A DNA stretch of 64,000 bases, from positions 47,793,843 through 47,857,842 of the forward strand of contig OZ038384.1 in the NCBI GenBank assembly GCA_964036045.1. Reading direction: 5' to 3'. The notes beneath the pieces were generated by a model. The model did not search any database. It was not told where the DNA came from and worked only from the letters and a program-made list of their open reading frames with translations. Made by a program: the position numbers and the translations under genes. The stretch's first letter is position 1. The number at the start of each line of letters is the position of its first letter. This DNA is from Eutreptiella sp. 'Long Island Sound 2002'. Taxonomy: Eukaryota > Euglenozoa > Euglenophyceae > Eutreptiales > Eutreptiaceae. Shown one piece after another: positions 1 to 64,000 of the stretch.

Positions 1-2
1 CA

Positions 3-2024
3 GGCCCTTCAGGACACGGTATGTACTGTCCTGCCGACTGCTCCTGCAGATCCCAGCGAGATACTGAGCTCCAATTGCTCAAGGATCAAATGCAACTCAT
101 CATTCAAACGCTGGGAATAAAAGATCTTTTCAAGACGCACATGCGATCTGAGGGCGCATCATCGGTGGAACAAGCAACAGAACCGTCGGAGGAGTCGACA
201 GAAATTTTTTCAATTGCTCCTTCGGTGGACTCCAAGACCACCGATGCAAGGATCAGCAGGACCAAGCTAAAGGAAAGGGTTACAATCTCTCGATCTCAGA
301 GTAGGACGGCGAAGGCTAGGACTGAGGCTCAGAATGCCAAGCGGACTGCCTCCCGTACTGCCCCTCCTGCTGCTGATTCCAATGCCTTAGCCCAGCTGTT
401 GCTCGCCCAGACCCTCGCCGGAGCTGGTGTGGCGAATGATGCCGCCAAGGTGTCTGCCATTACGGCCGGTGTTGGGCTGGATTCGCTTCTTAATCCTACT
501 TCATTGCGACTCCGTCAGGTTGCCAAGCAATCGAAGTATAATGGAAACCCCAGACGTTGGCCTCAGTTCCAACGGGAATTTAAATTGTGGGTTAAGACTC
601 AAAAACTCCAAGATGATCAGTTCCTGATGGCCCTCTTGGACTGCCTTGAGGGAGCGCCGGCCAACACTTGGCTCAGGACCTGGAGTGATCGTGAGGATTC
701 AAGTTTCCCCTTTACCTTTGATGAGGTGTGGGAACAGTTGGAGGTACGTGGATCCCGGCTGCCAGAGGACCATTACCACCAGATGTTGAAGAATTTTCCT
801 TCATTCTCTCGATTAATCTTGCACGAAGTGCAAGACAAAAGACAGCGCTTCTGGAATCTAGTGGAAGAATCTGAACATTCAGGCGAAAAATTTTCTAGTG
901 CCGAGCTGAAAAATCGGATTTTTGACAAGATCCCCTCCGAAACTGCCGCCACCCTTCGGAACAAACAGTCCGAAGAAAAGGTCAAGACCTGGTAGGCGGA
1001 GGTCGAAGGCTTTGATGCCTCGGCCAACAGGTTTACGGTCAGGGAGGCACTTCAAAAGTGCTCCCCCACGTCGTTTTCCAAGGTGAAATTCACTGAAAAC
1101 ACGTGGAAAATCAAATTTAATGAACACGAGGATCGGGACTTGTTTGTCCAAGTCCTCAACAGGGGAGTAAGCTACCATGGCCATCGCCTGAAGGCCAAGA
1201 ACTGGGTGTTTTCGTTCACCCCGAAGGAATTGTGGGAAGAGGTTGAGCGGCTCGCCGACGCCGCCAATCAAAATTTCCATGAGGGTCTTGGGGGAAACAA
1301 GAATACCCAGCAAAACACCCAAAATGGGGCCCAAAAGGGCAACAAAAAGGTGAATGACACCCGGAATGTTCAGGATCACTGTAGCATCTGCCTTCTTCTA
1401 GGTTCTACGAACCGAGCTAAGACGCATTCTACTGGTAATCACCGATGGTCTCCTTACGATCACAAGGTGATTGGTGAAAATATCAGTAATCCGCAGAATT
1501 CAGACAGGAATGACAGACAGGTGCATGGTGGAAAGGGGGGAAAAGGGAATCCGACCCCCTCCGGTGGAAACAAAAATACTGGAGGTCCTGGCGGGTCCCA
1601 AGGCACAGGAAATCGGACTCCATCCGGCTCCGGTGGGCAGCCGAACGGCCAGAAAAGTCCCAATGGCAACGCCGGAGGCGGAAATCGAAATCCAGGCCAA
1701 ACCCCTCAATCCGGTACAAACAAGGGAAATGCTCCAGGATCCCAGGGTAAAGGTAAGGGAAATCCTTCGGGAACCCCTTTCTCTGGTAAGGGCAGAGGGC
1801 GTGGCGACGGTGGAGGTCCATCATCCGGCGGCCGTGGCCGTGGACGTGGAAAGGGCAACCACCGTGTGGATCAGGTCTCAGGTGCAGATCAGGTGTCCGA
1901 TGCGGATCGAGATTACGCTGAAAATGCCTTGAATCCAGCAGATGATCCGTTCCAAGATGAGTGGGTCGACGAATCAGGGTGTGTTCACAATGTTAACGCA
2001 TCCACTGGAGGTCAGAACGCCTAG
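3..2024 (+). CDS. Gag-like protein of chromovirus 1, with an in-frame TAG at 993
   Basis: The frame is already open at base 3. It runs to a TAG at 993-995, continues in the same frame, and ends at TAG 2022-2024, again in the same frame as pol. The N-terminal part is rich in Ser, Arg and Ala. The middle (about 480-990) resembles a capsid region, with the pattern YNGNPRRWPQFQREF. Around 1378-1450 is a Cys/His cluster (CSIC followed by spaced His) that may bind zinc, though it is not a classical CCHC knuckle. The tail (1530-1860) is Gly/Asn-rich with RGRG repeats, typical of nucleic-acid binding. The stop at 2022 sits where gag and pol meet and could be a read-through stop; the stop at 993 is inside Gag and is more likely a mutation. 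Confidence 0.75.
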
Positions 2025-2153
2025 GGGAGCCACGAAAATCGCCCCTCCCCAGGCGATTTCAGGCATGATCCCCAGATTCCATCTCGACCACTACTTGATG
2101 TAGGGTCGCTTGTCTCCTCTCCCCTGGATCCGGCAGCGGATCCTTCTGTTGTA

Positions 2154-5100
2154 GTGGACGAGGTTGGTGTACAGTCCAAGCACAGGGCCCGTCAGTTTGT
2201 CACAAAGCTGTGGGTCTCTGATTGCAAGGGAAATTTCCACCTCGCCACTTGTTTGTGTGACAATGGATCGGAGGTAAATCTCCAATCCAATTCTTTCTTA
2301 CCCGATGACTGCTTACAGGATTCGCTTTATCCTGTTACCCTCGAGGGAGTTTCTGGACATTCTCTCGCAGGTGGGCAACGCGGTTGTTATATATCAACTC
2401 ATTTGGTCGCTCAAGACCTTTGGGAAGAAGGTACTGTGGAGGAAGTTGTCCTTAAGAAGGACTACTTCTATCGTGCCGACATAAAGTATGACCTTTACTT
2501 GGGCCATCCTTGGCTTAGCAAGAACAGGGTGGCGCCCGTAGGTCATCGGCGTTGTTTTTTGCTGGAGTCAGGTCCCTTGGAGCGTCCTGAATTTCGTTTT
2601 CTGCACGCAGGGTCTAAAAGTGCAGAAGAATTTTTGAAGCAAAAGGTTACACCAAAATTTGGCGAAGATGTCACCATTGCAGAGGTGAATGGGAGTGCCG
2701 ATTACTCCCGAGAGTTAGAATGTCTTCGTAGGGACTCCCAGCCACGACGTCCTTCGCGCTGGCACTCTTCATCCTACAGAGTTGTCGACAAATGGCGCGA
2801 TGCAATTTGTGAATATTTTCATGAACACCATTCCTTTTGGCCACAGTATGATGCCTTTGCTAACCGCGAGAACAAGCGCTTTGACAAGCACTTTCGCGAC
2901 GCTTGGACCCACAAATGGGACAAGAAGTTATGGATTAATCCTCCGTTTCACTTAATCCAGCAGGTCATCCACAAAATCAAGCAAGATAAAACCCAGGCGA
3001 TTTTAGTTGTGCCCTTGTGGGACGACAAGCCTTGGTTTCAGGAATTACAGGACATTTGTGTAGATTACATCGAACTTCCCAGGAAGATTAAGCTGTATGC
3101 CAGGGACGACACAGGTCCCCTGCCACAGCGGTCCTGGAGTTCGCTTGCATTCCTGGTGGATGGAAAGCTTTCTGACTCTAATTCTGCTGATTCTGGTACT
3201 GATTCTTGTGTTGGGTCTGAATCTGAGGTTGAGCGTGGTACTGATGATGAATCTATTTTTTCTGATTTTTGTCCGTCAGATACCCAAGGTGATCCAACGT
3301 CAAATGGATCCGCCTCGTCTCCCTCTTCCCCAATACGGTCGACATCGAAAAGAATCTTCAGTGCACGGGCGAAGAAAAATTTCCAATCGCGCCGCAAATT
3401 CAGAGTTTTTTATGAAAAACCCCGTGTGGAAGCTTTCATAGATCCTTTCGAGGAGCTGGATCACGAAGATAATCTCTGGAATGTCGACACTCGACCCACC
3501 TATCTTCAAGAGGCAGTTGATACGGACCTGTTTAGGGACATCCGTAAGAAGATTCTTCCTGCCAAAGCCGAAGAAGTCGCCAAAGTTTTTTCGACAGTAA
3601 TTCCTGGCGATCAGGTGGACACTGAATTGTGTTCCAAGTCAAGAGAAAAGATTTTTGAGGAACGGAAGGACACAACCCTTTCGGGGAAGTTGATCAAAGA
3701 CCCCCCTGTCCGTGGGCAGTTCGGTGAAGCCTTCATCGAGCTTCGTGAAGGTTACAAGGCGAAGAAACAGCGTCCTTATGAGAACCATGGACATAAACAT
3801 GAGATCCTCAGAAAAATCATCGAGAGAAATCTCAGGGAATTTGGTTGGCTTGAGGGTTGTATGACCAGCGAATGGTGCTGTGCACCCTTCACAGTCCCGA
3901 AGCCACCGCCTGCAGACCAGAACACTATTGATGGTTGGCGAATGGTTGTTGATTTTCGCAATCTCAACGCCGAAACCAAGGCGGATTCGCACCCCCTGCC
4001 CCTCATTGAGGAGGAAATCGCCAAGAGGGCAAGAGGTCGTTTGTTTTCTGTGCTGGATCTCCGTCACGGCTTTCACCAAATGCCGTTGAGGAAGGACAGC
4101 CGACCTCTCACCTGTATGTGCACGCCATGTGGCCCAGTCCAGTGGACGGTCATGCCCATGGGCCTGAAGAACGCCCCTTCGTTTTTCCAAAGAATGATGG
4201 AGGATGTGCTTTTTTCAGCTCATCCTGAGCTTCGTGCCTTCGTGAGCGTGTACATAGATGACATAATCATCGCGACGGAAGGGGAGGGACTGACCGAAGC
4301 TGAGCTGGTGGCCCTACATGAAAAGCAGCTGAACCAGGTTTTGGACATTCTTGATGCCAATCAGCTGATTTGTGGGCCCAAGAAGGGAAAATTATTTCTA
4401 AAATCAGTCGAATTTTGTGGTTCTCTCCTTGAGAATGGCACCCGACGACCCAGTCCAGGGAAGCTCGTTGCTATTCAGAAGTGGAAGCGCCCTGAGACGA
4501 TCACGGAGTTGAGAGGATTCCTGGGTTGTTGCAATTTTTACCACACTTTTGTGCCGAATTATGCCAAATTTGCTGCCCCCCTCACTGAATTATTGAAGGT
4601 AGGGAGAGATGCGGGCAAGGCAGGTTCAAAGGTTCGTGTCAAGTGGACTGACGAGTGCGAGGAGGCCTTCCATCACTTGAAGGCGGCCCTCTGCGAAGTC
4701 GCCACGTTGCATGTGCCCCAATTTGACCGACCCTTCTACATAAGAACCGACGCTTCTAGGTACGCGATCGGAGCTGTCCTTGAACAGGTCGATGAAGCCA
4801 CAGGTGATCATTACCCTCTTGCATTTTGGTCTCGGAAGCTAGCCCCACGCCAAATGCAATGGTCGCCGCGTGAGCAAGAAACCTACGCCATAATCTGTGC
4901 TTTAAAAAAGTACCAATCGTGGGTTGGCACCAATCGAGTCGAGGTCCTGACGGATCATCGATCTCTGGAGTATTGGGCCACCGAACACATTGATACTGTC
5001 GCGAGCCCAGCTGGTCGACGGGCCAGATGGCACGAATTTCTCAGTCTGTTTGACCTCCATGTGTCGTATTTGCCTGGAAAACATAACACGGTAGCGGATG

Positions 5101-7256
5101 CTCTGAGCCGATGGGCTTACCCCGCTTCAGAGGGGCTGCAAAGTACCAACATCCATGGTACGGAGCAGGACCGCCATGTCATAATCGAATGGGATCAGGA
5201 AGAAAAAAAGCTCATTCGACGTGCATGCATGCAATGCGCTGTTAAACAGCACGCATTACCGTGCCATGACATCACGGCCATCTCAGATCCGGCGCATGCT
5301 CATGAGATCTGCACCAAAACACTGAAAGTCGTGGAAAAAGTCACCGATCCCTCCTCAGGGAGTGTGAAACGGTTTGACTATACCCGACGAGTAAGTAGAT
5401 TTCGGTTGATCCAGGGCATTAAGCGTCGAGATCCGGCCAAAACTCCACCCCTGCCGAAAGATTCCCTTATCATCCGTGACTGGACGTCCGATTATCTGCA
5501 GGATCCCATGTTTAAAGAGGTCTTTGGAAATCTCAAATCCAAAGATGCTCACAAGGATGGGATTTTTTCTGAGTATTCGTTGGATGGGGGGAAGCTGTGG
5601 ATGGAGGGTAAATTGTGCGTACCAGACGCCCTGGCCCCCCGAGTGTTAAACTGGTGGCATAAATGGGAGTCCCCCCACGCACATGGCCGTCGATTATGGT
5701 CGATGATTAAACATAGGTTGTTTGGCTCACGGCTATATACTCATTGCATGAAAGTAGCCGCCGGATGTGCCCAATGTGCTGTCTCGACGCCCCCCAGCGC
5801 GAAGAAGCACGGCCATCTGAGGCCACATCCTATTCCGGAGCGCCTCTTTAACAGAGTCACCAGTGATTTCTTCTATCTCGGTGAACTCGATGACGAAGAG
5901 TGCCATTGGACGAATAAAAAAGTCAATGGTGTGCTCCTTATTCAGTGCCGTCATTCCGGCTACATTCAAGTGTTGCCTTGCAACATTGAGTCGATGACTG
6001 GCAAGGCTGCCGCCAAATGGTGCGCGCAGACCTGGATGGGAGGTTGGGACGTCCCATCCGAGGTGGTTACGGACTCAGGCAAACAGTACACCTCCGAATG
6101 GTGGAGAGAATTATGTGCTCGCCTTGGAATCCACCACCTCAGATGTGAAATCCACTCACATCGAGCGTTGCCTGGCGAAAGAGCCGGCCGCTCACTTATA
6201 AATATGCTTCGTAAGGAGCTCGCCAGTGAGAAGGACTTCCATTGGCTTGAGATTCTTTTCGCCATGCTTCGCCGTTACCACAACACGCCTTTGTATCATG
6301 GCCTTTCTCCAAATGAAATTGTCTTTGGACGAAAGAAGTGTTGGTGGAACATGCCGTTGAATAATCCTCGCCCTTGTAAAGATGCTTCGTTGTTTTTGGA
6401 CGAAGTCCAACGAGCAGACAAAACTGTCTCCAAATTAATCGAGAAGCATCAAGCTGACTGGCTTTGGGTCCAGAATCAAGGCCGAAAAAACCCCCACAAT
6501 TTTGAAGTCGATGATCGAGTTTGGCTTCGAAAATCCGAAAACACCCTGGACGGAGATGACAAGCTTCTTCCCTTGTGGGAGGGGCCATTCGCTGTTACAG
6601 CGCGTCTTGGTGAGAACAGGTGGAGGATTCGTGTGGATGTCAGCAGGGAAATTGACGTTTCGGGTGATCGCCTCAAGAGAGAGATCCCCTCCCCCAAGGA
6701 TCGGGTTAAACCCCTTTTTTGGACTTCGAAAATTTTGTCAGATCGGGTCATCGAAGGGGGGAAATACGAACTCAAGAGGATTTTAGAAGCAAGACGTGAT
6801 GCCAAGGGCGAATGGGAATTTCTATGTGAGTGGAGGGGCTTTGATTCCAGTCACAACAACTGGGAACCAGCCCATTCTTTTGTCCATGGGTACACCAAGG
6901 GGTTCATCGACTTCCTCAAGAAGCACCCCGAAATTGGAGTACTCCTGACAGACTGTCTGTCGAAACCAGACAGACAAGTGGAGAGCGACGGAAAACGACC
7001 TGTGGTGAATCGAGATCCAGCCTTTTACGGCCCTCAGCAGCCACATTCCAGGGCTGATCCGTCGATCCCCCCTCCTGCGGTCAGGCCAGCCCAGGAGCCA
7101 AATGAAGACCAAGCTTCAAGTTCGGCCGCTGATTTGCAGCGCCCAAGCCGTACGAGGGCCCGACCAGACAGGTTGGTGGTCACATGTATTCGTGCGTGGC
7201 CGACTTCAGCCTCGCCCCAACCACATTCTGCTCAATCCACTGTTCATTCTTCCTGA
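2154..7256 (+). CDS. Pol polyprotein of chromovirus 1 with methyltransferase-like insert and chromodomain
   Basis: About 1,700 codons without a stop. The same frame is open back to the gag stop at 2022, so the true start is unclear and read-through from Gag is possible. Domains in order: a retropepsin-like segment with DNGS (about residue 36); a phage-type N6-adenine methyltransferase-like segment with NPPF (about residues 235-320, motif near 262); reverse transcriptase with YIDD near residue 699; RNase H (RTDAS near 865, then TDHRSLEYW); integrase with an HHCC-like zinc motif (HAH ... CAQC) and the acidic residues in TSDFF, VTDSGKQY and LPGERAG; and a chromodomain (KRILEARR ... WEFLCEWRGF ... 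NWEP). It copies the element RNA into DNA and integrates it; the chromodomain probably steers integration to chromatin marks. The protease motif DNGS instead of DTG/DSG is unusual. Stop is TGA. Confidence 0.93.
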   Translation: MDEVGVQSKHRARQFVTKLWVSDCKGNFHLATCLCDNGSEVNLQSNSFLPDDCLQDSLYPVTLEGVSGHSLAGGQRGCYISTHLVAQDLWEEGTVEEVVLKKDYFYRADIKYDLYLGHPWLSKNRVAPVGHRRCFLLESGPLERPEFRFLHAGSKSAEEFLKQKVTPKFGEDVTIAEVNGSADYSRELECLRRDSQPRRPSRWHSSSYRVVDKWRDAICEYFHEHHSFWPQYDAFANRENKRFDKHFRDAWTHKWDKKLWINPPFHLIQQVIHKIKQDKTQAILVVPLWDDKPWFQELQDICVDYIELPRKIKLYARDDTGPLPQRSWSSLAFLVDGKLSDSNSADSGTDSCVGSESEVERGTDDESIFSDFCPSDTQGDPTSNGSASSPSSPIRSTSKRIFSARAKKNFQSRRKFRVFYEKPRVEAFIDPFEELDHEDNLWNVDTRPTYLQEAVDTDLFRDIRKKILPAKAEEVAKVFSTVIPGDQVDTELCSKSREKIFEERKDTTLSGKLIKDPPVRGQFGEAFIELREGYKAKKQRPYENHGHKHEILRKIIERNLREFGWLEGCMTSEWCCAPFTVPKPPPADQNTIDGWRMVVDFRNLNAETKADSHPLPLIEEEIAKRARGRLFSVLDLRHGFHQMPLRKDSRPLTCMCTPCGPVQWTVMPMGLKNAPSFFQRMMEDVLFSAHPELRAFVSVYIDDIIIATEGEGLTEAELVALHEKQLNQVLDILDANQLICGPKKGKLFLKSVEFCGSLLENGTRRPSPGKLVAIQKWKRPETITELRGFLGCCNFYHTFVPNYAKFAAPLTELLKVGRDAGKAGSKVRVKWTDECEEAFHHLKAALCEVATLHVPQFDRPFYIRTDASRYAIGAVLEQVDEATGDHYPLAFWSRKLAPRQMQWSPREQETYAIICALKKYQSWVGTNRVEVLTDHRSLEYWATEHIDTVASPAGRRARWHEFLSLFDLHVSYLPGKHNTVADALSRWAYPASEGLQSTNIHGTEQDRHVIIEWDQEEKKLIRRACMQCAVKQHALPCHDITAISDPAHAHEICTKTLKVVEKVTDPSSGSVKRFDYTRRVSRFRLIQGIKRRDPAKTPPLPKDSLIIRDWTSDYLQDPMFKEVFGNLKSKDAHKDGIFSEYSLDGGKLWMEGKLCVPDALAPRVLNWWHKWESPHAHGRRLWSMIKHRLFGSRLYTHCMKVAAGCAQCAVSTPPSAKKHGHLRPHPIPERLFNRVTSDFFYLGELDDEECHWTNKKVNGVLLIQCRHSGYIQVLPCNIESMTGKAAAKWCAQTWMGGWDVPSEVVTDSGKQYTSEWWRELCARLGIHHLRCEIHSHRALPGERAGRSLINMLRKELASEKDFHWLEILFAMLRRYHNTPLYHGLSPNEIVFGRKKCWWNMPLNNPRPCKDASLFLDEVQRADKTVSKLIEKHQADWLWVQNQGRKNPHNFEVDDRVWLRKSENTLDGDDKLLPLWEGPFAVTARLGENRWRIRVDVSREIDVSGDRLKREIPSPKDRVKPLFWTSKILSDRVIEGGKYELKRILEARRDAKGEWEFLCEWRGFDSSHNNWEPAHSFVHGYTKGFIDFLKKHPEIGVLLTDCLSKPDRQVESDGKRPVVNRDPAFYGPQQPHSRADPSIPPPAVRPAQEPNEDQASSSAADLQRPSRTRARPDRLVVTCIRAWPTSASPQPHSAQSTVHSS

Positions 7257-8860
7257 TTATGTCATGATGTGGAGAACTGCAAATGTTTGATAATTTGACG
7301 TCAATCAACTTTTCTTTGGTCTCCGTTCGGTAGCGTATCGAAAGTCGAAAACCGAGAGCCACGGAGTGTGCTGCCGTGTTCAGAAAAAACCAAACTCAGG
7401 CTTAATTCAGGCAGATTCGGGGTAATCTTGTCTCTGTTGGTCTGTGCATCTTTGGAATTTGGCTACTCGTGCAGATGGAAGCAAATGTACATAGTAAAAA
7501 CGCTGGCCAGCGACATTCACCCCTACAGGCACCCCCTGTAGTACTGGCTGCACCCGATGCGACGCCAGGAACTCAGATCTTACCTTCATTTGCCGTGATG
7601 CGAAAGCCAAAGTCCAGATTCAGATCCAGGATCCTCAATTTTGCCTTGAATTCCTCAGGTTTGTCCATCATTCTGCCACTGTTGCACGAAACCCAGACGT
7701 CAATTGTTCAGACAACCTTCACATAGGAGCTCTAGGGACTTCTAACAGCAACCTCTGAAGTCCGTAAACTTCGTTGTATTTTTGGCACACGCCAATGTGA
7801 GCTCAATCCGACTTGAAACTGTCGAAAATGGTGAAACCAAGTGTCTTGTGGGACTCCATCGAAAGATTGGCCTTGTCCAAGTCGATTGACACCACCGCCA
7901 CTGTAAATAAAGGACTATACGGTGTCTCTCAGTTATATACTGTCAGTAAAGTGCCTTCAGCGAACCTTCGGCGCGTTACATGCCAAGGATCCAGGGCCAG
8001 CATGTCCCATCATGATGCATCATCACATGATCCACATTTTCAATGAATCTGTTGGATGCTCGCGAACCAACGTGCCGGAAAGCACAATTGAGCTGAATAA
8101 ACGACAATATATATTAACTTTAGTCTAAACGAAGGTATTAGTAGTTTCAGTTCTAGACATTCCGCTTCATTCCACCTTCATCTTAGGGAATTTGCTGAGT
8201 TTAGGACAGTTTAGGTTGATTTCCTTGTCATCTCCTCTCATTCCTCGAAGATCTGTCGACGGCTTTGCCTAACTTCGTTGACGCTTATGATTTTCTGTGC
8301 ACCTAGGGTCTGTAGAATACATTTGTATTTGTTTTCCCTCTCTGTGATTGCTTCATCTCCTTCATCTCTGACCAAATTCATTCTCAATCTTGCTGAATCT
8401 TGTGATCATCCAACAGATGCGCCAAATCTGAAGCACATGCTGCACTTTTCAGAACGAGAAAAGCGGGAGTAACACGATGTAGAGTTCGGCGAGGACACCG
8501 TAGCGTGCCCGCGACAGCGAAACTGTGCCAGAGCGCTGAGATGTCACTCCATTTCCTGATTCCCCCACTCAATCCACCTATAATCTACCTCATTCTCAAC
8601 CAAAGTATGGTTTGGTATCGATTCTCGATATGTTTACATGCTTTTTAGCCCTTAACCTAATGTTTTACTGCACGGAGGACTGTTCGTCACTTCTCATTCT
8701 GTCTCATTTCAGGTTCATCCATCCTGATTCAGTGCCAATTCAGCCCAAATTAGGTCAGATCAAGCAGATTTCGCCCCATCGAGGCTACATTTCTATTTTT
8801 TTCTGGGACTTACCCGCACTACGTTCTTCGTTGACGTAGCGACACACCCCAGTGTGTTTT
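7257..8860 (+). other. Non-coding 3' region of chromovirus 1
   Basis: About 1.6 kb between the pol stop and the polypurine tract. Only short open frames occur, none with a recognisable domain. Long non-coding 3' regions are common in plant and protist gypsy elements. I see no other gene here. Confidence 0.6.
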
Positions 8861-8871
8861 TGGAGGGGGAG
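8861..8871 (+). promoter_or_regulatory. Polypurine tract, plus-strand primer of chromovirus 1
   Basis: TGGAGGGGGAG immediately precedes TGTAAGTG. A purine run directly before a TG dinucleotide is the classical priming site for plus-strand synthesis and marks the start of the 3' LTR. Confidence 0.7.
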
Positions 8872-9240
8872 TGTAAGTGCGGCTAACCCCCATCTGCTCA
8901 GATTTTCACTGATCTAACCCAGATTGGCTACATTATGGTCATTTTCTTTGCTTCGGCGGAATCGTCGCCTCGCAGCTCAGTCTCAGGATCAGACCTATAT
9001 ATTTCTGATATGCCGGATCCGATTCCGCGGTCCATTCTCCGTAAATCCGCCGCGTTCCGATCATTTGCCTGGAATTGCCATTTGCCGCTGACGCGCGCTC
9101 GCGGGCCAGATCGGCCAAATATTTTTCACAATCGGATTTATTTAAATCTTTTCAGACAGATATGGACACTCAGATGTGCATAGTAAAATCCGCATCAATT
9201 TTCTTCATAGACTCGGATTTTCTGCCGGATAACACTCAGC
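8872..9240 (+). mobile_element. Probable LTR of chromovirus 1; right end not resolved
   Basis: The left end is set by the polypurine tract and TG at 8872. The right end is uncertain because the other LTR is outside the window. An ATG at 9241 opens a new gag-like frame straight after this stretch, so the LTR probably ends somewhere before it. Confidence 0.5.
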
Positions 9241-9399
9241 ATGGATCTTGCTTCAGTTGTTGCTGCTCTCGCCTCCGTTGGTGTCCGAGTCTCCGGTTCT
9301 ACCCCCAATAGCAACGTTCAGGTCGACTCCTCGCGTGCCTGCCCCACTGGTCTTGCCGGCCCCGAGCCCTCCGGCACCATCAACGACCCAGGGCAGCAC

Positions 9400-9402
<3 letters not shown>
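9241..9402 (+). pseudogene. Start of a gag-like frame, cut off by (TA)n
   Basis: An ATG directly downstream of the probable LTR opens a frame rich in Val, Ala, Ser and Pro ([14 protein letters not shown]...). It runs 54 codons and then dissolves into a TA microsatellite. Position and composition suit the N-terminus of a gag gene, so this may be the first part of a second, tandem copy of chromovirus 1 sharing the LTR at 8872. The region of Gag that would match lies outside the window, so homology cannot be tested here. Confidence 0.35.
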
Positions 9403-10162
<760 letters not shown>

Positions 10163-13068
10163 ACGCGTTCCCGTGGGGGGCCGGCCACGGGACGCTGCGG
10201 TGGACACGCGCAAGTGAGCAGGCAGGCAAAGCACTACGCTCACAGGGGCATCAATGCGCTCATGTCATGTGACAAAGCGTTTCAGGATCCTTGCCACTCT
10301 GCAACAAGGGAACGAAAGTATGTACATCAACACATCAGGATATGTACACATGGGGTTAAGACTGGACTGGGGTAAGGGCATCACAGGACAATAGACACTC
10401 AGTCCTAACTCGTATCCCAATCCAAGGTCCGACCCTCTCAGTGGCTGGTGGGGGCGGGGGCTCAAACACAACCCATGCCCTGCTCAGTCCGGACCCTGAA
10501 ACCCTGCCCATAGGGGAGGTGTCCCGCCCAGCCACAGGCGAGTTATTGGGAACCAAGGCGCTCCAAGGCCAACCGACAGTGGCTCCCCATGCTCCCTCAA
10601 CGGCAGGTCCCAACTCATCTCTGAGACAGAGATATGGCCCCGCCATTATCACTTAGGAGTCGGTAGCTGAAAATGGGCTGTTTCAGCCCAAACTGATATT
10701 AACTCAAAAATTCCCAAAATTGACCCCTCGTCCGGACCCGTCAGAGGTAGGGACGAGGCAACTGACCCTATGCCCTTCGAGTATGAACTCCCTGAAACTT
10801 TCACCCAACCTGGTTCCCTCTGAGGTCCCGGCATTAGGGCACCACGGGTTCATCAAGTGGGGTCATGATGCCAAAATCACCAAAATTGGCGTCATTCCCA
10901 CGCGTGGCTCGCCCGGCCAGGGCAACGCCAATGGCTCACAGGGTAGGAGGCAGGACCTATGACCTTTCTCTGAGTGTACAACTTGAAATTAGGTCCGGGC
11001 TCCATATGGGCATATAGAAATGGGGACGCCAATTGACCACACGGAAGGGGGAAATTGGGGTCCCAAAATGGGGTCATTTTGGCGGCTCGAAATGAGCCAA
11101 AATTCGGGGTGCTCCCAATAGTATATCTCCACGCCGGCTTGGAGATCAGATTCGCCATTCCATACGCGATCCACCGGGAGTCCAACGGAGACTCCCATGC
11201 CCTTGGCTCCCAAAGATCTCAATGCCACTCGGCGTGGTGGGGATCCCAATTGGGTCCACAAATGCCAAAATGGCAAAATTGCCCACACTCACTTTGGGCT
11301 AGCGCCTTGACGAAGGTTGCTCCGCTTCGCCCACGTGGTGTGTGAACCATGGGGACCAATATACATAACACCCATGTTATATATGGTCCATTGGTCCATG
11401 CGTCCGGCGTGCACGGGTGGGCTCAACATGGTGCACGGCGGGCAGCAAAAGTGGAAAAATGCTCAAAATGGTCAAAAATGCGCACACTCATGGTTAGGGC
11501 AAATGAGGCACATGCCCGACTTGGACCGGGGTGTGCCATAGGATTGGTATCAAGTCATATGTGTCCAACATGTCTTTTGGGCGTCGCCCAACTCCTCCGG
11601 TTTTGGGAATGGCAGGGTCGCCAAGTGAGCCCATGATTTGGGATAGTCCCAAATCGCCAACATGGCGGCCACGGGGTGCCAAGCCCAAGAGGAGTTATTC
11701 GCCGGGTACAAGATATGTTGGGCACCGAAGTATGTACCCTCATAACATACTTGGGTCATGATGTCAATTGAGCGCAACGGTGAGATACAAGGTCGCCACT
11801 TGACATCATGACGGGCCAAAAACGGCAAAATTGGTACAAAGACACACAAAAGTGCCTTGAAAGGTGCACAATTATATTATGATATCTTCGGCTTGGATCG
11901 TGCAATCAACTAATCCTTCTAAACACAATGACTTGACACCATTGACCTTCGATTCCGCATATGTGCTCCACTTGGGGCGCTTTGAAAGGTTACGCGCGCT
12001 ACTTCCCAAGTGGGCACATAAAAATATGGAAAATTGCAAAACACACACCTTGCTCCCAACGCATCGCTTCGGGATCGCCGCACAAGCTTCCCTTCACGAA
12101 GGTTAGGCTTGCAATTGATCGTAGGGAGTATGGAGAAGGGGCTTGCACAATATGAGGTCCATTGGCGGGTTTGGCTTGGAGCGATGGACCCGCCAAATGG
12201 GCACGCAACACAACACAAGGCACATACTCCATATTGCCCAAAAAGGTAGCTCCCCCCACGATATGTCATGCCCCTCCAAGGGCATAACTTTGTGTCAATC
12301 GCTCATAGGAACTCAAGGAGAGTTCCTATGCAACACCAACACTTGCGCGCTACACTCGAAAGTTATCTTAACGCACGCAATATCATGGCCAATGAGTTGT
12401 AACGCAAACTCTACCCTCTTGACCATGATCCATTACACTAGCGCGCACGTGTGGAGACGCAAGGCATATGATGCTTCCTAAATTACGTCGGGAGTATTGT
12501 GAATACATCCCACGTTTCCTTACTGTCATTCCTCGCAAGCAGCACGAGATATGACCTTCACAAGTGGCCTCACGAATGAACTTTGTTTTGCCCATATCTT
12601 TAAGACAAATGGAGGGAGGGATAAAAGGAAAGTTGATTCGTGCATAGGGAAGCACGTAGGTCCACTCGAAAGAGGTCAAATCAAGTGCGGGGATGTCGAA
12701 GTCGAAAATCCGATTTCGACATCCTGAAAAATTCGGATTAAGGTTGCGAGTGTAGAATGTGAAAATTGCGGATGCATCAACGCAATTCCTGAAGAATTTA
12801 GAGCCTTCGTCACGGATAGCGTTAAAATTTCCATTATAAACAGTTAAACTGGCGGTTACGGTAAAGTCGCGATCCAACCGCCAGCAGTCAAAACAGTGAA
12901 TATCAGAACGGAAGCGTAAAAGTTGACGGAAACAATACGAAAATACAACCCTGTTGATTCCTGATATTCTGATATATAAATCTCCGCTGGCGGTGCATCG
13001 GTTGCCGATGCGGGGCTTTAGGGCACGGAACACGCTCCCGCCGGGCTCGCACCGGGCGTCAACGGGCG
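10163..13068. other. Stretch without a recognisable gene
   Basis: About 2.9 kb of mixed-composition DNA. From about 10360 to 11860 it is rich in short phrases such as CCAAAATTGG and GGTCCCAAAAT, the style of decayed non-coding repeats. A 216-codon open frame on the minus strand (12383-13033) has no recognisable domain and an odd composition; I do not call it. No RNA gene is seen. Confidence 0.6.
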
Positions 13069-13144
13069 CCTTCCGTACATGGGGTTAGTGGACCGGAGAC
13101 CGGTCTTCCCTTCCGTACGTGGGGTTAGTGGACCGGAGACCGGT
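13069..13144. repeat. Two tandem copies of a 36-bp unit
   Basis: Copies at 13069-13104 and 13109-13144 share CCTTCCGTAC(A/G)TGGGGTTAG followed by TGGACCGGAGACCGGT, with a period of 40 bp. They differ at one base. Confidence 0.8.
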
Positions 13145-13184
13145 TGTATGCCCTAACCTAGCCATGGGGTTCTGGGTACCGCTT

Positions 13185-13446
<262 letters not shown>

Positions 13447-14142
13447 CTACACCCCTCTCCCCTTAAATCTAGCTAACAAGCAACAACAACAACAACAACA
13501 CGTCTCCTTACCGTTTTGGCCATTGCTCCGTCCCAACGCTTCGGATCATTTGCCCATGTCGCATCTTGGAGCCTAGGTGGTGCCCTTGCCAAATCCAAGT
13601 TTTGAGCCAGAAACTCACCGGTGGCGGCCCGGGGCGGGGGCGCCAAGTTGGGAGGTGCTCTCCCAAATCTGCGCAGTTTTGGGCCAAAAGCAGCCATTTT
13701 TTGCCCAAAACAGCCCTAGTAAGGGTTCAAAACAGCCAAACGAAGGTAAATGGCTGATACATTCCACGTGCGGCTCAACTTTCTCGTGACCAAGGGACCT
13801 TTGGTGCCCTCTAACTCCACGATATGTCCGAGAAACGGCCCAAAAAGGCGCCAAAAAGCCCCAAAAAGTGCGCCATGTGCACCAGCACCCCAAAACCAAG
13901 AACGGGCCGTATCTTGGGCTACGTGGCCCAAAATCCGATTCCGAGGGCACCTAGTCGACCCGCAACCCCCCACTTTTTATTGTTTCCAATCCTCAAAATC
14001 GCCCAATGCGACACGTAGACCCCCGTACCAGTGGTCACTTGGTGCACCGGCAGCCCACGCACAGTGGGGGCCAACGGTGGGTCCACCAGGGTCCCCGGGG
14101 CGAAAAAAATCATTTTTTCCAAAGTTGTTCCTAGACCACTTG
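13447..14142 (-). mobile_element. E element copy 3, truncated, reverse orientation
   Basis: Starts with the terminal motif CTACACCCCTCTCCC, then TTAAATCTAGCTAACAAG and a (CAA)n stretch. It continues as the reverse complement of the right half of E copies 1 and 2. It stops abruptly in a TA tract after CACTTGGGA (about 14142), so roughly 0.5 kb of the other end is missing. Non-coding; apparent open frames are chance products of low-complexity CCAAAA phrases. Confidence 0.8.
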
Positions 14143-14375
<233 letters not shown>

Positions 14376-14377
<2 letters not shown>

Positions 14378-14409
14378 CTGCGTGCGCGCAATGGTGCATT
14401 TTTTCCATA
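14376..14409 (+). mobile_element. 34-bp remnant of a T1 left end
   Basis: CCCTGCGTGCGCGCAATGG and the following bases to CCATA match the left end of T1 at 23196 almost perfectly, flanked by TA on both sides. Either a solo end left by an internal deletion or a very small derivative; T1 itself uses TA as its target duplication. Confidence 0.65.
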
Positions 14410-14422
14410 TATATCCTCTAAT

Positions 14423-15550
14423 CTACACCCCTCTCCCAACTCTAGGTGGCTCCACCACAGGGCTCTAAGGTACGGGCGAAGGGCACAAAGTGGTGCATAC
14501 ATGTGGTGCAAGGGGCTAAACTCGGTCAAAACGGGCTCAAAACTGGCTAAAAACACTTGTTTGAGCATCCCAAATGGTCTGGGATCACTTTTGGAAAAAC
14601 GTGTTTTTGACCCATTTTTGTCCCATTTTTGGTCCCAAGTTGGCCCATTTTCAAGGCATTTTGGGATTTTCCATGAGCCGAAACCTGTCGCCACGGGCTC
14701 AAAATGGGCTAAAACCACTTGTTTGAGCATCATAAATGGTCCAGGATCACTTTTGGAAAAACGCGTTTTTCACCCATTTTTGACGCATTGTTGGTCCCAA
14801 AACGGCCCATTTTCAAGGTATTTTGGGATTTTCCGTGGCCCAAAACGCGCCACCACGGGCTCAAAACGGCCTAAAAACACTTTTTTGCGCATCCCAACTG
14901 GTCTAGGAACAACTTTGGAAAAAATCATTTTTTTCGCCCCGGGGACCCTGGTGGACCCACCGCTGGCCCCCACTGTGAGTGGGCTGGCCGGCCCTCCGGC
15001 TTCACCAAGTGACCAGTGGTACGGGGGTCTACGTGTCTCATTGGGCGATTCTGAGGCTTGGAAACCATAAAAAGTGGGGGGTCGCGGGTCGACTAGGTGC
15101 CCTCGGAATTCGTTTTTGAGCCACGTAGCCCAAGATACGGCCCGTTCTTGGTTTCGGGGTGCTGGTGCACATTGTGCAGTTTTTGGGGCTTTTTGGCGCC
15201 TTTTTGGGCCGTTTCTCGGACATATCGTGGAGTTAGAGGGTACCAAAGGTCCCTTGGTTACCAGAAAGCTGAGCCGCACGTGGAGTGTACCAGCCGTTTG
15301 CCTTTGTTTGGCTGTTTTGAACCCTTACTAGGGCTGTTTTGGGCGAAAAATGGCTGTTTTTGGCCCAAAACAACGCAGATTTGGGAGGGCACCTCCCGAC
15401 TTGGCGCCACCGCCCCGGGCCGCCACCGGTGAGTTTCTGGCTCAACACTTGGATTTGGCAAGGGCACCACCTAGGCTCCAAGATGGCTACATGGGCAAAA
15501 GGTCCGAGGCCGTGGGGCGGGGCAATGGCCAAAACGGCACGGAGAAGTGC

Positions 15551-15585
<35 letters not shown>

Positions 15586-15620
15586 GCTTGTTAGCTAAAT
15601 TTAAGGGGAGAGGGGTGTAG
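14423..15620 (+). mobile_element. E element copy 1, complete, 1.2 kb
   Basis: Begins CTACACCCCTCTCCC and ends GGGGAGAGGGGTGTAG, a 15-bp terminal inverted repeat. The last four flanking bases on the left (TAAT, 14419-14422) equal the first four on the right (15621-15624), a possible target duplication. The left half contains about 2.5 tandem copies of a unit of roughly 165-180 bp built around GGGCTCAAAA...CACTTGTTTGAGCATC...CCCATTTTTG. The right end has a (TTG)n run. No coding capacity, so a non-autonomous element mobilised by an unseen partner. Confidence 0.85.
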
Positions 15621-17405
15621 TAATATACCCCAAAGTGTCCGACATTCGCAGCGTTTCTCGGGGTGGAACGTGAAGCTTATGCTCTTCGGTAATCAAACGG
15701 CCTTCGGCCTGTGGAACCTCGAGCGTCAAACGGCTTGTGAAAGAAAAATTTGAAAACAAAATCCGCAAACTAACTGATTGCTGGTCCAAGGTACCCTCCC
15801 ATGTACCCGGGTAAGCCCATTATTGTGCCCACAGGATGGGTACCTTTGCTCAGATGGTAGGTACCTATGGGCACCGATGGGCGCACGATAGTTGCCCCAA
15901 CGATAGGCACACATAGCCAAGCGAAAAACGGGAAATGAATGAAATGAAATCCGTAAACTAATAGATATGTTCCAATGTAACCCGGAAAACTCATTTTTTT
16001 ATCTATTGTTGCCCCCTCATTTTGGCAAGGGGACCTTTGGCCCCCTCGCTCTCAACCCTTGCCGCTCCGCAATTGGACACCTTGGAAACGGTGTGAAGTG
16101 GAGACAACTTAACTTTTCAATGTTTGTGCTCCCAACCTACGTCGCAAAAGGACCAACTAGGAAGAAATGTATTAAAATCCGAAAATTTCAGAACGATGGC
16201 CTACCATCTAAAAATCGAATAACACGAAAGTTGAATCAATGCAGTTTTGGACCTTTTAACAATTTTGGCATCCAAACTTGTCTAGTCAATCCTTCAACAC
16301 AGACAAGCAGGCAAGCACTGGATCGTCAGTGTATGAATGGCAGAGCCCGCACACAGGGGATGCCTCACAAAACCTGACCAAAGGCAACGCAATAGGTGGG
16401 CAGTTTTTGGCTTTCACTCAGCACTGGATTGCTACTTGTGTTTTGTTCACACTCAACTGCATGATTGGTGGTCTGCTGTGGGCTCTGGCCTCGTCGGCTG
16501 AATACCCTACTTTACATCATATTCCTGCTCTGGCCTTGCTGAGAGGAGAAGCATGTTGCAGCGCCAAAACCAGCCATCATGTGGCCATTCAGGAAACCCG
16601 GATTGAAAGGTGCTCAAATTCAAACTAGTCTTAAAAATAAGATTGCTGTTTGAAAATTTGCATTTCGTGCACTGAATGCTCTGGTCAGTCAAAAGGGCCA
16701 CTTTTGAACAGGCGATTTGGGCCTCTGCGGGTTTTTTCAGGCGCCAACGGTCGCGCGCGCTGTGGAATGAGATGCAGACACTGTGCAGATCACTGAAAAA
16801 TATCCTGAGGGCAAGCACAGGCACTGCGTGTACCACCAGAGCAACAATAGAAAAGCAAAGAAAAGAAACATAAAGCCAGAAAACACAGAAATCAGGAGGT
16901 CTGGAGGGCCGGTGCGAAGTGCGCAGCACGAGCCGGCCCGACAGACCTCCTGAAACCCCGACCCTCCCCAACACATTTTGTGATTAGCCTGGCTGGAATT
17001 AGTGTATTGAGACCTGCAACATGGATGCGTGCCCTGAAAGAGGGCCACCACCAACTTTTGCAATAGCCTTTATATCCACATCCCCTCACAATGGACGCCA
17101 GGTTTATTTGCCGGTGGGTATTGTGGAAGGCGTATACGTATGCTTTGTCAGTTAATGCAGGCATCATGGATTGAACGAGGGCACTTTGCAGCAAGGTGCC
17201 CAAGTTGAGAATACGCACCGCCGATCCGTAAATCGCGCTGTTTCGCGCAAAAATTTTTCACAGGTGTATTCGTCTTTATAAATTTCCACACAGCAATGCA
17301 TTGAGATCGATGTCCGGTGGCAGAAATCAAAATCGCAAAATCCGCCAGTGCCATACGACACGCGCGCGCCCCGCCTTTTCGGGATGTAGACTGAAGCTAT
17401 ATCAT
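15621..17405 (+). repeat. Composite repeat R copy A, interrupted by an insertion
   Basis: Defined by comparison with copies B and C. Order: a segment starting ACCCCAAAGTGTCCGACATT (to about 16060), a segment containing ACCTTGG(C/A)AACGGTGTGAAG and TTGGCATCCAAACTTG (to 16280), then after an insertion a segment starting GCACTTTG and CGCCGATCCGTAAATCGCGC, ending GAAGCTATATCAT at 17405. Non-coding. Copy B follows head-to-tail after a short TA run. Confidence 0.75.
16281..17179 (+). mobile_element. ~0.9-kb insertion inside R copy A
   Basis: In R copies B and C, TTGGCATCCAAACTT runs straight into (A/G)GGCACTTTG; here the two halves are 0.9 kb apart. The inserted piece begins TCTAGTCAATCCTTC and ends GGATTGAACGAG, imperfect inverted repeats. 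No convincing coding frame. Probably a small inverted-repeat (MITE-like) element; exact ends are uncertain by a few bases. Confidence 0.6.
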
Positions 17406-17424
17406 ATATATATATATATATATA
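17404..17424. repeat. Short (TA)n run between R copies A and B
   Basis: About 20 bp of TA joins the end of copy A (GAAGCTATATCAT) to the start of copy B (ACCCCAAAGTG). Confidence 0.8.
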
Positions 17425-17829
17425 CCCCAAAGTGTCCGACATTCGCAGCGTTTCTCGGGGTGGAACCTCAAGCTTACGCTCTTCGGTAATCAAATGGCCA
17501 TCGGCCTTTGGAACCGAGAGCGTCAAACGGGTTGTCACTGAAAATTTTGAAAACGAAATCCGCAAACTAAAACTCGCAAATCTGTTCGAATGTACCCTCC
17601 AATGTACCCGGCTAAATCCATTACTCTGCCAGAAGGAATGGGTGTCTTGGCTTACATAGTAGGTACCTATGGGCACCAAGATGGGCAAACAATAGTTGCT
17701 CCAACGATAGGCACACATAGCCAAATTACAAACAACATGTCCAAGACTCTTTTGAAACGAATAACCGTAAACTAATAGCTATGTTCCAATGTAACCCGGA
17801 AAACTCATTTTACTATCTATTGTGGCTAC

Positions 17830-18717
17830 TGAAGCATTTGGGGGGAGGGCAACCTCCAAGCCTCCCTTGGCATGCACGTTCCCAAACCCACGAAATCCAA
17901 GATGCGAACTCGAATTTGGGTATCTCCAAAGTTTTCTGGAATCCTTGCCTCGGCCATGACACAATCTGGCGTCCTGCGCAAGAGATGAAGGTATATGTAG
18001 ACAATAATAAACATGTAGACAAGTAATATGTACATGTAACAATTCTATACTATAAAATAGCATAAAAAAGAAGACGAAATGAAGGCGGCGGCGTCGCCGC
18101 CATCAGAAAATCTGACGGCTACGAGGCGTCGCCATCAGGATCTCCACTGAGATCCTGCCCAAACTGGGCCAAACAGTGGTTTTTGGGCAAAAAACAATGA
18201 AATATAGTGATTTTTGAGTCAAAAACACTCATTTCACGCGTCTCCCCCCAACGCGTCGCGTAGCCGACACGACGCGTTTCTGCGCCAATTCAAACTACAT
18301 ATGAAAAGGCCCACTGTTGGGCCACACCATGGGCGCCTGGGCGATTCCTGGGATCGCCTCAGGATTTTTTGAAAAATGCGTGAACGTGCCTTTTTTCGCA
18401 AAAATTGACCTTCGCGGATTGCCGGGAAAAAGTTCACGCTATAATCTTTTTTTTCTAAAAACGATAAGACAATAATAAAATTGCCTAAAATCTTTAGAAA
18501 TCGAGAAATAAATCCTCGATCCCGGGCTGCGTCGCGCAGGCGACGACTGTCGTCGCCAGCCCAAAAATGACGGAAAAAGACGATTTCTGGGGTATTTTAC
18601 AGAAATCCCACAGAAATCAAGATGCCGTAACATCAACAGGAAAATTCCTGATCCAGCCTGGCGAAGAGCGCCACAGGCTGTGCAGCGGGTATGGGTGAAG
18701 CATCCCATACCGCTTCA
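17830..18717 (-). repeat. LTR of the TRIM-like element, left copy (3' LTR in element sense)
   Basis: TG...CA-type ends on the plus strand (TGAAGCATTTGG ... CCGCTTCA). It contains several GC-rich short inverted motifs, e.g. GGCGGCGGCGTCGCCGCC near 18088. Confidence 0.88.
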
Positions 18718-18730
18718 CCCCCCTCCTTAG
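18718..18730 (-). promoter_or_regulatory. Polypurine tract of the TRIM-like element
   Basis: Reads CTAAGGAGGGGGG on the minus strand, directly preceding TGAAGCG of the LTR. Confidence 0.6.
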
Positions 18731-19585
18731 AAGCCTTGCCTATATCCAAAGGAAGGCAAGGCCAAGGAGGCGCTCTGACCCCTGCACTGCCCTGGTTTCA
18801 CAACTGATTCAGCAGAACAGTGGGGGGGGGGGGCTTCGTAAGTAATTTACATGCCACATACATGTAATTTTTTTTTGTTTTTTTTTGATCTTGATATATT
18901 CATAGGGCAATTGCCCCACAGGCGACCACACTGGTCACTGGCACTCGTTGTGGCCTGTAGTTACATGAACAGAGGCGCTGCAGGGCCTTCCGCCCTGACT
19001 GATGGCGCTTAGGCGCACATATTGGCCCTTTTTCTCCATGGGCATGGAAACATAAAAATTCAATAAATTCGGAAAAAATTATTTAGGGTCAAACCCAAGG
19101 CAACGACTTCCTCGCGCCTGAATTTAGGGCCATTTCCTGCCGAAGGCAACCCGTGCCAGTTTAGGGTCGATTCCCAACCCAGGGCGACGAATTAACGCGC
19201 CTAATTTGGGGGATTTAGGGTCATTTCCTACTCAAGGCGCCCCACGCCTATTTAGGGTGGGACCTCCGGAGGGTCAACCAACCCAAGGCGACGAATTAAC
19301 GCGCCTGCTTGTGCGGTTCGGTACCTGGCGTCGTCGTCGCTGTGGTCGTCGCCCAGTTATGATGATAGACTTGGGGGCTCCATAGGGTCCATGGGGAAGC
19401 CATGGTCTTATCCATCGTAGGAGTCAAGGAATTCCTCCTTCATCATGTTGATGCCCTGGACCTTAGCTCCTGCAGTTTCCCAGCGAGCAGCGATCAGCGA
19501 TCCGCGTACTCCTGCAGTCTGGGCGTCGTCGCCGTCCGCAGGCCGTCACACGCCCTTGGTGGCCTTGGCGTCGGCAGAAAACTTT
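18731..19585 (-). other. Interior of the TRIM-like element, non-coding
   Basis: No convincing reading frame. It contains a G run (18823-18834), T runs near 18868-18888, and between 19082 and 19256 five copies of TTTAGGG spaced 36-54 bp apart in a degenerate tandem unit that also includes CCCAAGGCGACGAATTAACG. Confidence 0.65.
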
Positions 19586-20473
19586 TGAAGCATTTGGGGG
19601 GAGGGCAACCTCCAAGCCTCCCTTGGCATGCACGTCCCCAAACCCACGAAATCCAAGATATGAACTCGAATTTGGGTATCTCCAAAGTTTTCTGGAATCC
19701 TTGCCTCGGCCATGACACAATCTGGCGTCCTGGGCAAGAGATGAAGGTATATGTAGACAATAGTAAACATGTAGACAAGTAATATGTACATGTAACAATT
19801 CTATACTATAAAATAGCATAAAAAAGAAGACGAAATGAAGGCGGCGGCGTCGCCGCCATCAGAAAATCTGACGGCTACGAGGCGTCGCCATCAGGATCTC
19901 CACTGAGATCCTGCCCAAACTGGGCCAAACAGTGGTTTTTGGGCAAAAAACAATGAAATATAGTGATTTTTGAGTCAAAAACACTCATTTCACGCGTCTC
20001 CCCCCAACGCATCGCGTAGCCGACACGACGCGTTTCTGCGCCAATTCAAACTACATATGAAAAGGCCCACTGTTGGGCCACACCATGGGCGCCTGGGCGA
20101 TTCCTGGGATCGCCTCAGGATTTTTTGAAAAATGCGTGAACGTGCCTTTTTTCGCAAAAATTGACCTTCGCGGAACGCCGCGAAAAAGGTCACGCTATAA
20201 TCTTTTATTTCTAACAACGATAAAACAATAATAAAATTGCCTAAAATCTTTAGAAATCGAGAAATAAATCCTCGATCTGGGGCTGCGTCGCGCAGGCGAC
20301 GACTGTCGTCGCCAGCCCAAAAATGACGGAAAAAGACGATTTCTGGGGTATTTTACAGAAATCCCACAGAAATCAGGATGCCGTAACATCAACAGGAAAA
20401 TTCCTGATCCAGCCTGGCGAAGAGCGCCACAGGCTGTGCAGCGGGTATGGGTGAAGCACCCCATACCGCTTCA
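19586..20473 (-). repeat. LTR of the TRIM-like element, right copy (5' LTR in element sense)
   Basis: Same length and ends as the left LTR; scattered single-base differences, e.g. CGCATCGCG here for CGCGTCGCG. Confidence 0.88.
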
Positions 20474-21114
20474 CTACTTCTTTTTGGCTTCAGGCTTCAG
20501 GCTCCTAACCCTTGTCTGCAACATCTTTAGGCTAATATGTCGTCCGCAATATGACACCTTGGCAACAATGTGAAGTGGAGACACCTTACCTTTTCAGCGT
20601 TTGTGCTCCCAAACTACGTGGCAAAAAGAGGCCACAAGGGGCAACATTGATGTTTTGCAAGTCGTTTTGGTGCAAATCGACTCGGAAATGTAGTTGGTTC
20701 AATACTTTAGCTATGCGGTATGACCATGTTAGCATGTTAAGCCGGGTGAGCTCTAAGCTTGCATGTTCAGCGAACCAAATGATTAAACTGGGTGACATGT
20801 ATTAAAAACTGACAAAATTCCGATCTCGGGCCCGAAAAGTCAATGAATGTCGTCTTGGACCTTGTTCACGATTTTGGCATCCAAACTTGAGCACTTTGCA
20901 TCAAACTGCCAAAATTGCGGATATGTACCGCCGATCCGTAAATCGCGCTGTTTGGCGCATAGTAATTTCACAGGTGTATTTAGCTTTATAAAATTCCACA
21001 GAGCAATGCATTCAGATCGATTTCTGGTGGCAGAAATCGAAATCGCAAAATCCGCTAGATGCCAGACGACACGCGCGCGCGCCGCCTGTTCGCGATATAG
21101 ACGGAAGCTATATC

Positions 21115-21155
<41 letters not shown>

Positions 21156-21160
21156 TATAT
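21115..21160. repeat. (TA)n tract
   Basis: TA run between the end of R copy B and the left end of E copy 2. Confidence 0.9.
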
Positions 21161-21168
21161 CCTCCAAT

Positions 21169-22349
21169 CTACACCCCTCTCCCAACTCTAGGTGGCTCCA
21201 CCACACGGCTCTAAGGTACGTGCTAAGGGCACAAAGTGGTGCATACATGTGGTGCAAGGGGCTAAATTCGGTCAAAACGGGGTCAAAACGGGCTAAAAAC
21301 ACTTGTTTGATCATCCCAAATGGTCTACGATCACTTTTGGAAAAACGCGTTTTTGACCCATTTTTGACCCATTATTTGTCCCAAAATGGCACATTTTTAA
21401 GAATTTTTGGGATTTTTCATGAGCTGAAACCCGTCGCCACGGGCTCAAAATGGGCTAAAACCACTTGTTTGAGCATCATAAATGGTCCAGGATCATTTTT
21501 GAAAAAACGCGTTTTTCACCCATTTTTAACGCATTGTTGGTCCCAAAACGGCCCATTTTCAAGGCATTTTGGGATTTTCCATGGCCCAAAACCCGCCACC
21601 ACGGGCTCAAAACGGCCTAAAAACACTTGTTTGAGCATCCGAAGTGATCTAGGAACAACTTTGGAAAAAATCAGTTTTTTTGCCCCGGTGAGCCCAGTGG
21701 ACCCACCGTTGGCCCCCAGTGTGCCTTGGTTGGCCGGCCCTCCGGCTCCACCAACTGACCACTGGTACGGCGGCCTACATGTCTCGTGGGGCGATTCTGA
21801 GGCTTGAAACCCTAAGAAGTGGGGGGTTGCGGGTGGACTAGGTGCCCTCGGAATTCGGTTTTGAGCCACGTAGCCCAAGATACGCGCCCGTTCTTGGTTT
21901 CGGGGTGCTGGTGCACATTGCGCAGTTTTTGGGGCTTTTTGGCGCCTTTTTGGGCCGTTTCTCGGACATATCGCGGACTTAGAGGGCACCAAAGGTCCCT
22001 TGGTCACGAGAAGGTCAAGCCGCACGTGGAGTGTAGCAGCCGTTTGCCTTCGTTTGGCTGTTTTGAACCCTTACTAGGGCTGTTTTGGGCGAAAAATGGC
22101 TGTTTTTGGCCCAAAGCTGCGCAGATTTGGGAGGGCACCTCCCGACTTGGCGCCACCGCCCCGGGCCGCCACCGGTGAGTTTTTGCCTCAACACTTGGAT
22201 TTGGCAAGGGCACCACCTGGGCTCTGGGATGGCCAAGGTAGAGTCAAGCCCGAAGCGTTGGGAAGGTGCAGTGGCCAAAACAGAATGGTGACGTGCTTGT
22301 TGTTGTTGCTTGTTGCTTGGTAGCTAAATTTAAGGGGAGAGGGGTGTAG
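21169..22349 (+). mobile_element. E element copy 2, complete, 1.2 kb
   Basis: Same termini as copy 1 (CTACACCCCTCTCCC ... GGGGAGAGGGGTGTAG) and the same internal order: tandem GGGCTCAAAA units, then the CCGCCACCGGTGAGTTT segment, then a shorter (TTG)n run. TA tracts lie just outside both ends. The bases to its left (ATATATCCTCCAAT) are nearly the same as those left of copy 1, so the element may extend slightly beyond the inverted repeats. Non-coding. Confidence 0.85.
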
Positions 22350-22351
22350 AA

Positions 22352-22633
<282 letters not shown>

Positions 22634-23568
22634 CTAACAACAAGCAACAACAAGCAACAACAACACATCTCCGTGCCGTTTTGGCCATTGCTCGGTCCCA
22701 ACGCTTCGGATCATTTGCCCACGTAGCCATCTTGGAGCCTAGGTGGTGCCCTTGCCAAATCCAAGTTTTGAGCCAAAAACTCACCCGTGGCGGCCCAGGG
22801 CGGTGGCGCTAAGTCGAGAGGTGCCCTCCCAAATCTGCGTTGTTTTGGGCCAAAAACAGCCATTTTCACCCAAAATAGTCCCCAAACCCGGGCGAAACGG
22901 CCAAACGAAGGAAAACGGTGGCCGCACTGCACGTGCGGCTTGACTTCACCATCTGAAAGAGCCCACTAGTGCCCTTCAACTCCAGGATATGTCCGAGAAA
23001 CGGCCCAAAAAGGTGCCAAAAAGCCCCCAAAACGGCGCAATATGCACCAACGCCCCGAAACCAAGCACAGACCGTATCTTGGGCTACGTGGCTCAAAATC
23101 CAATTCCGAGGGCACCTAGTCCACCCGCAACCCCCCTCTTTTTGTGGTTTCCAAGCCTCAGAATCGCCCAACGAGACACGTAGACCCCCGTACTACCCTG
23201 TGTGCGCGCAATGGTGCATTTTTTCCATAGTGCGCGCAAATTTTCAAAAATATGACCTTTATAGCGAGCCTATTGCGCGCGCTCTACCGCGCTATATTGT
23301 CCCGTTTTTCAAATTTTTCAAAACCGGAAAATGTTTCAAAACCATGCTTTTTCCAGTGTTCTGCGTTTCTCAAAAACCCCTTGCTTTTCAAAAATATTCC
23401 CTGTTGCTCATCCAACCCAAGACACATGCAAAAACACTGTCTGAAAGGTCTGAAAAGTGTGCAACAGTACAGGTCCTCACGGGCACAGACAGTGTAGCGC
23501 GCGCAACATATTTACAGCGCGTGCTATGAGCCTTACGGCGCGCGCTATACCAGGTATAGCGCGCGCTG

Positions 23569-25371
23569 TCATTCAGTGATCTCCTTAATGGTTTGGACCA
23601 CCACTTCGGCCTCCCACTCCTTCTCCCATTGGGGTCTGTGGTCTTCTGCCCCAGTGGCAGCTGGGGCTGCATCCCCTTCTTCTTGTGGGCTTGGGTCGCC
23701 TTCTGGGGTTGCTCCTTCTGGTGCCTCTTCTTCTTTCGGGGCTGCTCCTTCTCTTTCTTGTGGCGCGGCCGCCGGTGCCTCTTCTTCTTGTGGTGGGGCT
23801 GGTGCGTCTCCTTCTGGTGCTGCTGCTGCTGCTGGGGCTGGTGCCTCTTCTTCTTGTGCAGCCGCTGCTGGTGCTTCTGCTGGTGCTGCAGCTTCGGCAG
23901 GTGCCTTGTCTTCTTGTGGGGGGGATGGTGGCTGGGCTGGTGGGTCTCCTTGGAGCTTCTTCTTCTTTGGGGTTGGTGGCTTGGACGGGGACATCCTCAT
24001 GGTCTTTGGGTCGGGGCAGAGGTCCACAATTTCATCGGCCTCGTACGTCTCCCACCACGACTGCCACTTGTCCAACTCCTCATACGCTTTGCTTTTGGCG
24101 GAGAACACCTGGCAGCTGGGCATGAACTCTGACCAGTCGTCCCCTTCCTCCCCCTCCTCCCCTGGTTGGCTGGGGCTCCACTGATCGTTGGGGATGATGA
24201 CGGCCACGTGGTCCTGGGGGGCCCTCCTGGCGCCTGCTGGCTTGACTTCGGCTCCCTCCACAATCATCGGCGCGATCGCAGTGGTGCAGTAGATGATCCA
24301 CCGAGGCTTGTAGCCTTCTTTGTAGGACCAATCTCGGCGCTGCATGAGCTCATCTCTTGCCTCCTTGTCCGCGTCGGCTCTGCTCTGCTGCTTGGCCTTG
24401 GGAGCCGTACTGGGTGGGGTGGAACCGCACGGACCTCCTTGTTCTTGTGGCTGGTCTGGAAAGAGTAGCGCAGAGGCATAGCACAGGCATAGCACGCGCA
24501 ATACGGAGCATAGCACGCGCGACGAAATGCATAGCACGCGCTGCATTACCTTTTTTGCTTTCTCCTCCTCTGCTTTCTTCCGTCTCTTCTCCTCCTCTTC
24601 CTTCTCCTTCTTCTTCCTCCTCTCTTCCTCTTCCTTCTCCTTCTTCTTCCTCTTTTCCTCCTCTTCCTTCTCCTTCTTCTTCCTCTTTTCCTCCTCTTCC
24701 TTCTTCTTCTACTTTGCTTCGTCCTTTTTCTTCTTGGCCTGTTCCGCCTGACGTTGGACTCTCTGTGCCGCCTGTGCCAGCAGCTGCCGGTCGGCAGTCT
24801 TCTGGGCAAGGACCTTTCCAGGCGGGTGGGGGGGCTTAGCGGTGTGGGTGGCGGAGATGGCTGGTGGTAGGTGGCTGGTGGCTGCTGGCTCCTCGGTACG
24901 CTTCTTCTTGGGCCTTGGGACTGTCACGGATTCCGTCTCCGGCACGGCAAAGGTGTCGGCCCAGTCCACCTCCAGCTCCTCCTTCTGCCGCTTAGCCCGG
25001 GCCAGCACCGGGGAGGGGCCTTGCTCCTTCCGTCCGTCAGGCCATTCGGCCGCATGCTTGGACTGCCCGGCAATGTCCGCGGGCACGCTGATCATCCACC
25101 GCCCTCTGCGGGATCCCAGGCCCAGGAGCTGCTCGAAGCTGCCCACCTGCGTGACAATGGGACAGAAGGTAGGGCCGTAGCGCGCGCAAACAATCAAATC
25201 GCGCGTGCTACATCAAATGAAGCGCGCGCAACAATGTCGAAAGCGCGCGCAATGGCAAACATAGCGCGTACCTGGTCTTGAAGTCGCTGCTGAAGGCAAA
25301 GCCCTTACGTGGCCCGGGTGGGGGAGACTGAAACTGTGCTTGCACTTGGGGTTGCTGCTGTCTTGGTTGGA

Positions 25372-25404
<33 letters not shown>

Positions 25405-25971
25405 CTGGGCTGCCGACTTGCTGGGCCGCAGCCTGCACTTGCTGCTGCTGCATTTGCTGCTGCTGCTGCACTGGCAGTGGGCCGAAGAGCACTTGCTGCA
25501 CTTGGCCCACTGGAGGACTGCCGCGCACTGGGGAGCCCAAGGTGGGCGACCCACCGGGGAACAGCATGGGAGACAGCTGCTGTGAGGCAGCTCGTAACGG
25601 GGACTGCGGCGCGGGCCACAGAGGCTGAGTTTCGGAGAACTGGGTCAGCTGCTGGGACAGCGTCTGCGGAAAACAGGACAAAGCACGCGCAACGAGGACG
25701 TGCATAGTGCGCACAACGAGACAGCTAGCAGGCACAACAAGAGCGTAGCACGCGCAACGGAAACAGTAGTGCGCAGGGCAAGTACCTGTGGCTGCATGCT
25801 CCACGGCGTCGTGGACGGCTGCTGCAGTCCCGGTTGTACAGCTGCATGTGGCGGTGGTTGCGGTGTCGCACCTGCTCCTGTGGCCCGTGCAGCAGTTGTT
25901 GGCGGTGCGGCAGGAGGCAGATACCCCCAGCCCACGGGCTGCATGGGCAAGAGGGTTACATTAAAGTACCC
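23569..25971 (-). CDS. T1 second gene: low-complexity Gln/Pro/Lys/Glu-rich protein, four exons
   Basis: I do not recognise the protein. Exons by GT-AG rules on the minus strand: 25971-25786, 25663-25272, 25146-24550 and 24455-23569 (stop TGA 23571-23569). Exon 1 is Pro/Ala-rich, exon 2 has long Gln runs (about 25360-25490), exon 3 a basic segment then a long Lys/Glu coiled-coil-like run, and exon 4 a short globular part (RDWSYKEGYKPRWIIYCTT ... DEIVDLCPDP) followed by Pro/Ala/Glu repeats. The three introns are 91-125 bp and hold 3-5 TAGCGCGCGC-type motifs each. A TAG at 24711-24709 interrupts the Lys/Glu run, and the exon 3-4 phase does not fit perfectly, so there is a small lesion or the model is slightly wrong. 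Exons of the transposase-like gene may splice into it, as the intron before 25971 starts at the end of that frame. Confidence 0.6.
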
Positions 25972-26245
25972 CTGTTCCAGTAGTAATACAAAAAGGAAAA
26001 TGCAGTAACAAAAAAATCGAAATCACCAAAAAAAAACGGACGAAAAGGAACAAATCTCTGTGTCTGTCAATGCATTTCAAATTGGAGGCACATTTGAAGT
26101 GCGTAGTCATAGCACGCTACTTCCAATTATATATCGCGATTTCAAGTTTTCCGGCGCTTGAAAACAGCATAGCGCGCGCGATAGTGGTCATTGCGCGCAC
26201 TAAATAGCATGTAGCGCGCGCTAAAACACAAATAGCGCGCGCTAC

Positions 26246-29200
26246 CACAGTTCCTCATCCGCAAAATATGCCCGAACCCCGTCAGCCAATTTTTGTGCAT
26301 TGCACAGGTTGCTTCTAGAGGTCCCATTCCACCTTGGTACTTCAAAGTACAGGAACAGACGCTCATCAACCTGCCCGAGCATCTTAATGCGGCGCGACAG
26401 CAGGGTTCCTGCCCCCCCACCTCTATCACAAAAGGAGGACCAAATGTCCTTCAGCACCCTGTTGCTCCCTTCCAAAAGATCCCCCGAAAACATTCCTAGG
26501 CCATAGGGCCTTATGGCCTGAATAGTGACTGTAGCATCGTGCAACATCCTAGTAATATAAGGTGATCTTATTGCTGGACAAACCCACCTCTGGAAAGCCT
26601 GGGCAACCTCTGGAGCCTGCAATGCACCCTCTTCAAACATTGTGCCATACATGTCCCCCAGTAGTATGTACATGGCAACCACTGCTGTGTGCATCCTCAT
26701 GTCACCCCCAAGGAGGGGGGCCAGGTCCTCCCAAACCTTTAGAAGGCACCAAGTCTCTTCCCCATCCGGCTCTGCCGTCCCCTGTAGTGCTATGTGACAA
26801 CCAGACCTGAGAAGAATAGCCTGAATAGAGACCCTAGTACTGGGACGCACAGACTTGGCCAATCTGCGTACCAAGGCAGTGACCTGCCTCCCCAGAAAAA
26901 TCAGAAGGTGCAGAACACATGGTATAAGGTGACGCCGCCTCAGCGGCACCTTCAACAACCTGCTCTGGACAACACCAAATATATCCATGGGCCTGCACTT
27001 GGCCCCAGGTGCAATAAGCCCTAGCAACTGCTCATCTCGCTCGGTGGTTCTATCCACATCCTGTTGCAACCACGTTGCACTGGACTTGCACCACGTCATG
27101 TAACTGAACAAACTACCTGCGATCCAATGTGTAGTGACACCCGACAACCGACGCAGCCAAGGGCTATCCCCACCGCAGAAAATCCTGCAGCGTCTGGATG
27201 CACCCCGGATGGGAACCACACCACTGTCAAGGGCACTCTGCAGAAAAGCAAGATTGTTAGCCAAGAACCGGGAACAACACAGAGGTGGACTTCTCACCAC
27301 AAAGGGCGACGTTAACAGTCCAGTGGTAGGACAACGTCCTTGCCAAGTGACCATGGTCGGCAAAGGAAATGGACATCTGGCACCACGATTCCCCCCCACA
27401 AGGCAACCCATCCCCCCTCACAATGATCCACAGCTCTCCTTGGCACTCCTTGGGGTATTGGAGGTTAGAAACAATGGAATCAAAGGAAAATATTTAGTCA
27501 AAAAAGTGCTGCAGGGGCCACTGCGAAAAGACTGTGACCCCATCTGTGTGCACGGCAACCTGTAAATGCTGCCTACTTGCAAGCTGGTTCCATTCTGTGG
27601 CGAAATTGGCATAGGACGGGAGAGAAAAAAGGTGTGTGGGGACCTTACTTCTCGTCCAAGTAATCAAATCTTTGTACCTGAGTAAAATAGCGCGCGCAAC
27701 ATGAGGACGTAGCGCGCGCAGAAGTCAACGAAGCGCGTGCTATGAGCGGAAGTGTGCGCAATGTCACATGCAAAGCGCGCGCAATAATACCTTCTTCTTG
27801 GAATCTTCAGGGGCAGGACCAAGTCCACCACCGACAGGGGTGTGACGGCGTTGGCAGCCTCGTTCCTGCGACGCTTCTTCTCTGCTTCAGACACGGGGAC
27901 CAGGAGTGGCGAGGGACCAACCACACCACACACCAGCCACAGAGCAAGCGCCAGCCGAGGGAAGGCAAAGGGAGGAACAGCCAGGCCGCCCCCCCCCCCC
28001 CAAAAGAAAAGGGGGGGGGGGAGGGGGGGGCGTGAAAACAGCCCACAGCCACCAAACCCGCCAACAACACAGAAGGAGGCCCAACCCCCCACCCAGAGGG
28101 CACCGAAGACATGACCCCCAAAGAGGCACAGTAGGACCACCCAGCCAAAACCGGCAACACCAAGCCAGGAACAGCGGCCTACCGGGAAAAGGGGCACAGA
28201 AACAAGCAGACACACACCACGAAAAAAAAAAAGCCAGCAGCCCAGCCCGAAAGAAAGGAGACGGGGGCAGCGACCACAAGGCCCGGGACAGGGACACCCA
28301 GCAACCGGGAAAAAAAAAAACACAAAAGCGCAAAAAACACACGCCGACAACCCGGCCAAGAAGGGCGGGGCACAGCCGAGACCCAGACCGGAACCGGAAA
28401 CGGCAGGGGGCAAGGGAAACGCGCACGAAACCACACATGTCCCGAAAGCAGGCCGACACCAAAGCCCAACCACGAACACCACAAACAGCCGGCAAAAGAG
28501 GGACAGCACCACAAACCGAGCCCAAACACACCCACCCAAGACCCCAGCCACGACTGGCAGGGGTGAACAAAACCCACGACCCACCGCAACCCGGACCCAA
28601 CCACAAAGCAAGCCAACAGTAGGAAACCCAGTGCCCACAGCCCGGGCACTGAGGCAGCCCGAGCCATGCAGGTGACCCGGCCAAACGAGATCCGGAGACC
28701 GGGGGTAAGGCTGCATCCTAAGGCCAGCGCTGCTTTGGGACTCGAGGCGGAGCGTGCCACACCCAAGCGCCTCGGAACCCAAGTACCAAGAACATGCATG
28801 CATGCCTTGGGAACGGGATACGCCAGGAAGTCCGGTGAACCTCTAGGGTTCCGCCCAAAGGAGGGGACGTGCGCAAGCACGGGGGCACACCCTCCCGGCG
28901 AGACAAGCAAGTCACGCCGGCGGTGATCAGCCCTCCCGGTGATGCCCGGGGCCGCTTTGTTGGGGGCCAACAGTCAGGTCTAGCGGGATGTAAGCCGCCT
29001 CCCCTCTTCACGCGCGGAGCCTCTTCCTGTTTGTCACAGGGGCGACGCCAGGGGAAACCAAGGGGCGCCTCTCCACGACCGAGTGCACCTACCTACCTAC
29101 CTACCTTCAGACACGGGGACCCTTTTTTCCAACCTGGCCCACAAAGACCGTTGGACGGCAGACCCTGAGCAAAAAAACTCAACTAGGTCCGCCAAAAGGT

Positions 29201-29294
29201 CCTCGTTCTTCCACAGGGACCACCCACAGTGGGGGCCCAAAATGTTTGCTATCTTCCCTGACATTGACAGCGTCACATGCGGTGCCGGAAGCAT
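26246..29294 (-). pseudogene. T1 transposase-like gene, broken by a LINE insertion
   Basis: Exon 1 starts at ATG 29294 after a splice acceptor (TTTCTAAAGTTTCAG) and reads on past the LINE insertion (27902-29104) in the same frame: LEKRVPVSE on one side joins AEKKRRRNEAA on the other. It ends at 27791. Exon 2 runs 27677-26246 with an in-frame TAA at 27496-27494 and a one-base frameshift near 27260. Motifs that look like an RNase H-fold (DDE) core are GDGLPCGG with SW (about 27395), GGDSPWL (about 27165) and LLEGSN (about 26480). From memory, a GDGxPxxGxSW...GGDSPWL layout recurs in unclassified transposon proteins of aquatic protists; that is recollection, not a search. The insertion, stop and frameshift make it non-functional in this copy. 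Confidence 0.55.
27902..29104 (+). mobile_element. 1.2-kb 5'-truncated non-LTR element nested in T1
   Basis: Flanked by an exact 17-bp direct repeat, CTTCAGACACGGGGACC, at 27885-27901 and 29105-29121. Its right end is (CTAC)n. From about 27950 it matches 57160-58331 in the insertion at 55690-58331, including homopolymer C/G/A runs and the 3' end CCGAGTGCACCTACCTACC. Variable 5' truncation, a repeat tail and a long target duplication fit target-primed reverse transcription. The segment has no protein I recognise; it is AC-rich on this strand and gives long spurious frames on the other. Confidence 0.82.
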
Positions 29295-29811
29295 CTGAAA
29301 CTTTAGAAAAATAGGCGTTTTTGCCCTGCTTATTAGGACATGGGGTTACAAACCCAAGACCCCGAGCCATATTGCGCGCTATGCTGCGCGCTATAGTTTT
29401 GTAGTGCGCACTGAGCCATCGCGCGGCAATACCCTGTAGCGCGCACGCAGGGTAGTGGTCACTTGGTGCAGCCGGAAGGCTGGTCAGCCCACGCACAGTG
29501 GGGGCCAACGGTAGGTCCACCAGGGTCTCCAGGGCGAAAAAAATCATTTTTTCCAAAGTTGTTCCTAGACCACTTGGGATGCTCAAACAAGTGTTTTTAG
29601 GCCGTTTTGAGCCCGTGGTGGCGCGTTTTGGGCCATGGAAAATCCCAAAATGCCTTGAAAATAGGCCGTTTTGGGACCAACAATGGGTCAAAAATGGGTC
29701 AAAAACGTGTTTTTCCAAAAATGATCCTGGACCATTCGGGATGCTCAAACAAGTGGTTTTAGCCCATTTTGAGCCCATGGTGATGGGTTTTGGCACATGG
29801 AAAATCCCAAA

Positions 29812-30480
29812 GTAGGTACCTATGGGCACACAATAGTAGAGCCATAGTTGCCCCACCGATAGTCACACATCGCCAAACTTATAACTGGTTGTAAAAGAAT
29901 CTTGAAATTTGAAATGAAATCCATAAACTAATAGATGTGTTCCAATGTAACTGGGAAAACTCATTTTACGAATCTATTGTTGCTCCTTCTTTTTGGCAAG
30001 GGGGCCTTTGGCCTCCTCTCCCTCAACCCTTGGCGCTTCTTGTCTACAACATCTTTAGGCTACGATGTTGTCCGCAATATGATACCTTGGCAACGGTGTG
30101 AAGTTGAGACAACTTAAGTATTCAACATTTGTGCACCCAACCTACGTGGCAAAAAGAGGGACATGTATCACAATCCACAAAATTCATATCTGCGGCCTAC
30201 TACCTCAAAATCGAATCGTTCGAAAGTTAAGTCAATGTATTTTTGGACTTTGTGCACGATTTTGGCATCCAAACTTAGGCACTTTGAAGCCAGCGGGCCG
30301 AAATTGAAGATACATACCGCGGATCCGTAAATCGCGCTATTTTCGTGTATATGAATTTCATAGGTGTCTTCAGAATTACACATTTTTCACACAGTATTGC
30401 ATTGAGATCGATTTCTGGTGGCAGAAATTGAAATGGCAAAATCAACCGGATGCCGCGCGGCGCGCATGCGCGCGCTGCCC
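29812..30480 (+). repeat. Composite repeat R copy C, 5' truncated
   Basis: Begins at GTAGGTACCTATGGGCAC, an internal point of R, directly after E copy 4, and continues through AATATGATACCTTGGCAACGG, TTGGCATCCAAACTTAGGC and CGCGGATCCGTAAATCGCGC to about 30480, without the TA tail. It is uninterrupted at both sites where copies A and B carry insertions, and so defines those insertion points. Confidence 0.75.
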
Positions 30481-31424
30481 TGTCTACCTAGTTATGTGAA
30501 AGCATCAACAAGCAAGGGTGAAGTTGCACTAGGTACAGACGTGGGTATAGCACGTAAAGTGTATGTTTGAAGTCTGTAGATATATCTTTATAACAGACAA
30601 TTCGTGACGAAACATGCTCAAAAAGGCACCAAAAACCAAAAAGGAGGCCTGTAAAGCCGCTTGGCGCGCTTGGACGCGCGGCATGCCCCGCTCCAAGCGC
30701 GCCAAGCAGCCTTTGTTTTTTGGTTCAAGAGAGCCAAGACTTCAATTCGACCTCTTCAAGGAATGTACTTAATTGTCAGTTGCTTGTGGTCGGAAGATTG
30801 AAAAACACTTAAAGCGATCTGAAATCAAGGACATTGCACCACCAGTTACACACAAAACGTGTTTTCTTGATGTTTCGGTCATTTTCACTGGTAAGAACTC
30901 AGGTCTGTAAATTGGACTTTACACACCAGAAGTTACAGAGTACAGTCTTTGCAGTACACACTGCTGAACAAATTGCATCCACCGTCCCCCAACTTGCACG
31001 CGCGCAGTCCTGCTTTTGCCGCCCGCACAAATTGCTCACCTCGCAAAAAGGTGTTTTCAACCAAAAAGGTTTGTGAAACAGACGCTTCTGATTCATATCA
31101 CTGAGATTGTCGCATTTCTAAATATGTAAACAATACTCGATGGGACCACAGAAATCGCTCGATGATCGCTCGGGGGACCTATATGGTGATCGTGTCCTGT
31201 CCGGCTGCTCGCCAATCACACATCTGTCAGCAATTAATAATGAGTTACAGAGTGACCAGAAGGTGAAATTCGAACCGCTTGCGGTAATTAGAACAACAAC
31301 ATAAAATTCATACCTTTCTGTCAGTTGCGGTGGTTTTTTCAGTTACGCGTGTCGCCTGTTCGTGCGCAGTCTTTCGCAGTCTGCTAGGGCCGCAGTCTGC
31401 ATACCGTCACCGGGACCCAACCCA
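30481..31424. other. Non-coding stretch with a GC-rich hairpin
   Basis: No gene recognised. A perfect 16-bp inverted repeat occurs at 30659-30674 and 30692-30707. The rest is mixed-composition sequence with only short frames. Confidence 0.55.
30659..30707. repeat. Perfect 16-bp inverted repeat (hairpin)
   Basis: GCTTGGCGCGCTTGGA and TCCAAGCGCGCCAAGC separated by 17 bp. Weaker outer complementarity (AACCAAAAA near 30634 with TTTTTGGTT near 30717) could extend the stem to about 90 bp. Confidence 0.7.
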
Positions 31425-31642
31425 CAGCCGGAAATTGGAGCGGGCCGCGGGCCCAAAGGAACCAGTTCACATCATTTCGGGCTGCTGAGAAACCGACCCG
31501 TTGTGATTGGGTAAGTCAAAAGATGCCGGACATGGTATAATGAGGCAAGGCATCCGGGACGAGAAGGAAAACTGTTCCAGGTGGCACGTGGGAGGTCAAA
31601 AGATGCGGCTGTTGGTGGTTTGTTGGAACAACAGGTGCTACA
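31425..31642. repeat. 218-bp direct duplication, left copy
   Basis: CAGCCGGAAATTGGAGCGGG to CAACAGGTGCTACA, apparently identical to 36002-36219. It flanks the 4.36-kb insertion and is interpreted as a long target-site duplication. Confidence 0.88.
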
Positions 31643-32148
31643 GTAGCTCAACCTAGTTTCAAATTTTTGGACATGCAAGTATGGGGGAACCCATTGACAG
31701 CCTGGACCCCCTGCGCTCCCACACCAGAAAATGGCGGTGTACGCCTGTGACCTCGATGGCCAGATGTGAATTTTGCTATGCAAATAGAGATGACTTGTCG
31801 GTATCACACTCCATGACATGTGGAACAGGTTTGATCCTGGTGCGCCTGACCGGTGCCTTGTGTCTCTATTCTGTGTGCATAATTTGTATTTGTTCTCAGA
31901 AATCGACCCATGGGCCTATAGCGGATTGTCTCCTCACGCTCTTTGCTTCTGTGTCATCATCGGTGGCCGTATTGCTGCAGTGCGACCTCTTGCTACGTGT
32001 TTGTGCTGACGTCCCAACTACCCCGCCTGACGAAGAGAACAAATTGATTTGTACCACACAACAAGAAATCTTTGATACTTCACTAATTGATTGGATCCTT
32101 CTCTCGAAGAAAAAGCACTCACAACTTGGACTTCGGAATCTTAGAGTG

Positions 32149-32666
32149 CAGTGACTTCAGGCGTCTGAGCTCCGTGCACGGGCTGTCGCTATGGCTTTGT
32201 GGACAGCATCTGGGCTCCTTGCACGGGTCGTTGCTAGTTGGTGCTCTGTGCGTTCGTCGATCAAGGGATGTCAAGACACTGTGGGCAGATTGCTGCTCAA
32301 GGGTGTTCGGTCAGCGGTCTGTGGACATCAGGACTCCGTGCACGGGTCGTTGCCTCAATATCGGTGCTGTAACAGGTGAGGCAGCGGTGCCTATCTTGCA
32401 TGGTGCCCTCTCCCCAATTCTGGCGTCCGGGCTCCTTGCACGGGCCGTCGCTACCTCCTCTGTATGCACCGTGTACGTCGCCTACGGCAAGCATGGGCAT
32501 CAGGACTCCGCGCACGGGTCGTTGCTCCTTGGTGCTGAGAGCGCTCATGGTTATAGGGGCTTCAGGATATTGTACACCGGTCGCTGCTCATGGGTGGTCT
32601 AAATATTTCTTGGGCCAGGGAGCACTGGGATTTCATGCGCGGGACATGCCTTGGTAGCTATGCGGT
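32149..32666 (+). repeat. 518-bp direct repeat inside the LINE insertion, left copy
   Basis: CAGTGACTTCAGGCGTC(T/G)GAGCTCC to TAGCTATGCGGT, also at 34734-35251. Internally it repeats a phrase of the type CTCCGTGCACGGGTCGTTGC five or six times at 60-110 bp spacing. Confidence 0.82.
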
Positions 32667-33198
32667 GTCGGGTCGGGCCTATTCTGTCAGTAGGGGCTAT
32701 GTCAATCATGCTAGGTGCACCCACTCGCCTGGTGACGGGACGCAGTTCACGTTCAGGCATTGCCGTTCGCAGTATTTTGTGCACACTCCCGCTACAGTCA
32801 TGACGGGTATACGTCTCCGAGCACATGGGTGGGCGACTGTCCCCCTACACGCCTGTCATCGCAGTTCGATCATGTGGCCACCAACTCTGCGGCGCAGCTG
32901 TCGTCAGTGTCATCATCAGTGCCGGACGGCGGGGCCAACGTGGCGTATGGAGCACAGGCATACCCGGAGGGGGCGACATGCAATTGGGCGTGAAGCCCAA
33001 TCCTGCCGCCAGGGTACACGCCCTGTTGGGGAGTCCAGCGAGTTGTGTTTCATGTCGCTTCTTTTATGCCGCGGTCCCAGTTCACAGGTTTTATTGACTG
33101 GTTGCGGCACACCGACGATCTGACGGACTTGGGCGTTGTGGCACCGTCAATCCCGCTAGCGGCGTGCATGCTGGAACTGTGCTGCGGTCACAGCCAGT

Positions 33199-34546
33199 AT
33201 GGAACCCCCTGAGCTGTGGCGCTGTGGCTCCTGCGGTGGCCGCTCTCGACTCCGGATTGAGGCTCCAGCGCCTCGGCCGACATCTCGTGTACAGGAGGCA
33301 TACGTTGGCGACTTCCTGTCACGGTGTCCGGCAGTGGCGCGATGGGTGGTGAGTTTTTTACAGGGCCTCCCGCGTGATTACGTGTCCCTGCTGGTAGTAC
33401 AGCTGCATCTTTGGGCGTCTGCCTGTCGCCGCAGGATCGCGTCCCCAGCGCGCTTGAAGGGCTTTGTGGTCTCGCCTTTACTCCAGCATGGTTCCCAGCT
33501 GCTGCTGCTATCTCGCAGTTCGCAGGGTGCGGTGCCTGGTGCGCATGTACCGTTACCGGTGGACGCGCCGCCGATTTTTCTGTTCGCGCAGTCACTCTGT
33601 CACTCATGTGCGCGCCCCGGTGTGCTTGATGCTTCGGGTTTCTCGCCGTTTCCCGGTGTTGCGCACGCTGCGGTGTGTTTATGTGGTTCGGGATCTTTTG
33701 CGGTCAAGGACGCGGCGCGGCGATCGCATGTGTTTGTGCAGGGGGTCGAACATGGCCCGGTGTTACCTGTGACTGTGCTGTCCCGCGCATGTGCGCCTGC
33801 GGATGTCGGTCTCCCGCGGTTGCCGGCATGGGCGTCGTCCTTCGCTGACGGGGGTCGGGACAGCCCGACGACACACGCATGGCGGGTTCTTGGGCTGCAG
33901 TGTGGAGGCGTGGCCACGCGCGTGGGACAGCTGTGCGATATCATCCTGCCCATCGATCCGGATGTGGTGTTTCTCCAGGAGCTGTGGGGCGCGGATCTCG
34001 ATGACCGGGATCTCTTGGATTGTTATGTCGTGGTCTGCAGTGATCTGCAGCGCCGGGGTTGTGGCCTGGGTTTCCTTCTGCACGTTCGTCTTGGATTGCA
34101 GTACAACCCCCAGAATCCACACTCCCCCGTCGTCGTCGTATCCGACACCCGGTGCTTGTTTGCTCTGTTAATGTCTTATCAGTCATCGGCGGTTTTGCTT
34201 TGTTCTGTACATGTGGATCCCAGTTTACGCGCCCGCGCGGTGGAGGATGTCCTGAGGACCATATCCGATTTGGTGGCAGTATTGCGTGTCTTCCGTGATT
34301 GTACAGGGTGACCTTAACATGTAGTACTCCCCGCGATGTATGCTAGCGCGGTCCCTTCGTCCAACAGGTTGCTTGCGGGGGCTGCGCTTGCCGTACCCCA
34401 CAGGGGAGCCCACCAATTTTGTGCCTCGAGCGGGGCTGTTGTGGTCAGCGACTGAAATCGATTATTTATTGATATCCAGGCCGTTGCAGTGTACGGATAA
34501 AGCCCTGGTGCCCGGTGTCAGCACTCATTTAGCTCTGAATCGATGA
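33199..34546 (+). pseudogene. Endonuclease (EEP family) domain of a non-LTR retrotransposon, damaged
   Basis: The frame 33199-34311 has a Cys/Arg/Ala-rich N-terminal part, then the EEP (AP-endonuclease-like) pattern: VLGLQCGGVATRVGQL, IDPDVVFLQELWG (catalytic Glu), CGLGFLLHV and LLCSVHVDPS. The domain continues after a frameshift near 34300 as QGDLNM, with an in-frame TAG at 34322-34324, then GEPTNFVPR and ATEIDYLLIS. The usual SDH is STH here (STHLAL). In intact elements this nuclease nicks the target DNA to prime reverse transcription. Stop and frameshift indicate decay. Confidence 0.7.
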
Positions 34547-34733
34547 TTTTCGGCGCTCTGCGGGTTCTTGGTGGCGATGGCCTTGTCCCAGGTCTCAAAG
34601 CAGTATTGGTGCATGTCCCGGCATGGGGCATGCGAACGCCACCACGTGAGTGGGGTCGTGTGCTATGTTTTGTCCACGCGCCCAATTTCACCCACTTTGC
34701 AATGCAGCAGACCCCCATCGTACATGCAGAGTA

Positions 34734-35251
34734 CAGTGACTTCAGGCGTCGGAGCTCCGTACACGGGCTGTCGCAATGGTTTTGTGGACAGCATCTGGAC
34801 TCCTTGCACGGGTCGTTGCTACTTGGTGCTCTGTGCGTTCGTTGATCAGGGGATGTCAGGACACTGTGTGCGGATTGCTGCTCAAGGGTGCTCGGTCAGC
34901 GGTCTGTGGACATCAGGACTCCGTGCACGGGTCGTTGCCTCACTATCGGTGCAGTAACAGGTAAGGCAGCGGTGCCTATATTGCATGGTGCCCTCTCCCC
35001 AGTTCTGGCGTCTGGGCTCCTTGCGCGGGCCGTCGCTACCTCCTCTGTATGCTCCGTGTACGTCGTGTACAGCAGGCATGGGCATCAGGACACCGCGCAC
35101 GGGTCGTTGCTCCCTGGTGCTGGGGGCGCTTGTGGTTATAGGGGCTTCAGGATATTGTGCGCCGGTCGCTGCTCATGGGTGGTCTAGGTATTTGGCGGAT
35201 CTGGGAGCACTGGGATTCCACGCGCGGAACATGCCATGGTTGCTATGCGGT
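34734..35251 (+). repeat. 518-bp direct repeat inside the LINE insertion, right copy
   Basis: Partner of 32149-32666, same length, with scattered substitutions. The pair encloses the endonuclease region. The ends are not TG...CA, so they do not look like LTRs. Confidence 0.82.
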
Positions 35252-35980
35252 TGCGACGCGTGTGCACCCTCTAATCACTCGAAATTCGAGTACACCCATC
35301 TGCGCCTGCAGCCGGACGGCACTATTGCTTGCGTGCCCGGTGAAGTCTTCTTTTACGGCGGCGTGGCGCGTGCCACGGCGGATCCGGAGCAGTATATGTC
35401 CTGTGTGATAACTCTGCTGCGCATCTGTGCGCCTTCTCCAGGGCGCTGTCCCTGTCTGCGTGGGTCGATCGTGTGGCCAAGGTCATACTCAGCCTGCCTA
35501 TCGTTCTGCGTGTCAGCGAGCTCTGGGTGGAGGCACACCACGACTCACTGTCTGTAGATCTGGCTCCCGAATGGCAGGCGGAGGCGGATCGCTTGTCCAC
35601 GTTTGCCATCCGCCACCCTGGCGCGTCTCCCTTCCCGATCAAGGCGTTCTGTGCACTGTCGACCCCAGCCTCCATCCCCCTTTTTTTCAACGACGCGCTG
35701 GTGGTCGGTCAGCTCCATGGATTCTGCTCATTTTGATGCCACTGCGTGTCTCGTATTGCACAGCTTTGACGCCATTGCATGTCTTGCGTAGCTCACAGCT
35801 CAGCGCCTTCACATAGCCTCATGTTCTGTTGGGTGTGGGGACCCAGCTCGGTGCATCCTGCTGAGTGTTCTGAGTGTTCTGTGCCTTATGATGTGATGGG
35901 TCAACAGGGCCGGTCCAAGCACTGATCTGGTGTGCAGGGGTCGCTCAGACCCCACATCCAAGCTCCCGGAGTCGCCCCGG
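35252..35980 (+). other. 3' part of the LINE insertion, no clear product
   Basis: Short frames occur (for example 35473-35736, LWVEAHHDSLSVDLAPEWQ...), none with a recognisable domain. The (CCAA)n tail follows. Confidence 0.45.
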
Positions 35981-36001
35981 GCCACCAACCAACCAACCAA
36001 C

Positions 36002-36219
36002 CAGCCGGAAATTGGAGCGGGCCGCGGGCCCAAAGGAACCAGTTCACATCATTTCGGGCTGCTGAGAAACCGACCCGTTGTGATTGGGTAAGTCAAAAGA
36101 TGCCGGACATGGTATAATGAGGCAAGGCATCCGGGACGAGAAGGAAAACTGTTCCAGGTGGCACGTGGGAGGTCAAAAGATGCGGCTGTTGGTGGTTTGT
36201 TGGAACAACAGGTGCTACA
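36002..36219. repeat. 218-bp direct duplication, right copy
   Basis: Copy of 31425-31642. It includes the splice-acceptor-like CTGTTCCAG and the first 62 bases of the acidic exon that follows. Confidence 0.88.
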
Positions 36220-36490
36220 ACCACCACGAAACCGCAAGCACAAGCGGAATGATGCTGACACTGAAGAGTATTCGGCTGATGAGGAAGAGGAGGAAGAAAA
36301 TGACCCTGCATGGGCTGATTTGATGGCTGAGATGGCTGAAGAGGATGAGGATGTAGTGGAGAATGATAGTGATGATGAGAATCAGTTGCCCACCAACCTT
36401 GCCTCTTGCTTCAAACCCACCACCACTCGTAGTGGTTGTACCACACGTCCTTCCGTACGGTCTTGGGTCCAAGACTCTGACACGGTTTGA
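36158..36490 (+). CDS. Acidic C-terminal exon of an unknown protein
   Basis: Opens directly after a splice-acceptor-like AACTGTTCCAG and runs 110 codons to TGA. It has no ATG at the start, so it is probably a last exon. It begins ARGRSKDAAVGGLLEQQ, has a basic patch (PPRNRKHKR), then a long Asp/Glu-rich stretch and a Thr/Ser-rich end. I do not recognise the family; acidic tails of this kind occur in nuclear and transposon proteins. The upstream exons are now 4.4 kb further left because the LINE insertion duplicated this exon's beginning. Confidence 0.4.
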   Translation: MARGRSKDAAVGGLLEQQVLQPPRNRKHKRNDADTEEYSADEEEEEENDPAWADLMAEMAEEDEDVVENDSDDENQLPTNLASCFKPTTTRSGCTTRPSVRSWVQDSDTV

Positions 36491-37560
36491 GACTCGTACA
36501 AGTTTTTGCAACATTTGCTTCATACACCCCCGCCTTTGTATTTGTTGCTTTCATTTGCTTTGCTGTTGCCTGTTGCATGAATTTCACGCATTTTTGAACT
36601 CTACCCGCCGCCAAAGGCAGCGGAGCAAATTTCGGAAATGTATTAAAAATACATCCTCCGATGATGTCCAGCATTAAAAAATAAGGAAAACATGCAAGCA
36701 GTCCCGGCTACATTATTAAAAAATAAGGAAAAGGAAATTAGACAAGGCTTCTCAACGGAGTTATTATTCTGTATTTCGATTGATTTCTACAGTAACCCCA
36801 ATTCTACAATACGGATAACACTTGCGTATGAGTGCCGCATTTCTGCGGACGAGGGATAAGAGGCATTGTTTCATTCACTCGCTATTGTTCGTAGAACATC
36901 ATGCGCTACTGAACTTGATTTGCGGCCCGTGCGAGGGCCACCAAAACTCTGTTTTTTGTTTTTGTGCTACAACGCCGTCAACGGATAGAGCTAGAGAAGG
37001 CTACCTGCAGCGAACGGTGCACGAGCTTTGGAAGAAAGGGTAGCCAAGAACCTTGTGGCATGGCCCCTTTTCTACCCCCTCCCTTCGCGTTGGCATGCTT
37101 GGGGCCATAACACACTGCAAGTGCTATTGATGGGAATGATGGGGGACCTGGGTGCATGGAAACATACATGTGGGAAAAAAGCAACCCTGGCTAACCCTCG
37201 TGGGCCCTACTATGGACGATGTTTTGACTTTGCCACCTTTCCCTATCCATGAATCAATCAAGTGCGTTTTCTCGTTGTGTTGCATTGCAGCTATGTGATC
37301 ACACGTCAATTTGAGCCATCTTTTGTCCCGCCAAGAGCACCCAAACCGTCACTCACTCAAAATGTTACTGGCCTTGTTGCTTGGCCGCGTGTGTTCCGCC
37401 AAGTGAGGAGTGGGCTTGGACTGGGATTGAGAACCATATCTACAAAGTCATCCCTAGAATTGTGGGTGGGGACTATTCTCAAATCAAATCCGTCAACGTT
37501 TTGTGGGCATGCAAACATCCTCCTATGCCCTCATTTGTTTTCAAGGCGTTTCATATTTGC
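36491..37560. other. Intergenic region upstream of the VKOR gene
   Basis: No gene seen. AT-rich near 36630-36830, possibly a 3' UTR; the part near 37260-37560 would hold the promoter and 5' UTR of the VKOR gene. An open frame extends upstream from the VKOR ATG to 37381 but lacks an obvious start codon. Confidence 0.5.
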
Positions 37561-38550
37561 ATGAATGGTCCAGGGGCAATTAGTCGGGCGCAACCACGGC
37601 ACACAACCTCGCACACAATTAATGTCATGGACGTCAACATGGAAAGCCAAAGCGAGCCGCATAAGGACGAGCGCCATCCATGGACCAAAGTCTTCCATCG
37701 ATTGTTAATCATGGCGGGACTCGGTATCTTGATTTCGCTTTACCTTGTGCACGAACACTATACATCGACCAGTAGTATTTGCGATATCAGCATGACCTTT
37801 TCGTGTAGCCGAGTCAACAAGAGCCGCTTCTCTGTGTTGTTCGGTGTGCCCGTGGCATTTTGGGGGATTTTGTGGAATGTTATGCTTGCGGAGATTTCTC
37901 GTAAAAGTCTCCAAGTCCTGGAAGTCAACCAACTCAAAGATCAAGAACTGTTGAGGACGTACGTATTCTTTTTGTTCGTGTGGTGCTTAGCGGGCATCGG
38001 CTTTGTGGTGTACTTTATCATCGCCGAGTATTTGTTACACGCCATGTGCATCTTCTGCACCATGGTCCACGTCTTGATAGTGTTAGCTTTTGCCTTCGTC
38101 CACCAAATTTTTAAATCCATTCGAATGTTCCCGGAGGTGGTTCAAATGGTTAAGAAGATGCGCAAATACATCTTGAGTCTCGGGGTGGCCGCCGTCTTGT
38201 TGATTTTGGTCTTCAATTTCGGATTGGTACATAAGGCGCAAGGCCATTCGGGTTTGGAACACCGAAAGTACGACACCTTGTCCTTCGCTAGGTGTATGAC
38301 GAAAAATGGTTTTACTATGTTCGGGTCCATGAGTTGTGGGCATTGCGTCGAGCAAAAGGAGATCATTGGACCGGCTTGGGAATTTACGAAGTTTGTGGAA
38401 TGTCAAGAAACCGATTGCGAGAGCAAGAACGTCACCGGATTTCCAACATGGATCCAAATTATGGATGATAAAGAGATCCAACGGCACGAGGGATTGATGT
38501 CCCTTGACGAGCTAAGTAACTTCACAAAGTGTGATTTGGAGTCTTTGTAG
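37561..38550 (+). CDS. VKOR-thioredoxin-like fusion protein
   Basis: Membrane oxidoreductase that makes disulfides or recycles quinone: an integral VKOR domain passes oxidising equivalents to a fused thioredoxin-like domain. No introns. I start at ATG 37561 (329 aa); ATG 37627 or 37639 are alternatives. After about 45 hydrophilic residues come a first membrane segment (LLIMAGLGILISLYLV), the luminal loop pair Cys in ICDISMTFSCSRVNKS, FGVPVAFWG, two further membrane segments (YVFFLFVWCLAGIGFVVYF), and the quinone-site CIFC (38047-38058) at the start of the next, LVFNFGLV preceding the soluble domain. The thioredoxin domain has CGHC (about 38335) and cis-Pro GFPTW. VKOR-Trx fusions occur in plants, cyanobacteria and several algae and protists. 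Stop TAG falls where family members end. It is the only ordinary host-type gene in the window. Confidence 0.88.
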   Translation: MNGPGAISRAQPRHTTSHTINVMDVNMESQSEPHKDERHPWTKVFHRLLIMAGLGILISLYLVHEHYTSTSSICDISMTFSCSRVNKSRFSVLFGVPVAFWGILWNVMLAEISRKSLQVLEVNQLKDQELLRTYVFFLFVWCLAGIGFVVYFIIAEYLLHAMCIFCTMVHVLIVLAFAFVHQIFKSIRMFPEVVQMVKKMRKYILSLGVAAVLLILVFNFGLVHKAQGHSGLEHRKYDTLSFARCMTKNGFTMFGSMSCGHCVEQKEIIGPAWEFTKFVECQETDCESKNVTGFPTWIQIMDDKEIQRHEGLMSLDELSNFTKCDLESL

Positions 38551-41500
38551 GCACACCACTTTTCTTTGCAACTTTCGTGTCCCCCCCGTGTTCCTCTCAT
38601 TGTACGGTTATATCTTAGGCTTGCGCAAAATCATGGATGTTGCCCTAATGACGCGATGGCACGAACGTGTCCCCACGATTGTCGTAACAAACCTAAGCCA
38701 AAGACCGAGACGTTTGGAATGTAGTGTGGACGGCACATCGCAATTATTCCCCTAATGAACCTTGCGACGAAACAAACACCTCCGTAAGCACTACTACACC
38801 CCACCTTTCCACTACTATTTGGGAGGAAGCGTCCAAAAGAGACTCGCTATTACCGTGGTAGTCTAGGAAGTTGCTATTCCGAGGTGGGGCCGCGTCGTGG
38901 CCCATGGTGCAGCCTTGGGCTTATAACACAAACGTGAACACAAACCATTTCTTACCCACGGCTCCCCTAACGATACCACACCCGTAACCATACGTCTATC
39001 TTTGCATTTGCCATAAGTGATCGGTCTTTGGGACATTAAGGACAATTGATTGTTCTTGAAAGATTTATTCATTATTCATTCATTCTTCATTGATTCATTC
39101 ATTCATTAGGTGGTAGCTTGGCCCTCCTGTGAGTGGACTAGTGGACGGTTTTTCCCAATGCGCGTATTGCCCTGTCCTCCATGATCCCGGCCGTGATGCA
39201 CAAAGCAACAACGAGTTCTTGGTTACAAACTTGGCTTTCTCAATAAGGGGATGTGGTGATAAGATGTACTCATGCTGATTGGGGTGGCCCCCCATTGCAT
39301 GGCGTGTAGCGCATAGGCCCTAACCAACTCCCCCAAGTGCAGGTGTCACAATGGGTCACGGAGGGACAGGCATGTCACAAGGTCCACCTCATGCTGCACA
39401 CTTCACACGGGCCCTCGTGACGTCCTGAACATTTTCTCAAGTGTATGATGCATTGGTGAACATGCACCATGTGTGTGTGTGTGTGTGTTTACTCACATGT
39501 GTTTGTGTGTTAGCCAAGCCCACGTGTCCTGCATGTTGGAAACTTGCTTGGTTGATGAGTACAACATGCTTCAAGAGTTCAAGCAAAAGCCAACTACTAT
39601 GGTTTTTTTGCACTTGACGGCGCCTTTGTCTGGCTGGCCAGGCCGGGGGGAAGGCTCTTGCGCGCCGGATCTTTTTTGTGGTTGGGGTGGGGCCCAGACG
39701 AGTGTTGAAAACCCCGGGCTGGGTACCGGGCCACAGTTATGTGACTCAAGGGTTTGCCCGCCAAGCCTCGACGAGGTATGGCGTCCCCTTTGCAACCATG
39801 TAACGTGAGCCGTTTGCGGTCAACCAACGCGACGGAGGATTCTCCCATTTCCAACTGTTGAATGCCACTCAGTGAACTCTGATGCCTGCATTGTGCACTT
39901 GAATGTGCCAGCGACAGCGAGCTTGCCCTTTGCAGCATGAATGATCCATCCGACCCGTCATCAGCAATCTCCCGACCCCTGTCCACCATGCAGTTGATTG
40001 CCTATCGCCACCCTCTTCGCAAGTTTTCACCCCCTTGTTCACGACCATGGCCTCATACCTGGAAAGTACATCAACACACCCCTCTTCAGCAACCGCCTCC
40101 CCCAAATCATCCCCTGCAACCAACAAGGGCATAGGCCTGACGGACCTAAACTGTCGTTAAACACGCTCTCCCCCCTGGTTTCGCTGCTCCTGGGTTCTCA
40201 CCCTCAGCATACACAGCCAGTGGCAACGAGGCGGCTAGGAAGCAACTAATCCCCCCCCCCCCCCTCAACTCACCAAGCTCTTTCTGAACGTCTCTCTGTT
40301 TCTCTAGGCTGAGGCCGCGACTCAGCACATGTAGCCACATGCTATGGTGCAAAGTTCAGTGGAGGCACCATGTTTTGTTGCCTCAACGCATTTTGCTGTA
40401 TTGCTTCGTGCAAAAACTAGCGTTACACTCTGGGTTTTCAGGGCATCCTTTTTGCCTGGGCTTCGCTGTTTTGTTCACAAGAGTGCCTACGTTGTGTGTG
40501 CTGGTCAAGATTGCTGACACGCAAAACTATGTTGAGGACACATCCTTTCCATTGTTTCTTTATCCATGATCTTTTGCTTGTGCCTCAAAAAACCACTATT
40601 CATGCGAATCCATTTGTGCCCCTTGCACTTTTGACCAATCGTAAGTGGACCAAATCAAAGGAGATATCCAAGAATATCACATTGAACAATCCATGGAACG
40701 GCATAATGTGTTGCGGCAGGTCAGCATGCTTACCATCCAAATGTGAGTGTGTTTGTTTCGGGTGTGGCAACATACAAGGGAGGCTCAGGGATCTTGAACA
40801 CCACCCATAGAATCCGAACCTACGCAGGCGTGGGAGTTCTAATTGTTGAGCCGTTAAGGTTGTGCTTGTTCCGCTTTTGTGCTTTGTACATGTTTGGAGG
40901 ATCTTCATTATTGAGGAGGGACAGATGCACAATTTGTCCCACCCAACATGCTTTGGTATGTTGTGCTTTTGTAGTTTTGTGTTTACAATGTTGCTCCCAA
41001 ATTTTGATGCTTTTGTTGTTCGCTTAGTGGAGAGGTGGAGGTTTCGCGGATGCGTCAAGGGTAGTGGGGGAGGGGGCGGAGGGTTTGAGTATGTCAAGGC
41101 CCGCACGGCACACCAAATACTAATACCAAAGAGATTTCTTTTTAAAAAAAGATTTTTTTTGATTTTTTTCTGCTTCAATTCTCCGCACACCACAGCATAT
41201 TGTGTTGGACGTTGGATTGAGCGCCTTTGCCTTTGCTGTCAAGATCACATGATGATGATGATGCCGTGGCATTGGTACACTTTCCTCACCATGTACGTGC
41301 ATTTACGAAACATGCGGAATCCGTAGGTTCAGGGGGGGGAGGGGGGGGGGCTGAGCAGGCCAGCATCCGCGGAATTCGCAGGTTTGGGGGGGGGGGGTGA
41401 CTAGGCCAGCATCCGCGGAATCCAAGGTGTCACGAAATGTCTGGTGTAGAAAGCCAAGCTGATCAAATATGCACTTGAGGCGCGACAAGGGGACAAAGAA

Positions 41501-43667
41501 AGACAAAAATGAACACCTGTGAAAACTTGATTTCATGTGTTCTACCCCGATGTCAACTTCTCTATACCCACTAAGAATCTATTGACCTGGAAATATGTTT
41601 GAAGAAAAAGAAATCATGTCCTGCACAATGCACATATTTGTTTTCCGTTATCAATACACAATGCACAAAACAATGGTGCAGAAGTTGCACATTTTGAAAA
41701 AGAAACTGATTTTTGACATGATTGGTCCTTCAATCTTCTCGTGCATCTTTGGTCCTCTTTGGTCCAATCCATGTGCGAGAATGCGAAACACCAGGCACCT
41801 CATGGGGGCCTACGCCAATGTACATCATTGGGGCATAACAACACGTCAAATCATAACAGCACCCTGCTAAAACATAAAACGCAAACGCATAAAACGCAAA
41901 AACTAAAACACATGCATGTGCAGGACACCACCTCCATTCTAGGGTTGCAGCCCCATAGCACATCATCATGCCACGGTATCATGGCACATCATCAACACCA
42001 CCACTTATTCACAAAAGGCCCTCTTCAACCATGCATGCACGTTCCAATTCAACACAGCGTGAACTAACCCGCCGATGGAAAAAGAAACTCCGTACACTCC
42101 CACCCCAAAAATTGAGCGAGTCTTCAAAACACTATACCAAACAGAATGCAAAAATTAACCCAAACCAGTGGATACATAGTAGGCATATCAGAGAAATACA
42201 ACATCATGGCACATCATCCCAACCAATACTAAAAGACAAAGATACAACACAGGGCACATATCAAAAACAAAACACTAGCACGATCAGAGATCTGCCTGTG
42301 CATGTGTTCTTTAACCACTATGTTGTGCGTCACAATGCTTTTTCAAGTCGCAATTGTGAATAGCCATTTTCTGCAAAACAAAATTTAAGTACCGTACACA
42401 TGTGAACTACACGCAATAACTTTTGTGAGACCTGTTTGTTCAACCCCCAACTCCTCATTGGTTCAGAGAGGTGACTCCAATTTGTAGTATCATAGAATTA
42501 ACCATTGAAGTTCTACATTCATGTGTGATGTTGACCACCATGGCACAAAGCTATTCTCTTCCAATGAAAACGCCTGCAAACTCGTTTGGACTGATTTTTC
42601 ACCATGTGGCTTGTATGGTCATGTTTGGTCTTTTTCGCAAAGCTATCCTGATTTTCCAAAAAAGAAAGTGACTCAGGGATAGAAAGCACATACTTCAGTG
42701 TTGTTCACAAAAGTAATACGAAACGTCAAACCTTTTTCATCTAACATGTATGGAAGGAACATCAATCGGAGATTCCATATACGGCACTGCCAAAGTTTTG
42801 CGCCCAGCGTTGGCGAGCCTGCATAATGTTGCTGACGGATACACCACCTCATTTTTGGAGGTGTTCAATGCTTTGCCATAAAGATGGTTGACTTAATAGA
42901 CATTTCCAAGGTTAGAGTTGCGATGTTCTGGCGCTCTTTTACGATTCTTTTGCATTGGCCGTCAAGAAACATTTCAACGTTGCAAACGTCATGACGATGT
43001 TGGTTCCCCCGTGTTTTTTGCAAAACTTCTTGAGGTTACATAATACGACATGGCCTTTTCGGCACCAAACTGCCACTTTTGGTTTTTATCGCGGCCGTCA
43101 ACCTGAATAATGTTCATTCCATCATAAGTCGATGACCGTCAGCTCCTATTGCATATGTAGCCATGTAGCTTTGCCATGTATGCATTAGGCGGTGTGCGAA
43201 GACGACGTCGGCCCATGTTCCCGCACACCCTTCACATCCAATTCTTGTAGACTGGCCCATGAGGTTCAGAAAAATGATCGACCTCGATCCAAATTGCACA
43301 TGAAAGGTGTTTGTCCGCCGCTTCTTCTTCTACTTCGCCATCCGGTAAACGTTCACCATTTCGGTACGTACTTAGTAAGAAAAAGTCACTACCATGTCTG
43401 TCTTGGGGTACTTGATCCAGAGCAACCCCCCCTAAACCTTGGGAAGTTATGAAGACCAACACTTAATCATTTTCATCAGTCTTTTTGAGGTTTTCAGTAT
43501 AATTCTCAAAGTAACTGGGGTTATAACCCTAGTCCCCCATGAAGTTCACCCCTACCACTCAAGTAAACGGAGGTATCTTCCTTCATGGAGGTAATACCGA
43601 AATACAATAGGCATTCCATGCCTTGGACCTTGTTGGTTAAGCCTCGTGGTCTCCAACCTCAGGCCCC
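38551..43667. other. 5.1 kb without a recognisable gene
   Basis: Only short frames without domains. Low-complexity items: (ATTC)n at 39062-39108, (GT)n at 39468-39488, a C run at 40249-40263, G runs at 41333-41350 and 41385-41397, and a short duplicated phrase AGGCCAGCATCCGCGGAAT at about 41359 and 41404. Confidence 0.6.
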
Positions 43668-43752
43668 CTATACTCAGAGAGCGCTACTAGAGAGCTCACT
43701 AGAGCGTACTGCTCTAGCTAGAGCTTTGGCTAGAGCTAGAGCTAGAGAGTGC
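43668..43752. repeat. CTAGAG-rich low-complexity block
   Basis: CTAGAG/AGAGCT hexamers recur about a dozen times, partly self-complementary. The phrase CCCCTATACTC stands on both sides of the block. Confidence 0.7.
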
Positions 43753-43971
43753 CCCTATACTCTTTTTAACCGATTTTGAATTCAGTTGCTTGGCCATGCT
43801 GGCCAAGCCATATCCTGAGTCTCGCGCAACCTACATGCCCCAGATTCCTAACCTACTCCATTGCATGTCAAGAGGTGCACATTAGGTGCTTAGGGCCACT
43901 TTCCGAGTGTCTATTTTTTTTCGATTGACCCTCAGAATTTTGTTGATGGATCCACCAGTAGTCCACGATAT

Positions 43972-46831
43972 TTGGTGATTGGTGAAAATCCTGAGCTGTT
44001 CACCCTTTGGGGCAATTTCCGTGGATCATTGAATATAATCTCAATTTCTGAAGCCAAATTCACGCTTGCCACCTTCCATTCACCACCCCGCCGTCATTTC
44101 ACTGATCGCGTGGTCATCATGAACTTCACTCTATTTGCGAGCTCCAAAGCCGCCGATGACGGCCTTTCTACGCTATTCAAACATTCGCCATCGCACCTCT
44201 TTCAAAAACACCAAGCCTCAAATTTGCCGCCAGAAACCCGCTTTCCTTCACGCCAATATGAAGCCGTTGACGGCAAAATACTTGACACACGCCAACGCAT
44301 TTTTGTCCGTGAGGTCTACCGCCGCCTTCAAGACTACTCCGAGTGTTACTTGGATGTTGAAGGCACCGATATTGAATCCGCTTTTGTTGGGAGCAATCCC
44401 ACGGAAAATTTGGACCGAGGCAGGGTCTCTTCCGTCGCGCACCATAACTACAACGAGCTTGAAAAACTATTGTTCAAACACAAGCGCTTTTACCTAAAGC
44501 CATACGAGTTGGACTACTCTCAAACCGAAGCCAAAAGCTCTCCGCCTACCGCCCCCCCCGTGTGCTAAACAACTACGAACCGTGTTAGATAAAGCCAAAG
44601 AAGAGACTAAAGACCTCAAAGGATGGTTCGTTATTCCGGCGTCGGACGCTCAAGTGGTGGCCGCCACTTTTCGCATGCTAGGCTCAACTCCCGCCCTTTT
44701 CCCAATCCATGCTTACATTTCTAGCGTGGTATGCATGCACGGAGTGCAACTCCGGGACGTCTACCTGGTCAAAAAGGACGGCAAAGACTCCTACGAGTTC
44801 CGCACAAGCGGGCATCAAACGGTGCCGTATGTTGCCTTGCTCCTAAACACCTCTTCCTTCGACGGATGCCGATACGAGGACATCAATTTTAAGTTCGAGC
44901 CATTCCGCTCCGCCGCCAAGCATGCTCATCTGACGGTGCGCGACCCACGGTTGCAGAAAACACTACGGTTTGAAGTAAGGATATAATTCCTTGATCACAT
45001 CGAGCCTACGCCGCCGGAGGAGGGACACAAGTCACAACCAAAACAACGCAAAATTGGAGACACCCGTGCATTCATGAAGCTAATGAATGAAATGTTTGTC
45101 CCCGCTTTAGCAAATGTGTCGGTGAACACCAAGAATGCATACTACCCATTTGGCCACATTGTTCCTTCCGAAAGCCCACATTGGGCCTACTATCGATTGG
45201 ATTGGGAACCCCCGTCCCGCTTCACCGACGAGCTCATGTTTGAAGTCCGCGAGTGCCCCCAATTCCTCACCGGGGAACTCATTGCAATGGACATGCACGC
45301 TTTGCCATCTACCGAGGTCTGTCGTGCCGTGATCGCCAGTGACCAGAAGGAACGTAACAAACATCTACAAGCCCCTGAAAGCCTCACCATGATGATTGCC
45401 AACCTTCCCGGGGGACGAGGTGCTTCACCGCCCTTGAAGGCGATGTTCCAGTCTATCGATTCCCTTGTCGTGGCGATTGACACCACTCACGCGCCGTGCG
45501 ACGTCATAAAAACCGGAGTGCAAACTCTTGCCATCCGTCTCTTCCACTCGTGCGGCATCGTCCTTTTCCTTGGCATAGATGGGCAATTGGTGCGGTTTTC
45601 GTCAAGATCCGACGGCAACACAAGGTCGGCACCTTTGAGCGCCCCCGAGCGGGCCCACGCAACGCGGGCCCCGCCCTCATACAACTCGTCTAAAGCCCTG
45701 AAAACCGCCGTGCTCCTAGTGGCCCCGAGAGCGGCGCACGCCCTCAACTTGCGTGTCCAAGCGGGATTCCTTGGCCCCGACGTGTCCTTTGAACCTACGC
45801 GGCCTCCCTACAAGCACCAACAAGCCCACCTCGTGGTTTACAAGAAGGAAGGGTCCGCGCTGCTAGCGCATGACTTCAAATATGGAGACGCCGCTTTTGC
45901 CCCCTTGCACCGCAACCTCCTCGCCCTCGAGAAGATCCTTCCTGCCCAAGACCCGGACGTAGCCGAGCAAGAGTAACCCATCGTGCGGCGCCTCCAAGCG
46001 GGCGCCGCCTTGGGCTCCACGGCCATCGTATGCCAGCCTGCCTCCGCCCTCCGCGAGCGGCCCGCAACTGGGCTTTCTGAGCGCATCAGCGAGTGGAATG
46101 CGGCGCCGGACGACACCGACGCTGCCGCACCGACGCCGGGTACAAGCCGCATCGAGGAGATGTCCGAGACGGTCGTCCCGCTGCTTGCTCCACTGGGGGG
46201 TGAAGCAACCACGCTCCTACCCCCCGACCACAATGCCCCCGCCCCGGCTCCGGAGATACAAATTGACTCCCGCCTCCCCGCTGGTTTCTATTACGTCCGC
46301 GACGTATTCTCCGAAAGCGAAGAGGAAACGGTAAAAAAGGTCCTCCACGACAACACATGGGAAAAATACCAAGGGTGCTCCGTCCAGCACTTCGGTCACG
46401 CATACCTAGGCCCTGGCAAAGTCACCGCCACGTCCCCCATCTCAGAAGAATTTTCCTCGATCACCCAAACCTTCACCGCCGCGTTGGAACGCCTGGGCCC
46501 CCCGCACCCTCCCCCAAATCAAATCACCGGCACAATACATCTTTGCGGAGAAGGCATCGGCTACCACAAAGACGACCCCCTGCTAGGCGACCCGGTGTCC
46601 ATTTTTTGCTCTCAATCGGACACCACGATGTTTTTTAAGAACCCCTCCAACGGAGACTCGTTTTGCATCCGCCTGTTTGCCCGCTCTCTCCTTGTCCTCA
46701 CGGGAGCCGCACGCAACGAGTGCCCCCGTGGGATACCCCGACGGAAAGAGGATGAGGTCTTTGGGGTAACCGTCCCTCGTACAACCCCGCGCCTCGCTCT
46801 AATCCTTCGCCACATTCCGCAGGCAAGCTAA
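43972..46831 (+). pseudogene. Retroelement ORF1-type protein with AlkB-like domain, broken
   Basis: One long reading region with three breaks: a one-base shift in a C8 run near 44556, then TAA at 44984-44986 and TAA at 45974-45976, both in the same frame as what follows. The first 600 codons are unfamiliar. The last third (about 46270-46830) looks like an AlkB-type 2-oxoglutarate/Fe(II) dioxygenase: GFYYVRDVFSESEEE, TIHLCGEGIGYHKDDP (HxD iron ligands), then LLVLTGAARNECPRGIP and RLALILRHI (the Arg pair). The usual third ligand, His in the xHGIP position, is Arg here, so catalysis is doubtful. An endonuclease start lies downstream (48900-49025), which fits a LINE with AlkB in its first ORF; such LINEs are known from protists. 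Function in intact elements would be RNA or DNA demethylation. Confidence 0.55.
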
Positions 46832-47052
46832 CGCATGAATACCAGAGGGCCGGATACCCGCCCCCCGCTCCCTTCAGCCCTCTCTGCCAACGCAGGCACG
46901 CGCCAGGATTCAGTGAAACACTAGCCATGTCACGACTTCCCCTGATGCTGGCAAGGGGCTAGACGAAGCGCTCGCCTCGGCCGGGGTACCAGCCAACCAA
47001 GTCCAGCACTTCCGCAGCCTTAGCCCGCCCAGCCTGCCCAACCCCCCTGTGC
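46832..47052 (+). other. Spacer between the AlkB-like frame and transposon T2'
   Basis: An ATG at 46835 directly after the stop opens only 31 codons. Probably the decayed start of a second retroelement ORF. Confidence 0.35.
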
Positions 47053-48762
47053 CTTAGGCGGCTCAAGTTGCATGGTCAAAATCACACCAAATGCACCCGA
47101 TTGGGACCATGCAAAAAAATAGCTTTTCACAGGCTCTGTTTTTTGAAAACAGAATATTAGTCCAAAGAAAGTATCTTTCTTACCATTTGTGCCATTTTGT
47201 GCTTTTTTTCGGACAGCCGAAAACAAAAAAAAATATGAAAAAAATAAATAAATCTTATGATTTCAGTGGAAAATGATGTGCTTTTAGCGGAAATTCGCCA
47301 ATAAATACATTTTGCGATCCCCTTGTTTTTTGGATGAACATGGTCGGCAGAAAAGATGATTGCAACATCATTTTCTGTTCTGCATGTTCATTGCATACCT
47401 GGAAAAATGATTTATTGATCGAGTTCTATGCGCGAGGCCTCGCGCAATCAAGACCAAGGATCATTAAAACAGAAGCATGGCGGATGAAATATCAATGCAA
47501 AGCATATGCAACATGTGGTTCAAGGGCTGCCCCATGCGCGAGGCCTCGCGCATAACTTACCAAACCACAAACCCCACCCGATTCATTTTCCTTTGGAAAG
47601 ACGGCTTCAGGGTCGAGTGGTCTTACTACCCACCCCACGGTTTGATTTTTGATTTGCACTGCCTGAAAAAAGAGGTATAGGTTGTGACCTTCAAGTTCTG
47701 GGACTGCATTGCAGTCCTCATTGCGCGAGGCCTCGCGCAAAAAAAGGGCCAGAAAATATATTCTTTGTACCATTGTGATGGGTTCTCATCTGATAGCGCT
47801 TGTGCACAACTTTCACTGAAGCAACGAGTACCTAAATTGTCGTTGAGTCATTGAAATTTACCAGAAGCTTGCCCCCCCCCCGTAGGCGGAAAAACTCTTT
47901 TTGAGCTTGGTCAGCCCCTGCGCTTGGCAGACTGCTTCCCCTAGGGCACCTTCTTTCTCCAGGTATCGAACCTCATCTTGATAATTGGTGTGGTTTGCAC
48001 TACATTGCATTTTACTCTCCAAAAAATCAGTTTTTTTTGGCCCAAACAAACGCTCAAAAAAGTGCCACGCACGGCAAATTCACATTTTCTTTGCACATTT
48101 TACTGTGATCTATAGTCAACAACGGAAGGATCTGTTTTTCTTCAGCCAAAGCTACAGGGGGGGTCCCTTTCCAGCTCAGCGTCATTCTTGAGTGCACATG
48201 CTTCATGTGTTACCAGTGATACTCTTTTTTTTGCTTGACACTCCCCATAACTTGTGGGAGATGTGCATCATGAGAAATGCTGAAGGATGCACCCGGTGCA
48301 ACACCTCGAACGTATGTGCTCCTTTTGTTAAGAATGCAACAACATTAGAAATGATTTCTTGAGTCATCAATTAGATTTGCAAGGCTTGTTTAGAGCGCTG
48401 AATGTCCGCCCGCGTAAACATATTGTACAATGTGATCAAGTCAAGGGTGCCTGTAATGTCACTCCAGTGTAGGCGCCTGCTTGATTCCTCAATTCTACCA
48501 TCATTACCTGACTTTGGAGGGGCAATGGACTGCTCCTTGCGCGAGGCCTCGCGCAAGGAGCAGTCCATTGCCTCAAAAAGAGCATTTTTTGGACCCATGA
48601 GGACCAAGGAAAGGCCAAAATTCTTTACATAAGAGTTCTTTTGGTGTTTCAAAAACGGCTTGATCTTTTGCAAGCCAAAGAATGGTTCTTTTGATGTTTT
48701 TTGAGGCCCTGTATTTTGGGCACTTTCTGTCGTTTTATACCATGCAACTTGAGCCGCCTAAG
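47053..48762. mobile_element. T2', non-autonomous 1.71-kb member of the T2 DNA transposon family
   Basis: Terminal inverted repeats CTTAGGCGGCTCAAGTTGCA plus TGGT, 24 bp perfect, flanked by the 5-bp duplication TGTGC (47048-47052 and 48763-48767). It carries four perfect palindromes GCGCGAGGCCTCGCGC (47430, 47536, 47723, 48539) but no transposase and no long frame. It interrupts the retroelement described at 43972-46831. Confidence 0.92.
48521..48572. repeat. Perfect 52-bp palindrome inside T2'
   Basis: The core GCGCGAGGCCTCGCGC (48539-48554) is extended on each side by 18 further perfectly complementary bases (left arm starts GGCAATGGACTGCTCCTT). It has no spacer. Confidence 0.93.
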
Positions 48763-48767
48763 TGTGC

Positions 48768-49025
48768 CCCTCTGCCCTCACCCCCCCCTTTCCCACCACC
48801 CCCGAGGTCCAGCAAACGCCTACGGAAGGGATACCAAAGGCCGCACCGCCCCCCTGCACCCCTTCGTTCAGAACTACGGTTCCTCTCCCACCACTTGCAG
48901 AAAAAGCCTATTGTGAGTAGCCAAATTCTCCGAGACCTCAAAAACGACTTCGACATCCTCTTTCTCCAAGAAATCAACCATACCCCCATCCTCCCCCACG
49001 TATACATCTACGGCTCGGGCACTAA
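48768..49025 (+). pseudogene. N-terminal piece of a retroelement endonuclease
   Basis: The frame carries ILRDLKNDFDILFLQEI, the first catalytic block (Glu) of the EEP nuclease family. Removing T2 joins YIYGSG at 49020 in frame to TKATMVSNIS at 55433, showing the two pieces were one. The joined frame stops at 55597, so the element was already truncated. Confidence 0.55.
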
Positions 49026-49914
49026 CTTAGGCGGCTCAAGTTGCATGGTCAAAAACGAAGGAAAAGGTAGGAAAATGACAGGTTTCCAAATGCATCAAAA
49101 AATAGTTGTTTTGATGGATATTTTAAAACTGTCGCAAACAAGTATGGCAGAATAAATATTTCTATAAGAATGACGTGTCCCATGGGCGAGACAGGGAAAA
49201 GTATTGTTTGGTGACCATTCTTTGCACGAGGCCCCGCGCAAAGACTTTCATTTGTGTCAGATTAATGTGCTACAGCACGACACATTAGGCAGGTTGTCGA
49301 AAAATGGAACCCTGTCGTATTTATACACTTAACTTAGTACCATTATCAGCGTTGCGTGATAGAGATGGATCTATTAACAAATAAACTGCAACAATGGTGT
49401 ACCCAAGAATCTTGAAAACTATAAATGTTCCGGAACAAACTGCAGTTTCAAGCGCGAGGCCTTGCACATGGAACGGCTCATGAGAAACATTAAAGTTTCG
49501 GTGATCATTGCGCGAGGCCTCGCGCAATGGATCTCATAAGCGCTCATAGAAACCAAAAATGGAACAGATCCACCAACTACACAGCATGTGCATTCCCTTG
49601 ATGCGGCGCTGCTGCATGGGCGCCCATACAGGTCCCGCCGGCATCTCCAGTTTTCATACTTTGGTCACCGCTGGCTTCACTGCCCAACAGCGATGGTAGC
49701 GCGCTGCAACTGGCTACCGCAATCAGGATTAACTAGTCAAATTTGGGATCACCAGACAGTTACAGTTAACCAAAAATGGTGCATGCGACAAGCGAGTCAC
49801 AGAATAATTGGTCGCGCGAAAACTGTGTGACAGGTTGATGTTTCAAACGAAGAAAGTTTTTCAAACAGTGATCTTTACGTAGATACAGGTACGCAATTAT
49901 TCTTCACAGCAACA

Positions 49915-51912
49915 GTGCCCCTGCGAAAAGAGGTGGACCTTGAGAAGACAGTTGCCGCAGCATCTGGAGTTTTCCGCGATGTCTGCTCAGACCAACCGCC
50001 GTACCACACGGCAGAAGAACTGTGTGAAGGGCTAAAACAGGGGGACGAGGGCGCGCGATTGTTGTTTGTGTTTTTTCTCCATCTGCGCAAAAATGAACGG
50101 ACGCGTTGCAGCGTTGAAAAGGCGATTGCCGCAGAAGGCAAGAGATGGGTTGGTGTTTTGATAGAGGAGGCCTGGCGCCTTTATTTGCTGATGCGCCACC
50201 GCGCAGTTCCATACTAGGAAAAACCGAAGTCAGTTGTTGGGGTAGAGGGAAGTAGGGCGCAGCGTCGCATTTTAGCAAGGTCAGGTCTGGCGCGATACAG
50301 CGCACCTTCGCTGAAGGAGAAGGCCGCAGTTAGGTTACAGACTACATGGAACAAAATACACCAACAGTGGGTTGTGTTGTGGATGGACAACTGGTACAAC
50401 AAACAGTTTACCACAAATCCTGACAAGAACGACAGAAGCCTGAACGCAACAGCGTTGGCTGTGTTGCTACTGAAGGATGCACCGCGCTACTGGCATGGTC
50501 ATCCTAGCCTGGAAGAGCTTGAACGGCGTGTTCTGGTTGTTGCACGCATGCTGGGGAACACCGAGGGAACATTTGCACGTATCCTGCGTGATCTGGGATT
50601 TGCAAGCAAGCAACCTGTTGTTCGAAACATTAGGGCGCCGCTTGCCATTATTCGCCCTGTACCTGCCAAGAGACCACATTGGCGACCCCTTTGTCTAAGT
50701 AAAGAAAAGGTGAGCGGCAACGTCTCGCTGCTTAATCTATTGCAATTCACTAGGGACTTGGCGCAGCACACTCGACCAGTCGTGCCTGTTTTATGTGAAG
50801 TGACTTGTGATGAGAACATCCATTACCGCATTTGTAAGATGATGTACGGTGAAAAAACAACGGGTTGGAATGTCCGGCTGTTCTCCCGGTCACACCATAT
50901 ATTGTGTGGTTTCTGGCACGCGTACAAGTTTTGCGTTACACAAACATTTCGCTCATTTTGGCCGATCGTGACTTTCCTCCGTAAAGGTTTGTTGCGCAGC
51001 GGTGACACAGTCCCCTGTTTTCCCAAGATGATCACAATGGAGATAACTGTTGGCGCACTGCTGTTGGGTATGGGCCCCCACATACGGCGCCTTGACAGAA
51101 AATGTCATTCCCTTGGGTTGGCACGTCCTGTAAATCGGCGAGGACGCCTCCGTTACGCTGTGTGTAAGGCCATACAGGTTCTGTTAACACAATACTGTCC
51201 TATGTTACTATACCCAGGACACCTCGTTAGGCAGTGCAATTGGCCCGGGGAGACGGCCAACACGGGTGTTTTTGCTTCTGAGGGATTGCAGATTGTTATC
51301 TGTCTGTTAGACCGTTTGAACATGGGGGACGAACTTTTAAAATACGAACGCACTGTTGCAACTGCGCTATTGTGCCACACTGCATGGCACACAGCCATGC
51401 CTGGACAGGCTTTTGCCGAGGAGTTTTGTGAAAGTCTGCTTTCCAGCCTTGTGACAAAGAAGGGCCAAAACAGAGGTGCAGTAACCATTGGAGATGTTGA
51501 CGATCTGTATCATCTCATCACTATCCGCAAAGAAGGTCACAGGGTGAACGTCTGCAAAATCCCCAATTCCTTTGTCAATTCCGTGCGTCAGCGGTTAACT
51601 GCTTACTTGAACGCAGAGCGTGTATATGTGCCTTGGGTTAGGTGGTGTGCTGAGCCTACTTGTACAATTCAGGCGCATTGGCCGCGCAGGGGTGTACCTA
51701 ACCTTCCACCGTCTCTTCTAATTCCAGAGGGTTCTAACCACTACAAACAAGTCCTTGTGTCTGTGTTGTTGGTGCTAACGCAGCAGGGGCCGCTTAAGGC
51801 TGGTTTTAAGCGAAAACCGTCGGAGCTGATCCCCCAACGCAGTGTGTTGGAGGAACATAGAGAGGCCGACACGCTGCGAAACGTTCGAAGAAGATTGGAG
51901 AACATGCAGTGA
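49915..51912 (+). CDS. T2 gene A: putative transposase, with one in-frame TAG
   Basis: Open from 49915 except for a TAG at 50215-50217, then in the same frame to TGA at 51912, about 665 codons. The first conserved-looking block is VVLWMDNWYNKQF, where Asp in a strand ending DN resembles the first catalytic residue of an RNase H-fold transposase. Further blocks: SLNATALAVLLL, VPVLCEVTCDENIHYRICKMMYGEKT, GFWHAYKFCVTQTFRSFWP, and near the C-terminus GQAFAEEFCESL with candidate acidic residues. From memory, proteins with the same succession are found as unannotated repeats in dinoflagellate and other algal genomes; I cannot name a superfamily. The next gene starts 236 bp downstream with two palindromes between. 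Position inside exact inverted repeats is the main reason to call it transposase. Confidence 0.6.
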
Positions 51913-52147
51913 TGCGCGAGGCCTCGCGCAAACAGCATGAAACAACAGGTTAGTACACCCCCTCTCTTGCGCGAGGCCTCGCGCAAGGTTGACAGTCAAA
52001 AACAGTGCCGAGCCCCTTCAGTTTTGCAATCTCAACCATACTGTACTCGTATTCGCTAAAAGCGCCTCACATATGCATTATCGACGACGATTCAAACCTT
52101 TTTCAATGTTATGTTTCCTTCAATACAGGCTTTCTCCTTATCGCAGA

Positions 52148-54933
52148 ATGGCAAGCCCCGCCAAAAAAACAGCCGAGGAACGAGAAGATACCGACTATGA
52201 CCCTGGGACCTCAGGATCGGAGGCTGCAACACCAAAGAAGGGGCGTAAGAAGAAGGAAAAACCCGATCCTGGCTTAACCTTGGGTACTGACATCGAGGAC
52301 CACCTGAAACCGGACGGGAGGCAGGTGGAGGTTGAGCTGGACAACGTGAGAATCGACCAGGAGAAGACAAAGGGGCAGATTAGACGGAAAGATAGGAAGT
52401 TACTGCAGAAGCGTATTGAGTCACTCGAAGCAGCACCGCCAACAGGCCCATTACACGTCGTTCTCTGGGAAGATAATAGTATGTTGCCAACCGACTGTTC
52501 GCTCTTCTCTTTGCGCGAGCCCTCGCGCATAGACGTGTCTCATATTTGCAGATGGCGATTATTGGTGTGTATCTGGACAGCACAGCGTGGAAGCGATTGC
52601 GAAGCTCGGGAGAAGCGACGCACAGCGTGTCTGGATCTGCAGCAGTGGCATACTACATGCATCGCCGATATTCTGAAGCCTACGACACCGTGGGCCTTTC
52701 GTGCAAAGCTGGCGGGAGAAGCACAAGGAAGCGCACAAGTCATTGAGGCAATACCGCTGTATGAGGCAGCAGATAACCTCACTCGATGTGTTGAAGATCA
52801 GCGGCGGCGAGTCCTGGCTGACACGTACAGCAATCTCAAGATCGCCATTGTGGATGCTGTGCAGATGAGTGCCCTGGTTTCAACCGCTGAACTGAAGCAG
52901 CCTGGTCAATTCGTATGTTCATTGATCGTTGTTTCGATGATGTCCGTTGCGCGAGGCCTCGCGCATAACGTTGTCACTTTCAGGACAAAACGTATAAATT
53001 GTGGAAAGATTTTATGACGTTTGCCTACTATGCTGGTCCGGAAGCTGTGAAAGATCTGCAGAAGTTCCGCTACAAAGGCGAGAAAGTCACGAAGAACGCG
53101 CTGAAGAAACTGGACGGGATCCTGTTGCCGGAGTTCTACAAGAAAGTGGCAGAAGGGATGCAGGAAGAAAAAACAACCCTTAAATCCTTGCCGAATTCGA
53201 TTGACGACATCATCCTTGACCAGTTGGTCTTAATGCATCTGGACCACCCGCACAACGGCCAGTACGTTAGACCTGAGAAAGGTGTGTACCATCAACGCAA
53301 CGTGGGTTCCGCTTCTGCATTGGTGCACCGCACTTTCTCCATTTCTGTTCTTTAGCCAAAGACATGCAGACCCGCAAAGAGGTTGCTGCACTTGGAAGGC
53401 CTGCGCTGAAGGTGACTCTTGGTACATGGGGCTATTGGCGGGAACCTGAAGGCTAAAGTCGCGGTCCATGGCCGGCATGGAAATCCATGATTCGCGCACC
53501 ACTGTGGCAGGTGGCAGAGAAAGGCAAACCCGCCTCCCTGAAAATCCTCAAAGTCCAAACACTCCTGGGTCAAGAGGCTACCAAGAGGCGTGTGGTCCCC
53601 TCAGCTGCTGGCGCAACTGGTGACTTCAAGAAAGTGGAACAGCAGGATCCATTACTGGCAAGTCAAACTATCACAATTAAGGCGACCCGAATTGCAGCTC
53701 TGGCCCGCGATCCCCCGAAGCGGTTCATGGAGATTGACAAGAACCTGATTGTCATCAACGGCGACATATTTGAACATCTTGCTCCTGAGATGATGTGCCC
53801 AGCCTGGCTGTATGAAGAGATGGCGCGTGCCGATACCCTTGTCTGCGGCCCTCAAACTGTTGTTGACAACATGTTCGACGTGCTGGAGACGGAAACAGAT
53901 AGGCGTCTCAACGATAATTTCAACGCGCCGCGCATGGCTAACATGTTGCGTGTTCCCATCTTCAGTTGGCCAGTCAAACCGAAGCCTGCAAGGGATCCTA
54001 CAACATTTGACGTTCGCTAGTTGTTGATTTCGTCACCAGATAGCTGGTCGAGAAAGGTATAATTCCCTCATTAGGTCCGCTCTTTGCGCGAGGCCTCGCG
54101 CAATAACTTCTCCCTCATTGCAGATTCCGAATTATCTGACGTTTGGACCTACTCAAGTAGAGGAGATGGATCCTGTTGAATTTGGCGGTCACCTTCCGAT
54201 AGCGACGGTTATGTGGTATTTCGACACTCACCTCTTTTACCTGAAGCAGGATAAGAGCTTCAAGCCTGCGTTTGTGTTCATCGATCATCAGCCGGATCTG
54301 GTGTGCAAGATCGCATCCATCGAGCCGGATTCTCGCACGTACCTTCTTGGTGTTACCTCCGACAATCTCTCCGATTGGGTCAACAGAGTGCAGACTCAGT
54401 TGAACCACCTCTTGACACAAGGGTCGAAACTGGACGCGTCTGGTGATTGGGACCAGCAGGCAAACTGGTCAAACCGTGGTATTCCCCTTTGGGATCACGA
54501 TGACAAGGTGGGTTCTGATGCGTTGTCGCTGAAGGAGGAAGAGACTGTTGACAAAGGTCAAGCTGCAGAAGCACTGGCCCCTGCAAAGCAGAAGTCTACT
54601 GGTGGGGAACCAGCCCCCAAGAAGAAGAAGACTGCCTCCAAGCCTCAGGCAGCCAAGTCGGTTACCGGTGCAGAATCCGACGAGAGCGATGGGAATGAAG
54701 AGGAGGAGAGCAAGGAAGAAGAGGAGGAGGAAGTGCAGGTCTCCCAGTGCAAGGCAGCGAACAAAGTGGCAGCGAAGCCGAGGTCCGAGGAAACCGGGGC
54801 CCGAGCTCCATTCAAGCAGCCAGCCCGTCAGTCCCAACCAAGAAGCGAGCCCGCAAAGCCACCGCCTAAGGGTAAGACGTCCGTTGCTAAGGCATTGGGT
54901 TCTAAGATGCAAACTGTTCCGAAGAAAAAGTAA
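52148..54933 (+). CDS. T2 gene B: ParB/sulfiredoxin-like N-terminus plus low-complexity tail, five exons
   Basis: Exons 52148-52478, 52552-52912, 52984-53281, 53356-54056 and 54124-54933; introns of 73, 71, 74 and 67 bp, all GT-AG. After a Lys-rich start (TPKKGRKKKEK) comes a ParB/Srx-like pattern: VELDNVRIDQEKTKGQIR, then PLHVVLWED and, across the first intron, GDYWCVSGQHSVEAIAKL; GQHS stands where ParB-type proteins have GxHR. The middle is a unique globular region; the end (54540-54930) is Lys/Glu/Pro-rich with coiled-coil-like runs and KKKK-type nuclear signals. Lesions: a one-base loss near 52633, TAA at 53453-53455 and TAG at 54018-54020. ParB-family domains bind or cut DNA and some hydrolyse CTP; a role in recognising the palindromes is my inference. 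The tail was duplicated at 58332-58706. Confidence 0.6.
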
Positions 54934-55689
54934 TTTCTTCGCTTGTTCTGATATATTATGCGCGAGGGCTCGCGCTATGCATTCCTCTTCGACAACCTTT
55001 ATGCTGTCACCTTGTGCGGCACATTTTTCTCTGTGATGCATTTTATTGCGCTGTTGTGCTGGTGTTTGCGCGAGGCCTAGCGCAAAGAGGGGATGCCAAA
55101 AATGCTTCTTGTCGTGCAGCGTGCAACATGGTTTTCGAAAACTGGTTTTCCAAAAGATTGAAAGCTCATGGGTGTTTTTATTGCAAAGCATAAGTGGTAT
55201 AGGAAACAAAAAGTCGTGGGTTTCCCAAAAAAGAACTTCATTTTGGTGGAAATAAATCATTTTCCCGGGCAGTCGGTTTTGTTGAAAATAAAGGAAAATG
55301 GACCAGTTAATTGCTTTTGGGAGGATTTTTGGTTCTTGTGTTTTAGGTCTCCCCCAAAAGGACTATTTTTTCGCAGTGCCGTGGAGAGGCAGTTTTGGGC
55401 GCATTTGGACCATGCAACTTGAGCCGCCTAAGACTAAAGCAACCATGGTTTCAAACATCAGCCGAGACAACACTCCAGGGGCGAGCACGGATCCATTTTG
55501 GTTTGCTCCCCTTGACTCTCTCGTTTCATCACCCCCGTCCCAAGGCTCGACACGGAAGGGCTACTTGCAGAAAGTTGGCACGGGCTTTCACTTTTGATTG
55601 CTTTGATGATATTGTTTTGTTGATGCCCCTGCTTGCTCCTGCTGCTTCTTGATGTAGTTCAGGCTTTCCAAACAAAAACGTTTTGATGA
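54559..55689. repeat. 1131-bp direct duplication, left copy
   Basis: CAAGCTGCAGAAGCACTGGC to CGTTTTGATGA, repeated with the same length at 58332-59462 (about 9 differences by eye). It covers the 3' end of T2 gene B, the right end of T2 and flanking DNA. Confidence 0.93.
55433..55597 (+). pseudogene. Continuation of the retroelement endonuclease frame after T2
   Basis: TKATMVSNISRDNTPG... continues the frame that ends at 49025 and stops at 55597. No further domain is recognised. Confidence 0.45.
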
Positions 55690-58331
55690 CGGCGCACCAC
55701 CACGCCCTCACCGCCAGGCGACGACCCCGGCCACCACAAAGGCCACCTCACAGGCACCGGAAGAGGACGAAGGCACGGCCGCGGCACCCACGACTAGGGA
55801 CCGAAACCCCCAGAGGACACGGGACCAAGGCACAGGCCCCCAGGGAGGGCAACCCCACGGACCGTCACGCGACCACGCCTTTGGCTATAAGGGCCGGGCT
55901 GCGTTACCGTCGCGGTTCGACGCAGAGTATTGCTATGCACTTGGATTGACGGCCTGGGGCTTGATCTCAGCTGGTCTCACGTCCGTGAGGGCGTCCGTCA
56001 CCAACCTGTTGCGTCCAGTGGAGGAATGGCACTGCGGCGGCACGCCGATCCCGTCCATGATGAATTTCGAGCGCCGCAAGGGGAAGTTAAAGGCTGTGAT
56101 CGCGAAGGACTTGGTGCTGCTGGACGGTGCCCCCTTCAAGGCCTTCTCCGAGCGCCGTGAAGACTGGAAGTGCCAAGATTACTACCGGTGCCCTGGACCC
56201 CTGCAGTTCAGCACCGGAGATATGGACATCCCCCTGACCCTGAAGTATGAGCTCATGCCTGCCGGCGGCACCGACCCGGACCCTCATGTCCCTGCCAGCG
56301 CAGCCGAGCTGCAGTGCAAGCCTTTCGCCACCCAAACGGCATTCGGAAGCCACCTCCACCGTCCGACTCCTGATTTCTGTTTGTCTGCCTTGGAGAAGGA
56401 ACGCCTTTCCTACACCCCGAGTACGCCTGCCTGTCTGCGAGGCCCGGTGAAGATTGAGTCCATGGGTGAGAGTCAGCGTGCACGCCCCAAGGACACCGTG
56501 ATCATTCAGCAGAATTTCCCGAAGACCTACCCGACCCACCAGCCCGAGCGGCACGCCCAAGCCCCCACAGCACGGACCCAGCGAGCCACCCACACCTAAC
56601 CGCACCCCCCAACCACCAGCCGGCCATACTCCGGCCCGCACCCCGCACCACGACACAGGCCAGGCTGACCTCCACTGACCCACCGCGGCACTACGCGAGA
56701 CCACGGCACACCGCACCACAGCGCGCCACAGTGCAACGCACCACAGCACGACGCGACGCGGCGCGGCACAGAGCGGCACAGCACGACACAACTGACCCTA
56801 ACCTGAGGGACTAACCGAAGCCAGCCACCGCACACCCTGGAAGGCGCCGCGCCACCACGCCACACACCAGCACCGCAGGCCACACACGGGGCCACAGCGC
56901 GCCAGGCGACAACAGTGGCGGACCACCCAGAAGATTACAGCCGGCACCGCAGAGGGGAAAGGACACGAACAACCCAAGCCCCCTAACCCAAAAACCACAA
57001 GCAGCCGCCTGGCGCAGCTGCCCAGCCGGCAGAGCCAGGACCTAACCCGGCAAGAAAGGGCGCCGAGCCCACCGTGTACATAGCCCACGCGACCCATGGG
57101 GCCGGAACGCGGCCAAACAGAACGCAACTGAAAACAGCAGCCCGGAAGACAACACTGAATGCAGGCCAGTGCGTGCGCCAGCCCAGGGAAGGCAGAGGGA
57201 GGAACAGGCAAGCCCCCCCCCCCCAAAAAAAAAGGAGGGGGGAGGGGGAAAAGGCACGAAAACAGCCCACAGCCGCCAAACCGCCCGCCAACACCACCAC
57301 AGGCGGCCAAGGCCCCCCCCAGAAGGCACCGAAGACAGGACCCCCACAGAGGCACAGGGGGACCACCCACCCAAAACCGGCAACACCAAGCCAGTAACAG
57401 CGGACCACGGGGAAAAGGGACACGGAAAAAAAAAAAAAAAGAGAGCCACCAGCCCAGCCCGAAAGAAAGGGGATGGAGGGACAGGGACCACAAAGCCCGG
57501 AAAAAAAAAAGAAAAGAAAAAACCAAAGCGCAAAAAACACACCCCGACAACCCAGCCAGGAAGGGCTTGGCGCAGGCGAGACCCGGGCCCAGCACACACG
57601 CCCACACCGCACGCCGGAACCGGAAACAGCGGGGGGCAAGCGGAGCGCCCACGAAACCACACACGTCCCAAAAGCAGGCCGAAACCGAAGCCCAACCACG
57701 AACACCACAAACAGCCGACACTAGAGGGACAACACCACAAACCGTGCCCAAACACACCCACGCAAGCTCCAGCCAGGACTGGCGGGGTCAACAAAACCCG
57801 CACCCAACCGCCAACCGGACCCAAACACAAACGCCACACAACAGTAGGAAACCCAGTGCCCACAGCCCGGGCACTGAGGCAGCCCGTGCCATGCAGGTGA
57901 CCCGGCCAAACGAGATCCGGAGACCGGGGGTAAGGCTGCATCCTAAGGCCTGCGCTGCTCTGGGACTCGAGGCGGAGCGTGCGACACCCAAGCGCCTCGG
58001 AACCCTAGTACCAAGAACGTGCATGCACGCCTTGGGAACGGGATACGCCAGGAAGTCCGGTGAACCCCTAGGGTTCCGCCCAAAGGAGGGGACGTGCGCA
58101 AGCACGGGGGCACACCCTCCCGGCGAGACAAGCATGTCACGCTGGCGGCGATCAGCCCTCCCGGCGTAGCCCGGGGCCGCTTTGTTGGGGGCCAACAGTC
58201 AGGTCTAGCGGGATGTAAGCCGCCTCCCCTCTTCACGCGCGGAGCCTCTTCCTGTTCGTCACAGGGGCGACGCCAGGGGGAACCATGGGGCGCCTCTCCA
58301 CGACCGAGTGCACCTACCTACCTACCTACCT
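55690..58331 (+). mobile_element. 2.64-kb non-LTR-type insertion carrying a PFP gene fragment
   Basis: Lies exactly between the two 1131-bp direct repeats. The right end is (CTAC)n and the last 1.2 kb matches the insertion at 27902-29104. A coding fragment of a metabolic enzyme occupies about 55870-56535. The rest is AC-rich with homopolymer runs and no recognisable protein; long frames on the opposite strand (57042-57941 and others) are Gly/Cys/Val-rich composition artefacts. Confidence 0.75.
55870..56535 (+). pseudogene. Captured fragment of pyrophosphate-dependent phosphofructokinase (two-domain PFP)
   Basis: The frame reads FGYKGRAALPSRFDAEYCYALG, then GGTPIPSMMNFERRKGK and DGAPFKAFSERREDWKCQDYY, blocks typical of the C-terminal third of PFP, which converts fructose-6-phosphate and PPi to fructose-1,6-bisphosphate. 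It goes on to ALEKERLSYTP, PACLRGPVK and QNFPKTYP, which match the N-terminal opening of a PFP domain. So the fragment spans the junction of two fused PFP domains. It lacks start, active site and end, and is flanked on both sides by element DNA. Assignment rests on recognised motifs, not a search. Confidence 0.68.
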
Positions 58332-59462
58332 CAAGCTGCAGAAGCACTGGCCCCTGCAAAGCAGAAGTCTACTGGTGGGGAACCAGCCCCCAAGAAGAAG
58401 AAGACTGCCTCCAAGCCTCAGGCAGCCAAGTCGGTTACCGGTGCAGAATCCGACGAGAGCGATGGGAATGAAGAGGAGGAGAGCAAGGAAGAAGAGGAGG
58501 AGGAAGTGCAGGTCTCCCAGTGCAAGGCAGCGAAGAAAGTGGCAGCGAAGCCGAGGTCCGAGGAAACCGGGGCCCGAGCTCCATTCAAGCAGCCAGCCCG
58601 TCAGTCCCAACCAAGAAGCGAGCCCGCAAAGCCACCGCCTAAGGGTAAGACGTCCGTTGCTAAGGCATTGGGTTCTAAGATGCAAACTGTTCCGAAGATA
58701 AAGTAATTTCTTCGCTTGTTCTGATATATTATGCGCGAGGGCTCGCGCTATGCATTCCTCTTCGACAACCTTTATGCTGTCACCTTGTGCGGCACATTTT
58801 CCTCTGTGATGCATTTTATTGCGCTGTTGTGTTGGTGTTTGCGCGAGGCCTAGCGCAAAGAGGGGATGCCCAAAATGCTTCTTGTCGTGCAGCGTGCAAC
58901 ATGGTTTTCGAAAACTGGTTTTCCAAAAGATTGAAAGCTCATGGGTGTTTTTATTGCAAAGCATAAGTGGTATAGGAAACAAAAAGTCGTGGGTTTCCCA
59001 AAAAAGAACTTCATTTTGGTGGAAATAAATCATTTTCCCGGGCAGTCGGTTTTGTTGAAAATAAAGGAAAATGGACCAGTTAATTGCTTTTGGGAGGATT
59101 TTTGGTTCTTGTGTTTTAGGTCTCCCCCAAAAGGACTATTTTTTCGCAGTGCCGTGGAGAGGCAGTTTTGGGCGCATTTGGACCATGCAACTTGAGCCGC
59201 CTAAGACTAAAGCAACCATGGTTTCAAACATCAGCCGAGACAACACTCCAGGGGCGAGCACGGATCCATTTTGGTTTGCTCCCCTTGACTCTCTCGTTTC
59301 ATCACCCCCGTCCCAAGGCTCGACACGGAAGGGCTACTTGCAGGAAGTTGGCACAGGGTTTCACTTTTGATTGCTTTGATGATATTGTTTTGTTGATGCC
59401 CCTGCTTGCTCCTGCTGCTTCTTGAGGTAGTTCAGGCTTTCCAAACAAAAACGTTTTGATGA
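58332..59462. repeat. 1131-bp direct duplication, right copy
   Basis: Second copy of 54559-55689. It contains the C-terminal part of T2 gene B, two palindromes (58733, 58841) and the right T2 terminus (near 59205), hence a solo T2 end without its partner. Confidence 0.93.
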
Positions 59463-59890
59463 AATCAAGCCAAATAAGTACCCACAATTGCAAGGCAAAG
59501 GACCACAGGATCAAATCCACAACATGAAGGGCTGCAGTAAAAAAGAGATAATGATACAACAAAGGAAACTCACAATAACTACATATTTATGAAAGAATAG
59601 TTAGAAAATATCCTACAAGCATTGCAAAACTGCCCACATGGGCATCCTCAGAAAAGTTTTTAGTGATTTCAACACTGTGTTTGTGCCTCTCCTGCTGCTT
59701 GCTGCTGGTGTAGGGTTTCCTGCTGCTTGCTTTTGAAGATGAAAAGGTTTTGTTTGCTGAAATACAATCAATCCAGGATAGCCCAAGCCAGAGATATGCA
59801 AGTAGAAGAGAATCAGGATCAAAGCATGTAGGGCTGCAGTGTAAACAGTGAAAGATGAAAGGATATTCACAGAAACTGCAACTCAAGGCA
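59400..59890. repeat. Two diverged tandem copies of a ~260-bp unit
   Basis: The segment from CCTGCTGCTTCTTGAGG (about 59411) and that from CCTGCTGCTTGCTTTTGAAG (about 59729) share order and phrases: AGGTAG(G)...TTCC, AAAACGTTTTG/AAAAGGTTTTG, AATCAA...CAGGATCAAA, AGGGCTGCAGTR and TTCACA. Confidence 0.55.
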
Positions 59891-60088
59891 CATCTGATTG
59901 CATATTCACAAAGATAGCTTAAATGTTTTGGAAAAGAGTTGGAAAACTGCCCCCATGGTCACTCAATCTCCATAGTGCCATCTCAGGAGATGTGCACTCT
60001 TTGTTTTGGGTCCCATATATGCTGAGGTGGCAGAGCATGTCGCGATGAGGTCACTGCCATGTCACATGGGATCTTCCTACTTAGCTAG

Positions 60089-60163
60089 GCTGACCGGGAA
60101 TTGAACCCAGGACCTCTCAAAAAGAGGTGCCCAGCCCCCTAGGATGCATACCACTAGGACAGC
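60089..60163 (-). tRNA. tRNA-like sequence (degenerate tRNA or SINE head)
   Basis: On the minus strand 75 nt start GCTGTCC and end GGTCAGC, a seven-pair acceptor with one mismatch. There is a good T-arm CTGGG-TTCAATT-CCCGG containing the B box GGTTCAATTCC and an A-box-like TAGTGGTATGC. The anticodon arm is ambiguous (a GGG loop or a TTT loop with stem ACCTC/GAGGT), and a T run inside would hinder pol III. More likely a tRNA-derived repeat than a working tRNA. Confidence 0.4.
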
Positions 60164-60373
60164 TAAGAATTCATGAGAAGACATAGATAAATTCATAGGC
60201 TCTGCCCTGGATATGTCAGTTCTCAGTCAACTCAGGAAAGGATGATTTGCCTCACATTGATAGGGGATTAAGTGGTTCACTCCATATCCTGATTGGGTGT
60301 TTGGTTCCATAGGTCAAAATGTGTTATCACCACTTTTGGTGGGGCCAATACTAAGATAGAAATGCCTGGATGC

Positions 60374-61045
60374 TCAGTGCATCTCTAATACAACTGGAGT
60401 ATGCCTCAAAGCATTGGAAAAGCACTTTTTCTTACTCCCCCCTTGTGCTGTGGTGGCCACCCGTCGCATTTTCAGGAAAAAGGGATTTTCTCTTGGCCTT
60501 TCCTTGGTTTCCACATCTACTTTAAAATACCTATAGTTTCCCTCACACAGAAAAATGGACGCTCTCCATGGCTGGCGTCTTTTTGCTGCTTTGTTCGTGA
60601 CATTTCCTACAGAAAGCTCAGCGCTCATGGCGCTGCCGGGGTTCCTGTGGCTTGGCTGGGTTAGTTTGGGAGCATGCCATAAACATGTGCATGTGCATCC
60701 CTCCCTCCCAGACGCAGCGCGACATAAACCCAACGCAAGACACAATATACAGACTCGCATGGGTTCTCGTAAACCTGCTGGCGACCTGTGACCTGTCTTA
60801 GTGCGAAGGGAGTCGTTAAAAAAATTCAATTGCCCCTTGGTGGGGTCTTGGGTTCTGCTCAGTCTCCTGGCTGCTGGTTTTCGGCCCGAACACGGCCTAC
60901 TCAGCGACGCTTTCGCGAGGATATCTGCAGAGGCAGGAATGGGAGAATTATGGACGAATCCACGCAAACGCGAAGCGACAACACCTAAATCCGTCGGATG
61001 ACGGCCTAGAATTTTTCTAAGACAACACACCTGAGCAGAATCCAA
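60374..61045 (-). pseudogene. Possible C-terminal remnant of a non-LTR retrotransposon
   Basis: A 223-codon frame. Its start, SAQVCCLRKILGR ... NSPIPASADILAKASL, resembles the segment after reverse transcriptase in many LINEs (CLRxILxI ... N ... VLxxA). The remainder has no recognisable domain. Weak call. Confidence 0.3.
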
Positions 61046-61792
61046 TTGTGCATCAGAAGCACATTTTTATAAAAGTTAAAGTCATCTCTCGATTTTTGAA
61101 ATCAAGAAATTCCTACGCATAAAAAGGCGGCGCGCAGGAGCGGCTCCTAGCGAAGCGACGGAAAATGCAGAAATAATGAGATTATAAACGTATGTCTCAC
61201 GTAGACTAGAAAATGACGAGACACACATTAATAAATACACATACAGATTCCACCCACACTAATGGAAGAATCAAAAATCCAAGAATTCGAAAATCAACGA
61301 AAAGACTTCAATGAATCAGGTATAAACCACAGGTGTGCTCGTCTCGTATGCAGCATACACATTGCTCGTCTCGTGTCTCCGTGAACGAGTCTTTTAGCAG
61401 CGCTAACAACGATAGAACGCGATAGAGGGATTGATTAGAAAGATTGCAGATGATTAGAGGTCAGATCAGGGTGATTAGACATACACACAAGTGCATAGCG
61501 AGGTTTTTCGCTTGCGCCTCGTTCACGTTCCCACTGGCTCTCTCTCTCCAGCGGTAGGTAAGGTGAGTAAGCCCAGGAGGGGCCACCCCCTGGTGGAGTC
61601 CGCCATTGTGGGTAGGATTAGAGGTTTGTCAAAGACCTCTCGTACGCTCGTGCATGCTCGGGCATTCACACGGGCATTAAAGGGTAGGCCACGCGAAATG
61701 CGCACGGTAAACCTTGTTTAGGTTACCCAGGGGCTCCTCGGTACGTTCTTTAAGAGAACCTGAGGAGTCCCTTAACGCCTGCTTGCTTGACA
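61046..61792. other. Stretch without a recognisable gene
   Basis: AT-rich to about 61300, then mixed. Only short frames. It may belong to the 3' region or LTR of chromovirus 2. Confidence 0.5.
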
Positions 61793-61881
61793 GGGTGTGT
61801 TTGCGGACAGTGTATTATAGGTCACACTGAGAAGCGTATAATACGTGGAGTGTGGCTTAGTTACTCCGCCGCAAACACCCC
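61793..61881. repeat. Inverted repeat, GGGTGTGTTTGCGG / CCGCAAACACCCC
   Basis: Arms at about 61794-61807 and 61869-61881 are complementary apart from one extra base. The loop contains two similar phrases, GTATTATAGG and GTATAATACG. Confidence 0.6.
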
Positions 61882-62616
61882 TTCATTTGCCTTTGCTTTA
61901 CAGGTGGGCAGGTAGGGTGATTGGTGCAGCAGCATACCATTTTTTTCTTGCCCTGCTAAACAAGGGCGCAGATCACACAAACAATTGACTGCACCTCCGC
62001 CAGGAGTGGCGAGGGCAGTTCGACTCCATCGACATCCACGCAGTGCACGCAAAAAAAAGCACCTCTTCCCTCCAAGCCCTAGCAGGGGAAACACGTTGTG
62101 GCGTCCCCTGTTAGGCCACAGTTGCTTAGCAGCGCTGTGTTCTCTTGTCTTCTTCACAGGAGGGTCATTAGGACCCACGACGTGTTCTTCAACAACACCA
62201 AGTAGAGTGTGCGTGTAGGAGTGGTAGTCCTGAGTGGGGGCTTGAGCCAGTTGCAGAAGTGCTCGCCCACGAGGATGGTGCCACTGTAGGTAGGGTGTGT
62301 AGTGTAGTGGTGTCTCCTGTCCCGCGTGCTTTTCCTCGTTGGCAGGCGAGTGTGTTAGCTTTTGGCCTTTAGCAGAAATGGGCGTTTTGTATGCCCTTAT
62401 CACACTTGGCCACCCCTCCCCTGTAGTAGGTAGGCCTTTTGCCGTCTTCCCCAAGGATAGGCGCCAGCACAGAAATTGGGCGCCATAGGAGTGGTAATAG
62501 TACCTGACTAGGACCTTCGGTCCGACATCAGCGAAGCCCGGTCTCCGGGAGCCACGCCCGGGAGAGAAGTGAGACACACACAGACATACGTAGCACGCTT
62601 AGGGGTAAGGTAAGGT
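61882..62616 (-). other. 3' flank of chromovirus 2, probable LTR region
   Basis: Downstream of the pol stop on the minus strand. A purine-rich stretch ACAGGGGAGGGGTGGCCAAG (about 62406-62425) precedes TGTGATAAGG, a candidate polypurine tract and LTR start. A 238-codon frame (61861-62577, minus) overlaps it; without domains I do not call it a gene. Confidence 0.4.
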
Positions 62617-63984
62617 TCAGTCCCTGGCTTTAGTCTTGGAGGCAAGCGTCTCAGCGAGCCTCAGCAACTCACCAAGGTTGTTCTGGGACAAGTAATCAAC
62701 CAGAACTGAGTTTAGGCGTCCCTCAGGTAGAACAAACGCAGAGAAGGGCTCCCAGGTGGCCTCTTCGACTCCAAACCCTTCCCAGAGGGTGAGGAAGCGC
62801 CAACCCTGGCGATAGCGGTGGCGTAGGACAGACTTCACCAGGTAGCAGCCCTCCTTAGCCATCTCCTCGGCGTTCATGTAGGGGAGTTCACCTTCAACTT
62901 CCATAGGGCTGGCAGCCCCTTGTAGGTCCAGAGCGGCGATTTCCTCGTCCCTCAGCTCCCACTCCTCCCCACAGAGGTCTTCAGGATCATAGTAGCGCTT
63001 CAGGTGTTGAGCAGCGCACACCAGGGTCCCCCCTAGACGGGGAGAACACCGCACGGTGATACGGTGTCCATCCACTGATAGAATCTTGTACGGCCCGAAG
63101 TATGGGTCATTGCTGGTAGAGCGTGGCCAGGCGGGTAGTGGACTGTGGTGCACCAGCACCCAGTCCCCCTCTTGGTAGGTGGCCGGTACTCGGTGCTTGT
63201 TCTTCTTGTTCCACTGGCGCTCCCTCACTCTCTGGAGCATAGCCTTGGCCTTGTCCACCTTCGCTTGTTGCTCTTGGACCCATTCACCCACAGGAGAATG
63301 GGTGTCCTCTGGATAGGGGGCATGTAGGAACCATGCCGGGCGCCCTAGGAATAGCTCATGGGGCGAGTAGCCAGTAGCTGATCTCTCTTGGGAGTTCATC
63401 ATCAAGGATATGACGGGGAGTAGTCTCACCCAGTCTCTGGTGCATTCAGTTTTGCACCATATCCTTACATTCTCCTTGAGGACACGGATCTGTCGCTCAC
63501 ATAGGGGGTTGCTCGTGTGAGAGTAGGGAATCCCCGTAGACACCTGGACATTGAGGGATCTCAGAACCCTCTTGTACCAGCCAGTATCTGAGCGTAGTCG
63601 TACGTCCTCATCGGAGTGGATCTCTTTGGGCGCCCCATAGACACAAAACCACTCCTCCAGGAGTATCTTGATAGTCTCCTCTCCGGTAATGTGCTTGGTA
63701 CATGGGAACACCCTGGTAAACCTGGTCAACCCACAGGTTACCACGAGGGCGAAGTCATAGCCCCCGAACTTCGGCATCTCCGTGTAGTCCACGTATAGAA
63801 CACTGTTAGCACAGTGAGGGATGGGCAGGGTCGAGTAGAGACCTCTGTCCCTGATATCCCCTGGTTTGCAGGACCTGCACGGGCACTTGTCCACGATAGA
63901 CTGGAGGGTTTTCCGCAGTTGGTCGTCAGTCCACGTAGTGTGGAACCACTGCTTGAACAGCCTCAGGGTACGGTCAGCACCCAC
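62617..63984 (-). CDS. Integrase and chromodomain of chromovirus 2, pol C-terminus (partial)
   Basis: 455 codons open to the window edge; the upstream pol is outside. In order: the CRSC end of the integrase zinc finger, catalytic Asp in VLYVDYTEMP, catalytic Asp in EIHSDEDVRLRSDTGWY, catalytic Glu in NPLCERQIRVLKENV, a GPY/F-type module (YFGPYKILSVDGHRITV), and a C-terminal chromodomain (LTLWEGFGVEEATWEP). The element belongs to the Ty3/gypsy chromovirus group but is clearly different from chromovirus 1. Stop TGA at 62617-62619. It inserts element DNA, with the chromodomain directing it to chromatin. Confidence 0.9.
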   Translation of the reverse strand: MGADRTLRLFKQWFHTTWTDDQLRKTLQSIVDKCPCRSCKPGDIRDRGLYSTLPIPHCANSVLYVDYTEMPKFGGYDFALVVTCGLTRFTRVFPCTKHITGEETIKILLEEWFCVYGAPKEIHSDEDVRLRSDTGWYKRVLRSLNVQVSTGIPYSHTSNPLCERQIRVLKENVRIWCKTECTRDWVRLLPVISLMMNSQERSATGYSPHELFLGRPAWFLHAPYPEDTHSPVGEWVQEQQAKVDKAKAMLQRVRERQWNKKNKHRVPATYQEGDWVLVHHSPLPAWPRSTSNDPYFGPYKILSVDGHRITVRCSPRLGGTLVCAAQHLKRYYDPEDLCGEEWELRDEEIAALDLQGAASPMEVEGELPYMNAEEMAKEGCYLVKSVLRHRYRQGWRFLTLWEGFGVEEATWEPFSAFVLPEGRLNSVLVDYLSQNNLGELLRLAETLASKTKARD

Positions 63985-64000
63985 ATGACCGCTGAACTCA

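Follow-up and report, generated by a model that had tools for sequence, protein, structure and literature searches.

Two-gene transposons of the CACTA/En-Spm type carry repeated subterminal sites for TNPA, and these sites are kept also in non-autonomous copies. According to the part of PMC5735166 available to us, VANC21, an anti-silencing protein encoded by the Arabidopsis transposon VANDAL21, binds a 9-base motif (YAGTATTAY) in the introns, the intergenic DNA and the terminal non-coding DNA of the element; copies of this motif are arranged in tandem, and it is not palindromic. For a Sola-1 transposon of Ectocarpus, the available part of PMC12477816 proposes that an accessory protein, ParB-like plus methyltransferase, binds and marks its own transposon.

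Here we describe T2, a two-gene DNA transposon family, presumably of the cut-and-paste kind, with palindromes in its terminal DNA, its intergenic spacer and its introns. A topical literature search found no description of the family among the titles and abstract openings listed, and the palindrome and terminal repeat strings, searched as literature text, led to one unrelated paper with a shorter 12-base core. A preliminary description of this DNA had stated that no described family with intron-borne palindromes was known to its author. In substance this does not hold: the layout of T2 matches that of the VANC21 motif, which also lies in introns though it is not a palindrome, and intron-borne sites are therefore not unprecedented.

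Anatomy of the T2 elements and their genes

The window, that is, the whole 64-kb stretch of DNA analysed, contains two complete T2 elements and a duplicated fragment of the second:

47053..48762, + strand: T2 element 1, 1710 bp; terminal inverted repeats (TIRs) at 47053-47076 and 48739-48762, 24 bp, perfect
47048..47052 (left) and 48763..48767 (right), no strand: TGTGC target duplication, exact, flanking element 1
49026..55432, + strand: T2 element 2, 6407 bp, with two genes; TIRs at 49026-49050 and 55408-55432, 25 bp, perfect
49021..49025 (left) and 55433..55437 (right), no strand: ACTAA target duplication, exact, flanking element 2
49831..51912, + strand: gene A, presumed to encode the transposase; a single long frame interrupted by a stop (in frame, 50215); uncertain 5' end
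52149..54933, + strand: gene B; inferred exons 52149-52478, 52552-52912, 52984-53281, 53356-54056 and 54124-54933
58331..59462, + strand: second copy (99.2%) of 54558-55689, comprising the 3' part of element 2 up to and including its right TIR, with 257 bp of flanking DNA; palindromes at 58733 and 58841

Perfect TIRs of 24-25 bp and exact 5-bp duplications, as given in the preliminary description, were found at both elements (2/2 complete copies), and the tips read CTTAGG..CCTAAG. No empty site for T2 elements was found within the 64-kb window. Element 1 has no detected gene (the longest ORF wholly within it has 100 aa) and is presumed to be non-autonomous. Its alignment with element 2 is restricted to the tips and the palindromes; elsewhere nothing better than E = 0.11 was obtained, with three other short matches at E = 0.11-0.39.

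The copy of element 2 found in the window is not intact, since a stop interrupts the frame of gene A, and gene B has a break of frame in exon 2 as well as in-frame stops in exon 4. The in-frame TAGs prompted us to consider a non-standard code in which a stop is read as sense. This idea was discarded: 10 gene A sequences were checked at the stop, and the five that clearly cover the place (P0001, P0004, P0009, P0014 and P0022) have a sense codon there (5/5).

Comparison of the proteins with profile libraries named no transposase family, and the Pfam matches were at chance level. When 37 gene A rows were searched with an E cut-off of 5, the hits came from four families, each in 1/37 rows, with a best E of 0.08 and no transposase among them; a smaller gene A set (one piece from the window plus two rows) and the pieces and rows of gene B gave chance-level matches only. 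The Pfam searches of gene A yielded no hAT family match, no KDZ transposase match and, in rows at E up to 5, no Mutator-like transposase domain, though a very diverged one could escape. In NCBIfam, nothing was found for the gene B piece and P0001 had one chance-level match (E 0.11), while PDB searches by sequence gave nothing for A1 or the gene B piece and chance-level matches for P0124 and A2. No relative of gene A was found outside the T2 family, and the sequence searches of Pfam, NCBIfam and PDB revealed none recognisable for gene B. No DNA-binding domain was recognised in the scanned pieces and rows of either protein, no methyltransferase was found, and AlphaFold2 models were of too low quality to support a fold search (mean pLDDT 36.8 for gene A and 47.6 for gene B). 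The exact TIR 22-mer, P0001, A1 and A2 had no relatives among viral_contigs, and genome_contigs, a set that may omit the window's own genome, contained no match to the TIR or A1. For a VKOR-like gene, the matches were the protein from the window itself and a single distant relative of metagenomic origin. The C-terminal part of the gene B product is lysine-rich. A resemblance in a GQHS motif suggested a ParB-like fold for this protein, a lead that gained no support from sequence matches (Pfam, NCBIfam and PDB).

The palindrome, its sites and their recurrence

At ≤2 mismatches, GCGCGAGGCCTCGCGC has 14 sites in elements 1 and 2, 9 of them exact. The sites start at 47430, 47536, 47723 and 48539 in element 1, and at 49224, 49452, 49510, 51914, 51969, 52513, 52949, 54086, 54960 and 55068 in element 2; two further sites (58733 and 58841) belong to the duplicated 3' fragment. 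All 16 matches detected at ≤3 mismatches in the 64-kb window lie within T2 DNA and none outside it, while 100 dinucleotide shuffles produced a mean of 0.17 matches and a maximum of 1 at the same threshold. Matches outside T2 DNA appear only when the count of mismatches reaches 4, at 29376 and 33906. The 14 places reported in the preliminary description are thus confirmed, and confinement of the palindrome to T2 copies, which it had raised, holds at ≤3 mismatches on the scale of this window.

The actual unit spans 18 bp and is itself a palindrome, TGCGCGAG-GC-CTCGCGCA, whose 2-bp centre is tolerant: the centre differs at 2/14 sites, and both half-sites are intact there. On the plus strand the half-site TGCGCGAG occurs 14 times in the window, always in T2 (14/14), and its complement CTCGCGCA 11 times, of which 10 fall in T2 and a single one, at 43821, does not. 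Sites other than those in introns are the following, all without strand:

47429..47446: 18-bp palindrome, element 1; left end 377 bp away
47534..47553: 20-bp palindrome, element 1
47721..47740: 20-bp palindrome, element 1
48521..48572: 52-bp perfect palindrome with the same core at its centre, element 1; core stops 208 bp short of the right end
49224..49239: degenerate palindrome, 2 mismatches, element 2, 5' non-coding
49452..49467: degenerate palindrome, 2 mismatches, element 2, 5' non-coding
49506..49529: 24-bp palindrome, element 2, 5' non-coding
51913..51930: 18-bp palindrome, spacer, directly after the gene A stop codon
51966..51987: 22-bp palindrome, gene A-gene B spacer
54960..54975: centre-variant palindrome, element 2, 3' non-coding
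55068..55083: palindrome with 1 mismatch in one half-site, element 2, 3' non-coding

The degeneracy of two 5' sites of element 2 is a weak point for a binding-site reading.

Gene B has four introns of 67-74 nt, inferred from reading frame and GT-AG borders in the genomic sequence alone, and three of them (3/4) contain the palindrome:

52479..52551, + strand: intron 1, 73 nt; centre-variant palindrome at 52513-52528, acceptor end 23 nt on
52913..52983, + strand: intron 2, 71 nt; palindrome at 52949-52964, acceptor end 19 nt on
53282..53355, + strand: intron 3, 74 nt; no palindrome of the T2 type
54057..54123, + strand: intron 4, 67 nt; palindrome at 54086-54101, acceptor end 22 nt on

None of the element 2 sites falls in an inferred exon (10/10 outside, P = 3.2e-6, with 28% of start positions wholly non-coding). 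No significant enrichment of sites was seen in introns relative to other non-coding DNA (P = 0.12). On the exons as inferred, the earlier observation that three of four introns and no exon carry the palindrome is borne out, and the accompanying idea, that the sites are tolerated because they are spliced out, fits 10/10 element 2 sites in non-coding DNA.

Other copies are visible as translated open frames only, in which synonymous changes are invisible. The palindrome peptide is intact at intron 1 in 45/65 rows and at intron 2 in 23/30, and the spacer palindrome recurs as a peptide too. Pairwise identity of palindrome residues is 0.884, compared with 0.735 and 0.642 in the flanks of intron 2 and 0.847 and 0.757 in those of intron 1, where the excess is small. 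Residue identity is, however, only a rough measure of conservation because exon DNA of the same rows gives values no higher than those of the intron flanks (0.638 and 0.763) when it is translated in a frame other than its own. Four rows considered as quite different introns (P0209, P0229, P0194 and P0220) look like the same intron 1 in another reading frame.

Explanations for the palindromes

The sequence shows the anatomy of the elements, the placement of the sites, their recurrence as peptides, and their presence in a gene-less element that is internally unrelated to element 2. From the sequence, we consider it probable (roughly 0.6) that the palindromes are the address of an element-encoded protein that would bind as a dimer and mark the whole T2 element. 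The binding-site interpretation offered in the preliminary description thus still appears to be the best one, given that the palindrome is, besides the tips, the only sequence that the two elements share beyond chance, is recurrent, and consists of two half-sites with a free centre. In such a scheme, the motif TGCGCGAG-NN-CTCGCGCA that dots non-coding T2 DNA would be recognised by the product of gene B, a likelier binder than presumed transposase A, with one subunit of the dimer on each TGCGCGAG half-site. The entire element would then be marked by arrays of bound dimers, which would occupy the introns, the spacer between A and B and the subterminal DNA, and the outcome might be either freedom from silencing, as with VANC, or assembly and regulation of transposition complexes, as with TnpA. 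Coding constraint would keep sites out of exons, and introns would simply be non-coding DNA within reach. The same data could also accommodate another role for gene B, with a host protein as the binder.

A narrower form of the address explanation, in which every T2 copy would be freed of silencing marks by the protein bound to it, is a tentative possibility. Palindromes run through the whole element, beyond subterminal DNA, and their intron, intergenic and terminal placement is the picture obtained for VANC21 by ChIP in VANDAL21 (PMC5735166, available part). Each exact palindrome has 4 CpGs, and element 1 is CpG-poor (o/e 0.51), yet its palindrome CpGs are all present (16/16). On the other hand, CpG is not depleted in the non-coding DNA of element 2 (o/e 0.84), and 4/40 CpGs have been lost from the sites of this element; VANC motifs are in tandem, as far as the available part of PMC5735166 describes them, whereas T2 palindromes are dispersed; and the host may lack such silencing. 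Somewhat more doubtful is that these are classical subterminal sites for a transposase or an accessory protein, on the model of TNPA in En/Spm, which would serve synapsis and excision, with the spacer and intron sites as extras. The distance to a left end is 198-670 bp for six sites, and that to a right end is 208-457 bp for three; gene-less element 1 has four palindromes. However, half of the element 2 sites (5/10) are located in the spacer and introns, over 1 kb from either end, where synapsis would not need them.

Sites for a host factor, or hairpins acting in RNA (splicing) or DNA, seem unlikely. In the folds of introns 1, 2 and 4 a hairpin forms at the palindrome (energies of the entire introns -15.8, -19.5 and -13.7 kcal/mol), and the palindrome lies 19-23 nt ahead of the acceptor end, but palindrome-free intron 3 folds as stably (-18.2 kcal/mol), 11/14 sites are non-intronic, element 1 has no gene, and a centre that varies at 2/14 sites while the half-sites stay intact suits a protein dimer. 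We regard as very improbable that the palindromes are independent mini-elements or introner-like remnants of intron gain inserted into T2. One site is a 52-bp perfect palindrome, and intron gain by transposable elements has been published (PMC9860276, available part); yet other copies have the palindrome at corresponding positions, no palindrome is found outside T2 at ≤3 mismatches in the window, and the excess of non-intronic sites (11/14) and their absence from intron 3 fit poorly with such an origin.

If a T2 protein binds the palindromes, a further family besides the Arabidopsis VANDALs would address its whole length through intron and spacer motifs. The T2 code, 18 bp long and palindromic, would then be far more recognisable than the VANDAL motif, a direct test of the repeated evolution of self-marking would be possible, and a new family of DNA-binding proteins would have a candidate in gene B. 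A bolder proposal, which we consider a long shot, is that T2 is an undescribed superfamily in which the gene B product is a sequence-specific self-recognition protein that loads on parS-like 18-bp palindromes, even in its own introns, and marks all members, whether autonomous or non-autonomous, against host silencing, an independent version of the VANC strategy.

Comparison with known transposons

Transib elements share with T2 a 5-bp duplication, and their tips are CACWATG-like; those of T2 read CTTAGG, and gene A has no Pfam transposase match. hAT families with 5-bp duplications are described in the available part of PMC12730594, and T2 resembles hAT5 in this trait but differs in that gene A matches no Pfam transposase family. 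Zisupton (KDZ) elements have an 8-bp duplication, against 5 bp in T2 (PMC12730594, available part). Unlike the Ectocarpus Sola-1 system, T2 combines a gene B without ParB sequence match with no detected methyltransferase. CACTA/En-Spm elements are, like T2, two-gene transposons with repeated subterminal sites also in non-autonomous copies (here, presumably, element 1); judged by the available part of PMC12730594, however, the tips of T2 are not CAC..GTG and its duplication is 5 bp, not 3. Furthermore, T2 sites also lie deep inside the element, and no Pfam transposase domain is reported.

VANDALs are Mutator-like elements with target duplications of 9 bp, in contrast with 5 bp in T2, and gene A has no reported Mutator-like transposase domain (Pfam). 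T2 also departs from VANDAL21 in having a dispersed 18-bp palindrome, and binding is shown for VANC21 and predicted for T2. Nevertheless, both have a short, family-specific motif in introns, intergenic DNA and terminal non-coding DNA, a placement that in T2 extends to 14/14 sites of the two elements in the window.

The palindrome as a feature of T2

The palindrome is a real and tidy feature of T2, a DNA transposon family represented in the window by two elements. At up to 3 mismatches it was found 16 times in 64,000 bases, in all cases (16/16) within T2 DNA, while 100 shuffled controls gave a mean of 0.17 matches and a maximum of 1. Elements 1 and 2 hold 14 of the 16 matches, 9 of them exact, in agreement with the 14 copies reported in the preliminary description. 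The perfect inverted tips and 5-bp duplications that it had assigned to both elements were also recovered; no empty insertion site of either element was found within the window.

Features of the T2 elements
47053-48762, T2 element 1, gene-less; perfect inverted tips of 24 bp, duplication TGTGC
49026-55432, T2 element 2, with genes A and B; perfect inverted tips of 25 bp, duplication ACTAA
49831-51912, gene A, presumed transposase; one long frame, broken by a stop at 50215
52479-52551, 52913-52983, 53282-53355 and 54057-54123, introns of gene B (GT-AG, 67-74 nt), separating five inferred exons

The remaining two matches (58733 and 58841) lie in a second copy of the 3' part of element 2, as 58331-59462 is a 99.2% copy of 54558-55689 (that 3' part plus 257 bp of flank). 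This copy is joined, after an ACCT repeat, to a repeat at 57167-58331 that is 85% like 27940-29106, and the whole arrangement reflects a recent rearrangement or copying event. Elements 1 and 2 are separated by 263 bp, and a single repeat is perhaps host to both.

When the 14 sites were aligned, the T before the 16-mer and the A after it were each found to be kept at 13, and the positions flanking that T and A were A or T at all 14. Farther out, up to 20 bases on each side, every position carried at most 0.8 bit of information. Half-site changes were detected at three sites, 49224 and 49452 (2 mismatches each) and 55068. Because centre changes (GC to CC at 52513, GC to GG at 54960) leave both half-sites intact, the site is written TGCGCGAG-NN-CTCGCGCA. 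With the duplicated 3' piece of element 2 counted as T2, all 14 plus-strand occurrences of the half-site TGCGCGAG in the window fall in T2, as do 10 of the 11 occurrences of its complement CTCGCGCA, the other being at 43821.

Perfect palindromes of at least 14 bp with more than 10% G+C number 15 in the window: 9 are T2 core sites, and the other 6 lie outside core sites and differ in sequence. Pure AT-repeat palindromes are plentiful elsewhere in the window; among the matches listed, nested palindromes of at least 16 bp amount to 861, of which 9 are in T2. Element 1 contains a 52-bp perfect palindrome (48521-48572) with one core site at its middle, far longer than the palindromes of 18-24 bp formed by the other exact sites, and it may be the mark of an inverted duplication via hairpin repair.

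Other repeats and open frames occur in the window. Direct and inverted repeats rich in AT repeats (9404-10161, 13187-15627 and 21153-23196) are perhaps a family of fold-back elements. A different palindrome, AAAAACGCGTTTTT, is found at 14756 (16 bp with flanks) and at 21341 and 21503 (14 bp each), and belongs to another repeat family. A Ty3/gypsy-like polyprotein (2154-7253) matches reverse transcriptase, RNase H, integrase and chromodomain, and also, weakly, a Dam adenine methyltransferase (E 0.0097, which does not reach the curated cut-off). Two open frames at 45074-46831 adjoin element 1; the second, which by eye we take to be AlkB-like, as in some LINEs, gave no Pfam match. An open frame with a VKOR domain (37381-38547, E 2.7e-20) has one distant relative besides itself and is probably a host gene.

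Placement of the sites and state of the genes

The exons and introns of gene B, a candidate for a DNA-binding product, are predicted from reading frame and GT-AG borders. Under this gene model, 28.2% of the possible 16-mer positions in element 2 lie wholly outside exons, and all 10 of its sites do so (P = 3.2e-6), so that the earlier statement that no palindrome falls in an exon holds. For sites confined to non-coding DNA, the chance of at least three of the 10 lying in introns is P = 0.12; introns are therefore used by the palindromes, and a preference for them is not demonstrated. Sites lie 377, 483 and 670 bp from the left end and 208 bp from the right end of element 1, and 198, 426 and 484 bp (left) and 457 and 349 bp (right) from the ends of element 2; for the other five sites of that element, the nearer end is 1.3-2.9 kb away.

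Both genes are broken in the window. Ten gene A rows (translated open frames from other T2 copies) were read, and in 5/5 that clearly cover the place of the 50215 stop a sense codon is found; hence, gene A is broken in the window and open in other copies. About 50800, it also has three additional residues (EVT) absent from the ten rows. Gene B shows a frame change within exon 2, a stretch that rows such as P0124 and P0195 cross in a single frame, and in-frame stops in exon 4.

Palindromes in other copies of T2

With E up to 10 allowed, the main open frame of gene A retrieved at least 165 proteins, a number from which weaker relatives may be missing; the 120 among the matches listed all have E below 1e-127. 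The 5' part of gene B retrieved 116, the window's own included. The contigs concerned reach 7.8 Mb, and for P0086, P0097, P0100 and P0209 the longest contig has the length (2,774,566) given for the window's own proteins P0121 and P0237. T2 thus appears abundant in a large eukaryotic genome, the presumed single source of all gene A and gene B rows.

Since these open frames were called straight through introns, the palindrome is visible in them as peptides (ARGLA, REASR, ARPRA and centre variants) and synonymous changes are invisible. Members of a loosely defined group of ten of these peptides were detected in 84 of the 116 gene B rows (own included) and in 6 of the 120 listed gene A rows, where at least one case, P0011, is a chance match within coding sequence. 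Among pattern-placed rows, the centre-variant peptide of intron 1 is intact in 45 of 65 and not in 20, and that of intron 2 is exact in 23 of 30, with 7 changed within the peptide. In the A-B spacer, at least one intact peptide was counted by eye in 13 of 14 placed rows (the exception is P0196; four further rows that extend into the spacer, P0065, P0132, P0168 and P0211, escaped the pattern and are outside the 14), and several rows have the second spacer site altered. The gene A row P0079 extends into a palindrome resembling that of intron 4.

Mean pairwise identity was examined in rows that had been selected for resembling the window's own translation, its intron residues among them, and this biases the sample. 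At intron 2 (27 rows from 34 found; 6 short or shifted set aside, own row dropped), it was 0.928 for exon, 0.884 for palindrome residues and 0.735 and 0.642 for intron flanks; at intron 1 (42 rows; 3 set aside, own row excluded), the values were 0.966, 0.884, and 0.847 and 0.757. Palindrome residues are therefore better kept than the intron around them; the excess is clear at intron 2 and weak at intron 1. However, when the exons that follow were translated out of their own frame in these rows, they gave 0.638 and 0.763, values as low as those of intron, and this control cautions against giving the identity excess much weight.

A proposed role for the palindromes and comparison with known systems

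Judging from sequence, we think that the palindromes have a function in T2. At E < 0.1 the two elements align solely at their tips and palindromes, and three further matches of 14-21 bp (E = 0.11-0.39) are at chance level. Element 1 is internally unrelated to element 2, gene-less and provided with four sites, which argues for a role in cis. CpG observed/expected is 0.51 elsewhere in element 1, yet its palindromes keep 16/16 CpGs. Against this, the non-coding DNA of element 2 is not CpG-poor (0.84), its sites keep 36/40, and 2 mismatches are present in each of two of them. Any superfamily placement of T2, a binding protein (proposed in the preliminary description to be element-encoded) and an effect of the palindromes are putative.

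The transposase of VANDAL21 is Mutator-like, whereas the presumed transposase of T2 is unrecognised. A GQHS motif in gene B is, we presume, reminiscent of ParB-like/methyltransferase transposon proteins; searches of Pfam, NCBIfam and PDB sequences did not support kinship to ParB-like proteins. In Ectocarpus, a Sola-1 transposon encodes a ParB-like and methyltransferase protein; like similar proteins of green and red algae, it is proposed to bind the DNA of its own transposon and to mark it (PMC12477816). In Arabidopsis, VANC21 is directed by a 9-base motif to non-coding DNA of VANDAL21, in introns as well as in intergenic and terminal regions, and induces methylation loss throughout that element (PMC5735166, PMC10398659). 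The motif layout there is the same as in T2; however, T2 sites are palindromic and dispersed, whereas the VANC21 motif is asymmetric and in tandem.
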